Shown piece after piece: positions 1-64,000 of a DNA stretch of 64,000 nucleotides. Below the pieces are notes generated by a model. The model was not told the DNA's origin, made no database searches, and saw only the letters and a list, made by a program, of their open reading frames with translations. Position 1 is the first letter of the stretch; every line of letters begins with the position of its first letter. A program made the translations under genes and the position numbers. The DNA is from Candidatus Vallotia laricis. GTDB taxonomy: Bacteria > Pseudomonadota > Gammaproteobacteria > Burkholderiales > Burkholderiaceae. Location of the stretch: contig NZ_CP047399.1 of NCBI RefSeq assembly GCF_020541325.1, forward strand, positions 186,001 through 250,000. The letters are read 5' to 3'.

Positions 1-4
1 TTAT

Positions 5-33
5 AAAAGGCCCCGAAAATTTCGGGGCCTTTT
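5..33 (+). terminator. Intrinsic terminator of the gene upstream of the window
   Basis: A perfect 14-bp inverted repeat (arms 5-18 and 20-33, one central base) has a GGCCCCG core, an A run on the left and a TTTT end on the right. It is a classic factor-independent terminator and would work in either direction. In Burkholderia the gene before obgE is rpmA, so it probably ends rplU-rpmA; that gene lies outside the window. Confidence 0.85.
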
Positions 34-123
34 GGTTGGTGATCATAAAAATTTTGAGTGTCCAATATAACCGCGATAGCTATGGCCCGATTAGCGGGCT
101 AGGGGCGATAGATAAAGAGGTAG

Positions 124-1215
<1,092 letters not shown>

Positions 1216-1304
1216 GTGGCAATATACCGCGCACGCCACTGATTCGTAGCAACTGTTAGCGCTATGTCATATGCTATTAATAGGAACATGGGGACGATAG
1301 AGCA

Positions 1305-2192
1305 ATGCATTCAATCATTGCTGATGCAAAACGACTAGTTTTAAAAGTAGGCTCGAGCTTAGTAACCAATGATGGGCGTGGGCTAGATCATAATGCGATT
1401 AGGCAATGGGTTGCGCAAATCGCTGAATTACGTCAACAGGGAAAAGAAGTGGTGTTAGTCAGCTCCGGCGCGATTGCGGAAGGGATGCGACGACTAGGAT
1501 GGAACTGCCGTCCACATGAAATCGCTAAACAACAAGCCGCAGCCGCAGTCGGCCAAATGGGGCTCGTGCAAGTCTATGAGAGTTGTTTTTCCGAATATTC
1601 GATCCGAACAGCGCAGATCCTACTTACACATGCAGACCTTGCTAATCGCGAACGTTACCTGAATGCAAGTTCGACGATACTTACTTTACTTGGGCTTGGC
1701 GTAGTGCCGATTATTAATGAGAATGATACGGTTGTCACCGATGAAATTAAGTTTGGAGATAATGATACATTAGCTGCATTAGTGACGAATTTAATTGAAG
1801 CGGATGTGCTGGTCATTCTAACCGATCAGTGCGGTCTATACACGGCTGATCCACGTCAAGATCCGTCTGCAACGCTGGTTCAAGAAGCTAACGCCGGTGA
1901 TCCAGCGTTAGAGACTATGGCGGGTAGCGCTGGCACAAGAATTGGCCGGGGTGGAATGCTATCTAAAATTCTAGCTGCTAAGCATGCAGCATCTAGTGGT
2001 GCAAGTACGGTGATTGTAAGTGGTAGAGAGCCAAATATATTAGTCCGGCTGGCAGCCGAGGAGCCAATTGGCACTCAACTTATTGCACGGACTCCTTGCA
2101 TAGCTCCGAACAAGCAGTGGATAGAAAGCGATATGAAAGTATCGCGGTTATATAGTCATCGATGCAGACGCAGTCGAGAAATTAACTTTTAA
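1305..2192 (+). pseudogene. proB: Glutamate 5-kinase, frameshifted: intact kinase domain, PUA domain cut off
   Basis: First step of proline synthesis (glutamate to glutamyl-5-phosphate). The 295-aa frame holds the whole amino-acid-kinase domain: the KVGSSLVTN start, [26 protein letters not shown] and the GTRIGRGGM loop. After MKV near base 2140 the frame continues for 17 foreign residues to a stop, while the expected sequence ([14 protein letters not shown]) resumes in another frame from 2143. One inserted base therefore separates kinase from PUA domain. Removing one base would give 372 codons plus stop, the normal family length. A truncated kinase may still work, since PUA-less glutamate kinases are known to be active. 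proA and proC are both intact in this window, so the pathway may be under selection. A sequencing error remains possible. Confidence 0.85.
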
Positions 2193-2424
2193 TAGGAAGA
2201 GTTTATTGCCAATCGGCATTGTCGAGGTGCAAGGTATTTTTACCGGGGGAGAGATAATTACGTGCTTAGATGAAACAGGCTATAAGGTAGCTCGTGGGCT
2301 GACAAACTATAGTAGTGACGAAGTTCAGATGATTTGGCGCCATTCCAGTGCAGAAATTCATTTGATTCTTGGTTATATGCTCAATCTAGAAATAATACAT
2401 CGTGAGAACCTAGTAATTCTATAA
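2143..2424 (+). pseudogene. proB: Detached PUA domain of glutamate 5-kinase
   Basis: This is the continuation of proB in the +1 frame. It encodes the linker and PUA domain ([30 protein letters not shown]) and keeps the family C-terminus without stops, so the disruption is recent. A TTG at 2206 could in principle start a separate 72-aa protein, but I see no convincing ribosome binding site, and a free PUA domain of this enzyme is not a known functional unit. The frames meet between 2139 and 2143, with no slippery heptamer or A run to suggest programmed frameshifting. Confidence 0.8.
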
Positions 2425-3003
2425 TGCAAGTAAGATTTAAGGGGTTGCTTATAGGCTCGTAATTCATAAAGACCGAATTAAGCTTTCCCAGAAGTTTTCT
2501 ATTGATCGCTCGATATGACAATTCGCTTATAATAGGCATTCTGCGTGAATTATGTATACATATATAAAATATAGTACGTATCACTACATGTGTGTTCAGC
2601 TAAGTTTTCCGATGAGCTACCCTCTGCACTCACTGATGCCCGGATAATAGTACTAGTACTAGTACTTGCATCGACACAATACGCACTATAGCCATCATCG
2701 TTTTAGAATCCCTAAGTACATGGTCGTATCTTAGATATCAATAAAACCTGTCGGTTTTAGCGCAATTTAGCTCTAAATACATTTAAGAAGCAGACAAAGT
2801 CCTGCTGCATGGGCTTTTCTCCTTTACTACGGCAGGGGAATAGGTTAACCACTTAAGCTTAGATGCAATAGATAAGAAGGAAGTGGACACGTTGCAATGA
2901 GGGAATGTACTACATATTACCAGGATGATTGGTATTTGAACATGCTTTCTCTCAAGTGATATCGTTATTACCCCTGCATATGCCTTTAAATAGCGGTCTT
3001 TAT
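2425..3003. other. Gene-free gap between proB and rppH
   Basis: AT-rich, with no credible gene on either strand. In Burkholderia a CNP1-like protein gene usually sits here; I see no readable remnant. The only structured element is an 18-bp perfect palindrome at 2649-2666, made of repeated TAGTAC units. Confidence 0.5.
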
Positions 3004-3513
3004 CTATAATATGACGCGAGACATGCATGATGTAACGGGTTTTTTGTGCAGGAAGCGAGAAAGCTCGGTTAAAGCCATCTGATATACATCTCTTTTAAAC
3101 TCGATTACAGTATCTAGCGGCACCCAATAATTATTCCAGCGCCACGCGTCGAACTCTGGATAATTAGTTGTACGTAAGCAAATATCGCAGTCGCGTCCGA
3201 TCATTCGTAATAGAAACCATAGCTGCTTCTGTCCTCGATAATTCCTACGGACTTCTCGCCTGATATATTTGTTAGGAACTTCGTAACGTAACCAGTCTCG
3301 TGTCCGACCAATAACCTTAACATGCTCCGGTCTTAAACCGGTTTCTTCGTATAATTCTCGAAACATCGCTTTCAGGGGTGTTTCACCATACCTAATGCCT
3401 CCTTGCGGAAATTGCCAGGAATGTTCATGCAGTCGTTTGCCCCAAAACACCTCATTACGCGAATTCAAGAGGAGGATGCCGACGTTTGGGCGAAAGCCTT
3501 CACAATCCAGCAT
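3004..3513 (-). CDS. rppH: RNA pyrophosphohydrolase (Nudix)
   Basis: Removes pyrophosphate from mRNA 5-prime ends and so starts RNA decay. The Nudix box is complete around residues 38-60 (GGIRYGE, seven residues, REL-EETGL). RppH-family motifs [18 protein letters not shown] and EFDAWRW follow. The start at [12 protein letters not shown] matches the family N-terminus. The 169 aa end shortly after the Nudix fold (SRFLHKKP), so the long basic tail of free-living Burkholderia homologues is missing, leaving a length close to E. coli RppH. It is divergent from proS with 114 bp between the starts, so both promoters must lie there. The same rppH/proS pairing is found in Burkholderia. Confidence 0.95.
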
Positions 3514-3627
3514 ACAATCACCTTAAAATCCTTTAAAATTGCTTTAATTATAAACAGTTCATAGGCGCTGTGCGACTCAACGTAAAGACGAGAGTGCCTG
3601 AGCCCTCGTTTTGGAAACCCATCAAGA

Positions 3628-5364
3628 ATGAAAGCTTCGCGTTTTTTCATCAGCACGCTGAAGGAAGCGCCAGCTGATGCCGAGATTGTCAGTCACCAAT
3701 TGATGGTTAGGGCGGGGATAATTCGCCGTATTGCTGGCGGTATCTATAATTATATGCCAATCGGGTTGCGTTCAATTCGAAAGATAGAAGCAATCGTACG
3801 AAAAGAAATGAATTACGCAGGTGCTATAGAGCTTTTAATGCCGTCGGTGCAGCCGGCTGAATTGTGGCGAGAATCTGGCCGCTGGGAACAATATGGTCCT
3901 GAACTGCTGCGCGTGAAAGATCGCCACGACCGAGACTTTGTTATCGGTCCGACACATGAGGAGGTAGTTACTGATATTGCCCGTAGGGAGATTAAGAGCC
4001 ACCGACAGTTACCTATAAATTTTTATCAGGTGCAAACTAAGTTCCGCGATGAAATTCGCCCTAGGTTCGGAGTAATCCGGGGGCGAGAGTTTATTATGAA
4101 AGATGCATATTCGTTTGATCGAGACTATGCCGGACTGCAGCTATCCTACAAGAAGATGTATGATGCGTACATTCGAATCTTCACCCATCTTGGGCTTACA
4201 TTTCGAGTAGTAGCAGCTGACAACGGATCGATTGGCGGCACTGGATCCCACGAATTCCATGTAATCGCCGAAACTGGTGAAGATATCATCGTATATTGTC
4301 CTGGCTCGGACTATGCTGCTAATATTGAGGCAGCTGAAGCTATATCATCGATCGATTCTCGAGCAGCTCCAAGCGAACCGCTAAGTAAAAAATCCACACC
4401 AGGCAAAGTAAAATGCGAGGAGGTAGCCAATTACCTTGGTATTGCATTGGAGCGGATAACTAAGTCGGTTGTACTAGCTGTAGATAATGAGGGCACAAAC
4501 CCAACGATTTGGTTACTACTATTACAAAGCGCTCATGAACTCAACAAAATCAAGGCTAGTAAGGTACCTGGTCTAGCTAATTATCGCTTCGCTACTGAGC
4601 GAGAAATTGTCGATTGGTTCGGAGCACCGTCTGGCTACTTAGGGCCACTGAACATACAAAAACCAGTGAAAATATTAGCCGATCGCACCGTAGCAAATAT
4701 GAGCGACTTTGTTGTCGGCTCGAACGAGATAAATTATCACACGACAGGAGTTAATTGGGGTCGAGACTTGCCTGAACCAAAAGTGGCGGACTTACGAAAT
4801 GTAAGAAAAGGTGACCCGTCTCCAGACGGCTGCGGAAATCTAGATCTATGCCGCGGCATAGAGGTTGGGCATGTATTTCAGCTTGGCATTAAGTACTCAA
4901 AATCCATGGGCGCGGTATTCCTAGATGAAAATGGAAAGCCAACACCGATAACAATGGGTTCCTATGGAATCGGCATCACGCGGATCCTAAGTGCTGCGAT
5001 TGAGCAGAACTTTGACGAGCGCGGCATTATTTGGCCCGAAGCTATTGCGCCATTTCATCTAGTACTATGCCCTATGGACTATAAGCGCAGCAATTCAGTG
5101 CGCAAGCAGGCAAATAAACTCTACAAAGAACTACTCGACTCAGGTATTGAGGTAATCCTAGACGATCGCGGTGAGCGTCCGGGCGTGATGTTTGTTGACT
5201 GGGAATTGATTGGCGTACCCCACCGGCTTGTGATCGGAGAGCGTGGTCTTAGGGATAACAAGGTTGAATATCAGGGGCGCCGTGATGTAGAGCCGACGCT
5301 ATTATCGCTTGAACAGGCAGTACCCTGGGTAGTCGAGCGGGTGTGTGCGGCACCGGTACACTAA
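3628..5364 (+). CDS. proS: Prolyl-tRNA synthetase
   Basis: Class II aminoacyl-tRNA synthetase charging tRNA-Pro; 578 aa, the normal length of the bacterial form. It contains the class II core ([42 protein letters not shown]), then the editing insertion domain (about residues 225-400), then motif 3 (GSYGIGITR) and the anticodon-binding domain ([18 protein letters not shown]). The editing-domain lysine region TKSVVLA is kept, in contrast to the eroded LeuRS editing site in this window. The substrate it shares with proB, proA and proC is proline. The marC start follows the stop by 11 bp, suggesting cotranscription. Confidence 0.97.
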
Positions 5365-5375
5365 CAGGACACGCT

Positions 5376-5972
5376 ATGCAATACACCTTTCTATCTGCGA
5401 CAGTCCTGCTGATCCTAATTACAGATCCGTTAGGTAATATCCCATTATTCATTAACGTGCTGAGAAACGTTGCGCTAGAGCGGCGCCCAAAGGTAATCCT
5501 GCGTGAGGTGGCAATTGCGTTCGTTATTCTGCTCGTATTTATGATCGCTGGTCATACGTTCCTGCGTATGATGCACCTAACAGATCTTTCACTACGCTTA
5601 GCTGGAGGGATCGTACTATTTTTGATTGCACTTCGGATGATCTTCCCACATGCGGAAGGTCCTCTCGGGAGCGATCCACTTGGCGAGCCGCTGATTGTGC
5701 CTCTTGCAATTCCAGCGCTGGCTGGACCCTCGGCTATCGCGACTGTCATGCTGCTAACATCGCAAGCGCCCGGGAAAATGCTTGAATGGATTAGTGCGCT
5801 TACCGTAACGATGGCTGTGTGTGCAATTGTGCTACTGTTAGCCGACAAAATCCAGAGATGGCTTGGCGCGCCTACGGTTGCTGCGTTTGAGCGGCTAATG
5901 GGACTCGTATTAGTTGGAATTTCAGTAGAGATGGTTCTAGAAGGTATTCGGATTTTTATACGACAGCTTTAG
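5376..5972 (+). CDS. marC: MarC-family inner-membrane protein
   Basis: Six-helix integral membrane protein of the MarC/UPF0056 family; substrate and role are unsettled. Hydrophobic helices alternate with family motifs: ITDPLGNIPLF near the N-terminus, a glycine-rich LRLAGGIVLFLIALRM, and a second half containing PLAIPALAGPSAIATVM. I chose ATG 5376, 11 bases past the proS stop, giving 198 aa; an upstream in-frame start inside proS is less likely. In Burkholderia a lytic transglycosylase gene lies between proS and marC; it has been deleted here. Confidence 0.92.
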   Translation: MQYTFLSATVLLILITDPLGNIPLFINVLRNVALERRPKVILREVAIAFVILLVFMIAGHTFLRMMHLTDLSLRLAGGIVLFLIALRMIFPHAEGPLGSDPLGEPLIVPLAIPALAGPSAIATVMLLTSQAPGKMLEWISALTVTMAVCAIVLLLADKIQRWLGAPTVAAFERLMGLVLVGISVEMVLEGIRIFIRQL

Positions 5973-5988
5973 ACGTTATATATGGTTT

Positions 5989-5998
5989 GGGGGGGGGG
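5989..5998. repeat. G10 homopolymer tract between marC and ffh
   Basis: Ten consecutive G, 16 bases past the marC stop, in otherwise AT-rich convergent intergenic DNA. It is one of several G or C tracts of eight or more in this window. Confidence 0.9.
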
Positions 5999-6112
5999 AG
6001 TCACCTATCTAGCGCGTGCCGACTAATAGTTATAGTTATTGCCTGTAGTATGGCAATGTTGAAGATGTGTATTAAACACAGCCATCTGATAGCATGGCAC
6101 GTGCTACCTTAG

Positions 6113-6160
6113 TTTAGCGACGCGTAGGTGATATGCTTTAGCGACGCGTAGGTGATATGC
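6113..6160. repeat. Perfect 24-bp tandem duplication of the ffh 3-prime end
   Basis: Bases 6113-6136 and 6137-6160 are identical 24-mers placed head to tail. The copy at 6137-6160 holds the last codons of ffh (ISPTRR) and its TAA; the other copy lies directly after the stop. The unit is a multiple of three, but the first stop prevents the second copy from being translated. The absence of any mismatch points to a recent slippage or duplication event. Confidence 0.95.
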
Positions 6161-7505
6161 CCATCATTTCGCGCATTATTTTAGGACAACTGCCGCTGTG
6201 CAGTTTTTTCATCATGCCCCGCATTTGTTCAAACTGGTTTAACATCCGGTTTACCTCCTGTATTTGCACCCCGGAACCATTCGCGATGCGGCGCTTCCGG
6301 CTTGCTTTGATTAATTCTGGTTTTATGCGCTCAGCCGGCGTCATCGACGTAATAATGCTTTCCATTCGGCGTATGTGTTTTTCAGCTTGAGACATATCAG
6401 TATTGCTGGCAGCCCGATAAAATTGGGCCGGCAATTTTTTTATTAGCATTGATAAGCCCCCTATTTTCTTCATTTGTGCTAGTTGATCGCGGAAATCATT
6501 CAAGTCGAAAGCACCTCCTTTCTTGACCTTCTCGGCTAGACTGTGTGTGGACTGTATATCCACATTTTGCTCTGCCTGCTCTACTAGTCCTAAGATATCT
6601 CCCATACCTAGGATTCTGTTGGCTATCCGTTCAGGATAGAATATTTCTAGGTCTTCAAGCTTTTCACCCACACCAATAAACTTAATTGGTTGTCCAGTTA
6701 TATATCTTGTTGACAACGCCGCCCCCCCGCGCGAGTCACCGTCAAGCTTTGTTAGTACAATACCAGTAAGCTGTAGTGTGTCATTGAAAGACTTTGCAGT
6801 ATTAATTGCGTCTTGACCGAGCATTGCATCAATAACGAATAGTACTTCTGCTGGCTTAAGCTTCGCGTTTAACTGAGCGATTTCTTGCATCATTCTATCA
6901 TCGATACCAAGCCGGCCTGCTGTGTCTATAAGCAATACGTCATAATAGTGCCGCTTAGCCCAGTCTAATGCATCTTGTGCAATATCTAGTGGGTTTTGAT
7001 CTTGTTGAGATGGAAAAAAATCCGCGCCGATTTGCTCGGTAACAATTTTTAGCTGTGCAATTGCTGCAGGCCTGTATACATCGCACGATACCGTGAGGAC
7101 CTTCTTGTTCTGCTTCTCATGCAGAAGTTTAGCCAACTTTCCGACCGTCGTAGTTTTACCGGAGCCCTGAAGGCCCACGATTAAGATTACGGCTGGCGGT
7201 ATAACCGCTAGATGCAGTTCAGCAGCCTTGCTATCATAGTGTCCACCAATCAATGCGGTCAGTTCGCGTTGAACAATATTTACTAGCATCTGTCCTGGCG
7301 TAAAACTGCTAATTACCTCCTCACCGAGTGCTTTTTCACGGATCTTTGTAACAAATTCGCAGACTACTGGCAGGGCAACGTCTGCTTCAAGCAGCGCTAG
7401 GCGCACCATACGTAGCATTTCTTGCGTGTTTGACTCGGTAAGTCGAGCTTCGCCGCGTAGCGTCTTTATGACGCGCGTCATACGTTGTGTTAGGTTGTCG
7501 AGCAT
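6138..7505 (-). CDS. ffh: Signal recognition particle protein Ffh
   Basis: Protein subunit of SRP, which targets nascent inner-membrane proteins to FtsY and SecYEG; 455 aa, normal length. It contains the N domain, then the G domain with P-loop GLQGSGKTTT at residues 111-120, DTAGRLG near 195 and TKLDGDSRGGAALS, then the methionine-rich M domain from about residue 300 with the RNA-binding segment KRRIANGSGVQ. The C-terminus ISPTRR and its stop codon are duplicated in tandem just downstream. A C7 run (6722-6728) encodes part of SRGG. It is convergent with marC. The 4.5S RNA partner was not found in the window. Confidence 0.97.
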   Translation of the reverse strand: MLDNLTQRMTRVIKTLRGEARLTESNTQEMLRMVRLALLEADVALPVVCEFVTKIREKALGEEVISSFTPGQMLVNIVQRELTALIGGHYDSKAAELHLAVIPPAVILIVGLQGSGKTTTVGKLAKLLHEKQNKKVLTVSCDVYRPAAIAQLKIVTEQIGADFFPSQQDQNPLDIAQDALDWAKRHYYDVLLIDTAGRLGIDDRMMQEIAQLNAKLKPAEVLFVIDAMLGQDAINTAKSFNDTLQLTGIVLTKLDGDSRGGAALSTRYITGQPIKFIGVGEKLEDLEIFYPERIANRILGMGDILGLVEQAEQNVDIQSTHSLAEKVKKGGAFDLNDFRDQLAQMKKIGGLSMLIKKLPAQFYRAASNTDMSQAEKHIRRMESIITSMTPAERIKPELIKASRKRRIANGSGVQIQEVNRMLNQFEQMRGMMKKLHSGSCPKIMREMMGISPTRR

Positions 7506-8876
7506 AAGGGTATGTGTGGTTTGCCGTGGGCCGATTCAAGACCGAACAAGTATCATAGTCGCATCGCATCAAAACACATAAAGAGTAGAGAAATTAGAGT
7601 CAACAGCAGGGTGCTGTTATAACTAAATTACAACACATATTGTACTGTATGAATGCACCAATCTTTTATATCATGGCTTTAGAATTACCGACTGCTGACT
7701 GTATCCTAGATTAGATATCTCTTAGGCAGTCTATCGGAGCGCACTGTGTTCTACTATTTTCTGTACTAACACCGTATAGGGTGCGTTTACATATTTTATG
7801 CTTACTGCTCGATAAGATCGAGTTTAGCTTTTTTGTTTCCATAACGCGTCCAGATATTTATATTCACGGAAAATTTTTTTCGTCCTGTTAGTTTTCGATT
7901 ACCGATGATGCTAATTCACAAATTGCTTATAGTGACATTACCACTGTACTACTCAGTAGTATAAGATTTGAATTATGCACTGGACTTTCTATCTCAGATA
8001 TAAATACTTCTGCCATGTTATATACAATCTTAATATTAACGATTAGGAAGTTTCTGCGTGTATTTTAGGTTGTATAAAACTGCTGATCTCGTTGATTTGA
8101 ACATTGCTATGTTATTAGCGTTAGAGCACTGTTATTCTATAACATTCTGTTAAATAGCAGTGTATAGTTTAGTGCATAACTTATCGCCTCAGCTGTTAAA
8201 CTGAATTACAAGATAGTGTTCTTTTTTATTTCAAAGTTATATTCGGCATGCTGATACTAAGATGTTTTGATATAGTTATCGCGCGCGCAGCGCGGTATGG
8301 GTATGAGCATTATTTGCAGCGATACTATTCGGCAATGTTTCGAAACCTTTAGGTTCCAAAATTCTATATTCGATTGAATCGAAATGGTGGTACCAACTGA
8401 GTTGTATTGCATAAACTTTTATATGTCTCTATAGCACCAAGGTATATATCGTATAGTTCGCTTCTTGTAAAAGTTGAGGATGCTATCTTAATTAACTTAA
8501 TTTCTCTGCATACTCTGACTATGCAAATTCATTCGGCATACTAGTACGCCTAGTGTTGTAAGTTACAAAGTGTTGTAATAGTTTTAACTAGTATCGAATG
8601 AGCAGACTTCAATAAGTAGCTGTCCGAGGCACTCTAATACAATACTTCTCACTGCTAATGCGAGTGTTATGTAACAGCTATTCAATTACCACTAATCAGT
8701 TGCTATGTAGAGGATACCAGCAGCGATGTTTTTTATGAATGCATGCGTGAGACTATACCGAGATGCTCACGTGTGTGGCATCGCTAGATTTATATCGAAA
8801 AGTGTACGATTGTTTATGCATATCTGAAAGTATGGTTTCTATCCACAAATTTATTCGTAGAATCTAATATAGATTT
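7506..8876. other. Gene desert between ffh and nrdA
   Basis: About 1.4 kb with no credible reading frame on either strand and low GC. Small hairpins are present: arms 7602-7608 and 7612-7618, and a CTCGAT/ATCGAG stem near 7808 followed by a T run. I recognise no protein remnant. The length and position suggest several deleted or fully eroded genes. Confidence 0.6.
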
Positions 8877-8892
8877 ACACTATAGTTAGTGT
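8877..8892. promoter_or_regulatory. NrdR box 1 upstream of nrdA
   Basis: ACACTATAGTTAGTGT matches the known NrdR consensus (ACACWATATATWGTGT) at 14 of 16 positions and is nearly palindromic. It begins 31 bases before the second box, which is the helical phasing typical of NrdR tandem operators. Confidence 0.8.
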
Positions 8893-8907
8893 TTATTTGT
8901 ATTTAAT

Positions 8908-8923
8908 ACACTATATATTGTGT
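8908..8923. promoter_or_regulatory. NrdR box 2 upstream of nrdA
   Basis: ACACTATATATTGTGT is an exact match to the NrdR consensus. It lies about 150 bases before the nrdA ATG. NrdR is the zinc-finger/ATP-cone repressor of ribonucleotide reductase genes. The paired boxes imply that nrdR is retained elsewhere in this genome and controls nrdA and perhaps nrdB. Confidence 0.9.
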
Positions 8924-8991
8924 ATTTTGTGATGCCATATTTACGGTAATTCTGCTACCTTGTTTTTGTCTAATATCGTTTTTAGGGGAAA

Positions 8992-9014
8992 TACTACGGC
9001 AATATTCCGTAGTA
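8992..9014 (+). promoter_or_regulatory. Hairpin in the nrdA leader
   Basis: Perfect 8-bp inverted repeat (TACTACGG / CCGTAGTA, loop of 7), flanked by GGG and CCC that could extend the stem. It lies between the NrdR boxes and the nrdA start, so it would be in the mRNA leader. No T run follows; function unknown. Confidence 0.5.
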
Positions 9015-9074
9015 GCCCTATTCGTTCTAGGAACACAGATTCCATTGCACAAGATAAGATTAGGAGTTTTGCCA

Positions 9075-12005
9075 ATGCAAACTATCGAGAATGCCATGTC
9101 CAATCAGCCTAATAATGCATCCTGCTTGCCGTATAGAAATACCTCGGAGTATGAGTCGCGCTCATTGGTACCTCAAACGAGGTTTACTAGCTATAAAGTT
9201 ATACGACGAAACGGGAGTGTAATGTCGTTCGAGCCATCTAAGATTACGATTGCAGTACGCAAAGCTTTTCTTGCCGTTACTGGAGACCAGGGTGCCACGT
9301 CAGCGCGTGTTCGTGAATTGATTGAGACTTTAACGAATGGTCTTGTATTCACCCTTCTTCGAAGCCGGCCGAATGGCGGAACATTTCATATAGAGGATAT
9401 TCAGGATCAGGTCGAGCGCGCGCTAATGAGAGCTGGCGAGCATAATGTCGCTCGCGCCTACGTACTATATCGCGAGAAACGCACTGCGGAGCGTACGTAT
9501 GAGGTAGAACACAAGCCTGTACAAGAAAAGTTAAGCGTAAGCGACAACGGCATTATGTATCCACTAGATCTTTCTGTCTTACGTAATGTGATTACCGCTG
9601 CATGCGACGGATTTGGTGATGTAGTCAGCGCAGAATTAGTAATTACTGAAACAATTAAAAACCTCTATGACGGTGTTCCATTGACGAAGGTGTACGACTC
9701 GGCGATCCTTGCTGCGCGCACAATGATTGAGAGAGAGCCAGCCTACAGCCAGGTTACCGCAAGGCTACTGTTACATATAATCCGACGCGAGGTACTTGGA
9801 GAAGAAGTGTTTCAGTCCGAGATGGAGGGGAGATATGGGGAATATTTCTTGCAGTTTTTAAATCAAGGCGTTGAGGCTGAGTTACTCGACGAGAAGCTAC
9901 TGCAATTCGATCTTCAGAGGCTGGCCGATGCGCTAGATTCGTTGCGCGATCTGAAATTCAGCTATCTAGGATTACAGACGCTATATGACCGTTATTTTTT
10001 GCACGTGAATGGCAATCGCATTGAAATGCCACAGGCCTTCTTCATGCGAGTAGCGATGGGTCTCGCGCTAAACGAGACCGATCGCGAAGCGAGAGCGATC
10101 TCATTTTATAATGTACTATCGAAATTTGATTTCATGAGCTCGACGCCAACGCTATTTAATTCCGGAACGCGCCGCTCACAAATGTCATCGTGTTACCTCA
10201 CAACCGTTGCGGATGACCTAGATGGCATATACGAAGCACTAAAAGAAAATGCACTATTATCTAAGTTTGCTGGCGGACTTGGAAATGATTGGACCCGTGT
10301 GCGTGCGCTCGGATCCCATATCAAGGGAACCAATGGAAAGTCACAGGGAGTAGTGCCTTTCCTAAAGGTTGTTAACGATACAGCGGTAGCAGTTAATCAG
10401 GGTGGCAAGCGCAAGGGCGCGGTATGCGTATATCTTGAAACTTGGCATTTAGATATTGAGGAGTTTCTCGAGCTGCGTAAGAACACCGGAGATGATCGTC
10501 GCCGTACGCATGATATGAATACCGCAAACTGGATTCCAGATCTATTCATGAAACGGGTGATTGAGGGTGGCGACTGGACACTATTCTCGCCATCTACCTG
10601 TTCAGATTTGCATGATAAATTCGGTACTGAGTTTGAGCAAGCATATGTCGAGTACGAAAAACAAGCCTCGTGCGGCGAACTAAAGTTATTTAAAAAGATT
10701 CCAGCTGTGCAACTATGGCGTAAGATGCTTGGGATGCTATTCGAGACTGGTCACCCATGGATTACATTTAAGGATCCGTGCAATATATGCTCACCACAGC
10801 AGCATGTAGGTATCGTGCATTCCTCGAACCTCTGCACTGAAATCACGTTGAATACAAGCGATAGTGAGATTGCTGTTTGTAATCTAGGCTCGGTCAATCT
10901 AGTGGCACATATGAAGCATAGCGCAGACGGCAATTATGTACTAGATCATGATAAGCTAAAGCACACGATTAGCATCGCAATGCGCATGCTAGATAATGTC
11001 ATCGACATTAACTACTATGCAGTTGCTAAAGCGCGAAACTCGAATTTAAAGCATCGTCCGGTTGGGATAGGTATCATGGGATTTCAGGACTGTTTGCACC
11101 TGCTACATGTGCCATATGCATCGCAGCAGGCGATGGAATTCGCGGATCGCTCGATGGAAGCTGTCTGCTACTACGCATACTGGGCGTCCGTTGAACTAGC
11201 AATCGAGCGCGGGAGCTACTTGTCTTATCGTGGTTCACTATGGGATCGCGGGATTCTCCCGCAAGATACGCTTAAACTACTCGCTGACTCGCGTGGCGGC
11301 TATGTCGAGGTAGATTTATCTGAGACGATGGACTGGGCCTCATTACGAGAGCGTATTACTATATATGGTATACGCAACTCGAACTGCGTTGCGATAGCCC
11401 CGACCGCAACAATTTCGAATATTGTTGGTGTATCTGCGTGTATCGATCCAACGTTCCAAAACTTATATGTAAAGTCTAACTTATCTGGTGAATTCACGGT
11501 CATCAATGGATACCTGGTACAAGACCTAAAATCACGCGGTCTTTGGGACGAAGTGATGGTAGCTGATTTAAAGTATTTTAATGGATCGCTAGCACGTATT
11601 GATCGTATTCCAGTCGATCTGCGCGAGATATATGCAACTGCGTTCGAAATGGATCCGAAATGGCTCGTTGAGGCTGCTGCACGCCGGCAGAAGTGGATCG
11701 ATCAAGCACAATCGTTAAATATCTACATGGCTAGTGCTTCTGGTAAGAAGCTAGAGGAAATTTATAGACTCGCCTGGCTGCGAGGATTAAAGACGACATA
11801 CTACTTACGTACGCTTGCTGCAACGCACGTCGAGAAGTCAACGGTTGCGCACGGGGTACTTAATGCAGTGCGATCTAGCTCAACTTTGCGCCATACCGAT
11901 ACATGTATTCCTATTGATACAGAATTACATAATGAGATCGCAACGCCAGTATGTATTCTAGGTCCTAGCGATGTAGGGTTTGATGAGTGCGAATCCTGTC
12001 AGTAA
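9075..12005 (+). CDS. nrdA: Class Ia ribonucleotide reductase, large subunit
   Basis: Reduces ribonucleoside diphosphates to deoxy forms with NrdB. An N-terminal ATP-cone (about residues 30-125, YKVIRRNGSVMSFEPSKI) is followed by the catalytic barrel. Active-site cysteines are visible: one in SQMSSCYL, the radical-site N-C-E in SSNLCTEI, a partner in EIAVCNLGSVNL, and the C-terminal redox pair in CESCQ. Start ATG 9075 has TAGGAG eight bases upstream; a TTG at 9045 is in frame but lacks a site. 976 aa, normal for Burkholderia. It is under a tandem NrdR operator. Confidence 0.97.
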   Translation: MQTIENAMSNQPNNASCLPYRNTSEYESRSLVPQTRFTSYKVIRRNGSVMSFEPSKITIAVRKAFLAVTGDQGATSARVRELIETLTNGLVFTLLRSRPNGGTFHIEDIQDQVERALMRAGEHNVARAYVLYREKRTAERTYEVEHKPVQEKLSVSDNGIMYPLDLSVLRNVITAACDGFGDVVSAELVITETIKNLYDGVPLTKVYDSAILAARTMIEREPAYSQVTARLLLHIIRREVLGEEVFQSEMEGRYGEYFLQFLNQGVEAELLDEKLLQFDLQRLADALDSLRDLKFSYLGLQTLYDRYFLHVNGNRIEMPQAFFMRVAMGLALNETDREARAISFYNVLSKFDFMSSTPTLFNSGTRRSQMSSCYLTTVADDLDGIYEALKENALLSKFAGGLGNDWTRVRALGSHIKGTNGKSQGVVPFLKVVNDTAVAVNQGGKRKGAVCVYLETWHLDIEEFLELRKNTGDDRRRTHDMNTANWIPDLFMKRVIEGGDWTLFSPSTCSDLHDKFGTEFEQAYVEYEKQASCGELKLFKKIPAVQLWRKMLGMLFETGHPWITFKDPCNICSPQQHVGIVHSSNLCTEITLNTSDSEIAVCNLGSVNLVAHMKHSADGNYVLDHDKLKHTISIAMRMLDNVIDINYYAVAKARNSNLKHRPVGIGIMGFQDCLHLLHVPYASQQAMEFADRSMEAVCYYAYWASVELAIERGSYLSYRGSLWDRGILPQDTLKLLADSRGGYVEVDLSETMDWASLRERITIYGIRNSNCVAIAPTATISNIVGVSACIDPTFQNLYVKSNLSGEFTVINGYLVQDLKSRGLWDEVMVADLKYFNGSLARIDRIPVDLREIYATAFEMDPKWLVEAAARRQKWIDQAQSLNIYMASASGKKLEEIYRLAWLRGLKTTYYLRTLAATHVEKSTVAHGVLNAVRSSSTLRHTDTCIPIDTELHNEIATPVCILGPSDVGFDECESCQ

Positions 12006-12293
12006 TGTTAATGTGTTAGATGATAGTATTTATGAATAAATTGCTTATACTAATGCAGATTATAGTAAGGTACTTGAAAAGTATTATTTTTGCACATGTC
12101 ACATGTATAGAAAGCTCAGTAATTAAAAGGAATGGAGGTTTACCTGTTTCGCCGATCCAGAAAAGAAGTGATATGAAGGCCTTAAAGATCAAGTGTGTAC
12201 GAGAGTCTTAATAGAGACTATTAGGATGATATTATTTGTCAATAGACCTTTCATCGATAGTGCAAAGTTGCCACAACCCGATCTAAATTAATA
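12006..12293. other. nrdA-nrdB spacer
   Basis: 288 bp. A 63-codon open frame at 12020-12211 resembles no protein I recognise, has no good ribosome binding site and is low-complexity hydrophobic then basic; I treat it as noise. Burkholderia often has a small hypothetical gene here. Confidence 0.5.
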
Positions 12294-13529
12294 GTGAAAC
12301 CCATACCCAACTGGAATAACCAGATTGCCGACGAAATTTCTACGAATATTCCGCAACCCACAGTGCGAAAAAAGATAACTACCGGAGATGTAGAAGCGTC
12401 TATCGGGTACAAAGCGCAAGCTACTACTACGCCATCTGAGATGGCGATGGATGTTGCTAAGATCGATCGCATGATTGCGCCAGTTATCTTGTCCCCGGAA
12501 CTCCTGCCCGGGGATCGCATAAATGCGACTGACAAGCGAATTATTAATGGTAAGACGGATGTGAATCAGCTTGTGCCGTTCAAGTATAAATGGGCGTGGG
12601 AAAAGTACCTCGCTGGCTGTGCAAACCACTGGATGCCACAGGAAATCGATATGTCTCGCGACATTGCGCTCTGGAAAAATCCAAGCGGGTTGACCGACGA
12701 TGAGCGCCGCATTGTTAAGCGCAACTTAGGTTTTTTCGTCACAGCTGATTCACTTGCGGCTAACAATATCGTACTTGGCACATATCGTCACATTACTGCC
12801 CCCGAATGCCGTCAGTTCCTGCTACGCCAGGCATTCGAGGAGGCTATTCATACGCATGCATACCAATATATCGTAGAGTCGCTTGGCCTAGATGAGGGTG
12901 AAATCTTTAATGCGTACCGTGAGGTACCATCGATCCGTGCAAAAGATGAATTTTTGATTCCGTTTATATATACGCTAACCGACCCATCATTTAAAACTGG
13001 AACGCTTGCGTCAGATCGAGAGCTTCTAAAGTCCTTAATTGTTTTCGCATGCCTTATGGAAGGGCTGTTCTTCTATGTAGGATTCACACAAATACTAGGG
13101 TTGGGTCGACAGAATAAGATGACTGGTGCTGCTGAGCAGTACCAGTATATCCTGCGCGATGAGTCAATGCACTGCAACTTTGGTATCGACCTGATCAATC
13201 AAATAAAACTTGAAAATCCAGATTTGTGGACTCCGGCATTCTGTAAAGAGATTCGTGGCTTATTTAAGCATGCGGTCAGACTTGAGTGTCTATATGCAGA
13301 AGATACAATGCCGAACGGCGTACTAGGATTAAATGCTGGGATGTCTAAAAGTTACTTACGTTTTATCTGCAATCGCCGCTGCCAGCAGATCGGATTAGAA
13401 CCATTGTTCCCAAGTGGGGAAAATCCATTTCCCTGGATGAGTGAGATGATTGATTTAAAAAAAGAGCGTAACTTTTTTGAGACACGAGTGTTTGAGTATC
13501 AGACTGGTGGTACCCTAAGTTGGGAGTAG
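12294..13529 (+). CDS. nrdB: Class Ia ribonucleotide reductase, small subunit
   Basis: Holds the diiron-tyrosyl radical used by NrdA. The iron ligands are all present: Asp in [10 protein letters not shown], Glu and His in [10 protein letters not shown] (which also carries the radical tyrosine), Glu in CLMEGLFF, and Glu and His in DESMHCNFG. The C-terminal tail that docks on NrdA is intact ([12 protein letters not shown]). The first 85 residues are a poorly conserved Burkholderia-type extension. The start is uncertain: GTG 12294 gives an IPNWNNQ N-terminus resembling the family LNWDDE, but there is no clear ribosome binding site. Confidence 0.96.
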
Positions 13530-13888
13530 TATACTGAGTTAGATTTAGTGTATATCGCGCCTAATAGCGGAAATATTTTTTATACGGTTGCTGTATATCG
13601 CATTCCATATAAATAGACGGTCAATAACACTATTTAACCTTGAGTAGCATTAGAAAACTAACTTCCAAAAAGTTTTGGACTAGTATAGCGCCTCAGGCTT
13701 AAATATTTCTGTGCTTGATGAGGATACAAGAGCTGTTTAGCTAAACTTATACCCAATTTCAGCATGAATTATTTTTGTCAATATGTAAATATTTAAAAAA
13801 TAACTATTCAGTTGTTGCGTTTAAGGAAAGCTTCCGCGGGAAAAAGTGATAAGAGTTCTATAACTCTTTTAAATATAAAGGAAGAAAA
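13530..13888. other. Gap between nrdB and the H1-like gene
   Basis: 359 bp without a gene. Just before the next start there is a 7-bp hairpin (AAGAGTT / AACTCTT, about 13851-13867) and then a purine-rich AAAGGAAG ribosome binding site. A promoter for the H1-like gene is expected here but I cannot place it. Confidence 0.45.
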
Positions 13889-14095
13889 ATGCTCTCTTCA
13901 AAAAAAGTAATAAATAAAAAAAAATCGCTGCCGACTAAGAATATTACCGTAAAGAAGCCAGTACAGGTTAAAAAAACCCAACAGAGGAAAACTTCCTCTG
14001 TTGGGTTAATGCCAGTTATACAATCTAATACGACAGTGAGGACTGTGTTAAATCCAGCTGCAGCATGGCCATTCCCAACTGGAAGTCGTCCATAG
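13889..14095 (+). CDS. Miniature histone H1-like DNA-binding protein
   Basis: A 68-aa, very basic protein. The N-terminal half is lysine-rich (SSKKVINKKKSLPTKN, VKKPVQVKK); the C-terminus LNPAAAWPFPTGSRP is what I recall as the tail of the Burkholderia histone H1-like alanine/lysine-rich protein encoded next to nrdB. Free-living forms carry a much longer KKAAAKK-type repeat, so the repeat has collapsed and lost its alanines. A strong AAAGGAAG site sits ahead of ATG 13889. A perfect 15-bp-stem hairpin occupies its middle. Role in nucleoid compaction is inferred from family resemblance. Confidence 0.72.
   Translation: MLSSKKVINKKKSLPTKNITVKKPVQVKKTQQRKTSSVGLMPVIQSNTTVRTVLNPAAAWPFPTGSRP
13975..14007 (-). 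terminator. Perfect hairpin inside the H1-like gene, terminator-like on the minus strand
   Basis: 15-bp perfect arms (13975-13989 and 13993-14007) with an AAC loop. Read on the minus strand the stem is followed by a T run, as in an intrinsic terminator. It would stop antisense transcription entering from the pfkB side. On the plus strand it is translated as part of the gene (KTQQRKTSSVG). Confidence 0.6.
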
Positions 14096-14532
14096 TAGGA
14101 TCGTCTAAAAATGAGATATCCTATACTGGGCTAAGATATTTCTTTTAGCACATCGCGCGTGTTCTGTTGTTTTACGGATGGCAACCGAGTGTGAACTGTT
14201 CATATAACATGCCTTGTTGGTTATTAATGCGCGATTCAGTGGTTGATGTTCTTGGGCGATATCGTGATTTTAGGCTGTTGGAGGTGTTAGTCTATTGGTA
14301 ATAGACTAACACTATTGGCATATAAAACATCGTTTTTTGTCATTAGCAGTGATTTAATCAATAACATATACTGTTTATATAGCAGTGATTTTTAGTGTTT
14401 TTGTTTGCGCGCGTTGTAACTATAACGTATATAGATATTAGAGATCTAGCAGACATAAAATAGAAAGTGGGTTACAAGCGAGAGGAGTAAAAGAAACCAT
14501 CAAGGTGATAAATACCTGTCTACTAATTAATA
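14096..14532. other. Convergent gap, H1-like gene to pfkB-family gene
   Basis: No gene. It contains a perfect 13-bp inverted repeat with a 3-base loop (14284-14296 / 14300-14312), a candidate bidirectional terminator though the T run is weak. An 11-bp direct repeat (AGCAGTGATTT) occurs near 14345 and 14381. Confidence 0.55.
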
Positions 14533-14569
14533 CATTCAACTATCGATTATTCTAATCGATAGTTGAATG
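14533..14569 (-). terminator. Hairpin formed from the 3-prime end of the pfkB-family gene
   Basis: Perfect 17-bp arms (14533-14549 and 14553-14569), loop of 3. In the mRNA the left arm is the last codons of the kinase gene, the loop is its final GAA codon and the right arm starts with the TAA stop. The downstream arm is therefore an inverted copy of coding sequence. The tail is AT-rich rather than a clean U run. Confidence 0.7.
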
Positions 14570-15485
14570 CGGCTTCGAAACGGTCAATAATTTCTATTCG
14601 ACTTAATGCGTAAGTTTGCGGTCCTTGATGCTCAATTTTAATTGAGCCCATCAGGCTTGCTAAGCGCCCAGTAGTAGACCAATCTAGTCCGCTTTCAATA
14701 CCATAGAGTAGGCCACTGCGAAAAGCATCACCACAACCAGTGGGTTCAACAATGCGTTCTGCGGGTACGACTGGAATAGCCTCTATACTGTTTCGGTGAT
14801 AAATCACCGCTCCCAATGCGCCGCGTGTGATAATCAACGCATCTACGCGCTGTGCGATGTCAGCTATAGACCAACCCGTTTTTTTGCTCAAAAGCCTCGC
14901 CTCGAAATCATTGACCGAAACATAGGTCGCAAGTTCAATTATTTGGCACAACTGAGTACAATTTAGGATTGGCAGACCTTGGCTTGGATCAAACATAAAC
15001 GGAATATCTGCTTTCGCGAATTGTTCCGCGTGCTCGTACATACCTTTTGCGCTATCTGGCGCGACAATCCCGAGCGTGATGTTTTGAGCGTCGCTAATAT
15101 GATTTAGGTGACTTAATAACATAGCCCCAGGATAAAATACGGTGATTTGATTGTTTTCTAGGTCAGTTGTTATCATTGCTTGTGCCGTGTGCGTGTTAGG
15201 CAAAACACGCACACAATCACGACGTATACTTAGTGAGTCGAGTCGATCTAAATAGCACTGAGCGTCAATTTCGCCGACTGTTGCCATGATTAGCGGATCG
15301 CCCCCTAATAACTTGAGACCATATGCGATATTCCCAGCGCAGCCACCAAATGCACGGTGCATAGATGGAACAAGAAAGCTTACGTTTAGAATATGAATTT
15401 GGTCTGGTAAGATATGCTCACGAAAGTGTCCTTCGAACATCATGATATTGTCGTACGCAAGCGAACCACAGATTAGCGTAGCCAC
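14547..15485 (-). CDS. PfkB-family carbohydrate/nucleoside kinase
   Basis: Ribokinase-fold kinase of the type annotated in Burkholderia as adenosine kinase or carbohydrate kinase; exact substrate unknown. 312 aa. The N-terminal PfkB signature region GGCAGNIAYGLKLLGGDP is present, and the C-terminal anion-hole motif reads PTGCGDAFRSGLLYG, with the catalytic Asp (the canonical form is DTxGAGD). The start MATLICGSLAYDNIM is the family N-terminus. It lies upstream of prmA and accCB as in Burkholderia, but the genes between it and prmA are gone. Its 3-prime end folds into a perfect hairpin spanning the stop codon. Confidence 0.9.
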   Translation of the reverse strand: MATLICGSLAYDNIMMFEGHFREHILPDQIHILNVSFLVPSMHRAFGGCAGNIAYGLKLLGGDPLIMATVGEIDAQCYLDRLDSLSIRRDCVRVLPNTHTAQAMITTDLENNQITVFYPGAMLLSHLNHISDAQNITLGIVAPDSAKGMYEHAEQFAKADIPFMFDPSQGLPILNCTQLCQIIELATYVSVNDFEARLLSKKTGWSIADIAQRVDALIITRGALGAVIYHRNSIEAIPVVPAERIVEPTGCGDAFRSGLLYGIESGLDWSTTGRLASLMGSIKIEHQGPQTYALSRIEIIDRFEAAFNYRLE

Positions 15486-16393
15486 AGTGGTGATTCCTTA
15501 TGATAGATTCAGTGCCGGATCGCTGATGTATGGGTGCGTACTGGCACCGGGTACAGATACGTTTGTCGATGCATAGCTCACCCCCCACCCCCCCTATTGA
15601 TGGGCCTCCCACGCCAGGAACGGTATAGAGTTTATTCTATGTGCAACAGGTATTGCGCCGTAATTTGAAGCAAAATTTCCGATACTTGTTTATTGCGCTC
15701 TTATCCAGCCCAATAGGGGGGGGTATGTGTTATCAGTACAATTCTAAAGGGGTTATGTACACCTGGGTTGTCTAGCAAGTTTACTAGTTACAGAACGTTA
15801 GGCTGTTGTCATATTTTTCAATTGTGTCAAGCTTTACTACGAACTAAGCAAGTCTTAATTATCATTACAGCTTTCGTTCTGATTTATTGAACTAGCGTGT
15901 TTTATACGCTCCATTGTGATTCTAGAACTGGATACACGGATATAACTTAAGCAGTGTTACGGTACGGTTTTTGTGGTGGGGTTTGTTCTATTGCGGTGTT
16001 CTATCAATATTATTGACTGAATATAAATGAGCGCCTCTTCTGAGGCTATATTACTGCGAAGTAATTCGCGCAATAAATCATATAGTTAGAATAAGCGAGA
16101 TAACTAGGGTGTGCACTTTTAAGGCCGTTATTAAAATAACGGCTCTCAGTAAATAGGCTTAGTGTCTCCCAGGTTAGACCATGATCTATTTACAATTCTG
16201 CCATCAATTAGTAATTAGAGCCATTCCGCCTCGCATCGTTAAAATAGCCTTATTATAATCATAATGCGCTAAGCTCTAGCACGATAATTGGCTGGTACGC
16301 TCTGGCAGGTGGTACTAAAGCCGAAAAGTGGTGGGTTAGTAGCGAACTCTAGGTTCGCAGATTACTATTGAACTCGCAAACCACGTACACCAG
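15486..16393. other. Gene-free gap with G/C tracts
   Basis: 908 bp where Burkholderia typically carries a DUF3426 protein gene and others between prmA and the PfkB-family kinase. I see no remnant. It holds C6-A-C7 (15581-15594), G8 (15716-15723), a perfect 9-bp repeat with 2-base loop (16124-16132 / 16135-16143) and a GCGAAC/GTTCGC stem near 16345. The two G/C tracts and their TATTG/CAATA flanks are mutually complementary over about 12 bases. Confidence 0.55.
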
Positions 16394-17326
16394 TTAATCT
16401 ATTTGGCCTCTATCTGTAATGCTAATTAACTCTTTAGGCCGACACCCGGCTAAGCAAACCCACCCTTCCCGTTCGCACCATATGGAAAGATGTATATAAC
16501 TTGCGTAGGCTGCCACGACTGCGTCTACCTGGCATGTTAGTATACCGGATAGTGCAAGTCTTCCTCCTGGCTTTACCTTAGAGGCTAGAATGGAAGCCAT
16601 GAGTTTCAGCGGATTAGACAGTATATTAGCAACAACTATATCGAATTTGTTTGCTGGGCACTCATGGGGGAATTTATACGTGATCTCGACATGATTATGC
16701 TTACTGTTACGCTGAGTTAATTCAATCGCCTGTGGATCAATATCGACACCCACAACTGGTGAGGCACCACATTTGCATGCGAGTATCGACAGGATACCAG
16801 AGCCACATCCATAGTCGAGTAGAGAATTTCCAGCCTGAACGTGCTGCTCGATCCATTCCATGCATAAGCGCGTAGTCGGATGTCTTCCGGTACCAAAAGC
16901 GAGCCCCGGATCGAGTTTCAATACTACAGCGTCCTGCTTTGGCGCATCGTGCCATGTTGGCACAACCCAGATTTTCTGGCCAATATGGATTGGCTTTAAG
17001 TGAGTTTGTATTAGTTTAAGCCAATCTTGTTCGTGAACGTTGCGGGTAGTGAAAGCCGGCAGCATAGGCATTTCGGCCTTATTCGCAGCAGCTACTAATA
17101 AAATAGTGGGATCCTGCTTCGACCCTAGCATCGCAATCACCCGTGAGTGCATCCATACAACCTGACCCGATATGAGTCCGGATTCATCGAATAGCGCTTG
17201 TTCATACGGCGTTTCTGAATCTGCATCTTCGATGCAGACTGATAATACGCCAAGCTCGAGTAACGCGTCTGATAAGGACTCGGCGCTATTGCGATCAACT
17301 TCTACGACAACTTCGCGATAGCTCAT
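16394..17326 (-). CDS. prmA: Ribosomal protein L11 methyltransferase
   Basis: SAM-dependent methylation of ribosomal protein L11. 310 aa; an N-terminal L11-recognition domain is followed by the methyltransferase domain with [15 protein letters not shown], the SAM loop [23 protein letters not shown] and the catalytic-site [10 protein letters not shown]. Start [11 protein letters not shown] is standard. Last gene of accB-accC-prmA, 24 bp after accC, the same operon order as in Burkholderia. Confidence 0.96.
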
Positions 17327-17350
17327 GTCTATTGAGCCTATTTAGGGGAC

Positions 17351-18697
17351 TTACTGCTTAGTGGCCAATTTATTTTCAAGATGATGAATGCTCGTACCAC
17401 CCTGGATAAACTTGGCGTCTAGAATTAATTCCCGGTGCAATGGAATATTCGTCTGAATACCCTCGACCACCACTTCAGATAATGCAATACGCATCCGGTT
17501 AATCGCCTGTTCACGAGTTGTGCCGTACGCAATAATTTTCCCGATCATTGAATCATAGTTGGGCGGTACATAGTAACCATTATACGCATGTGAGTCTACT
17601 CGAATGCCTGGTCCACCTGGCGCGTGCCATGATGTGATTCGTCCTGGCGATGGTGTGAACTTGAATGGATCTTCCGCGTTGATTCGACATTCAATTGCAT
17701 AACCGCGAAATGTAATATCACGTTGTCGTATCGATAGTTTTTCACCTGCAGCGATACGGATTTGCTCCTGAACAATATCTACGCCTGTGATTAGCTCGGT
17801 CACCGGGTGCTCAACCTGGATCCGAGTATTCATTTCAATAAAGTGAAATTCGTCATTCTCATACAGAAACTCAAACGTGCCAGCACCCAAGTAGCCCATT
17901 TTTTTGCATGCTTCAGCACAACGATTGCCAATCCGGTCGATGAACCTACGTGCGATATGAGGTGCTGGCGCTTCTTCGATTATTTTTTGATGGCGCCTCT
18001 GCATCGAGCAGTCGCGTTCACCAAGCCAGATTGCGCTTTTAAACGAGTCAGCTAGTACCTGGATCTCGATATGTCTAGGATTCTCCAGGAATTTTTCCAT
18101 ATAGACTTTAGGGTTATCGAAAGCGCGGGCTGCCTCTTCACGTGTCATGTTGACTGCGTTGACAAGTGCCGCTTCCGTATGTACGACTCGCATACCACGC
18201 CCACCACCACCGCCGGCAGCTTTGATAATAACTGGATAACCAATCGAGCGCGCAATCTTGATGATCTCTTTTGGGGCGTCTGGTAAAGCGCCTTCTGAAC
18301 CCGGGACACACGGAACTCCCGTCTTAATCATTGTTTGTTTAGCACTCACTTTATCTCCCATGAGGCGGATGGTCTCGGGACGTGGTCCAATAAACGTGAA
18401 GCCAGATTGTTCAACCCGTTCCGCAAAATCAGCGTTCTCAGATAGGAAGCCATAGCCCGGATGAATCGCCTCAGCATCGGTTACTTCTGCTGCACTAATA
18501 AGTGCTGGCATGTTGAGATAGCTCAGGTTTGATGGGGCTGGACCAATGCAGACTGCTTCGTCAGCAAGGCGCACATACTTTGCTTCTTTATCGACCTCGG
18601 AATAAATAACAACCGTTTTAACCCTAAGTTCGCGGCATGCTCGCTGAATGCGCAATGCAATTTCTCCGCGATTAGCGATGAGTATTTTCTCAAACAT
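17351..18697 (-). CDS. accC: Acetyl-CoA carboxylase, biotin carboxylase subunit
   Basis: ATP-dependent carboxylation of biotin on AccB, first half-reaction of malonyl-CoA synthesis. 448 aa; starts [16 protein letters not shown], has the ATP-grasp glycine loop GGGGRGMRV, the [15 protein letters not shown] and [19 protein letters not shown] segments and the catalytic [14 protein letters not shown]. The C-terminus is a few residues shorter than usual. 15 bp downstream of accB. The carboxyltransferase genes accA and accD are not in this window. Confidence 0.97.
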
Positions 18698-18712
18698 TAG
18701 CAGAGTGACCTA

Positions 18713-19180
18713 TTAGTCAATTACAAATAGAGGTTGACCATATTCAACAGCCTGGCCATTTTCAGCAAGGATTTCTTTGACCATGCCTGTCTTGTCGGAT
18801 TCGATCTCGTTAAGTAGTTTCATGGCTTCAATAATGCAAACTATTTGGCCTGCTTTAATCGACTCACCTATTTGTACATATGAATCACCTCCTGGTGACG
18901 GTGCCCGGTAAAATGTGCCGACCATCGGTGAGGTAATCACATGATCCCGCGATAAAGTAATAGTATTTGAAACTGTGCCGGACTCAACTGACACAGCAGT
19001 ATCTTGAATTCCGGTCGCTCCTATTATTTTCGGTGCAGCTGTATATTGTGCCTGGGGAAAATAGACCGGTGGTGCGTTCTTAACAATCCGGACTTTTCCT
19101 TCGTTTTCGGTGACTTCAAGTTCTGAGATGCTAGACTCGGATACTAGGTCGATCAAGGTTTTAAGTTTGCGTAGATCCAT
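18713..19180 (-). CDS. accB: Biotin carboxyl carrier protein of acetyl-CoA carboxylase
   Basis: Carries biotin between AccC and the carboxyltransferase. 155 aa from ATG 19180 ([13 protein letters not shown], the family start); an earlier in-frame start adds 12 unlikely residues. The N-terminal helix is followed by a flexible linker, then the biotinyl domain with the modified lysine in EAMKLLNEI near residue 120 and the preceding protruding-thumb region ([15 protein letters not shown]). Head of the accB-accC-prmA operon. Confidence 0.96.
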
Positions 19181-21595
19181 TCGGAGTCCCCAAATTTTAT
19201 ATGGCGCTCTGTCCATACCTAGAATGGTAAAAGTGTAGTTTTATGCGAAAAAAACATCAATGCGAACTCTCTTGGCGCTCCAGTGTGAAATCCAGCTTAT
19301 AAAAGATCTTCATTAGTCAATTCTGCATCTCACGCTTTCTGCTAAGTCTGAAAAATACGACGCTGTGGGAAAGCCTCATATCAACGCATGTTTAGGCAAA
19401 GCAAAAGAAGTGTTGATTGCGTCAAAAATTGCAATACTGATATACCTAAAAGCAGTAGGCTGATTAGCATCAAGCTATCTTTTATCACGGAGCCGGGGTG
19501 ACAGCTTATAATACTCTCGCCGTCATGATTGTGCCGGAGTCAATTCACCGTCCATGCAGGGGGTGGTTTTTCTCTACTAGTGCTAACCTGACTTGTGTGG
19601 GTATCATACTAACTACAAATAGCACAACTATAGATCGCGGTGCTGAGTAGATGTAGATAAGAGCCGCTTACGACTCGATGCGAAAACTTATGAGAGTTTT
19701 TTACTGCGAAATTGCGATTTTTTTGCTGCTGATATAAAGTATGAAGGCATCGAATTTTTTTGAGAAAACAGTCGGTAACTACGCAAACCCCCATAATTTT
19801 CTAAGAAATCATTCAGTTCAAGCAGCTTACGTGTTTACCTGATCGATTGCTATAACGAACAACAACCTACTATTTCGGTTGCTGAATTGTCGAATAAGTC
19901 TCTGATAGCCGAGGCCGCCGTCGGATGAGTTAATCGTTTATTATATGAGTGAGAATTACATGTGCTTTATTTTCAATTGAGACCAACATCCCGAAGCACA
20001 CGCTTTAGTTTATATAACTGAGTTAAAATTGGGATGGTATGGATATACCCTCATATATGAAGGATGCACAGGAACACGCCACGAAGCTTACTGAGACAAC
20101 TTGACTTCGATACTAGCTTCCTACCAAATTCAAGTGAATAAGCTAATTTGGGTAGGAGAAATCATTGCTCTCGCGAGCTATGGGCTTTTTTAGTATCTAC
20201 TGCGTCTATTTACCCACATGAAGTACCAACCCAGATAGATACTATGTGCTCATTTTTTAGAAAATCTGCATAGATAGACAGATGGATACTAACCGCGTTA
20301 CGTTGCTTACGACGCTAGTTAAGTAGCAATTTAAGTTATATGTAATATGTTATTTGGTTTAGTACGGTTTTGCGAAACCGCACTAGGTGCGATAGCTACA
20401 TATTATTATGTAGCAATGACAGATATTCTGAGTATTTCTTTCTTAGCGGCTATTCAGCGGAAACTTTGCCACTGCTTTACCTAACTACCATTGCATAGAA
20501 ATATATTTCTGTGGTTTACGAAAAATCCTGAAGGCTTGATTTCTTAATCTGTGATGCATTCTTTAATACTTAAGCGTTTTATCTGTTGAATACTGATTTT
20601 TAGGTGCTCTTGAGTTCAATTGTGTAAATTTCTCTAAAATAGCACGGATTTTATGTAATATTGATCACTAATTTTTTATCGACCGGTTCTTTCCATGCTT
20701 CCGCGCATTCTGAGCCGTCAGCGGGCGGTTAGCGTGAAGATTGATAGCTGGCGCTGCCAATTGATAAAGTGACTCCAATAGATAAACATTTTCTGTAAAT
20801 GGTCTTACTTTACCACTTTCCTCCAAGTGACAAAGTAAGAGAATAAATGTGCTACTGTACTGAAAATTCTATTGTCTATCAAGCTGCGAAATGTGATGTA
20901 ATTTCTCATATAAAGGCAAGCAAACCTATATTTTTTTTGATTAATGAGCACTTAAAAACAATAAAATTGTACATGATGAAGATGCAGTTTACAGCAAGCT
21001 TCAGTGAATTTAGTGAACACTGGCCTGGTATGCAACTGTAGTATGTCCTTACAAGAACAAGTATAAGTTTCGGTTTGGAGCCGAGTCGGGCGATTTTAAT
21101 GCACTATAGTGTCCAAGTTGGACCCGGCGCTACATAAGATGATCACGCTAATCAAGCAACTCGTTTGGTGGCTTTATTCGGTGGCTTTAATGAGCACCTG
21201 TAGTAGATTGAGATATAGTGATTTACCTGATAGGTTTTTACCTATCTGCCTAAACATAATTAATTGATTATGATATCCAACTGATATTGGATATCAAAGT
21301 ACCACTATGGGTGTATCTAGGCGGACAGTCGTTGTAGCATGAAGGGAGTCGATTATTTTCGAGCCGCACTCTCTCTATAGGTTATCGTGTGTTTCAGGTC
21401 TTCAGGTCGATTCGACCCCGCGACTTGCAAGGTATTATTTAATTTCGAGTTATTATTTAATCAGTAACTTTATAACGTAATTAAATAACGCCCTTAAGTT
21501 TTGTAGCATCTTCTGCCTACTAAGCGCTGACCTGTAGAGGAGTAGAACCAGGTCCTTAGACAGTGCATACGGCTTTTTTGTTTTGAGGGTGCTGA
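19181..21595. other. 2.4-kb gene desert between accB and rnb
   Basis: No credible gene on either strand. In Burkholderia this interval carries aroQ, a TlpA-like thioredoxin gene and others. Inverted repeats are frequent: about 20118-20156 (12-bp arms, one bulge), 20395-20402/20407-20414 (8 bp, loop 4), 20802-20840 (9 plus 5 bp, nested), 21229-21235/21240-21246 (7 bp, TTTT loop) and 21271-21280/21287-21296 (10 bp, loop 6). A 64-codon open frame at 20847 is not convincing. Confidence 0.6.
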
Positions 21596-23578
21596 GTGAA
21601 TGTTTTTTTTGAGGAATCCGGTGGCCTTAAGGTTGGAACGGTATTGAACCAACATGGTGATACGTTTCAGGTCGAGTTACTGAGTGGGCGTCGCGCTAAG
21701 GTTAAGAGTAAGGACGTGCTTATTGAGTTTAACAACCCGAGCGCCGCTGATCTAATTCAACAGGCTGATGCGGTATCAAAGGAAATCGATCTAGATTTCT
21801 TGTGGGAAATTTCTCCGTTAGATAAGTTCTTTTTCCTCGACCTAGCTAATGAGTATTTCGGTGGTACGCCAGATCCTGTGCAAAAGAGTGCACTAGTACT
21901 TTGCATGCATAGCTCGCCAATCTACTTCCGACGTAAGGGGCGAGGACAGTACCAGCGTGCGCCTGAAGAGCAGTTAAAAATGGCAATCATAGCGCTTGAG
22001 CGGCGGAGACAACAATCTCTTATCCAGCAGCGGTATGAGAATGAGCTAAAGGCCGGCAGACTACCCTCTGCTTTTGATGGAAAAGTGCTTAGTTTGCTCA
22101 CGCGTGCAGATAAAAATTCGATTGAATACAAAGTGTTAGAGGCAGCTGCGCTGTCATTAGGTAAGTCAGCAGCGCAGCTGATGTTGGACGTCGGTGGTAT
22201 CCAATCAGCACGCGAGTTGCACGAAGCGCAGTTCTTGTCTGAATATTTCCCACATGGTACTGGTTTCCCTGCATTGAACGTTAGTCCACTGCCAGAAGAT
22301 CTAAGTGAGGCGATGGGCGTGCAAGCATTTTCCGTCGACGATATGTCTACCACCGAGATAGACGACGCTTTTTCAGTGCAACGTCTCTCAGGAAATCACG
22401 CTAGAATTGGGATTCATATCGCAGCACCTGCGCTAGGGATCGAGAACGGCGATGCTGTGGATATGATCGCCCGTGCTCGACTGTCAACAGTCTACATGCC
22501 GGGCAGAAAGATCACTATGTTGCCAGATAATTTCGTCGGAACATTTACCCTAAAGGAAGGTGGATTGCGGCCAGCGGTATCACTATACTTGATTATCGAC
22601 ACCTCTACACAGGATATCGTAATATCCGAGACGGTAGTTGAGCGCGTATATATTCTCAGTAATCTGCGACATAACGTGTTAGATGAGATTATTACTGAGC
22701 AAACGCTACAGGACGGTACCCACGACTACCCGCATAAGTATGAAATAGAGGTGCTCTGGCCTTTTGTTAAATCGCTTTACGAGCAACGTCAGAGAGCACG
22801 TATCGGCTACGGTCTTAGGCGCGAGGTACCGCACAATCTTGATTACAGCTTTCATATCTACGGCGAGCACGTTAACATTACACCACGTCGCCGCAGTTCG
22901 CCACTGAATCTAATCGTTGCTGAACTTGCAATTTTAGCTAACAGCCATTGGGGTGCGTTTCTACATGCATATGGTGTTCCGGGTATCTATCGCGCACAGC
23001 GCGCGTTCGGCCCGCATCGAACGAGAATGCAGACTACGCCAGCACCGCACGAAGGGCTGGGGGTTGTGCAGTATGCGTGGAGTACTTCACCGCTTCGTCG
23101 GTATGTTGACTTAGTTAATCAGTGGCAGATTTTAGCGTGTGTACAACATGGAATAACAGCAAAGTTAGCTGCTCCTTTCAAGCCGAAAGACGCAGAACTA
23201 TACGCGATAGTTCGAAATTTTGACGAAACCTATGTAGCCTATGCTGACCATCAGCGGTGTATGGAACATTTTTGGTGTCTGCGCTGGCTAAAGCAAGAAT
23301 GTCGGGACCGGGTAACAGCTACTGTCGTTAAAGACGACACTGTACGACTCGAGGAAGTACCGCTGCTTTTACACGTTCCAGGATTGGGGGTGCATGCTCG
23401 AGGAGTGCGTGTGCTAATCGAGGTAATAACGATTGATGAATTGCGTGTTGAGGCGTTATGCAGACTTATCAAGGTGCTAGATGTGCAGAGCATCACGTGT
23501 AGTGACGAGACGCATAAGAATATAGATGTCTCGTTAGACACGAATAGCGGAACCGCTGTGGAGGCGGCGGCGAGGTGA
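21596..23578 (+). CDS. rnb: Ribonuclease II family exoribonuclease
   Basis: Processive 3-prime to 5-prime exoribonuclease. 660 aa. The RNB catalytic domain shows the acidic cluster SVDDMSTTEIDDAFSV near residue 250, GIHIAAPA, MPGRKITMLPD and, at its end, TSPLRRYVDLVNQWQ. The N-terminal region (VFFEESGGLKVGTVL) matches the Burkholderia form, which is longer than E. coli RNase II at that end. Start GTG 21596 with GAGGG about eight bases upstream. The long acidic C-terminal tail of Burkholderia homologues is mostly missing. aroE and mtgA, which usually follow, are absent. Confidence 0.93.
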   Translation: MNVFFEESGGLKVGTVLNQHGDTFQVELLSGRRAKVKSKDVLIEFNNPSAADLIQQADAVSKEIDLDFLWEISPLDKFFFLDLANEYFGGTPDPVQKSALVLCMHSSPIYFRRKGRGQYQRAPEEQLKMAIIALERRRQQSLIQQRYENELKAGRLPSAFDGKVLSLLTRADKNSIEYKVLEAAALSLGKSAAQLMLDVGGIQSARELHEAQFLSEYFPHGTGFPALNVSPLPEDLSEAMGVQAFSVDDMSTTEIDDAFSVQRLSGNHARIGIHIAAPALGIENGDAVDMIARARLSTVYMPGRKITMLPDNFVGTFTLKEGGLRPAVSLYLIIDTSTQDIVISETVVERVYILSNLRHNVLDEIITEQTLQDGTHDYPHKYEIEVLWPFVKSLYEQRQRARIGYGLRREVPHNLDYSFHIYGEHVNITPRRRSSPLNLIVAELAILANSHWGAFLHAYGVPGIYRAQRAFGPHRTRMQTTPAPHEGLGVVQYAWSTSPLRRYVDLVNQWQILACVQHGITAKLAAPFKPKDAELYAIVRNFDETYVAYADHQRCMEHFWCLRWLKQECRDRVTATVVKDDTVRLEEVPLLLHVPGLGVHARGVRVLIEVITIDELRVEALCRLIKVLDVQSITCSDETHKNIDVSLDTNSGTAVEAAAR

Positions 23579-24065
23579 TGAAATAATCTTTTCGTCCCAT
23601 GCCTGTATCTAGAGACTTAAAAAGGTATTGTGACTGACTGCAGTCTGATTGGAGGTGCAGTTGATATTCTATTCTAGAATAGGCTTAAATGCAAGCTTAT
23701 AGGTATATTACTCTGTCGGTCAAGAATTACTTAGCAGATAACGCATAACTTATTTATATCTCGCGATAAGATCTATCAGTGGGAATTTTCTTGATGCTTT
23801 AGTTAGCTTTAGTTAAATGAGGTAACGGCATTTATTATATACGGGTGACGGCGCATATATCTTTTAAGAAAAAAGTTCACACAAAATCTATGTCAATACA
23901 TTGACGCTGGAATGAATGATGATAGCTAAAAACAGGATGATCAGTACTGCGAGATCTAGTGGGAACTGTAATTAGATATTCTGTCTTATGACAGAATATA
24001 ATTCACCGTAGCAATACTATTTCTCGGGAAAAAACTTTTTATGATACTTTTTTGCAAACCTAATC
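23579..24065. other. Gap between rnb and pyrF
   Basis: 487 bp, AT-rich, no gene seen. Short repeated TTTAGTTAGCTTTAGTTA near 23800 and an ATTCTGTCTTATGACAGAAT hairpin near 23978. Nothing else I can interpret. Confidence 0.5.
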
Positions 24066-24878
24066 ATGTCTTTTATTACCACCCTTGAGGGCTCTTGGCA
24101 GCGCACACAATCATTGCTATGCGTTGGGCTTGACCCTGAGCCATCGCTCTTTCCACCGCATCTATCTGGCTATGATGATGCAATATTCATGTTCTGCCGC
24201 GATATCGTTGATGCCACTGCGCCATATGCTAGCTCATTTAAGCCGCAGATCGCCTATTTCTCTGCGCATAGAGCAGAAGATCAACTCGAGGCATTAATCG
24301 CGCATATTCACTTACGTCATCCGGGTCTGCCAGTAGTACTCGACGCTAAGCGTGGCGATATCGGTAGCACTGCCGAGCAGTATGCGCGTGAAGTATTTGA
24401 GCGATATCAAGCCGATGCAGTAACAGTCAATCCTTATATGGGGTTCGACTCGATTAAACCGTATATTGCGTATCAGGATAAGGGTGTAATGATTTTATGC
24501 CGAACGTCGAATCCAGGTGGCTCGGACTTGCAGCTTCTTAATATTGGGGGGAGACCTCTATATCAGCATATCGCGGCACTTGCTGCCGAGGAATGGAATA
24601 CAAGCGGACAGCTTGGGCTCGTCGTAGGCGCAACTTTTTCAAAGGAAATTCATGCGGTCCGCCAGCTTGTCGATGTAATGCCACTACTGATCCCCGGAAT
24701 TGGTGTGCAAGGCGGTAATATTAAGGCAGCAGTTAATGCGGGTCGCATAGCTAATGGCACTGGCATGATCATCAACTCGTCGCGCGCGATTTTATACGCT
24801 GGTAATGGTGAGGACTTCGCATGCTCTGCAGCTGATGCTGCATGCGACATGCGTAACACGATTAACGCTTACCGCTAA
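24066..24878 (+). CDS. pyrF: Orotidine 5-phosphate decarboxylase (type 2)
   Basis: Last step of UMP synthesis. 270 aa, the longer subfamily found in Burkholderia and mycobacteria. Catalytic lysine and aspartates are in [18 protein letters not shown] near residue 93; substrate-binding segments CVGLDPEP at the N-terminus, [10 protein letters not shown] and [10 protein letters not shown] follow. ATG start directly gives the family N-terminus. It is convergent with pgpA; the Burkholderia neighbourhood maeB-thiL-pgpA-pyrF is conserved. Confidence 0.95.
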
Positions 24879-25062
24879 CTAAGCTGACGGATTTCCAGTA
24901 CTTTTTCGTACGATAGCTCAAGTATAATAGGCTACCTATTCTGATAGCGGATATGCTTATAGCCGCTATTACTCGACGACAACTGGAATGATAATCATAA
25001 GCTGCACGTTTCTCAAAACGTCAATATGTGTTTTTAGTAAAAGGAACTTTTAGTCAGCTAAC
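24879..25062. other. pyrF-pgpA convergent spacer
   Basis: Contains a 7-bp stem (ATAGCGG / CCGCTAT, 24944-24950 and 24963-24969). Nothing else recognised. Confidence 0.4.
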
Positions 25063-25088
25063 CTCTCAATATTACTTAATATTGAGAG
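25063..25088 (-). terminator. Hairpin over the pgpA stop codon
   Basis: Perfect 12-bp arms (25063-25074 and 25077-25088) with a 2-base loop. In the mRNA the left arm covers the last codons (SLNI), the loop is the AG of the final Lys codon and the right arm begins with its last A and the stop. This is the same architecture as at the end of the pfkB-family gene. No U run follows. Confidence 0.65.
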
Positions 25089-25641
25089 AGTGTACTAGCG
25101 TCATGACACTGAGCGTGAAGAGTGCCGCAATGATGTCATCGAACATGATGCCAAAACTACCCGATAACCTTCTATGAAAATAGCGGATTGGTGGTGGCTT
25201 AACTATGTCGAATAAGCGAAACACCAGAAAAGCGCCGAGTTGGTAAATACAGTTTGTGGGCATTACAAGTAGCATGACTACCCAAATTGCAACAATTTCG
25301 TCCCAAACTACAGCACCCGGATCTTTCTCGCCCATATGTCGTGCTGTGAAGCCGGTAAAACCGCACCCAGTGGCAAAGCTAATGGCAATCAGTACCCACC
25401 ACTGCAGAACGCTTAGGTAAGGATTTAATACGATAAACAATATCCATCCAAATATAGTTCCTATTGTACCCGGAATTACCTGTGATAGTCCACTGCCAAA
25501 ACCAAATGATAACACGTGTAAAGGATGGGACAACATGAATCGCATAGTAGCGCTTGAGCGTGGTTTTGCATCAGCATCGGACTGAATCACGAGCGCTCTG
25601 CGCGTCTGATATGGATTAGGGTGGGAGGAGTCATTCTTCAT
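25072..25641 (-). CDS. pgpA: Phosphatidylglycerophosphatase A
   Basis: Dephosphorylates phosphatidylglycerophosphate to phosphatidylglycerol in the inner membrane. 189 aa from ATG 25641, which overlaps the end of thiL by 11 bases, as expected for translational coupling. Motifs: GSGLSQVIPGTIGTI, the catalytic WDEIVAIWV and FRLFDIVKPPPI, and a final FDDIIAALF; several hydrophobic helices. The coding end is part of a perfect hairpin. Confidence 0.93.
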   Translation of the reverse strand: MKNDSSHPNPYQTRRALVIQSDADAKPRSSATMRFMLSHPLHVLSFGFGSGLSQVIPGTIGTIFGWILFIVLNPYLSVLQWWVLIAISFATGCGFTGFTARHMGEKDPGAVVWDEIVAIWVVMLLVMPTNCIYQLGAFLVFRLFDIVKPPPIRYFHRRLSGSFGIMFDDIIAALFTLSVMTLVHSLNIK

Positions 25642-26656
25642 TGAAATGATCAAAACTGCGCCAGGTTGTGCTAATTGGAAATCCGGACCCATCGAACCAA
25701 TGCGCTTTGTGCGCGTTAATCACGCTGGTATTGCCTTCGGCTGAGTCAGCAAGGTTGTGTATTGTACCTATCCGCGTAAGCGGCACGCCAATGCGTGGAA
25801 TAAGTGCAAGCAGCGTGTCACGGCGACTGGGCGGCGCCGTGAAACATAGCTCGTAGTCATCACCACCTTCAACGGCGCATTGATATTGAATCGACAGGGG
25901 TTGCGCACGCAGTGTAGATGAGCGTGGCAGTGAGTCGACATCTACACGCGCCGCTACCTTAGAACGCTCTAAAATATGTGACAAATCTCCGGCTAACCCA
26001 TCGGACAAATCAAGCGCCGCATGCGCAACACCTCTTAGCTCCATGCCGAGAGCAATACGCGGCTCTGGCATTTGAAGAGCATAACGTAATGCAGGTAATT
26101 CATCTGGAGCGAGCGGCCATTCGCCGCGCAGTGCACCTAGTGCTAGGCGCGCGTTACCCAGCTCGCCGGATACCCAGATATCATCGCCAGGCTGGGCAGC
26201 ATCGCGGCGTAACGCTTGGCCACAGGGTACGTCACCAAACACGGTGATACAGATATTCAGGGGTCCCGCAGTAGTATCTCCGCCCACCAACTCGCAGCCA
26301 TAGCGATCCGCTAGCGCGAATAAACCGTGCACAAATTCATCGAGCCAGTCCTGGCGTGACGCGCTTACATCCGGCAGTGCTAGTGCTAATGTGAACGCTC
26401 GTGGTTCAGCTCCCATAGCCGCTAGATCTGATAAGTTAACCGCTAACGCTTTATGTCCTAGTGTTTCTGGAGGGACGTCAGAGAAGAAATGGCATCCTTC
26501 GAGAAGCATATCGGTAGACACTGCCAATTCGTGATCTGGTCGCCCAGCAAGCAAAGCGCAATCGTCTCCAATTCCTAGTACGGCTGCATGGCGTGGTTGC
26601 CTTCGCTGAGCAGAATAGCGATCAATAAGGCTGAATTCAGATAAAAATGTCGGCAT
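25631..26656 (-). CDS. thiL: Thiamine-monophosphate kinase
   Basis: Phosphorylates TMP to the cofactor thiamine pyrophosphate, which the transketolase in this window needs. 341 aa from ATG 26656 (PTFLSEFSLIDRY); further upstream starts lack homology. Motifs: GIGDDCALL, STDMLLEGCHFF, NLSDLAAMGAEP, VGGDTT, ALDLSDGLAGDL and EGGDDYELCF. It is divergent from maeB with 163 bp between starts, and overlaps pgpA. Confidence 0.95.
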   Translation of the reverse strand: MPTFLSEFSLIDRYSAQRRQPRHAAVLGIGDDCALLAGRPDHELAVSTDMLLEGCHFFSDVPPETLGHKALAVNLSDLAAMGAEPRAFTLALALPDVSASRQDWLDEFVHGLFALADRYGCELVGGDTTAGPLNICITVFGDVPCGQALRRDAAQPGDDIWVSGELGNARLALGALRGEWPLAPDELPALRYALQMPEPRIALGMELRGVAHAALDLSDGLAGDLSHILERSKVAARVDVDSLPRSSTLRAQPLSIQYQCAVEGGDDYELCFTAPPSRRDTLLALIPRIGVPLTRIGTIHNLADSAEGNTSVINAHKAHWFDGSGFPISTTWRSFDHFNEE

Positions 26657-26819
26657 AATGCGGGACGAAGCTTGCATAATAAGGATGCGCACTACGTCGT
26701 GCGCGCCATAGTCGCATAGTATTGTCACTACTGCGGATATTGAAAGTACCCGTTGAGGGTTGGCTAGTAACGTTACAATGCGGCTAAACACGCATTCTAA
26801 TCCGCACTGACAGACCATT

Positions 26820-29144
26820 ATGTTGACATCAACCAATAGTAAGTTACGCGAAGCCGCGCTTGATTATCACGAATTCCCGACACCAGGGAAGATATCTATC
26901 ATGCCCACTAAGCAGATTACTAATCAGCGCGACCTCGCCCTGGCCTATTCTCCAGGCGTCGCGGCTGCGTGCGAAGAGATCGTCGCCGATCCCCTCAACG
27001 TGTCGCGTTTCACTGCACGCAGTAATTTAGTAGGCGTAATATCGAACGGTACAGCCGTTCTCGGTCTAGGTGATATTGGCCCGCTTGCAGCTAAGCCGGT
27101 AATGGAAGGTAAAGCCGTACTTTTTAAAAAGTTTGCTGGTATCGATGTATTTGATATTGAACTAAATGAGAAAGACCCAAAAAAGCTGATCGAAGTCATT
27201 GCCTCTCTAGAGCCGACTTTCGGGGGTATTAACCTGGAGGATATTAAGGCACCCGATTGCTTTACAATCGAACGCGAGTGCCGTAAGCGAATGAAGATAC
27301 CAGTATTTCATGACGATCAGCATGGTACCGCGATTGTAGTTGCTGCGGCCGTGACGAACGGGTTAAAGATCGTCGAAAAACTGATCGGCGAGGTGAAGGT
27401 TGTAGCTTCCGGAGCTGGTGCCGCGGCATTAGCATGCTTGAATTTACTACTTGATATGGGGCTAAAGCGCGAGAACATATTTGTTACAGATCTAGCTGGT
27501 GTTGTCTACGAAGGCCGCACAGAGCTAATGGATTCAGAAAAAGCGCTGTTTAAGCAGATCACCAATGCTCGCACATTATCCGATGTCATTGGTGGTGCGG
27601 ACGTATTTCTTGGTTTGTCTGCCGCTGGCGTGCTCAAGCCAGATATGGTGAAGAAAATGGCGGCCCGTCCTCTGATCCTAGCGCTAGCTAATCCGACGCC
27701 CGAAATCTTACCGGAGGTTGCACTCCAGGTGCGTCCAGATGCAATTCTGGCAACTGGACGAGCAGATTATCCGAACCAAGTCAATAATGTTTTATGTTTT
27801 CCTTTCATTTTTCGTGGCGCACTTGATGCTGGTGCGACTACAATCACTAAAGAGATGGAAATAGCTGCAGTCAACGCGATTGCTGAACTAACACGCCAAG
27901 AGCAAAGCGATATTGTGACGACAGCATATGGGATCCAAGATATGACCTTTGGTCCCGAGTACCTGATTCCAAAACCGTTCGATCCAAGACTAATTATAAA
28001 AGTTGCACCAGCAGTAGTACAGGCTGCAATGAATTGTCGAGTCGCAACGCGGCCAATTGAAGATATGGAAGCTTACAAGCAACATCTTCAGAAATTCGTG
28101 TATCACAGCGGTACGGCGATGAAGCCAATTTTCCAAATCGCGCGAGGGATTAGTACGAACAATAAGCGCATTGTGTTCGCCGAGGGGGAGGAGGAGCGTA
28201 TTCTACGAGCAGCACAAATTGTAGTGGATGAGCAGTTAGCTCAGCCTATCTTAATCGGCCGACCGGCTATAATCGAGCAACGTATTGCTCGCTACGGGCT
28301 GCGCCTTATAGCTGGGGAGGATTTCACGATCGTTAATACTAGCCACGATAAGCGTTATCGAGATTTCTGGCAGACATATTTTAATATGATGGCGCGCAAA
28401 GGCATGACGCGGCAGCTAGCAAAGGTCGAAATGCGGCGGAGAACAACGCTAATCGGCTCAATGCTATTGCTTAAGGGCGAAGCTGACGGGATGATCTGCG
28501 GCACGATTTCGACCACGCACCGGCACTTGCACTTTATCGACCAGGTTATTGGAAAGCGCGCGGGATGCTCTGTCTACGCGGCGATGAATTGCCTAGTGTT
28601 GCCAAGTAGACAGATCTTCCTTGTTGATACTCACGTAAATGTTGACCCAACTCCAGAAGAACTAGTCGAGATCACGTTAATGGCTGCTGATGAGGTGCGT
28701 CGTTTTGGTATTGAGCCGAAGATTGCTCTGTTGTCTCACTCTAATTTTGGTTCAAGCAACGCGCCAAGCGCTAAGAAGATGCGTGACACGCTAGCGTTAC
28801 TGAAAAAACATGCACCACAATTACAGATCGATGGTGAAATGCATGGTGATGTCGCGCTCAATGCAGGTCGGTGCAAGTGCGATCTACCAGAGGTAATGCT
28901 TGATGGCGAAGCAAACCTGTTGATCCTACCTAATATTGATGCAGCTAATATTTCATATAATTTGCTTAAGACTACGGCAGGAAATAATATTGCAATCGGG
29001 CCAATTCTGCTAGGATCAGCAAAACCAGTGCACGTATTAACCGAGTCCGCGACTGTACGTCGCATCGTGAATATGACGGCGCTACTGGTTGCTGATGCGG
29101 CTGCAGCTAGCAACCAGTTTGAGAGCATAATAAACCGTGATTAG
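26820..29144 (+). CDS. maeB: NADP-dependent malic enzyme with phosphotransacetylase-like C-terminal domain
   Basis: Oxidative decarboxylation of malate to pyruvate. 774 aa in two parts: a malic-enzyme domain (residues 1-430, with LALAYSPGVA, VFHDDQHGTAIV, ASGAGAAALACLNLL and LANPTPEI) and a phosphate-acetyl/butyryl-transferase-like domain (KRIVFAEGEEERILRA, LLSHSNFGSSNAPSA, DGEMHGDVAL) that is usually regulatory. Start ATG 26820 at the divergent junction with thiL. Length equals free-living relatives, so this multidomain enzyme is not eroding. Confidence 0.95.
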   Translation: MLTSTNSKLREAALDYHEFPTPGKISIMPTKQITNQRDLALAYSPGVAAACEEIVADPLNVSRFTARSNLVGVISNGTAVLGLGDIGPLAAKPVMEGKAVLFKKFAGIDVFDIELNEKDPKKLIEVIASLEPTFGGINLEDIKAPDCFTIERECRKRMKIPVFHDDQHGTAIVVAAAVTNGLKIVEKLIGEVKVVASGAGAAALACLNLLLDMGLKRENIFVTDLAGVVYEGRTELMDSEKALFKQITNARTLSDVIGGADVFLGLSAAGVLKPDMVKKMAARPLILALANPTPEILPEVALQVRPDAILATGRADYPNQVNNVLCFPFIFRGALDAGATTITKEMEIAAVNAIAELTRQEQSDIVTTAYGIQDMTFGPEYLIPKPFDPRLIIKVAPAVVQAAMNCRVATRPIEDMEAYKQHLQKFVYHSGTAMKPIFQIARGISTNNKRIVFAEGEEERILRAAQIVVDEQLAQPILIGRPAIIEQRIARYGLRLIAGEDFTIVNTSHDKRYRDFWQTYFNMMARKGMTRQLAKVEMRRRTTLIGSMLLLKGEADGMICGTISTTHRHLHFIDQVIGKRAGCSVYAAMNCLVLPSRQIFLVDTHVNVDPTPEELVEITLMAADEVRRFGIEPKIALLSHSNFGSSNAPSAKKMRDTLALLKKHAPQLQIDGEMHGDVALNAGRCKCDLPEVMLDGEANLLILPNIDAANISYNLLKTTAGNNIAIGPILLGSAKPVHVLTESATVRRIVNMTALLVADAAAASNQFESIINRD

Positions 29145-29601
29145 CGAGACTAGTTTGGTCACTACAGCGCGGCATATAACATATAGGAGCGTGCCCGTAT
29201 CGGATCTAAATAAATAAAAGAATACATTAAAAAATGAGGTAATCAGTCTAGGATTTGTATGGAAACCTTTTTCTTATAATCCTGTGATTCGCGCAAAAAA
29301 CAAAGTGTACTCTTATACCTTTAATCTCATTGCGTCCGGATGCTATAAAGGAAATATTCCGGACGCAATCTAATGCGTGATAATAGTGTCGATTAGCTAA
29401 ATTTAGATGTCTGTATAGACACTTGAGTCACAATAGACTGCAAGCTTTATATTAAAAATGAGCCTAGCAGTTGTCTAACACCATTGATTATTAAGGTGAT
29501 TCAGGATAACCTTAAATTATTAAATACCTCATTGTCTGTTTCTCGAACTGAGAAGCAGACAATGAGGTAGCAGTATTACGGTGTATTTTGTGACTATTCC
29601 G
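29145..29601. other. Gap after maeB with two strong inverted repeats
   Basis: No gene. One perfect 12-bp repeat (29329-29340 / 29358-29369, loop 17) and one 20-bp stem with a single T-G wobble (29525-29544 / 29550-29569, loop 5) lie within 250 bp. Neither has a T run on the plus strand. The second is far more stable than a usual terminator. Confidence 0.7.
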
Positions 29602-29812
29602 TTACTGTCCACCTAACTTGGTTCCAATAGCATGTGTAAGGCGCACAATATGCGTTGCCATTGCACTTGTTTCCAGCTTATCAGGCTCAGTAATATATTC
29701 GGTTTTCGAGTCAATCAGCACCCCGGGGTCAGCACTATAGTGCTATATAGTACACAGCAAAACGCCATGCAGATTCTCGTTGGGTAAAAATTGCCTGCGA
29801 AAGAGTACCGAA
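29602..29812 (-). pseudogene. Remnant of an unidentified minus-strand gene
   Basis: Reading the minus strand to a TAA at 29602-29604 gives a protein-like C-terminus (GVLIDSKTEYITEPDKLE, then ATHIVRLTHAIGTKLGGQ). The frame continues upstream through an in-frame TAG near 29748 into another protein-like stretch (QFLPNENLHGVLL). The composition looks coding rather than random. I do not recognise the family. The premature stop and lack of an N-terminal half suggest a decayed gene. Confidence 0.35.
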
Positions 29813-30020
29813 TTATACCGGCAAATATTATTTCTATTTTACTAGTGACCATTACATATTTTTCAAATAAATTTGTGATAAGTAGTAACACGTATTCGCA
29901 AAGGGTCGTGAGTGTATTTTTATGCCAAACAATTACAGATTGTTTGGCAGCGTACTGCGCTAAAAAACGCTGAAGTGAGCAGCGCTGTATGTCGGCGCGC
30001 TGCTGCCTAATAGAGGGAAC

Positions 30021-30419
30021 ATGAGTCTTTTCAAGACGGTGCGCACGAACATCGTGCAATCGATCCGTGCGTTCCGTATGCCGGAGTTGGTTGGTGAAGC
30101 GGCCCGGTTGGGTCACCATTTCCTATATGCAAATTGTTCAGTTGCCAAGACGAAAGCGGAAGTGCTCGAATCAATTTCGACATCATTTTTTTTCCCGAAA
30201 CAACTAGGAAAAAACTACGATGGACTATATGACTGTCTGACGAATGTTTTACACAAGGCAGGACCGCAACCTGGTTTCGTAATTGTTCTTGAGGGTTTGC
30301 CAGCAACACAGAAGTTCGATAAAGAAGCCCGGGAAACGTTGCTTGATGTATTTCGAGAAGCTGCTGAATTTTGGGGGGAACGGAGGATCCATTTCCGTGT
30401 GTTCTATTCGTTTTCCTAA
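30021..30419 (+). CDS. Barstar-family ribonuclease inhibitor
   Basis: 132 aa. The barstar fold region starts near residue 35 (FLYANCSVAKTKAEVLESIS) and contains the signature FPKQLGKNYDGLYDCLTN, in which acidic residues contact barnase-type RNases. In Burkholderia a related barstar gene lies beside a secreted guanyl-specific RNase gene. No RNase gene is found nearby, so this inhibitor is an orphan here. Start ATG 30021 with AGAGGGA upstream. It ends with a good terminator. Why a shrinking genome keeps it is unclear; an unlinked toxin or a different partner is possible. Confidence 0.82.
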   Translation: MSLFKTVRTNIVQSIRAFRMPELVGEAARLGHHFLYANCSVAKTKAEVLESISTSFFFPKQLGKNYDGLYDCLTNVLHKAGPQPGFVIVLEGLPATQKFDKEARETLLDVFREAAEFWGERRIHFRVFYSFS

Positions 30420-30452
30420 TTCTGATTTAGCTTGAATGCATACGATTATTAG

Positions 30453-30476
30453 TCAGTTACGCTAACTGAATTTTTA
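30453..30476 (+). terminator. Terminator of the barstar gene
   Basis: TCAGTTA / TAACTGA stem of 7 bp with a CGC loop, then ATTTTTATT, about 34 bases past the barstar stop. Consistent with a factor-independent terminator. Confidence 0.65.
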
Positions 30477-31015
30477 TTGCTTAGTTATCACAGCGGTGAC
30501 TGCTAGCGTAAAAGAGATAGTGAGCTAATCGTCTTATTGCGTAGCATCATGATTGACATAAACGTAGTTTTGCTAGATCGCCAGCACGGTTGCATTATTT
30601 ACTATGCTTGATTCTCAAAGCAATATGTTTTGCTATTACAGACAATAAAAGATTGCCGCTTACGGGGCGCCGTAAGCTATAGACATTAGGTTGTATAAAG
30701 TTAGATATGACTGCGTCTTAGTATTCCGTCTATGCTGTAACGTCTCGGTCTATAAAAAATTTGCATACCCTGCAAGCGCGACTCTTGAGAAGGCGTATAG
30801 GGTATCCACATGTTTTGGGATTAGTGAGTGCTAGAGCACAAACATGAATATAGGTATAAATGCATTATCAGTACGCTATTGCTGTGTCTATCCGATTAGC
30901 CTTGATAAAACTGTCTGTTAAAATGATGTACTGTGCAGGAAAATTCTCATGATATGTCCCTATATAATCTCCTGCGCCCCGCGAGGCCTTGTTTTTTCCT
31001 GCGTCTAGACACGAT
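30477..31015. other. Gap between the barstar gene and tkt
   Basis: About 540 bp without a gene. One perfect 8-bp hairpin (GCTTACGG / CCGTAAGC, 30658-30665 and 30670-30677). The tkt promoter should be in its last part but I cannot place it. Confidence 0.5.
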
Positions 31016-33049
31016 ATGACAACCCAGCCCCCTACAAAGACCAGCATGATGGCTAATGCAATCCGTGCGCTATCTATGGATGCTGTGCAGCAAGCAAATT
31101 CCGGCCATCCTGGAATGCCCATGGGAATGGCCGAAATTGCTGTAGCACTATGGCAACGTCATCTGCGACATAATCCAGTTAATCCGCATTGGGTAGACCG
31201 GGATCGGTTCGTTCTATCCAATGGACATGGGTCGATGTTGTTGTATGCGTTGCTACATCTAAGTGGCTATGATTTGCCGATGGACGAGTTGAAGCGTTTT
31301 AGGCAATTGCATTCGAGGACGCCGGGCCATCCAGAGGTAGGAATAACACCGGGTGTGGAGACGACTACTGGGCCATTAGGTCAGGGATTAGCTAATGCGG
31401 TAGGTATGGCGCTAGCAGAAGCGCTATTGGCGGCTGAATTTAATCAACCTGATGTGAAGATTGTTAACCATTACACGTATGTATTCGTCGGAGACGGATG
31501 CCTAATGGAGGGGATCTCGCATGAGGCCTGCTCGCTAGCAGGTACACTTGGGTTGTCGAAGCTGATTGTATTATATGACGATAATGGTATTTCGATTGAT
31601 GGGGAGGTAAAGCATTGGTTTGCCGACGATACGCCAAAGCGCTTCGAAGCCTATGGATGGAATGTAATCCGTTCGGTCGATGGCCATGATGTAGAGGAAA
31701 TTGATACAGTTATCCGTATCGCAAAGAAATCGAATAAACCAACGCTAATTTGTTGCCGTACAGTTATAGGTCGAGGGGCGCCAAACAAGGCTGGCAGTCA
31801 CGGTGTACATGGCGCGCCACTAGGTGATATCGAGATTGCCGCAGCACGCCTAGCGATCGGTTGGGACACCGAGTCTTTTGTAATTCCTCCAGATGTTTAT
31901 ACATTGTGGAATGCAAAAAACGCAGGTGCTAAGGCTGAGTGTGAGTGGAATAGGAGCTTCGCTGTATATCGTTCGAAGTATCCAAAGCAGTCGGCCGAGT
32001 TTGAGCGTCGCATTGCTGGACGACTTCCTGCACATTGGGCCGATGCAGCACAGCAGCTAATTGCCGATGTCAACGAGCGAGCCGAAGCAGTCGCGACTCG
32101 TAAAGCGTCGCAGCAAGCAATCGAGGTGCTAGCTTCGGCGCTGCCAGAACTGCTTGGTGGTTCGGCTGATCTTGCTAGTTCAACTTTGACTTATTGGAAA
32201 GCCAGTAAGGCAGTACGCGCCCGCTGCGAAAGCAACCTAAAGCTGCTAGAATGGGGCAATCATGTCAATTATGGTGTGCGTGAGTTTTGCATGAGCGCTG
32301 CAATCAATGGTATTGCCCTGCATGGGGGCTACTTGCCTTTTGGAAGCACATTCCTAATCTTCTCAGATTACAGCCGAAACGCATTAAGGATGGCATCGAT
32401 GATGAGAACTCGATCGATTTTTGTGTTTACACACGATTCGATCGGACTAGGCGAGGATGGCCCGACGCACCAGTCTATCGAGCACATATCGTGTCTTCGC
32501 CTAATCCCAAACATGGAGGTATGGCGCCCCGCTGACTCAGTAGAAACTGCGGTGGCTTGGACGCAGGCGGTCGAGCGTCACGGGCCATCATCGTTGATCT
32601 TTAGTCGGCAAAACCTAACATTCTTCCCGCGAACTCATGATCAGATCGCTTCAGTCGCGCGAGGCGGGTATGTATTACACGACTGGAATAACGATATCAT
32701 GGCTCGTAAAGTGCTTCTAATCTCAACAGGTTCTGAGGTGGAACTCGCGATGAATTCCGTTAAGCCGCTCGCTCGCTTAGGCATTAGCACTCGTGTTGTA
32801 TCAATGCCATCATCTACTGTATTTGACCGACAAGAGACTGAATGGCGCGAGCATGTACTGCCGCGTGGCGTGGCACGAGTAGCAATCGAGGCTGGTGTTA
32901 CAGCGTTTTGGCATAAATACGTAGGAATCGAGGGTGGCGTCATTGGAATTAATACGTTTGGCGAATCGGCGCCTGCCGGCGTATTATTTAAGAATTTTGG
33001 TTTTACGATCGATAACATTATCAAAACTGTAAAGTCAGTATTAGATTAA
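31016..33049 (+). CDS. tkt: Transketolase
   Basis: TPP-dependent transfer of two-carbon units in the pentose phosphate pathway. 677 aa from ATG 31016; an upstream in-frame start adds 9 residues. Features: [13 protein letters not shown] and [17 protein letters not shown] at the N-terminus, [14 protein letters not shown], the TPP motif [13 protein letters not shown] with DDNGISIDG, then [15 protein letters not shown] in the pyrimidine domain, and the C-terminal domain ([11 protein letters not shown]). Followed by gapA after 56 bp. It links to the Entner-Doudoroff genes at 44-47 kb. Confidence 0.97.
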
Positions 33050-33105
33050 GCTGAAGAAATATAAAGTGACGAGCGCGTGCCGCACGTACCTATGAGGAGA
33101 TAAAT

Positions 33106-34116
33106 ATGACGATTCGCGTTGCGATTAACGGTTATGGCCGTATTGGACGCAATACGCTACGAGCCCATTATGAGGGTAACAAGAAACATGACATAGAGAT
33201 CGTGGCGATTAACGATCTCGGTAATATTAAAACCAACGCGCATCTAACCAAGTATGACACTGCCCACGGCAAATTCATGGGTAGTGTTGCGGTTGATGGG
33301 GACTATATGATAGTTAACGGCGATCATATTCGTGTGCTTACAGACCGTAATTTAGTTGGGCTACCATGGGCTGATCTCGACATCGATGTTGTACTAGAGT
33401 GTACTGGTTTCTTCACTTCGAAGGAGAAAGCAGCTACACACTTAAAGTGTGGCGCGAAGAAGGTTATCATCTCCGCACCCGGCGGAAAAGATATCGATGC
33501 AACAATTGTTTATGGTATCAACCACCAGGCACTGAAATCGACAGATACAGTTATCTCAAATGCTTCGTGCACGACAAATTGTATTGTACCAATGGTTAAG
33601 CCACTACAGGACAAGATTGGCATTGAAAACGGCTTAATGACGACAATTCATGCGTACACAAATGACCAAGTGTTAACTGATGTGCACCATGAGGATCTGC
33701 GTCGTGCTCGCTCAGCTACTCATAGCATGATCCCGACTAAAACCGGCGCCGCCGCAGCTGTCGGGCTAGTGCTTCCAGAACTTAACGGTAAGCTAGATGG
33801 CTACGCTGTACGTGTGCCAACAATTAACGTGTCTATTGTTGATCTATCGTTTATTGCCTCACGAGATACTCATGTAGATGAAGTAAATAAGATTCTAAAA
33901 GAAGCGGCGGAGGGGTCGCTCAATGGTATTCTCGACTACAGCACTGCACCGTTGGTATCGATTGACTTTAATCACAACCCAGCATCCTCGATATTCGACG
34001 CAACTCTTACCAAGGTATCAGGCCGTCTCGTAAAAGTTTCAAGCTGGTACGATAATGAATGGGGTTTCTCGAATAGGATGCTTGATACAACGGTGGCATT
34101 GGCTAATGCTAAGTAA
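33106..34116 (+). CDS. gapA: Glyceraldehyde-3-phosphate dehydrogenase
   Basis: Oxidises GAP to 1,3-bisphosphoglycerate. 336 aa with the N-terminal Rossmann motif [10 protein letters not shown], the active site SNASCTTNC (catalytic Cys155), and the C-terminal [19 protein letters not shown] ribosome binding site precedes ATG 33106. In Burkholderia tkt and gapA are neighbours too. This is the enzyme that takes the GAP made by Eda onward to pyruvate. Confidence 0.97.
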
Positions 34117-34350
34117 TAACATATAAAATAAAGCTTTTTTAAATTGCGTCAATTTTTTATCAAATTTAAAAGCAACTGCTTCCGGGCAAAAAAGAAAGCC
34201 CATAGGACGAGGTTAGATTTTTAGCATAGGGGATTGAGTGATAGTTGACATTTTTTAAAATCGAAGCTTTTGCACATGAAATTGCAAATTCTTTACTTAT
34301 CAGGATGGCTTTCTTATAAAGTCACATTATTTTAATTATGTTATCGAATA

Positions 34351-34403
34351 GATAAATATCACGTTGTGTTCAAATATTACCTGAACACAACGTGATATTT
34401 ATC
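34351..34403. repeat. 22-bp-stem perfect inverted repeat
   Basis: Arms 34351-34372 and 34382-34403 are exact reverse complements with a 9-base loop. TAATTATG (34333-34340) and CATAATTA (34403-34410) could add an outer stem. It is 235 bp past gapA. Confidence 0.95.
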
Positions 34404-34473
34404 ATAATTAAGACAAAGACAGGATTCCTAAGAATATTTTTTAACTAATTTAAATTTCTATGCAGTTTTTTCA

Positions 34474-34519
34474 CTGAATTAATCAATACTACTTAGCTAA
34501 GTAGTATTGATTAATTCAG
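34474..34519. repeat. 46-bp perfect palindrome with no spacer
   Basis: The 23 bases 34474-34496 are the exact reverse complement of 34497-34519, centred on TTAG|CTAA. It is the longest uninterrupted palindrome I found in the window and shares no sequence with the 22-bp-stem repeat 70 bp away. Confidence 0.97.
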
Positions 34520-35052
34520 ATACTTTACTAAAAATATAGTGCTAGTTAAACGGCTATCAGAGTTTTGTAATACTTTATAAGTATCACTTATCTAAATCTC
34601 CTAAAATCGGTATCAGGTAGTGTATTTTTTCTAAATCTAATATAGCTTAATGAAATTAAATTCTAGTTAATCAGAATTAAATTCTGCTTAATAATAGTTA
34701 AAAAAATTAGATATTATGTAAATAATCTTTACTTATATATATTAAGTATTTACTATTTATACGAGAAAAAATATTCATGCAGATTTTCTGCATGAAAAAT
34801 GCTTTGATACTCCGTTTTCCTACTACTATGCACTCTACAGGAAAACTAAAAGCTGTAAAATCTATATTTTAACATTTGATTTATAATGAGTTAGGCTAGA
34901 AAAACCTATATAGTAAATACCGAGCAGCGAATCATTAGATATCTTGTTAGATACAGTATTTCTATAAAGGTATAGGGTTTTCTTTTTGCTAGAAAGGAAG
35001 ATTTTTACCCCACAATATAAGAATGTTTTATTTATATAAAATGAATCACTAA

Positions 35053-35553
35053 CTATATCTTTTGCAGGCGCTTCAAGCAAGCTATATAGTAGCTTGGTTT
35101 AACTCGCTCTTCTCTACAATTTTTTAAATTTTGGTTGCCTTTTTTACATCCTTTTGTGCAAAAACCGTACATCGCGAGTGCGTGTTCCTGTAGCTTAAAG
35201 CCCCGTTCTTTAGCAATTAATTGCTGGCGATATTCTATTTGAGGATCATTAAATTCCTCAACTCGGCCGCAGTCTAAGCATACCAAATGATCGTGGTGCG
35301 TACCCTCATTAAGCTCGAATATAGCTTTGCTAGACTCAAAATTACTACGCCTAAGCAAACCGGCTTGCTCGAACTGCGTTAACACACGATAAACAGTTGC
35401 CAGGCCAATATCTAGATCTTCATTAAGCAAATTGCGATAGATGTCTTCCGCGGTCCAATGACGCATAGAGCCATGTTGGAAAATCTCTAAAATCTTTAGG
35501 CGCGGTAAAGTTGCTTTAAGCCCCATATTCTTAAGGTCAGCGGGATCGGTCAT
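35053..35553 (-). CDS. fur: Ferric uptake regulator
   Basis: Fe(II)-dependent transcriptional repressor. 166 aa: an N-terminal winged helix ([36 protein letters not shown]) followed by the dimerisation/metal domain with [17 protein letters not shown]. The usual short ending after YG-CTK-xxC is altered ([10 protein letters not shown]) and is followed by about 25 extra residues (through [13 protein letters not shown]), suggesting loss of the normal stop. The extension overlaps a 7-bp hairpin (CAAGCTA / TAGCTTG near 35080). Divergent from bamE, as in Burkholderia. Confidence 0.94.
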
Positions 35554-35674
35554 TGCTAGGCCTTTATAGAGTATATAATATTAGATCCTAATGGTAATCT
35601 GTTTTGGGGTGTTTCGGTCCGAGTGGGTGTGTCTTTCAGCCAAAATCAATCAAAGCAGTGTTAGGTTATGTTTT

Positions 35675-36151
35675 ATGGATAAAAAGAGTTCAATATTTTC
35701 CTCTGAATTACAATTGCATGCGATAACCTTTTCAGTAGTAGTTCGCGTTCTTGTTTTTGCTAGCATAGCTTTACTTGGTGCATGTAAGACATACGGTGGT
35801 TTTACACAATCCATTGCGCACTTAATTACTCCATACCAGATAACGATTGTGCAAGGCAATTTTGTATCAGCCGAAGCCGCATCGATGCTACGCGTCGGTA
35901 TGTCCAAGGACGAGGTGCGTAGCCTTATAGGCACGCCGTTACTTACCGATATTTTCCATGTCCACCGTTGGGACTATATGTTTTATTTTAAGCGCGGCCA
36001 AACTTCTATTATTGAGCAGAGAGACCTAGTCGTAAATTTTGTCGATGATCGTGTAGTAAGCTGGACAGGGGCTAACAACTTGCTATCCGAGCGTGATTTG
36101 ATCGATAAAATCGATGATCACAGCAGAGACCCCAAAGAAAGTGGCAGTTAA
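35675..36151 (+). CDS. bamE: Outer-membrane assembly lipoprotein BamE (OmlA/SmpA)
   Basis: Lipoprotein partner of the BAM complex, which inserts outer-membrane proteins. From ATG 35675 it has 158 aa: a cytoplasmic stretch, a hydrophobic signal helix ending in the lipobox LLGAC, then the SmpA/OmlA fold with MLRVGMSKDEVRSLIGTPLL, DIFHVHRWDYMFYF and an acidic tail. The charged leader before the hydrophobic segment is long; a later start is possible. It shares its upstream region with fur. Confidence 0.92.
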   Translation: MDKKSSIFSSELQLHAITFSVVVRVLVFASIALLGACKTYGGFTQSIAHLITPYQITIVQGNFVSAEAASMLRVGMSKDEVRSLIGTPLLTDIFHVHRWDYMFYFKRGQTSIIEQRDLVVNFVDDRVVSWTGANNLLSERDLIDKIDDHSRDPKESGS

Positions 36152-36246
36152 GACCTTAGTAGTTAAGGGGATATACGTTTACTGTAGAAACAGAGCCTGT
36201 AAAGCTAGATAATGCCGTGAAGTCGCGGCGCATAATGGATTGATTA

Positions 36247-37047
36247 ATGATAAGAATTGCTATCGCAGGGGCATCGGGCCGTATGGGAAAAATTCTAGTT
36301 GAAACGGTACTAAATACATCAGGAGTTATGTTATCAGGTGCGCTAGAGCGCCCGAGTGCTATTTCACTAGGTCAGGATGCTGGCGTTTTCACCGGGCGAG
36401 AGACTGGTCTCGAGATCACCGACGATATACACCGTGTACTTGCAGATTCAGACGTGCTGATCGATTTTACGCGGCCTGAGGGTACGATTGAGCATCTAAA
36501 AGTAGCTCGTCGGTATCACACACGTCTGGTGATAGGTACGACAGGTTTTACAGAATCTCAGAAAGCTGAGTTAGTCGCTGCCGCTCGAACGCTGAGAATT
36601 GTATTTTCGCCGAACATGAGTATGGGTGTGAACGTGACGTTAAAGCTACTACAAATAGCCGCTGCATATTTTTCTACAGGCTATGATATTGAAATTATTG
36701 AAGCGCATCACCGAAATAAAGTTGATGCACCATCTGGCACAGCTTTGCGAATGGGCGAAGTACTTGCAACCGCATTAGATCGTAATTTGGCCGATTGCGC
36801 CCTATACGGACGTCACGGCACAATAGGCGAGCGTGATCCGTCAACGATTGGGTTTTCAGTCATTCGAGGTGGCGATATCGGTGGTGATCATACAGTGATG
36901 TTCGCTGGCACAGGAGAGCGCATAGAAATTACGCATAAGTCGGCTAGTCGCCTTGCATACGCGCAGGGCGCAGTCAAAGCTGCTTGTTTTCTATTCGATC
37001 GTCCGGCAGGGCTATACGATATGTGGGACGTGTTAGATTTACACTAG
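36247..37047 (+). CDS. dapB: 4-hydroxy-tetrahydrodipicolinate reductase
   Basis: NAD(P)H-dependent step of lysine and diaminopimelate synthesis. 266 aa; GASGRMGKI nucleotide-binding loop at the N-terminus, [16 protein letters not shown], and the substrate-binding [20 protein letters not shown]. Needed for both peptidoglycan and lysine. It follows bamE as in Burkholderia; the exbB/tolQ-like and exbD-like genes normally before leuS are missing. Confidence 0.96.
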
Positions 37048-37542
37048 CCCTCCATGCAGAAAGTTTCTGACCTTACCAGTAGCATCAGTTCGAGCTATTT
37101 ATAGCACTTTCGCTGATAGATGTTTAAAATTGATATGTTCAGGCTGCTCGCGGGTATCGGATTTTGGGTATTAATATAGGGGTGTGCATTTCGCGATATG
37201 CTAGCTGTATCATGCAGCAAAAACTAGTATTTATCCGTCTACAAGAGTAACGTTTTTTATTATCACAACACTGTTCGTGACTCATAGTCTGAATTGCAAT
37301 AGTTGTTGCATGCTATGCCCTGCATGCAACAACCTTAACTTTATGCAATATCTACGATAGATTACGTATATAACTTTCGTGCCGACTAATACTGCACTGC
37401 CGTGCAGTGCGTCTACATGTATTGATAAGGGACAAACTCTGTCACCCGAATGCCAGAAAACCTATCGCTTTCTTAATATAAGGTGCATACACGGGCTCTT
37501 TACATTAAGAAAGCGATAGGTTTTCTGTTACGGACGACCATT
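37048..37542. other. Gap between dapB and leuS with three inverted repeats
   Basis: 495 bp replacing exbB/exbD-type genes. Perfect 12-bp arms 37302-37313 / 37322-37333 (loop 8), a 7-bp ACTGCAC/GTGCAGT stem near 37391-37408, and the 24-bp-stem repeat at 37454-37527 described separately. No gene remnant recognised. Confidence 0.65.
37454..37527 (+). promoter_or_regulatory. 24-bp-stem inverted repeat in the leuS leader
   Basis: Arms 37454-37477 and 37504-37527 are perfect reverse complements with a 26-base loop. The downstream arm ends 15 bases before the leuS ATG, just ahead of the weak GGA ribosome binding site. If transcribed, it would form a very stable leader hairpin; if the promoter lies in the loop, only one arm is transcribed. 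Function unknown. Confidence 0.75.
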
Positions 37543-40131
37543 ATGCAAGATAAATATGTTCCCGCCAATGTCGAATCCGCCGCGCAGAAAGCGTGGCGAG
37601 ATGATGATGTTTATCGTAGTTTTGAGCGTATCGATAAAAAAAAATTTTATTGCGTTTCGATGATGCCATACCCGTCTGGAAAGTTGCATATGGGACATGT
37701 GCGCAACTATACGATTAATGATGTGCTATATCGTTACCAACGCATGCATGGTTATAACGTGCTAATGCCCATGGGATGGGACGCATTTGGGATGCCAGCG
37801 GAAAATGCAGCGATTGCCAATGGCGTGCCACCAGCCAAATGGACATATGAAAACATCGCTTACATGAAGAAGCAGATGCGGGCGATGGGACTAGCGATCG
37901 ACTGGTCACGTGAAATTACAACATGTAAGCCAGATTACTATAAATGGAACCAATGGTTATTCCTCAAAATGCTAGAAAAGGGCATTGCGTATAAGAAGGA
38001 AGGGACAGTAAATTGGGATCCAATTGAACAAACTGTACTAGCTAACGAGCAAGTTGTTAACGGACGTGGATGGCGTTCTGGAGCGGTAGTGCAGAGGCGA
38101 CAAATCCCGATGTACTACCTACGGATCACGAAATACGCGGAGCCATTGCTTCAGGACCTAGATCTTCTAGGGTGGCCTGAGCGCGTGAAAACAATGCAGT
38201 GTAACTGGATTGGCAAGAGCCATGGCGTGAACATTAGTTTCCCATATGAGATTGATGGGCAACAACAATTATTGCGCGTGTTTACCACTCACGTAAATAC
38301 GATTATGGACGTCACGTTCTTAGCTATCGCTGCTGAGCACGAGCTCGCCACGAGACTAGCACAAAACAAATACGCATTGCAGGCGTTTATTGACGAGTGT
38401 AAGCACGGTAGAGTGGCTGAGTCTGATATCTTAACAATAGAGAAGAAAGGAGTGCCTACCGGCTTCTATGTTAAACATCCATTGACAGGAGCTGATATTG
38501 AAGTATGGGTTTGTAACTACGTGTTGATGGACTATAGCGAAGGCACAGTAATGGGTGTGCCGATCTACGATGAAGGTGATTTTGAGTTCGCTACGAAGTA
38601 CCATATACCCATTAATCGGATCAGGGCAGCGCAAGATAGGGTGGTATATTCTTCGCAAGACTTCTGCGGAAAGGGAGGTATTAGTGTCCCTATAGATAGC
38701 GGAAAGTATGATGGTATGAACTATGATCAAGCGGCTGAAGCTATCACGGCGGACCTTTCTGTTAGGGGGCTTGGTAGCAAACGAATCATATACCGGTTGC
38801 ATGACTGGGGCATTTCGCGGCAGCGCTATTGGGGTACACCAATCCCAATAATTTATTGCTCAAGCTGTGGCGATATACCAGTGCCAGAGCAAGACTTGCC
38901 CGTTCTGTTACCTGAAGACCTGGTGCCAGATGGCAGCGGCAATCCACTAGCCAAGTCCGAAATTTTTATGCGCTGCGTATGCCCGCGCTGTGGCGCCGAG
39001 GCAAAGCGTGAAACCGATACAATGGATACGTTTGTCGATTCTGCGTGGTATTTCTCGCGATATACATGTTCAGATGCACCCACAATGGTGGACCCCCGTA
39101 CCGACTATTGGATGCCTATGGATCAATATATCGGTGGCATTGAGCATGCGATTTTGCACTTACTATATTCACGATTCTGGGCCAAGGTAATGCAAGGACT
39201 TGGTCTGACTGACTTCTCCGAGCCGGCTACTAATTTAGTCACGCAAGGTATGGTGCTTGATCAGACGTACTATCGTAAGGATTCGTCTGGTAAGAAAATA
39301 TGGTTTAATTCCTCAGATGTGACGTTGTCATATGATGATAAAAGACGTCCGATTAGCGCGGTTCTACATACCGATGGCCAGCCGGTTAAGATGGGCGGCC
39401 TTGAAAAAATGTCAAAGTCGAAGAATAACGGCGTTGATCCGCAGCAGCTAATCGATTTACACGGAGCCGATGCCGTGCGATTATTTACAATGTTCGCGGC
39501 GTCGCCAGAGCAGTCGCTTGAATGGTCTAGTGCCGGCCTTGAAGGCGCGCGACGTTTCCTGCATCGATTATGGACGTTCGGCTATGTGCACTACGCAATG
39601 TTTACGACACAGCCAGTACTAGACACTATAGCCCCGAAAGACTCGAGCAAAGCACTGCGCTGTGAGATTCATTCCATGCTCAAACAGGCTGACTTTGACT
39701 ATCAGCGACTTCAATATAATACTGTCGTGTCTGCGGCGATGAAAATGCTGAATGCGATGGAGGTAGCTAAAGAGATCAGCGCCGATGTCCTATACGAAGG
39801 ATATGGTATTTTGTTGCGTATACTATATCCTATAGTACCGCACGTCACGTTTACACTGTGGTACGAACTTGGTTATGAAACGCAATTTGGTACGCTACTA
39901 GACGCAACATGGCCGAAAGTGAATGAACTGGCACTAGAACAAAGCGAAGTAAAACTAGTACTACAGATTAACGGTAAAACGCGTGGTATGTTAAAGGTAA
40001 CGCGCAGCATGCCACGCGAGATCATAGAGCGGGTAGTACTTTCGCATGAGATACTGAATAAGTTTTCTAGAGGAAAAACGCCAAAGAAAGTAGTGATCGT
40101 GCCGGGGCGGCTTGTAAATGTAGTCTTTTGA
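37543..40131 (+). CDS. leuS: Leucyl-tRNA synthetase with degenerate-looking editing site
   Basis: Charges tRNA-Leu. 862 aa from ATG 37543 ([11 protein letters not shown]; a further upstream start has no homology). Class I signatures are intact: HMGH at residues 49-52 and KMSKS near 622. The CP1 editing domain is full length, but two of its most conserved motifs differ from the family as I recall it: TTRxDT reads TTHVNT (about residues 248-253) and GVPAHDERD reads GVPIYDEGD (338-346), so the Arg, the His and the second Arg are replaced while the final Asp stays. Charging should work; hydrolysis of mischarged tRNA may not. Overlaps the lptE remnant by four bases. Confidence 0.96.
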
Positions 40132-40662
40132 AGAGATGCTATAACATAACTAAATACAGATTAGCACGTTGCTGCAGCGTGTTTGTAGCAGCAGTGTTGT
40201 TTTGTCGATATACTTTCCAGCTGCGTAGTAACTGGGGCTGCCCATTTAAGCGACTTACGCTGATGAGCTCAATTCAGCAAATTGTCAAGAGTTACAGTCA
40301 AACACAGAGTGTTAAGGGTATAGACGGTACGGGCAATCTTATTGATTTCAGGATAGTGCAACACTAGCTTAGTCCAACGTAATATAGACGAGCAGCGCAA
40401 TGCGTATGCGCTGAACCATGCTCCGCCCTACCAACTAGTAAGAACGGATAGCATAATGTTAGTGCATACCTACCGTGCTTATCTTAATCGCTAATAAGCT
40501 CTTCCAACCAGTATGTTTTAGCTAAGTCATACAAGTGCGATTTACTATATGGTGACTAACCGATTTGGTGAGTTAACTATTACAATGCATAAGCATAATC
40601 TCTAGCCAACCTAGACTAGGAGTTCTTATAGGATCTTACCGTGGTAAACTGGATATGGGCTA
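40128..40662 (+). pseudogene. lptE: Remnant of LPS-assembly lipoprotein LptE
   Basis: In Burkholderia lptE lies between leuS and holA. Here a frame of 79 codons from a TTG at 40128 keeps the start of that protein: basic N-terminus, hydrophobic stretch, a possible lipobox Cys (AVLFC) and the family sequence FQLRSNWGCPFKRLTL. After about residue 45 the similarity is lost and a stop follows at 40367, so about half of the protein is missing. The remaining 295 bp up to holA show no gene. LptE is the plug of the LptD LPS translocon. Confidence 0.6.
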
Positions 40663-41775
40663 ATGCAACTTCGTATAGATGCTCTAGAGTCACATCTCGC
40701 TAAGATGTTAGGTCGCTTGTACATCGTGTATGGCGATGAGTTGTTGCTCGTTCAAGAGGCTGTAGCACATATCCGTAGCGCAGCCCGCGCGGCCGCTTTT
40801 ACTGAGCGAAGTATACTCTCTGTCGATCGTGGTTTTGATTGGAGCTTGCTGCTTGGTGCTATGCAATCGATGTCGTTATTTGGCGAGCGGCAGATAGTCG
40901 AATTGCGCATTCCGACTCAAAAGCTAGACAAAAATAGTGGTGAGGCATTAAAGACGTTGGCGGCATTAGACAATCCCGATGCGCTAGTATTGATTACATT
41001 ACCGAGGCTAGATGTCGTAACGCAAAAGACCTCATGGTTTGCTGCATTACTTCAAGCTGGCATAGCGGTACGTATCGACACAATCGAGCGCACACAGCTA
41101 CCAAACTGGATTACTAAACGGCTCGCAGCACAGCAACAAAGCTTTGTCCCGGGTGATGAAGGTCTGCAAACATTGCACTTTATCACCGAGCGGGTTGAGG
41201 GTAACCTGCTTGCCGCCCATCAAGAAATTCAAAAACTGGGCTGGCTATATCCAGCCGGTGAATTAACGCTCAAGCAAGTGAGGGATGTAATGCTTAACGT
41301 CGCTCGCTATGATGTGTTTAGTCTCAACGAGACAATGCTCTCTGGCAATGTGCTCCGCTTATCACGGATGCTTGATGGATTGCGTGGGGCAGGTGAGACG
41401 CCGGTGTTAGTTCTTTGGGCTATTGTAGAAGAAATTCGTGCGCTGATAAGAATTAAGCGGGGGCTGACTGCCGGAAAATCATTAGCAATCTTGATGCGTG
41501 AGAATCGCGTTTGTAAGATGTGCGAAAAGCTCATGCCTCTCGCATTGCAACGCGTTAATGAATCTTTGCTTGAGCGGGCACTGTGGTTGGCGGTACGTCT
41601 AGATCGACAGATTAAAGGGCTGTGCAGCGTGGCGAGGGCAATGCATCTGAGCATCGAACCTGCTGATACATTACTGCCACCAGCGGATCCGTGGGATGGT
41701 TTATTTGATCTAGCGATGATGATTGCACAGCCCGGCGCTATAGATACTGCCGCTGTGCGAAAGATAGGCTCGTAA
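40663..41775 (+). CDS. holA: DNA polymerase III delta subunit
   Basis: Clamp-loader subunit that opens the beta clamp. 370 aa; begins MQLRIDALESHLAKMLGRLYIVYGDELLLVQEA with the delta-type nucleotide-fold start, then the clamp-binding ILSVDRGFDW-SLFGERQIVELRIP region and the helical C-terminal domain (LSRMLDGLRGAGETPVLVLWAI). Clear Burkholderia context: leuS-lptE-holA-proA. The stop codon lies in the loop of a small hairpin (TAGGCT / AGCCTA, 41765-41780). Confidence 0.93.
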   Translation: MQLRIDALESHLAKMLGRLYIVYGDELLLVQEAVAHIRSAARAAAFTERSILSVDRGFDWSLLLGAMQSMSLFGERQIVELRIPTQKLDKNSGEALKTLAALDNPDALVLITLPRLDVVTQKTSWFAALLQAGIAVRIDTIERTQLPNWITKRLAAQQQSFVPGDEGLQTLHFITERVEGNLLAAHQEIQKLGWLYPAGELTLKQVRDVMLNVARYDVFSLNETMLSGNVLRLSRMLDGLRGAGETPVLVLWAIVEEIRALIRIKRGLTAGKSLAILMRENRVCKMCEKLMPLALQRVNESLLERALWLAVRLDRQIKGLCSVARAMHLSIEPADTLLPPADPWDGLFDLAMMIAQPGAIDTAAVRKIGS

Positions 41776-41813
41776 GCCTACGGGAACTCATTCCATTGCT
41801 ACGATAGCTGATT

Positions 41814-41837
41814 AGCTGATTAGCTGATCGTAAGGCC
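41814..41837. repeat. Three tandem TAGCTGAT units
   Basis: Three perfect copies of an 8-bp unit in the holA-proA spacer; a small slippage-type repeat. Confidence 0.9.
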
Positions 41838-41909
41838 GCACAACGGTTAAATTTATGTAGACTAGGCAATTACAATTCTAATTGTATATAGCCCTGCGAG
41901 AACACAAAA

Positions 41910-43181
41910 ATGAATATTGACTGCTACATGACCGATTTAGGTCAGCGAGCACGTGCAGCATCAAGGGCAATCGCTAGTATATCGAGAGCCGCTAAGAATG
42001 CAACGCTTGAACGAATTGCGCTAGCAATCCAGGAACAATCCAGTGCTCTGCAACAAGCAAATGCGCGTGATGTCGATCGGGCGCGAGCTCACGGGCGCGA
42101 CGAGGCTTTCATCGACAGACTCACGCTGTCGGATAAAGTGCTAACAACGATGATTGAGAGCGTTCGGCAGGTTGCGGCGCTTCCTGATCCAATTGGCGAA
42201 ATTATCGGCATAAGAACTCGTCCCACGGGTATACAAGTTGGTCAGATGAGGGTACCGCTAGGTGTGATTGGTATAATTTATGAGTCTCGGCCGAATGTTA
42301 CGATTGATTCGGCCGCACTATGTCTCAAATCTGGTAATGCAGTAATCCTGCGTGGTGGATCGGAGGCAATCGCATCTAATACAGCACTTTCCATGCTAAT
42401 CTCCGAAGTGCTGCACATGAGCAGTCTACCTCGAGATGCAGTACAAGTAGTCTGTACACCGGATCGGGCAGCAGTAAGTAAGCTGATTACAATGACTGAC
42501 TATATCGACGTGATTGTACCACGTGGTGGAAAGCGCTTGATCCAAAAATTAATTAATGAAGCCCGAATACCGATGATTAAGCATCTAGACGGCATATGCC
42601 ACGTCTATGTGGACGAGAGCGCTAATATTAGCAAAGCGCTGGAAATATGCGATAACGCAAAAACGCATCGGTATGCTACTTGCAATACGATGGAAACGCT
42701 GCTTATTGGATGGAAGATCGCCCCAACTATACTGCCAATGCTTGGCAAGATATATCGGGATAAGGGGGTCGAACTACGCGTGGATAGAGATGCACGTATA
42801 ATTCTAACTGATGCCGGTATCAGGCCCATTGTAGATGCGACTGAAGCCGATTGGCACACAGAATACTTAGCACCAGTGCTTGCCATTAGAGTCGTAGATG
42901 GTATCGACGCGGCGATTAATCATATTAATGTATATGGCTCCGCGCATACTGATGCGATCGTAACTGAGCACTATGATCGTGCAATGCAGTTCCTAAGGGA
43001 GGTCGATTCAGCAAGTGTGATAGTTAATGCATCAACACGCTTCGCTGATGGCTTCGAATACGGGCTAGGTACAGAAATCGGAATTTCTAACGACAAATTA
43101 CATGCGCGCGGTCCAGTCGGACTTGAAGGGCTAACTTCACTAAAATATATCGTGTTGGGCCACGGTGAAGTGCGACAATAA
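41910..43181 (+). CDS. proA: Gamma-glutamyl phosphate reductase
   Basis: Second proline-synthesis step, reducing the ProB product to glutamate semialdehyde. 423 aa; ALDH fold with [30 protein letters not shown], the active-site cysteine in TCNTMETLL, and the C-terminal [16 protein letters not shown]. Intact, in contrast to proB at the window start. In Burkholderia it follows holA rather than lying next to proB, as here. Confidence 0.96.
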
Positions 43182-44243
43182 AAAAGCACTATGAGTATTT
43201 TTAATATCATATGAATCGCTTCATAGTTTGCAGAACTATACGGTCTTCTATTGATTGTCGTAAATATAGCGCTCTAAGCAAGCCTGCGTAGTCGAATATT
43301 TATTGGTAGTAGCTGTTGGTAGCGCAATTTATAATACCTAATTTCTACTCTAGAGCTTTTATACACATATCGTATCTACGATAATATATATGTATAAAAG
43401 TACAATGTATAATATATTGTTTTCTATATTAGAGCAATATGCGAACTGTTACCCTGATCAGCAGTATAAAATATTTAGAAAATTTCTAGTATTTAGAGTT
43501 GTTTGGTGCGGTCGTTTTTTGGCGTGATTGTTGTAATCTTGTGTAAGGACTTGTAGCATTGCTTAGCTGTTTACTAAATATTAGTAAACTCGACATCAGA
43601 ATTATACTACTTAGATTATCTTATATCTAAGTGCAGCTAGTGTTTAACACTTACTTCCATTACATAGTTGCTACTATGCTATCTATAGACGTGGCTGTAT
43701 TTACACATAGTGTATTAGAAATGTTTAGGTATTTATACTAGATTCATACACAGTTTTTCGGAATTCTATGTAGTCTATGCTGATGAATACTCAATTATAA
43801 GCCGAAAGACAGTTGGATACGATTAAGAATCTTTAAAACGTGTGTAATGATTGCTTATTAAATAAGATACATGCCTGTATGCCATTTTTCGAAATCCTAA
43901 TTTCAAATTATCGAAATCTTCTGTAGTAGAGCTCATAGCAGAGGCACAAAATTATAAGCTAGTTTCTCTTAATAAGATATATAGAAAAATCGAGAATTAT
44001 TTAGAGGTGTGTATGCTGACACTACACTCATCCACCAAAATTATATAATAGCAATGCTAATTGCTATTATAATTCGCCCTAAGATCGATAAATATGAGAA
44101 AACTTTAATCAACCTAATTGAGTTTATTTAGACTTTCCATTAAACTCAATAACACTAAATACTAGTCTAAGCTTCTGGTCTATCTAGCGACACAGACTAT
44201 CTGGCTTCATTGCGTGTTCTGCCCGTTTCCAGGAGCGATTTTC
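43182..44243. other. Gene-free gap between proA and edd
   Basis: About 1.06 kb, strongly AT-rich, no gene remnant recognised. Inverted repeats: 43356-43400 (10-bp outer and 7-bp inner stems), 43569-43577/43581-43589 (9 bp, loop 3), 43609-43616/43625-43632 (8 bp), 44044-44055/44060-44071 (12 bp perfect, loop 4) and 44117-44126/44141-44150 (10 bp, loop 14). The edd ribosome binding site AGGAG is at 44231-44235. Confidence 0.65.
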
Positions 44244-46061
44244 ATGACTTCGTTACACACCCGGCTGACAAATGTAACTGATCGAATCATCGAGCGTAGT
44301 AAGGCAACGCGGCATGCTTATTTAACTCGGATCGAAGATGCACAGGGACAGTTTCCCGCACGTAGTGTATTATCTTGTGCCAATTTAGCTCATGGTACTG
44401 CCGGATTTGAGGGACAAGATAAAATCGCTATCCGAGCAATGCAGCATCCAAATATTGGAATTGTGTCAGCCTACAATGAGATGCTATCAGCGCATGCGCC
44501 GTACCGTAACTTTGCTGACGTTATAAAACAAGCTGCCCGCGAAGCGGGGGGGGTTGCTCAATTTGCTGGTGGTGTACCAGCGATGTGCGATGGCATCACG
44601 CAAGGTAACGCAGGAATGGAGCTATCATTATTCTCTCGCGAGACAATTGCGATGTCGACAGCGATTGCATTAACGCATAATATGTTTGATGCAGCGCTAT
44701 GCTTGGGCATTTGCGACAAAATCGTGCCCGGTTTATTGATTGGTGCATTACAATTTGGCCATTTGCCAACGATTTTCGTACCTGCAGGACCGATGACTAG
44801 TGGTTTATCTAATGATGAAAAAGCTAAAATCCGTCAGCAGTTTGCTATCGGCGCTATAGGGCGCGAGGAATTGCTCAATAGTGAAGCTCGTGCGTACCAT
44901 AGCCATGGCACCTGTACATTTTATGGAACAGCAAACTCAAACCAGCTGCTGATGGAAATCATGGGCCTGCACTTGCCGGGTGCAGCATTTGTTCATCCAT
45001 ATACGCCGCTGCGTGATGCGCTCACTGCTGAAGCAGCACGCCGCGTGTTACAGCTTACCGCTAAAGGTTCGCAGTACACGCCGATTGGTCGCGTGATTAA
45101 TGAAAAAGCAATTGTTAATGGTATTGTTGCGCTACTATCCACCGGAGGATCCACTAACCATACGCTACACTTAGTAGCAATTGCCCGAGCTGCTGGAATT
45201 ATAATTGACTGGAATGACTTTGATGACCTATCGCGTGTAGTACCGCTATTAGCGAAGATATATCCAAATGGTAAAGCAGATGTTAATGACTATCATGCAG
45301 CTGGGGGTATGGCTTTCCTCACACGCACATTACTCGAGGCTGGATTTTTGCACGATGACGTAACGACCGTTTCTGGAAATAACTTGTCATACTATTATAC
45401 GCGTGAACCAAAATTAGTCAACAGTAAATTACTCTGGATTGATGGATCACGCGAAAGCCATAATAAAGATGTTCTGCGCAGTGCTACCGAACCATTCCAG
45501 ATGGATGGCGGACTACGACTAGTGCAAGGCTCATTAGGACGAGGAATAATTAAGATTTCTGCCGTCGCATTGCGACATCGCAGTATTACTGCACCAGCTA
45601 TCGTCTTTGATTCACAAGAGGGTGTGCAAGCTGCTTTCGATCGTGGTGATCTAGATCGCGATTGTGTCGTTGTAGTACGATTCCAGGGAGCAAGGGCTAA
45701 TGGAATGCCAGAGCTGCACCAGCTCACGCCGTTACTAGGGGTTTTGCAAGATAAAGGTTTTAGCGTAGCACTGATAACTGACGGCAGAATGTCGGGCGCT
45801 TCAGGAAAGGTGCCGGCAGTTATTCATTTATCACCCGAAGCTCTTCTAAATGGCCCGATTAGTAAAGTACGTAGTGGCGATATAATTACACTTGATGCAG
45901 AGGCTGGAAAACTAGACGTAGATGCGGCAGAGTGGGCATCTCGCATGAGCGAAAAGCCTATAATACATTCCTATCAGGATAAGCTTGGCTTTGGTCGAGA
46001 GCTGTTCGGTATTTTCCGTGCGGCAGCGCTACCCGCTGAGCAAGGGGCTTCAGTTTTTTAG
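44244..46061 (+). CDS. edd: 6-phosphogluconate dehydratase (Entner-Doudoroff)
   Basis: Iron-sulfur enzyme converting 6-phosphogluconate to KDPG. 605 aa from ATG 44244 with AGGAG eight bases upstream. IlvD/Edd-family motifs: [60 protein letters not shown] and [16 protein letters not shown]; cysteines in MCDG, ICDK and GTCTF can hold the cluster. A G8 run (44546-44553) encodes a Gly-Gly in [10 protein letters not shown]. Followed by eda after 52 bp, so this glycolytic route is complete at the Edd and Eda steps. Confidence 0.96.
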
Positions 46062-46113
46062 CGAGATAACAAATGAAGGTATCGTCTCATTTTAAACTAT
46101 AGGAAAACTACAG

Positions 46114-46749
46114 ATGAAATCCGTAGGTGAAATTATGCGGATAGGGCCGGTTATCCCAGTTCTAACACTTGAGTCAGTAGAACAGTGCGAGCAAGTCGTG
46201 CATGCACTATATGAGGGTGGGGTAAGAGTTCTAGAAATTACTTTACGAACCGCTGTCGGCCTGAAAGCAATTGAGCATGCATCGAAGTTTGCCTCGGATA
46301 TTGTTGTAGGTGTTGGTACGATCACTACTACCACACAGGTTAAAGAAGCTAAGCGCGCTGGCGCCACATTCGGTGTATCACCTGGACTTACGCACGCCCT
46401 TCATGCGGCTGCTAAAGATATTGACTTACCGTTACTTCCTGGCGTGATGACGCCCTCTGATATTCTGCGGGCGCTTTCGCTTGGCTATGATACGGTAAAG
46501 TTTTTTCCTGCACAGCAGGCTGGCGGGTTAGATATGCTACGAGCATTTAGTGGTCCTTTTCCGACATTACAGTTTTGTCCGACCGGCGGCATCACGCAGG
46601 AGTCAGTAAGAAGCTTCCTTGATTTACCTAATGTGATTTGTGTGGGTGGCTCTTGGCTTACTCCTACAGCAGCAATAATTTCCCAAAACTGGGGAGAAGT
46701 AACACGTTTAGCACATGCGGCAAGTCAACTAGCTCGGCTTAATACCTAG
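46114..46749 (+). CDS. eda: KDPG aldolase
   Basis: Splits 2-keto-3-deoxy-6-phosphogluconate into pyruvate and GAP. 211 aa TIM barrel; Glu41 in VLEITLRT and the Schiff-base Lys129 in DTVKFFPAQ are present, along with GVGTITTTTQV, FGVSPGLT, LLPGVMTPSD and CPTGGI. An AGGAAA site precedes ATG 46114. Its product GAP feeds GapA. Confidence 0.96.
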   Translation: MKSVGEIMRIGPVIPVLTLESVEQCEQVVHALYEGGVRVLEITLRTAVGLKAIEHASKFASDIVVGVGTITTTTQVKEAKRAGATFGVSPGLTHALHAAAKDIDLPLLPGVMTPSDILRALSLGYDTVKFFPAQQAGGLDMLRAFSGPFPTLQFCPTGGITQESVRSFLDLPNVICVGGSWLTPTAAIISQNWGEVTRLAHAASQLARLNT

Positions 46750-49443
46750 AGAACTAGCCATTAAACTCAGATAAGTGCCACGAGATTAAAATAGAGAGAA
46801 ATTAGCGAATACGTTAGTACCTGTATATAAAATATATATAACCCTCGAAAGAGAAAACATATAGTATTAAGTAATATATCTAGGATAAATTATTGGAAAT
46901 AATCGTTTCGTTAGTTAATCTTAATATTCTTACTTTATTTTTTCTCTTACTTAAGACATGCCTAAAATAGTAGAATAATAATCTTTAGTATATGCTAATA
47001 AATGTTTGTATTTTTATACAAAAAATGTATATTCAGATTCGACATAAATAGCATTTCAAACTTTACGTTCGGAAATCGCGTAGTAAAAGTAAGCATACTC
47101 TCTTCAGCTTGCTTCGTACTCCTGACTAGGGATAGTTTATTGCAATAGTACCATTATCGTTTTTTGTTCTTATATAAATTGGATGGTATTTAATAGTGTA
47201 AAAAATCCTATAAATTTTTTACAGACTAACTTAAATAGTACTTAATCTAGCCTGGACTATATTTAACGTGCGGACCATGCTTAAGATTTATATAAAAAAC
47301 CGAAACAATAGTAAGCATGTGTTCATGCAAAAAATCTAAAACTATATTTGTATATACAACTTTAAGCAAATAGATTTATCTATCTGTTTTATAGAAATAG
47401 TGTACTAGCCTAAGTATATCTATCTTAGGCTAGTACCGTAGATTACCATCTTATTCACCTATAAAAATATAAATAAGCTTTAAGCACTAAAACTAGTAAG
47501 AGTAAGTAATTAAATATAACAATATAAATTATGTCTATATATCAGCCTCCAGCTAATATATAGACATAATTTATAATCAACAAATTTCTATCCTCGTTAA
47601 TAGACGCATAAGACTAACAGATTCTATTTTCTACACGCTGTTTTGTTATTAGCCTAGCTATAAATCCTACAATTTCTTGATAAAATGCCTGTTAAGGGAA
47701 ACATTCGAAAAACTATTTCTATACCTATATGAAAAATCAATTTTAAGGTTTAGTTAACTGCATAAATAATAGAGCTGATTAAAAACAAAATATTATAGTT
47801 GATGCGATTTAAACCGTTATGTCACTGCATCATTTACCTAGTAGATTTTAACTACTGATAACAAAAATTGTTATCTCACCTATATGGGAAATATGGGACA
47901 TTAGCTTGTAACAAGATCGAGAATAATCAATGTAGTCTTATTTAACAAGGCAAAAGAAGTCTAGGATTAAATAAAAATAGCATTTTTCTAATTGAAATAT
48001 ATTCAGAATAATTTTTATAAAAAACTGACAATTTACTCGAAATTAAGGCATCACCGACGCACGAATTAATCGGAGTTTTACAGTACTTCAAATAGAGTAT
48101 AAATAGTCTAATAATAAATTGTTATATGCTGTATATGTAGTTTACAAAAAATAGGTTACGCCCTAATTATTAATTAATATTAGTAGGTCTATCAAATAAA
48201 TATAATTAATGTTACTTGGTGCTTCCGAATACTAATTGTCTGATTTAAAATACAAAGTTATGTTATTAAACAGCATCGCTAACAAGAGATTTATTTATGA
48301 CCTCAATAGTATATCGTACTGGGTACGACGATGCGTGGTGTATTATCTCATTCATATAGAGTCAAGCGCGCAAACGATCAGCTGAACTAGACCTGATGGT
48401 GCCCTTACTGCATTGAATCAAAGTTAAACTAAACGTAATTATCAAATTTACCCACCGTATTGCTATTACCTAATATAATTGCTGTAGCATTGTGCACATA
48501 GAAATTTTTTTCCGAAATTTCATCATATAAAATTGACCACTTATTAAATCGGGAATTGCGTTGAATATGAAATCATTTTTTAAATTTTACGGAAAATATA
48601 AGGTAAGTCTTTTAATCAATTACTTTTCCGAAAAATATAGTCGATAGTAAAATCACAGAAATACACGTACTCGCATATATTTCAACTTAGCTCAAGCAGC
48701 TATACAGGCTACTAATGCATACGTGAAAAACTCGTACTGCCTCAGTATATTTCGTTAAATAAACGATGGGAACAGATTATTACTGCCATATCTCCTTCTA
48801 TATAATTAACACACTAACTACGCCGAAATTCGAAAAGTAAGATGGGTAATAACATAATCTTAGATAACATTATATCGCGCGATAGTCGCGCAGTATTGCG
48901 CAAAAGTAATATTTCAAATAATGGGAACCGATAGATGTTATCGTACCCCCCCCCGTTTTTTGCATCACCCCAGGTTACTGGGAACTTACTTACGCAAATG
49001 GCGCAATAATTACCCGCTAGCATCCATATTAATGTTATTAACATACAATATTCGTATTCTTATGTGTGTTTATTCTTAATGTTCAGCTCCATCAGATTCG
49101 AATCCGTCTCTCTTATCAAGAGATGCTGACAACGTTCTAGTCACAGATCACATGCAGATCTACTTAAATTACCGTATGATCTACGGTAATCCTATAAGTA
49201 ATGTAATATCGTAATTCGACTTATTTGTCTTTGGAGTATATAAGAGACTTGTGTAAATAAGATACACACGATAGTGCTAATAGTATTTACAGCTTGAATG
49301 TTTATTAGAAACTAAACCACAAATAATCGCCATAGCATATCTAGGCTGCATAGCTTACTTAGGCATATTAATGCAATTCGTTATGCCACATGCTTTTATC
49401 AAGGGCCGCCCCTGTTAAACCCTACCCCCCTCCATTCTGTGCT
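46750..49443. other. 2.7-kb gene desert
   Basis: Largest gap in the window, extremely AT-rich, with no credible gene on either strand; Burkholderia has pilT upstream of yggS, but no trace is readable. Inverted repeats: 47402-47414/47424-47436 (13 bp, loop 9), 47524-47542/47556-47574 (19 bp perfect, loop 13), 47867-47874/47878-47885 (8 bp) and 49168-49176/49182-49190 (9 bp, loop 5). A C9 tract is at 48946-48954. Confidence 0.65.
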
Positions 49444-50148
49444 ATGTTCTCTATTATTGCGAAAAACTTGGAGGTAGTTCGCCGCCGTATTTCGGCGATA
49501 TCTATAGCTTCCGGTCGTGATGCAGCGACCGTACAATTGCTTGCTGTATCGAAGACTTTTTCAGCCGATGACATACGCGCAGCGTATACAGCGGGCCAGA
49601 AAGCCTTCGGTGAAAACTATATGCGCGAGGCATTAGACAAAATCGCCGAATTGCATCTGTTACGTGGGTTGATTGAATGGCATTTTATTGGTCCGATACA
49701 GTCAAATAAAACGCGTGCGATTGCTGAACAATTTGACTGGGTTCATTCGATAGATCGACTTAAAATTGCCCGCCGACTATCAGAGCAACGGCCTACTCAT
49801 TTACCGCCGCTTAATGTGTGCATACAAGTAAACATTAGCGGCGAAGCATCTAAAGGCGGAGTTGCACCTAGTGATATCGCTGCACTAGTATGTGACGTTG
49901 CATTACTTCCTCGGCTTCGAGTACGAGGACTGATGTCTATCCCTGAGCCAATATTTGGGTTACACATCCAGTGCACTCCACACCGAAGATTGCGAGAATT
50001 ATTTAATGCTATCAATGCGCAGGGTCTTAATCTTGATACGCTATCGATGGGTATGTCCACCGATTTCAGTGCAGCTATCCTAGAGGGTGCAACGATTATA
50101 CGAGTCGGTACCGCGATTTTTGGGACGAGAACTTATCTAGCTCACTAA
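49444..50148 (+). CDS. yggS: PLP-binding protein YggS/PLPBP family
   Basis: Pyridoxal-phosphate homeostasis protein with an alanine-racemase-like barrel. 234 aa from ATG 49444; an upstream in-frame start adds a proline-rich stretch with no homology. The PLP lysine is in LLAVSKTF, followed by FGENYMREALDKI, WHFIGPIQSNKTR, VNISGEASKGG, GLMSIPEP and SMGMSTDFSAAI. Start of proC follows the stop by 11 bp, the widespread yggS-proC arrangement. Confidence 0.95.
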   Translation: MFSIIAKNLEVVRRRISAISIASGRDAATVQLLAVSKTFSADDIRAAYTAGQKAFGENYMREALDKIAELHLLRGLIEWHFIGPIQSNKTRAIAEQFDWVHSIDRLKIARRLSEQRPTHLPPLNVCIQVNISGEASKGGVAPSDIAALVCDVALLPRLRVRGLMSIPEPIFGLHIQCTPHRRLRELFNAINAQGLNLDTLSMGMSTDFSAAILEGATIIRVGTAIFGTRTYLAH

Positions 50149-50159
50149 ACAGAATTTTT

Positions 50160-50969
50160 ATGAAAATAATATTTATTGGCGCGGGTAATATGGCTAATGC
50201 GCTAATCGGCGGGATACTCAAGCGAGGAATCCCATCATCCAATCTTCACGCTATTGACCCATTAGCCAACGCGCGTGTGCGTTTAGAGAAGCGATATCTA
50301 GTGCAGACCAGTGAGACTATAGATTCTACGATCGTTAACTATGACGTGATTATCATTGCAGTTAAACCACAGATGATAAAAATCGTGAGCGAATCACTCG
50401 CTCCGTGGCTGAGTGCACAATTAATTATTAGCGTTGCAGCCGGTATACGTGCGGCAGATATATCAAATTGGCTAAACAGATACCCACGCGTAGTGCGAGC
50501 GATGCCTAATACTTCCGCTTTAATTGGTATTGGTGTAACTGGATTAACAGCACTACAAGGTGTGGGTGATGCTGACCGATATCTTGCCGAGCAGGTGTTT
50601 CGGATGGTCGGCAAGATCGTATGGTGTGAGGATGAATCAAAAATGGATGCAGTAACAGCTATCTCTGGTAGTGGTCCTGCCTATGTATTCTACTTCATTG
50701 CTGCTATGCAGCGCGCTGCATGTGAGCTAGGACTTAACGACAAACAGGCTAGCGATTTGGTACTTACCACATTCTCTGGCGCTGCTCAACTAGCTACTCA
50801 ATCAGATGAATCTTCTGGTACTCTGCTGGAGCGCGTGGTCTCAGAAAGTGGTACAACAATCGCCGCACTCAAGTCCTTTGAAGCCGATAGTATTAGTGCT
50901 GCTATTGTACGCGGAGTGTTAGCGGCTCACACTCAAGCGATACAAATAGGCGCTACGTTCCGAAAATAA
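50160..50969 (+). CDS. proC: Pyrroline-5-carboxylate reductase
   Basis: Last step of proline synthesis. 269 aa; Rossmann start IFIGAGNMANALIGGIL, VKPQM, RAMPNTSALIGIGVTG, and the C-terminal substrate domain AISGSGPAYVFYFI and SESGTTIAALKSFE. Probably cotranscribed with yggS. Confidence 0.97.
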   Translation: MKIIFIGAGNMANALIGGILKRGIPSSNLHAIDPLANARVRLEKRYLVQTSETIDSTIVNYDVIIIAVKPQMIKIVSESLAPWLSAQLIISVAAGIRAADISNWLNRYPRVVRAMPNTSALIGIGVTGLTALQGVGDADRYLAEQVFRMVGKIVWCEDESKMDAVTAISGSGPAYVFYFIAAMQRAACELGLNDKQASDLVLTTFSGAAQLATQSDESSGTLLERVVSESGTTIAALKSFEADSISAAIVRGVLAAHTQAIQIGATFRK

Positions 50970-51479
50970 TAGACTGGCAATACCTGCTTAGAGCATCGTT
51001 TTTATATAAAAGTAAAGAGAGATTATACTGAATAAATACCCTCTGGTTACACAGGAAAACACTACGCGTAGTCGTAGCTTATAATATAATGATAATTATG
51101 CAGCTAAGTGCACTTGTTTTATTGGTCTAGCTTAGAATACAAAAGTTAATGCAGATGTAAAATACTAATTTCGGTGCTATGATTTCGATCTACCATCACG
51201 TAAGTGCATCGTAAGCGACTAACTAACACGATCTTGAGTAGCATTAACTATGCGAGTAGCAGCACATAATCTTAGATCTCAGGGAACCACATTTAGATCC
51301 CAAGGCTAAACGCAATATCTAAGTTCGCTTATAGCATCGCATAAAAGTGCTGCATAAACGGTACTGTTTATCATAAACAACATCATGATAGATAGGCATT
51401 TAGCTAAAAGCTTAGGGGCAGGATTATATCTATATAGAACGACCCCCAAGCACCCAGTCAAACATACCCTCTATTATAC
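50970..51479. other. Gap between proC and the recG remnant
   Basis: About 510 bp; the position corresponds to the lost C-terminal half of recG on the minus strand, but no helicase motif is readable. Nothing else recognised. Confidence 0.45.
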
Positions 51480-52160
51480 ACCTAGCGATTTCGGCTAGTT
51501 CACAATTTAATAGATATTGTTCAGCTAGAAGTTGAGTAAAAGTCATGAGTACCACCTGATTCCGGCATCAATCAACTGAGTTTCAGCGAGCGCTGCAACT
51601 ACTGTCTTTCCGATTCCCATATCACCACATAGTAATCGATTCATCGGGTGAGTTTCATCCAGGTCTGCGGCAATTTTCTAGCTGGCGTGCTAATATTCGT
51701 GGTTTTATGAAATATAAATGCAGCTTGCAATTGCGTGATAAGCGGATCGCGGAAAGCGCTGGTGCTGTAATGTAAACGTCGCTTATCATAAACAAGCAGC
51801 ATGGAAAATCGCAAGTAATTCCTTAAACTTAATTCGTAACCGGGCTGGGTGAGTAGGTTTATCAAGCCAGAAATGTCTCAACAATCCGCGGCGATTTAGC
51901 GATGTGGTTAATAGACGATTTTACCTTCGACATGCGCAGTCATGCCAGGTAGAAGTTTAATAATCGGCATCAATTTTATATAATCCTCATATCGAATTAG
52001 AAAGTGCTGTATCAAATCGATATCTCGTATCAACCCAAGCCGAACCAGTTTTTTATAAGGCTTACTGCCTAATTTATTAGCGGGCTGGGCTAGAAGGGCG
52101 GTATCAGGTTCAGCTAGAACTTTGGTAACAGTGTGTCCCTCACAGCTTTGCCAGTACTCT
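51480..52160 (-). pseudogene. recG: ATP-dependent DNA helicase RecG, degraded
   Basis: Minus-strand fragments of RecG lie in correct order but different frames. The wedge-domain start reads KLVRLGLIRDIDL (near 52013-52039). RYEDYIKLMP...LLPGMTAHVEG (near 51925-51994) follows after a frameshift and ends at a stop. A further piece has LSLRNYLRFSMLLVYDKRR, then the Walker A region NRLLCGDMGIGKTVVAA (near 51590-51640) in another frame, and a motif Ia piece LLAEQY (51514-51528). About 330 bp between the wedge and the ATPase part are missing, and the rest of the helicase is gone. The position before queA is its normal Burkholderia place. Confidence 0.88.
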
Positions 52161-52403
52161 GCATGTCGCAGCTTATAAGAAGATTGTACCCTCTAGGAGG
52201 GAGTACTATGTGCTAATAGCTCAGCGTAATATCGACTATTATAAGATGATTAGGCACTGTGTCACATCAGTTAATTTCTGGATAACATAGTTTTCGACTA
52301 ATAGGATAAAGCAAGATATCACGATATCGTAAGTATAATATTTTATTGTCATAATTCCACACTGTGCATCAGGGTAATGGTGCTATCCTACCCAGCTAAT
52401 TTT
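52161..52403. other. Spacer upstream of queA
   Basis: No gene. It contains the eroded 5-prime end of recG and must include the queA promoter, which I cannot place; there is a GAGGGAG stretch near 52196. Confidence 0.4.
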
Positions 52404-53450
52404 ATGTACACGTTGCTCGATTTCAATTTTAATCTCCCCCCAGAGTTGATCGCACAAAATGCGTTGCCAGAACGTAGCGCAAGCAGATTGCTTGAAGTCA
52501 TTCCAAACGGCTCGCTGCTAGATCACCGTTTTTCTGAACTGCCTGTCTGTGTTGAGCCTAGCGACCTGCTAGTTTTTAATGATACGAAAGTACTTAAGGC
52601 TCGATTCGATGGGATCAAAGAGAGTGGTGGGCGTGTTGAGGTACTAATTGAGCGTGTGACTAGTTCGCGCACTGCACTGGCACAAATCCGAGCAGGCAAA
52701 CGCCTCTTGACTGGTTCGGTCATCCGACTTGCGGACGCATTCGACGTAAGCATTAGCAAAGTTGTAAAACCATTTTACATGCTGCACTTCTCACATGATT
52801 GTATCGAATTGATTAACTGGTATGGGCAGCTGCCATTGCCGCCCTATATTAAGCACAAGCCAGATAGCTACGATAACATGCGATATCAAACTATTTTTGC
52901 GATGACGCCTGGCGCTATTGCAGCACCTACTGCCGGTCTGCACTTTGATATTCCAACACTTATTGCATTAAAGACGCGTGGCGTTCGCTGTGCTACATTA
53001 ACACTACATATAGGTTCTGGCACGTTCCAACCTGTTCGTACTAATGACATTAGACACCACAAGATGCACAGCGAGTGGTACAACATTCCGCCCCTTCTGG
53101 TCGAAGAAATTGAGGCCACGAAGGCTGCGGGACGCTCAGTGATTGCAGTCGGAACGACATCAATGCGTGCACTGGAAGCAGCAGCACGCGATGCTGAGCG
53201 CGACGGCAGAAAGTTGCGTGCGGTTTGTGCAGAAACGGATATCTTCATTACGCCCGGTTACCGATTCCGAATTATTGACCGGCTTTTGACAAACTTTCAT
53301 CTACCGAAATCGACACTACTGATGTTAGTGTCTGCATTCGCAGGCGTTGAGCCGATCCGCCGAGCCTACTGCCACGCGATCTCAAAACGCTACCGTTTTT
53401 TCAGTTACGGCGATGCGATGCTACTTACCCGGGCCACTTCTGCTATATAG
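52404..53450 (+). CDS. queA: S-adenosylmethionine:tRNA ribosyltransferase-isomerase
   Basis: Builds epoxyqueuosine on tRNA from preQ1 and SAM. 348 aa from ATG 52404 ([17 protein letters not shown], the family start). Motifs: [56 protein letters not shown] and [19 protein letters not shown]. tgt follows 69 bp downstream; together they carry the last committed steps of queuosine formation. Confidence 0.96.
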
Positions 53451-53456
53451 TAATAA

Positions 53457-54650
<1,194 letters not shown>

Positions 54651-55416
54651 TAACTTGCTTACCTCAGTAAAATCTGAGACAGCCAAAGCGATATACTTTT
54701 TCAGGCGGCGCACTACAAATCGCAGCTCAAAAGCAACACGAACCCGTTATGGTCAGCTATAGTATGAGTATAGATAGCACTCCATAGCAATAAAGGGAAT
54801 TTTATAGATTATCCGACTTCTTCCGTGTATAGCAATCCAAGATAATGTTTGAGGATACATTATGATTTTGCTACTATACGTGCGTACTATTATAGTGCTT
54901 TAAGTGCTTGCGCGACTGCAATCTGCAGCGACAAATCTTATTCGGAGTATGAGAATAGAGCGCTTCTATGCCCGTAGGCACCGGTGCCAGAACTAAATGG
55001 ATACAACTTATCTAGACCCTTTAAGTCAGCCATCTTAGCCTGAACTATTAAACGTACTGTAATCTTGAAGAACGATGTCTTATTAATAAAGTTTATTAAT
55101 TAAAGTTCATAATATCGCTTAGAATGCTTCATATAAATTAGCGATTAGGCTATAGTGCGCATAAGAAGGTAATCCCTGGTATTTTTGGTCTTAGACCAGT
55201 AACCCTACTCTCTGGGGAGAACTGTATAATTCAACATTTAAACTATACATTGATACTCAATAAATAATCTATAGTGTTATATTTAATAATGCAATTTATT
55301 AGATATAAGTCTCTAATTGTTAGAAAGGTAATAAGCTACGATTGATAGCTTATACCTATCTTCGCAATAATGCGCGTCGACGAGCTGCTTGCCTAAAAAG
55401 CAGTATGTTTCTAGCA
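54651..55416. other. Convergent gap between tgt and purB (likely inversion joint)
   Basis: 766 bp without a gene. Small hairpins: CTCAG/CTGAG just past tgt, TGGTCT-T-AGACCA near 55187, and ATTAATAAA-G-TTTATTAAT near 55082. It is the joint where the expected tgt-yajC adjacency is broken. Confidence 0.5.
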
Positions 55417-57281
<1,865 letters not shown>

Positions 57282-58202
57282 TTAGGATTGCCCACAATTC
57301 TTTTCTGTGATTAAGTCTCCACGCTTAACCCCGAGACATGTCGCGAGAGCAGCTGAAACAAATACTGACGAGTAGATACTAAATAAGATACCAATAGTTA
57401 ATGCTAGTGCAAAATTGTGCAGCGTTATACCTCCGAATAAAAGCATTGATAATACCATCATCTGGGTCGAGCCATGCGTGATGATGGTGCGCGATATTGT
57501 ACGCGTAATGGCGCGATTAATAACCTCAGTAACTGTCATATTACGCTCCCGTAGAAACGTTTCTCGAATCCGATCAAAAATGACGACCGACTCATTAACT
57601 GAATAACCGAGCACTGCAAGCACTGCTGCTAATACTGATAGAGAAAACTCCCATTGGAAAAATGCGAAGCAACCTAAAATAATCACAAGGTCATGCAAAT
57701 TTGCAACGATCCCAGCAACTGCAAGTTTCCATTTGAATCGAAACGCAAGATAGATTAAAATCCCTATAACTACATAGGTGAGTGCAAATAATCCGTTCGT
57801 TACTAGATCTTCTCCTACCTGTGGTCCAATAAATTCCACACACTGCAACTTAATTTTAGCATCAATCGATTTCAGAGCAACCATTACCTGGTTGCTCTGC
57901 TGCATTGAGGACAACCCTTCCTTTAGTGGCAATCGAATTAGCACATCATGTGATGTACCAAAGGTTTGTACTTGCGCATCGGTATACAGAAGCTTATCTA
58001 GTGCATCGCGAATTGCATCAATCTTTTCTGTTTTTGGCACGCAGATTTCGAGCACGGTTCCGCCAGTAAATTCAGCGGATAAATACAGGCCGCGATGTAC
58101 TAGAAGGAATACTGCTAGAAGGAAGGTTATAAGTGAGATTATATTAAAGATTAACGCCCACTTCATGAAAGGAATATCTTTTCGAATCCGGAAAAATTCC
58201 AT
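57282..58202 (-). CDS. secF: Protein translocase subunit SecF
   Basis: RND-like partner of SecD that uses the proton gradient to help export. 306 aa with six predicted membrane helices; N-terminal helix after FRIRKDIPFMKW, the periplasmic EFTGGTVLEI loop, and the conserved LGYSVNESVVIFDRIRE and ITHGSTQMMVLSMLLFGG segments. 183 bp downstream of secD, with a G/C hairpin between. Confidence 0.96.
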   Translation of the reverse strand: MEFFRIRKDIPFMKWALIFNIISLITFLLAVFLLVHRGLYLSAEFTGGTVLEICVPKTEKIDAIRDALDKLLYTDAQVQTFGTSHDVLIRLPLKEGLSSMQQSNQVMVALKSIDAKIKLQCVEFIGPQVGEDLVTNGLFALTYVVIGILIYLAFRFKWKLAVAGIVANLHDLVIILGCFAFFQWEFSLSVLAAVLAVLGYSVNESVVIFDRIRETFLRERNMTVTEVINRAITRTISRTIITHGSTQMMVLSMLLFGGITLHNFALALTIGILFSIYSSVFVSAALATCLGVKRGDLITEKNCGQS

Positions 58203-58319
58203 GAGGCTCTCCCGAGCGCACTTAGTAAGATTAACGCAGCTCAGTCAGTATGTTACTTCGCGCGACGCGTTTTGTGATGGTAGTCGATTGTCAAATCGAG
58301 CGTTTAGATTTCATCCCAA

Positions 58320-58335
58320 CCCCCTATGGGGGGGG
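58320..58335. repeat. C5-TAT-G8 hairpin tract between secD and secF
   Basis: Five C (58320-58324), TAT and eight G (58328-58335) form a GC stem in the secD-secF spacer. In the mRNA it would sit between the two coding regions and might uncouple them or slow polymerase. Confidence 0.8.
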
Positions 58336-58385
58336 CACATTAATTCTAGTGGACACTTTTTTCCTAGCATATGCGGTACATAATG

Positions 58386-60248
58386 CTAGGTATAGTCTTT
58401 CGGGCTCCATATTTGCCCGATAGCTAGCGACTTAAGTCGCTTCTTTTTACCATACCAGATGTTTACCAACCCGCGCGCGAAAAATACCGCAGAAAACATA
58501 GATGTTAGTATGCCTATGCAGTACACAACAGCAAAGCCGCGCACTGGTCCCGAGCCAAACGTAAGTAATGCTAGCCCAGCTATCAGCATCGTGATGCTCG
58601 AATCTAGAATCGTTACCCATGCATGCAAGAAGCCATTCTGGATAGATAGTTGAGCAGATGCTCCATGACGTAGTTCTTCTCGGATGCGCTCATTAATAAG
58701 GACGTTTGCGTCAATCGCCATTCCTAATGTCAGCGCAATTGCCGCAATACCAGGCAATGTAAGGGTCGCCCGAATTATTGACAGAGCCGCGACAAGTAAA
58801 AACAGGTTCACCGATAACGCAATCACCGAGATTAGTCCAAACAGCATATAGTACGAGATTATAAAAACCGTGATTGCGAGAAACCCATACTGCACCGAGT
58901 TAAAGCCCTTTCTAATGTTATCCAGGCCCACGCTCGGGCCAAGCGTACGTTCCTCGATGATTTCCATCGGTGCGGCTAGTGAACCAGCTCGCAACAATAA
59001 TGCAAGATCAGTTGCTGCTTGTGGCGTTAGTTGACCAGTAATCTGGAAGTTTTCTCCCAGCTCAGATCGGATAGTTGCTACAGTTAAAATTTCACTCCTG
59101 TTCTTTTCGAATAATACGATTGCCATCATCTTGTTAATATTATTACGTGACACGTCACGCAATACCTGTCCACCATGGGCATCAAGTCGGATCTTCACTG
59201 ATGGACGTTGATGCTCATCAAAATCGACTGATGCATCGGTAATTCGATGACCTGTGAAAATTATCTGCTTTTTTAAGTATATTGGTGCTCCATTGCCTTG
59301 TGTGAATAGATCATAACCATCTGGTGCGGGAGATTTAATACTGCGTACGGGATTTGGGTAATCAGCCATACGAGCCTCAAGCGTGGCGGTTCGACCAATA
59401 ATATCTTTAGCTTTTGCGGTATCTTGAACGCCGGGTAGCTCAACAACAATTCGGTCTTCGCCTTGCCGATGCACAATTGGTTCTGCAACACCCAGTTCGT
59501 TTACTCTATTATTTAGAGTTAAAATATTTTGCTTTAGTGCACTGTCTAGCACTATTTTTTGTACACCAAGTGCAAATTTTCCTACTACTTTATAGTCGTG
59601 TGACACCGGAAGAAGATGCCAACTTAACTCGGTAATATTATCCGCCAGTAGATGGTAAGCGCGGCTTGCATCATCCTGATTTTTACAGTTGACTACCACT
59701 GTCTGGCCAATGCGATTTACATAGCTATCGTCGATTGATTTGTCGTGTAGCAGTATACGACCATCGGTCGCGTCCGAATCTAGCCTTTTATTCAATGCAT
59801 CATGCAAGTCCACCTGCAATAGGAAGTGCACTCCACCGCGGAGATCCAGACCTAGATGCATCGGTAGTGCGTGGAGTGCAGATAGCCAGCGAGGAGAAGC
59901 TGATTGTAGGTTTAGCGAGACAATATAAGTTGGATCATTCGGATCGGTATTTAGCGTTTTTTGCAGCAGGTCTTTTACGCGTAATTGCGTATCGGTATCC
60001 TTTACCTGCAAGTAAATAGTTGGATTCTGATTTCGGCTGTCGAAGATGATATTATTAGCATGTACATCATTCTCATTGAGCGTTGACTCGACGGTATCAA
60101 GTACTGATGAATCTAGCTTGACAGTCGCTGACCCGCTGGATATCTGCACCCCCGGTACCTCACCAAAAAAGTTTGGTAACGTATATAGAAAGCCTACAGC
60201 AAGTGCTAGTAGCATTACAACATTCTTCCAAGGGGGGTAGCGATTCAT
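58386..60248 (-). CDS. secD: Protein translocase subunit SecD
   Basis: Large RND-like Sec accessory subunit. 620 aa from ATG 60248 (NRYPPWKNVVMLLALAVGFLY, the usual N-terminal helix); earlier in-frame starts add an arginine/serine-rich leader. HLGLDLRGGVHFLLQ, the P1 periplasmic domain with ELPGVQDTAKAKDIIG, and the C-terminal helices with LTLGMAIDANVLINERIREEL follow. yajC lies 108 bp upstream on the same strand. Confidence 0.96.
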   Translation of the reverse strand: MNRYPPWKNVVMLLALAVGFLYTLPNFFGEVPGVQISSGSATVKLDSSVLDTVESTLNENDVHANNIIFDSRNQNPTIYLQVKDTDTQLRVKDLLQKTLNTDPNDPTYIVSLNLQSASPRWLSALHALPMHLGLDLRGGVHFLLQVDLHDALNKRLDSDATDGRILLHDKSIDDSYVNRIGQTVVVNCKNQDDASRAYHLLADNITELSWHLLPVSHDYKVVGKFALGVQKIVLDSALKQNILTLNNRVNELGVAEPIVHRQGEDRIVVELPGVQDTAKAKDIIGRTATLEARMADYPNPVRSIKSPAPDGYDLFTQGNGAPIYLKKQIIFTGHRITDASVDFDEHQRPSVKIRLDAHGGQVLRDVSRNNINKMMAIVLFEKNRSEILTVATIRSELGENFQITGQLTPQAATDLALLLRAGSLAAPMEIIEERTLGPSVGLDNIRKGFNSVQYGFLAITVFIISYYMLFGLISVIALSVNLFLLVAALSIIRATLTLPGIAAIALTLGMAIDANVLINERIREELRHGASAQLSIQNGFLHAWVTILDSSITMLIAGLALLTFGSGPVRGFAVVYCIGILTSMFSAVFFARGLVNIWYGKKKRLKSLAIGQIWSPKDYT

Positions 60249-60356
60249 GAGATAACTAGACAAGGAAGTTCTCGAGGGTGTTCTCCGATCCACTCTATTT
60301 GGTATAAAACGACTCATCAGACGCCAGGCCACACAGAGACTAGATATGCTCTAGGA

Positions 60357-60686
60357 TTAGAGAGACTTTATAGTACCTTTGGGAAGAATTGTGGAGATCG
60401 CGTTTTTTTGGACAGTAACCTCGGTACTGTCACATAACTCTACTCTAATGTAAACGTCACCGACCCTAGATACTTTACCCATAATACCTCCGGATGTGAG
60501 CACTTCATCGCCTTTAGTCAGAGTAGTTAGCATGTTTCGATGCTCCTTCTGCCTTTTTAGCTGAGGACGAATCATAAAGAAGTACAGTACTGTAATCATT
60601 AGGATAAATAAGCCGTACGTCTGAATAAAGTCAGTAGCACTGCCTACGGTAGATGTGCTCTGGGCATACGCATTGAAAATAAACAC
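60357..60686 (-). CDS. yajC: Preprotein translocase subunit YajC
   Basis: Small single-pass membrane protein associated with SecDF. 109 aa: short N-terminal segment, a strong helix (YGLFILMITVLYFFMI), then RPQLKRQKEHRNMLTTLTKGDEVLTSGGI and the small beta domain. Start is GTG 60686 with GGAG nine bases upstream. First gene of yajC-secD-secF. Confidence 0.95.
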   Translation of the reverse strand: MFIFNAYAQSTSTVGSATDFIQTYGLFILMITVLYFFMIRPQLKRQKEHRNMLTTLTKGDEVLTSGGIMGKVSRVGDVYIRVELCDSTEVTVQKNAISTILPKGTIKSL

Positions 60687-60896
60687 GTCGGTCTCTCCGT
60701 TATAGAAGGTCTAAATAACTTTGTATTCTACCATTCGTTTAAAATGGCAAGGTATCATCTAGCGTTTATGTGGTCTGCTATAGGCACTCTCGCCTACTAA
60801 CTAAGATAACGCAGCTTGATACTAGCCTATCCATAGCACAATCACATACAGCAATATTTATATTCATTGGTCTATTTTGTGCCTCATGTTTCTTTT

Positions 60897-62135
60897 ATGT
60901 CCTTTTTAACCCAATTCGAATTTTTTGCCACCTGCCCGCGCGGCTTAGAGGGCGTGCTTGCCACCGAACTCTACGAGTTATCTGTGCTCGAGGTTAATCC
61001 GGCGTTTGCTGTGAAAGAGCGAACAGCTGGCGGCGTGCCGTTCAGCGGTACATGGGTTGCCGCCTTTATGGCAAATCTATATTCGCGAATCGCTAGCAGG
61101 ATCCTATTGAAAGTTGTAACCCAGCCCTACTGTGATGAGCACGACATTTATGTGCTAGCACGCGAACAGCCTTGGGAGCAATGGTTCGATGCTAGTCGCA
61201 CCTTTCGGATAGATGTAACCGCAATAAAATCGCCACTTCATAGTATAGAATTTACGATGCTACGTATTAAGGATGCTATCTGCGACCGGCTGCGCGATCG
61301 GATTGGAGCAAGACCTAATATCGACAAGATCGCACCAGACATACGTATTAAAGCATTTATTACTCCTACAGACTGCACATTGTACCTAGATACTTCCGGC
61401 AGGCCCCTCTTTAAGCGCGGGTGGCGCCTAGATAAAGGGGTCGCTCCGTTGCGCGAGAATCTAGCCGCAGGGATCATTCGTCTGTCTGGCTGGACCGGGA
61501 GCGATCCGCTGTTTGATCCCATGTGTGGGAGTGGAACGTTCATTGCCGAAGCCGCGCAGATCGCACTGCGCATCGCTCCAGGTCTCAACCGAAATTTTAG
61601 TTTCGAAAAGTTTAGGTACTATGATATCGCCGCATGGCAGCGCATGAAAGCTCAGGCGCTAGACGATAGTTGCAAAGCTATCTCTTACGCTAAGCTAAGT
61701 AATACTCTATTAATCTATGCCAGTGATATATCTAATAAAATGCTGGCTAAGGCCTTAGAGAACCTACGGCGTGCAAGCTGCTCATCGATGATATCGCTCA
61801 AACAATGCGATGCGCTCGATATCGTAGCGCCATGCGATCTGCCAGGCGTGTTAGTTATGAATCCGCCTTATAGCGAGCGAATATCGGTGCATCTCCGGAG
61901 AGCTCCTCGCTACTGGAACAGCAGCACAGAATTCCAAACTTCCAACCCGAGTAACGCGAATAATATATTTTTTCGCGAATTTGGCAACGTGCTAAGGCAG
62001 CAGTTCCTTGGCTGGAAAGTATTCGTATTCAGCTCCGATCGGAAGCTGCCGGGTCAGATGCAACTGCGTGCATCGACGAAGACGCCGTTATACAACGGCG
62101 CACTTAAATGCCAGCTATTCTATTTCAATATATAA
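60897..62135 (+). CDS. THUMP-domain class I SAM RNA methyltransferase (RlmL N-terminal-half type)
   Basis: Likely N2-guanosine methyltransferase of 23S rRNA, as for the first half of E. coli RlmL. 412 aa from ATG 60897. An N-terminal ferredoxin-like and THUMP region (ATCPRGLEGVLATEL, then FRIDVTAIKSPLHSIEFTML) is followed by the Rossmann domain: PLRENLAAGII, the SAM loop LFDPMCGSGTFIAEAA and the catalytic MNPPYSERI. Exact modified base is not shown by sequence alone. It begins 210 bp from yajC in divergent orientation and is followed by a perfect 20-bp palindrome. Confidence 0.9.
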   Translation: MSFLTQFEFFATCPRGLEGVLATELYELSVLEVNPAFAVKERTAGGVPFSGTWVAAFMANLYSRIASRILLKVVTQPYCDEHDIYVLAREQPWEQWFDASRTFRIDVTAIKSPLHSIEFTMLRIKDAICDRLRDRIGARPNIDKIAPDIRIKAFITPTDCTLYLDTSGRPLFKRGWRLDKGVAPLRENLAAGIIRLSGWTGSDPLFDPMCGSGTFIAEAAQIALRIAPGLNRNFSFEKFRYYDIAAWQRMKAQALDDSCKAISYAKLSNTLLIYASDISNKMLAKALENLRRASCSSMISLKQCDALDIVAPCDLPGVLVMNPPYSERISVHLRRAPRYWNSSTEFQTSNPSNANNIFFREFGNVLRQQFLGWKVFVFSSDRKLPGQMQLRASTKTPLYNGALKCQLFYFNI

Positions 62136-62704
62136 CTGCACTAGTATGCTAACGCTAGCGTTAGCAATGAGTATGCATTTACATAATTTATGTGTTTTTA
62201 GTAACACGACATAATTTAATGTATAGATTCTGTATCTCGACGAGCATTCCGACCATATATATGTCCTTGTAAGCTCTTATTGTTATCGATTAGATTACAC
62301 CCGATATCATTCTTAAAAGCATGTAGTACTAAACTAGAAATATAAATTACTCTGCATAGCTTAGGATCGGCGTCTGTCTAGCAGAGAACAGGCTGCCATA
62401 ATCAGCAACACAGACATGTGCTGCTGATTACACTACATATTAATACAATCTAAAATTATTGATATATATGTTATATAGTTAGGTTAGGTTGGCTATTTAT
62501 ATGCTTATATATTTTTCCTCTAGTAGCATTGGAGCAGAGAATGCATCAAGATGCGCATAAGATTATATTAAAGATATGTCTAGTCCGGACACCTTGCTTT
62601 ACCCAATTTAGGACAGTATCAGTTAGTTTTAGCATATTAAACTAGTGTGCCAAAACCAAATTTAAGGAACTTAACTAGCGTTAGTGGCACCTAGATAATA
62701 CATC
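62136..62704. other. Gap between the RlmL-type gene and mnmA
   Basis: 569 bp without a gene. A 20-bp perfect palindrome with no spacer (62147-62166) begins 12 bases past the RlmL-type stop, and a 9-bp stem with inner CACA/TGTG pairing lies at 62399-62430. No terminator-type T run follows either. Confidence 0.6.
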
Positions 62705-63790
62705 ATGACAAAACAACGCGTCGTCATTGGAATATCCGGCGGAGTAGACTCCTCAGTCGCTGCGTGGCTGCTTAAACAGCAAGGCTATGAGGTCATTGGC
62801 TTATTTATGAAAAACTGGGACGACGATAGCGAATATTGCTCAAGCCGGCAGGATTGGATTGACGTCGCATCGGTTGCAGACCTCATTGGTATCGATATCG
62901 AAGCAGTAAACTTTTCCAAACAGTATAAAGATAAGGTTTTTGCTGAGTTTCTGCGAGAGTATTCGGCAGGCAGAACACCTAATCCAGATATATTGTGTAA
63001 TACGGAAATCAAATTCAAGGCATTTCTAGAACACGCGATAGCTCTCGGTGCTCAAATTATTGCAACTGGACACTATGCCCGTATTCGAGAGACCGGTAAG
63101 CGATTTAAACTACTTAAGGCACTAGATTTATCTAAAGATCAATCTTATTTCCTACATCGCTTGGATCAATCACAGTTGAGCTGTACACTGTTTCCGCTTG
63201 GGGAAATGATGAAGTCAAAAGTTCGAGAAATTGCGGCACGAATTAAATTACCTAACGCAGAAAAAAAAGACTCGACTGGAATTTGTTTTATCGGGGAGCA
63301 GCCGTTCCGTGCTTTCTTAAATCGCTATTTGCCTATCGATCCCGGCCCAATGAAAACCTGGGATAACAATATCGTTGGCAAACATATTGGCCTAGCATTT
63401 TATACATTAGGTCAGCGAAAAGGAATCGGCTTAGGCGGCCGGCGAAATGGTAGCGGAAAACCATGGTTCGTCTTTAGTAAAGATATCATAAACAATACCC
63501 TACATATTGTGCAGGGGCATGATCACCCTAGCTTACTTAGCTCGACTTTGCGGGGAAAGAGTGCTAGCTGGATTTCAGGTAACGCACCGCAGGAAGGATT
63601 GGAATGTGTAGCTAAAACACGCTATCGTCAGCAAGATGCTGCTTGTACATTCCACTACATGTCAGATTGCCATTTTGCGTTGCGCTTTACTCAGCCACAA
63701 TGGGCAGTAACGCCAGGGCAATCTGCCGTATTATATAACGGTGATATTTGCTTAGGTGGCGGCATTATAGATACTACATCAATGCTATAA
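62705..63790 (+). CDS. mnmA: tRNA-specific 2-thiouridylase MnmA
   Basis: Thiolates U34 of tRNA-Lys, -Glu and -Gln. 361 aa; ATP-pyrophosphatase loop [12 protein letters not shown] at residues 9-20, catalytic Cys98 in [10 protein letters not shown] and the persulfide-forming Cys194 in [26 protein letters not shown], and the C-terminal barrel. ATG 62705 is the family start. In Burkholderia purB is the neighbour of mnmA; here they are about 6 kb apart in opposite orientation. Confidence 0.96.
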
Positions 63791-64000
63791 ACTCCCCTCC
63801 CTGCAACGTATAAAAACGCTTTTTGCTTGACTGCTACGTGAAGTGCTTGCCCTAAAAATGGCATCCTATGCCCAACTATCTCCGAATGTCACCATATAAG
63901 GGATGACATCAACTTTCTAATTAGCTTCTTGTGGGGATATTATTATTTTCAGCTCAATTTGTGCATGCTTATACATAGCGTTCGGCGCCTTATGCAAATT
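63791..64000. other. Window end after mnmA
   Basis: 210 bp, no gene and no clear terminator that I can see. Confidence 0.4.

Follow-up and report, generated by a model that had tools for sequence, protein, structure and literature searches.

Template-switch mutation in bacteria, in the form of quasipalindrome correction, was reportedly described by van Noort et al. in 2003. As presented for E. coli quasipalindrome (QP) reporters (PMC7202029), a nearby inverted copy serves as the template, imperfect repeats become perfect, and several bases change in a single event. Inverted repeats adjoining stop codons are also familiar from the intrinsic terminators of E. coli (PMC6060812). The locus studied here shares these features with both systems: in the window, a 64-kb stretch of a Candidatus Vallotia genome, a pfkB-family gene and pgpA both end in perfect hairpins (Table 1).

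Table 1. Hairpins of the window and the two genes that end in the focal ones (window coordinates)
Feature	Position	Strand	Description
Perfect hairpin, intergenic	13975..14007		15-bp arms, spacer 3; terminator-like on minus strand, T-run
Perfect hairpin, intergenic	14284..14312		13-bp arms, spacer 3
Perfect hairpin, pfkB-family gene 3' end	14533..14569	-	17-bp arms, 100% complementary, 3-nt spacer
Arms of the pfkB hairpin	upstream (coding) 14569-14553, downstream 14549-14533	-	stop TAA opens downstream arm
pfkB-family sugar kinase gene	14547..15485	-	312 aa; Pfam PfkB
Perfect hairpin within pfkB-family gene	15187..15214		11-bp arms, spacer 6; imperfect in G002, G003, G005
Perfect hairpin, pgpA 3' end	25063..25088	-	12-bp arms, 2-nt spacer; stop within downstream arm
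pgpA (phosphatidylglycerophosphatase A)	25072..25692	-	206 aa
Perfect hairpin, intergenic	34351..34403		22-bp arms, spacer 9
46-bp perfect palindrome, intergenic	34474..34519		23-bp arms, spacer 0
Perfect hairpin, intergenic	37302..37333		12-bp arms, spacer 8
Weak hairpin at holA stop	41765..41780	+	6-bp arms, 4-base loop; chance level
Perfect hairpin, intergenic	44044..44071		12-bp arms, spacer 4
Perfect hairpin, intergenic	47402..47436		13-bp arms, spacer 9
Perfect hairpin within an ORF	57873..57899		11-bp arms, spacer 5; imperfect in G002, G003, G005

A sequence-only reading had singled out the pfkB and pgpA hairpins, and its coordinates, arm lengths and spacers agree exactly with ours. It had also placed the stop at or just inside the start of the downstream arm, and in both genes the stop codon (TAA at 14549-14547 in the pfkB-family gene; 25074-25072 in pgpA) does form the leading three bases of that arm. 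As RNA, the two hairpins fold to -23.6 kcal/mol (z = -8.9) and -15.2 kcal/mol (z = -4.7), respectively, with 0 of 200 shuffles folding equally well in either case. Their GC content is 25 to 29%, and the absence of a U run was borne out, as neither has a T-run. Of the 18 perfect hairpins in the window whose arms measure 10 bp or more, these two are the only ones that overlap ORF ends. The same reading had proposed a weaker version at holA; a 6-bp hairpin is indeed present at that stop, but its fold is no better than chance (z only -1.0; 35 of 200 shuffles fold as well or better). Stops lie under a hairpin with a stem of 6 bp or longer and a loop of at most 4 in 3 of the 39 ORFs of the window, against 0.94 expected from shuffles, a count that falls to chance level once the two long hairpins are removed; holA was therefore rejected as a member of the phenomenon.

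We compared the genome of the window (G000) with three other Vallotia samples (G002, G003 and G005), in a comparison set of one genome per species. Candidatus Vallotia are adelgid symbionts, and the studied genome groups there. We counted perfect hairpins whose arms measure 10 bp or more and whose spacer does not exceed 10 nt, with dinucleotide shuffles as the null. G000 carries 112 of them in 464 kb, against ~6.5 in shuffles. Arms of at least 15 bp occur 39 times in G000 (464 kb), 18 times in G003 (472 kb), 5 times in G002 (272 kb) and 15 times in G005 (274 kb), and never in shuffled sequence; each of the four Vallotia samples carries hairpins, and the longest arms in the G000 list reach 27 bp. 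No hairpin of at least 15 bp was present in 280 kb of G007, a large-genome relative; at the rate seen in Vallotia non-coding DNA, 5.1 would be expected there. Spacers are short: a search allowing up to 80 nt found just 2, 5, 5 and 2 hairpins with spacers of 21 to 80 nt across the four Vallotia samples. The two focal hairpins, at pfkB and pgpA, are unexceptional cases within a large set of unrelated hairpins spread over the genome.

Relatives could be used for 48 of 217 hairpins, the fumarase palindrome entering these counts from more than one genome, since the remaining intergenic DNA was too diverged or the orthologous stretch unsampled. In 43 of the 48, the relative pairs at <90%, so that most comparable hairpins are in a lineage-specific state; picking perfect hairpins first biases relatives toward worse pairing, a bias from which the excess over shuffles and the paired changes at fumarase are free. 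Individual events could be followed at several genes. The pfkB downstream arm is partial in G003 and absent in G002, G005 and four large genomes, and the spacer, TTC in G003, reads GAA in G000 (3 of 3 bases inverted). At argF, the downstream arm is absent in G002 and G003, and the ATTCTA that follows the stop in G003 is replaced in G000 by its exact reverse complement (6 of 6 bases inverted). At both genes, the sequence past the last codons was turned into the inverted copy of those codons, with the spacer flipped. These alignments uphold the sequence-only reading in its proposal of inverted duplication by template switching.

At the fumarase gene, one arm has been remade from the other. The palindrome pairs at 16 to 18 of 24 positions in four large-genome relatives and at 22 to 24 of 24 in the four Vallotia, two residues are altered (GPTTATRMDK to GPTTSSRMDK), and within Vallotia, 7 of the 24 pairs are changed on both sides. 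The palindromes of lysC, tatD and glyS are likewise perfect in G000 and imperfect in the relatives compared. For pgpA, alignment shows a gene three codons longer in G000 than the stops of G007 and G002: the stop comes directly after CTT in G007 and after CTC in G002, and G000 continues AAT ATT AAG TAA. The pgpA ends of G003 and G005 differ as well, and a template-switch event, its polarity resolved in part only, probably moved the stop. Among 38 hairpins with a spacer of at least 3 nt, the spacer was forward in 26, inverted in 5, mixed in 2 and undecided in 5. Forward spacers, which account for 21 of 24 coding hairpins, are consistent with arm correction, short of proof.

The hairpins are very probably scars of short-range template-switch mutation, i.e., quasipalindrome correction. 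Three features by which such mutation is recognised were found: an excess of close perfect repeats, a change from ancestral imperfect to derived perfect pairing with one arm copied from the other, and inversion of the spacer in some of the cases. During DNA synthesis, the growing strand, on reaching a short inverted repeat, would quit its template, copy a stretch of the opposite strand or of itself backwards and then return. One outcome would convert coding arm, spacer and downstream sequence into coding arm, inverted spacer and inverted coding arm; the other would make imperfect arms identical and leave the spacer unflipped. As selection holds the coding arm and leaves the downstream side free, a scar at a gene end would come to resemble last codons, stop and inverted copy, and intragenic scars would survive only where the protein keeps working. 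We infer both the polymerase mechanism and the reason for its prominence in Vallotia; scars are probably many because much of these chromosomes is decayed non-coding DNA, in a background lacking SbcCD and ExoI, nucleases that process hairpins. The process itself is already known and is here unusually visible.

Loss of MutS/MutL mismatch repair in Vallotia as the specific cause of the excess is possible but unlikely. The mutS gene is intact in the four large-genome relatives, and the four Vallotia keep only short, stop-riddled pieces of it; those relatives also match mutL above the cut-off, and the sole mutL remnant found in Vallotia is a 35-residue fragment in G000. An analysis of V. tarda lists mutL and mutS among its pseudogenes (PMC8692619), and genome G012, without either gene, is hairpin-rich. 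The relative G016, however, has both genes intact and yet is hairpin-rich (8 with arms of 12 bp or more in 100 kb, versus 0.2), which weakens this loss as sole cause. G018 has no match to either gene and yet 0 hairpins of at least 15 bp in 200 kb, which does not settle the matter, with just 2.6 expected in a genome of little non-coding DNA; G010, also without both genes, has none in 20 kb, a sample too small to count. The loss fits the hairpin excess, and the link to repair-gene loss is a loose one. SbcCD or ExoI loss was rejected as a Vallotia-specific trigger because neither SbcD nor the ExoI C-terminal family has a match in any of the eight genus genomes searched, the large-genome relatives included (in control genomes, the SbcD model matches 13 of 14 and the ExoI model E. 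coli only); SbcC gave weak matches below the cut-off in four of the eight. Loss of RecJ, XseA or RecB was rejected as well, since all three are over the cut-off in all eight.

Selection for hairpins that would terminate transcription or stabilise RNA 3' ends, following the loss of old ones, is improbable. No preference was found for gene ends, which the sequence-only reading had taken as the target: hairpins whose arms measure 11 bp or more overlap stops 4 times in the four Vallotia samples against 8.7 expected when those centred in non-coding DNA or in an ORF's last 20 nt are randomly re-placed there, and 2 times against 4.0 when only non-coding-centred hairpins are taken (a first test had set all overlaps against the non-coding-centred expectation and was redone with matched sets). 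Most hairpins lie far from gene ends (113, versus 20 no more than 50 nt from a 3' end); pooled over four genomes, their density near 3' ends is 1.4-fold that far from genes (P = 0.17), and neither stop overlap nor distance classes revealed gene-end specificity. In favour of selection, the density near 3' ends is 2-fold in G000 alone (10 hairpins; P = 0.07), the focal hairpins are stable as RNA, and T-rich flanks are about twice background in the four genomes (10 of 318 versus 5.6 expected; P = 0.08), although the other 308 flanks are not T-rich. Density is halved on the 5' sides of genes (P = 0.018), which can equally be read as selection against hairpins in leaders. The hairpin at 13975-14007 has its T-run, and at the identical copies L059:12557 and L061:3816, the stem is altered in G003 and G005 with the hairpin retained; this pair, contrary to most, may be a conserved functional hairpin.

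The G+C-rich stem and T run of an intrinsic (Rho-independent) terminator are lacking at the focal hairpins, and T-rich flanks are few across the set. A terminator pattern scan of 13500-25700 gave no significant support (7 terminator-like hits versus 9.7 in shuffles), and neither focal hairpin was on its list, the 2-nt loop of pgpA falling outside the loop range of the scan. Furthermore, a spacer is absent from 23 of the 156 hairpins in the four genomes whose arms measure 12 bp or more, 8 of 69 G000 hairpins lie within ORFs (called as the longest ORFs of at least 100 codons, a rule that puts pseudogenes and some spurious ORFs in the wrong class), and the low pairing in relatives of 43 of the 48 comparable hairpins also speaks against maintenance by selection. 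The suggestion that new terminators were being made was thus not sustained, and a terminator or RNA-stability role is unsupported as a general account; in single cases a hairpin may have such a role, for instance by stabilising its transcript.

Amplification chimeras can be inverted copies, and an assembly or amplification artefact is conceivable in a case judged from assemblies; it is nonetheless very improbable, given that four separate Vallotia genomes carry hairpins, that the fumarase arms vary among genomes yet remain paired, and that the pfkB arm is partial in G003. Seeding by mobile elements or by a repeat family (MITE, REP or palindromic elements), which numerous compact symmetric units scattered across intergenic DNA might bring to mind, was rejected as next to impossible, since the hairpins share almost no sequence (5 similar pairs among the same 156, including orthologous sites and one identical pair) and the arms at pfkB and argF are the genes' own codons.

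Read as scars of template switching, the hairpins carry a caution that those at gene ends in decaying genomes should not be taken as designed terminators. Nor do paired compensatory changes prove selection on RNA: the fumarase pairs lie in coding DNA and follow arm-copying, and work on template switching in RNA genes (PMC8794818) makes the point that compensatory changes need not mean such selection. Vallotia offers a countable record of template switches in a lineage with large-genome relatives, so that repair-gene loss can be compared with scar density. Tentatively, and perhaps against the odds, template switching may even be a main sculptor of these genomes, running fast enough to rewrite gene ends (with stops shifted, or made anew by reverse-complementing the last codons, as TTA to TAA), to alter residues of central enzymes, fumarase among them, and to keep genic palindromes perfect; the early loss of genome maintenance in symbionts would then leave a distinct hairpin signature by which the phase of decay could be recognised and dated.

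Among known systems, the E. coli inverted repeats described in PMC6060812 are mostly parts of terminators and are enriched near stops, whereas in Vallotia no significant excess was seen for T-rich flanks or for overlap with stops. The coding palindromes reported from Nematomorpha mitochondria (PMC6649704) are likewise perfect intragenic inverted repeats with arms evolving in concert, but they extend up to 284 bp, against at most 27 bp per arm in G000. The hairpins treated in PMC8794818 also gain a perfect stem from one event; they lie in RNA genes, whereas those of Vallotia are mostly in non-coding DNA and hit stop codons incidentally. Compared with the E. coli QP reporters of PMC7202029, the Vallotia case is reporter-free, read from evolutionary scars and known from sequence rather than rates. 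The Saccharomyces genes of PMC8604942 differ in that Vallotia is a bacterial symbiont with deeper divergence and less cleanly isolated single events. Both outcomes described there are nevertheless seen in Vallotia, identical arms at fumarase, lysC and glyS and inverted spacers at pfkB and argF, and in both systems amino acid changes are the result.

The two perfect inverted repeats that the sequence-only reading had reported at the ends of the pfkB-family gene and pgpA are present exactly as described, and its gene names (pfkB-family, pgpA, and holA) are correct. The source genome (G000) measures 1.126 Mb on two contigs; a published Vallotia chromosome has 1,123,864 bp (PMC8692619). Our census of G000 covered the window (bases 186001 to 250000 of contig C1) and 20 more 20-kb stretches of C1, 464 kb in all, counting perfect arms of at least 10 bp with spacers of 0 to 10 nt, with shuffles built separately for ORF and non-ORF DNA. 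It yielded 112 hairpins versus 6.5 in the shuffles; arms reached 15 bp or more in 39 of these, versus 0 in the shuffles. Hairpins of this longer class also occurred in the other Vallotia genomes: 18 in 472 kb of G003, 5 in 272 kb of G002, and 15 in 274 kb of G005.

Genus members in the genome collection include G005, close in size to the other Vallotia genomes, and four genomes of 3.3 to 3.8 Mb (G001, G004, G006, and G007), which we take to be Mycetohabitans; a holA search led to a relative in Candidatus Vallotia of Adelges kitamiensis (NZ_CP080504.1). No arms of at least 15 bp were found in 280 kb of G007 (5.1 expected at the Vallotia non-coding rate), a genome in which non-coding DNA is scarce, or in 200 kb of G018, where the expectation at that rate is just 2.6. 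Of this length class, G008 had 1 (32 kb), G014 had 0 (54 kb), and G010 had 0 (20 kb). Among reduced genomes of the same family, two had more hairpins than their shuffles: 100 kb of G016 (stretches L139 to L141) contained 8 with arms of 12 bp or longer (shuffles, 0.2), and 80 kb of G012, at 14% GC (L154 to L157), contained 12 whose arms reached 15 bp or more (shuffles, 0.7). The feature therefore extends beyond Vallotia.

The sequence-only reading had proposed that inverted duplication at gene ends could be making new terminators. Counting hairpins with arms of 11 bp or more, we saw 4 that overlapped an ORF stop across the Vallotia genomes sampled (G000, 3; G003, 0; G002, 1; G005, 0), and random placement predicted 8.7 (3.5, 2.5, 1.3, and 1.5, respectively). 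The placement set comprised hairpins centered in non-coding DNA or in the final 20 nt of an ORF, placed within such DNA; for non-coding-centered hairpins, 2 overlaps were observed versus 4.0 expected. Within 50 nt of 3′ ends, hairpin density was 1.4 times the far-from-gene density (P = 0.17), or twice in G000 alone (P = 0.07), and on gene 5′ sides it was down to half (P = 0.018). T-rich flanks accompanied 5 of 134 hairpins in G000 and 3/84, 1/44, and 1/56 in the other Vallotia samples, pooled 10/318 versus 5.6 expected (P = 0.08). Given these 3′-end densities and T-rich flanks, a few of the hairpins may be terminators. The pfkB and pgpA hairpins are gene-end members of one general hairpin set.

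Several other repeats were noticed (see the table). The identical pair of 21-bp hairpins is retained in G003 and G005 with altered stems; it is likely a functional hairpin that has been conserved and may mark the end of a duplicated operon.

Coordinates of hairpins, genes, and other repeats (L numbers are sampled stretches; plain coordinates are in the window)
Feature	Coordinates	Remarks
pfkB-family 3′-end hairpin	14533-14569	17-bp arms
pgpA 3′-end hairpin	25063-25088	
argF 3′-end hairpin	L062:17800-17845	Pfam OTCace
Fumarase gene	L067:4279-5802	Pfam Fumerase
Fumarase coding palindrome	L067:4611-4658	48 bp
Intergenic hairpin and palindrome	34351-34519	22-bp arms with 9-nt spacer; 46-bp spacerless palindrome; gap of just 70 bases
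Imperfect inverted repeat	37454-37527	33-nt arms, 91% complementary, 8 nt apart; overlaps a gene start, not a gene end
882-aa ORF at that repeat	37483-40131	
Short tandem repeat	41806-41829	AGCTGATT-like units, immediately 3′ of holA (by eye)
Identical 21-bp hairpins, two G000 sites	L059:12557-12607; L061:3816-3866	

Gene-end alignments point to how such hairpins may arise. The pfkB gene of G005 and of the four large genomes ends in TTY GGY TAY CGC TTG (TTT or CCT) followed by TGA or TAA, and the inverted copy is absent from the aligned ends of these genomes and G002. G003 reads TTA TTC TAA and then a partial inverted copy; G000 reads TTA GAA TAA and then the full copy, its spacer GAA being the reverse complement of TTC in G003. 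At argF, compared among G000, G002, and G003 (argF of G005 and G007 lies outside the samples), G000 retains the last codons and stop, and ATTCTA in G003 (ATTTTA in G002) is replaced by TAGAAT, followed by an inverted copy of the last codons. A single copy-back event would produce this order of arm, inverted spacer, and inverted arm at both genes. For pgpA, the stop immediately follows an aligned CTT (G007) or CTC (G002) codon; G000 has three extra codons and then a TAA in the downstream arm, so that its stop appears from the alignment to have shifted.

Of 217 Vallotia hairpins (arms of at least 11 bp, spacers of at most 12), 48 were comparable, i.e., a relative was anchored on one flank and an arm. 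In-register pairing in the best relative was below 90% for 43 of these, perfect for 4, and at least 90% for 1. Among the 38 whose spacers measured 3 nt or more, the spacer was forward in 26 (21 of them coding), inverted in 5, mixed in 2, and undecided in 5; for the 14 that lay outside genes or spanned a gene boundary, it was inverted in 4, forward in 5, mixed in 2, and undecided in 3. These small numbers are consistent with template switching plus selection purging spacer flips within genes.

Within the fumarase gene, 16 to 18 of 24 palindrome pairs match in the four large-genome relatives, compared with 24 in G003 and G005, 23 in G002, and 22 in G000; the left arm was remade to fit the right. 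Two residues changed (GPTTATRMDK to GPTTSSRMD in all four Vallotia genomes), and the following residue differs among them. After the remaking, 7 of 24 pairs acquired changes in both partners in one Vallotia lineage or another, with just 3 of 96 cells broken: the arms evolve in concert across the four genomes. Other palindromes perfect in G000 are imperfect in G002 and G005 (lysC), in G002, G003, and G005 (tatD), or in G003 (glyS). As these cases were picked by perfect hairpins first, they are illustration, not proof.

Profile searches of the eight genus genomes gave no match to SbcD or the ExoI C-terminal family and weak matches at best to SbcC (four genomes); all eight carry RecJ, XseA, and RecB. 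A role for mismatch repair fits G012 and Vallotia, where each of the four genomes retains just short, stop-containing pieces of mutS and the only mutL sequence found is a fragment in G000; in the four large genomes, mutS is intact and mutL scores above the cutoff. However, G016 counts against this role, as it keeps both genes yet is rich in hairpins. The simplest account of the abundance, we infer, is that plentiful decayed DNA would allow scars to survive against a background that lacks SbcCD and ExoI, with the rate of scar formation possibly raised too.

Our search of open-license papers found no publication on Vallotia hairpins, and the words “inverted” and “hairpin” are absent from the main text of some Vallotia papers. 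Quasipalindrome correction was reportedly treated by van Noort in 2003, and Ladoukakis and Eyre-Walker are said to have found short inverted repeats in excess in prokaryotes. Together with arm homogenization and spacer inversion, quasipalindrome correction is already a known process (PMC7202029, PMC8604942, PMC8794818), and some endosymbionts have a high frequency of inverted repeats, there of at least 6 bp with at most one mismatch (PMC10434271).
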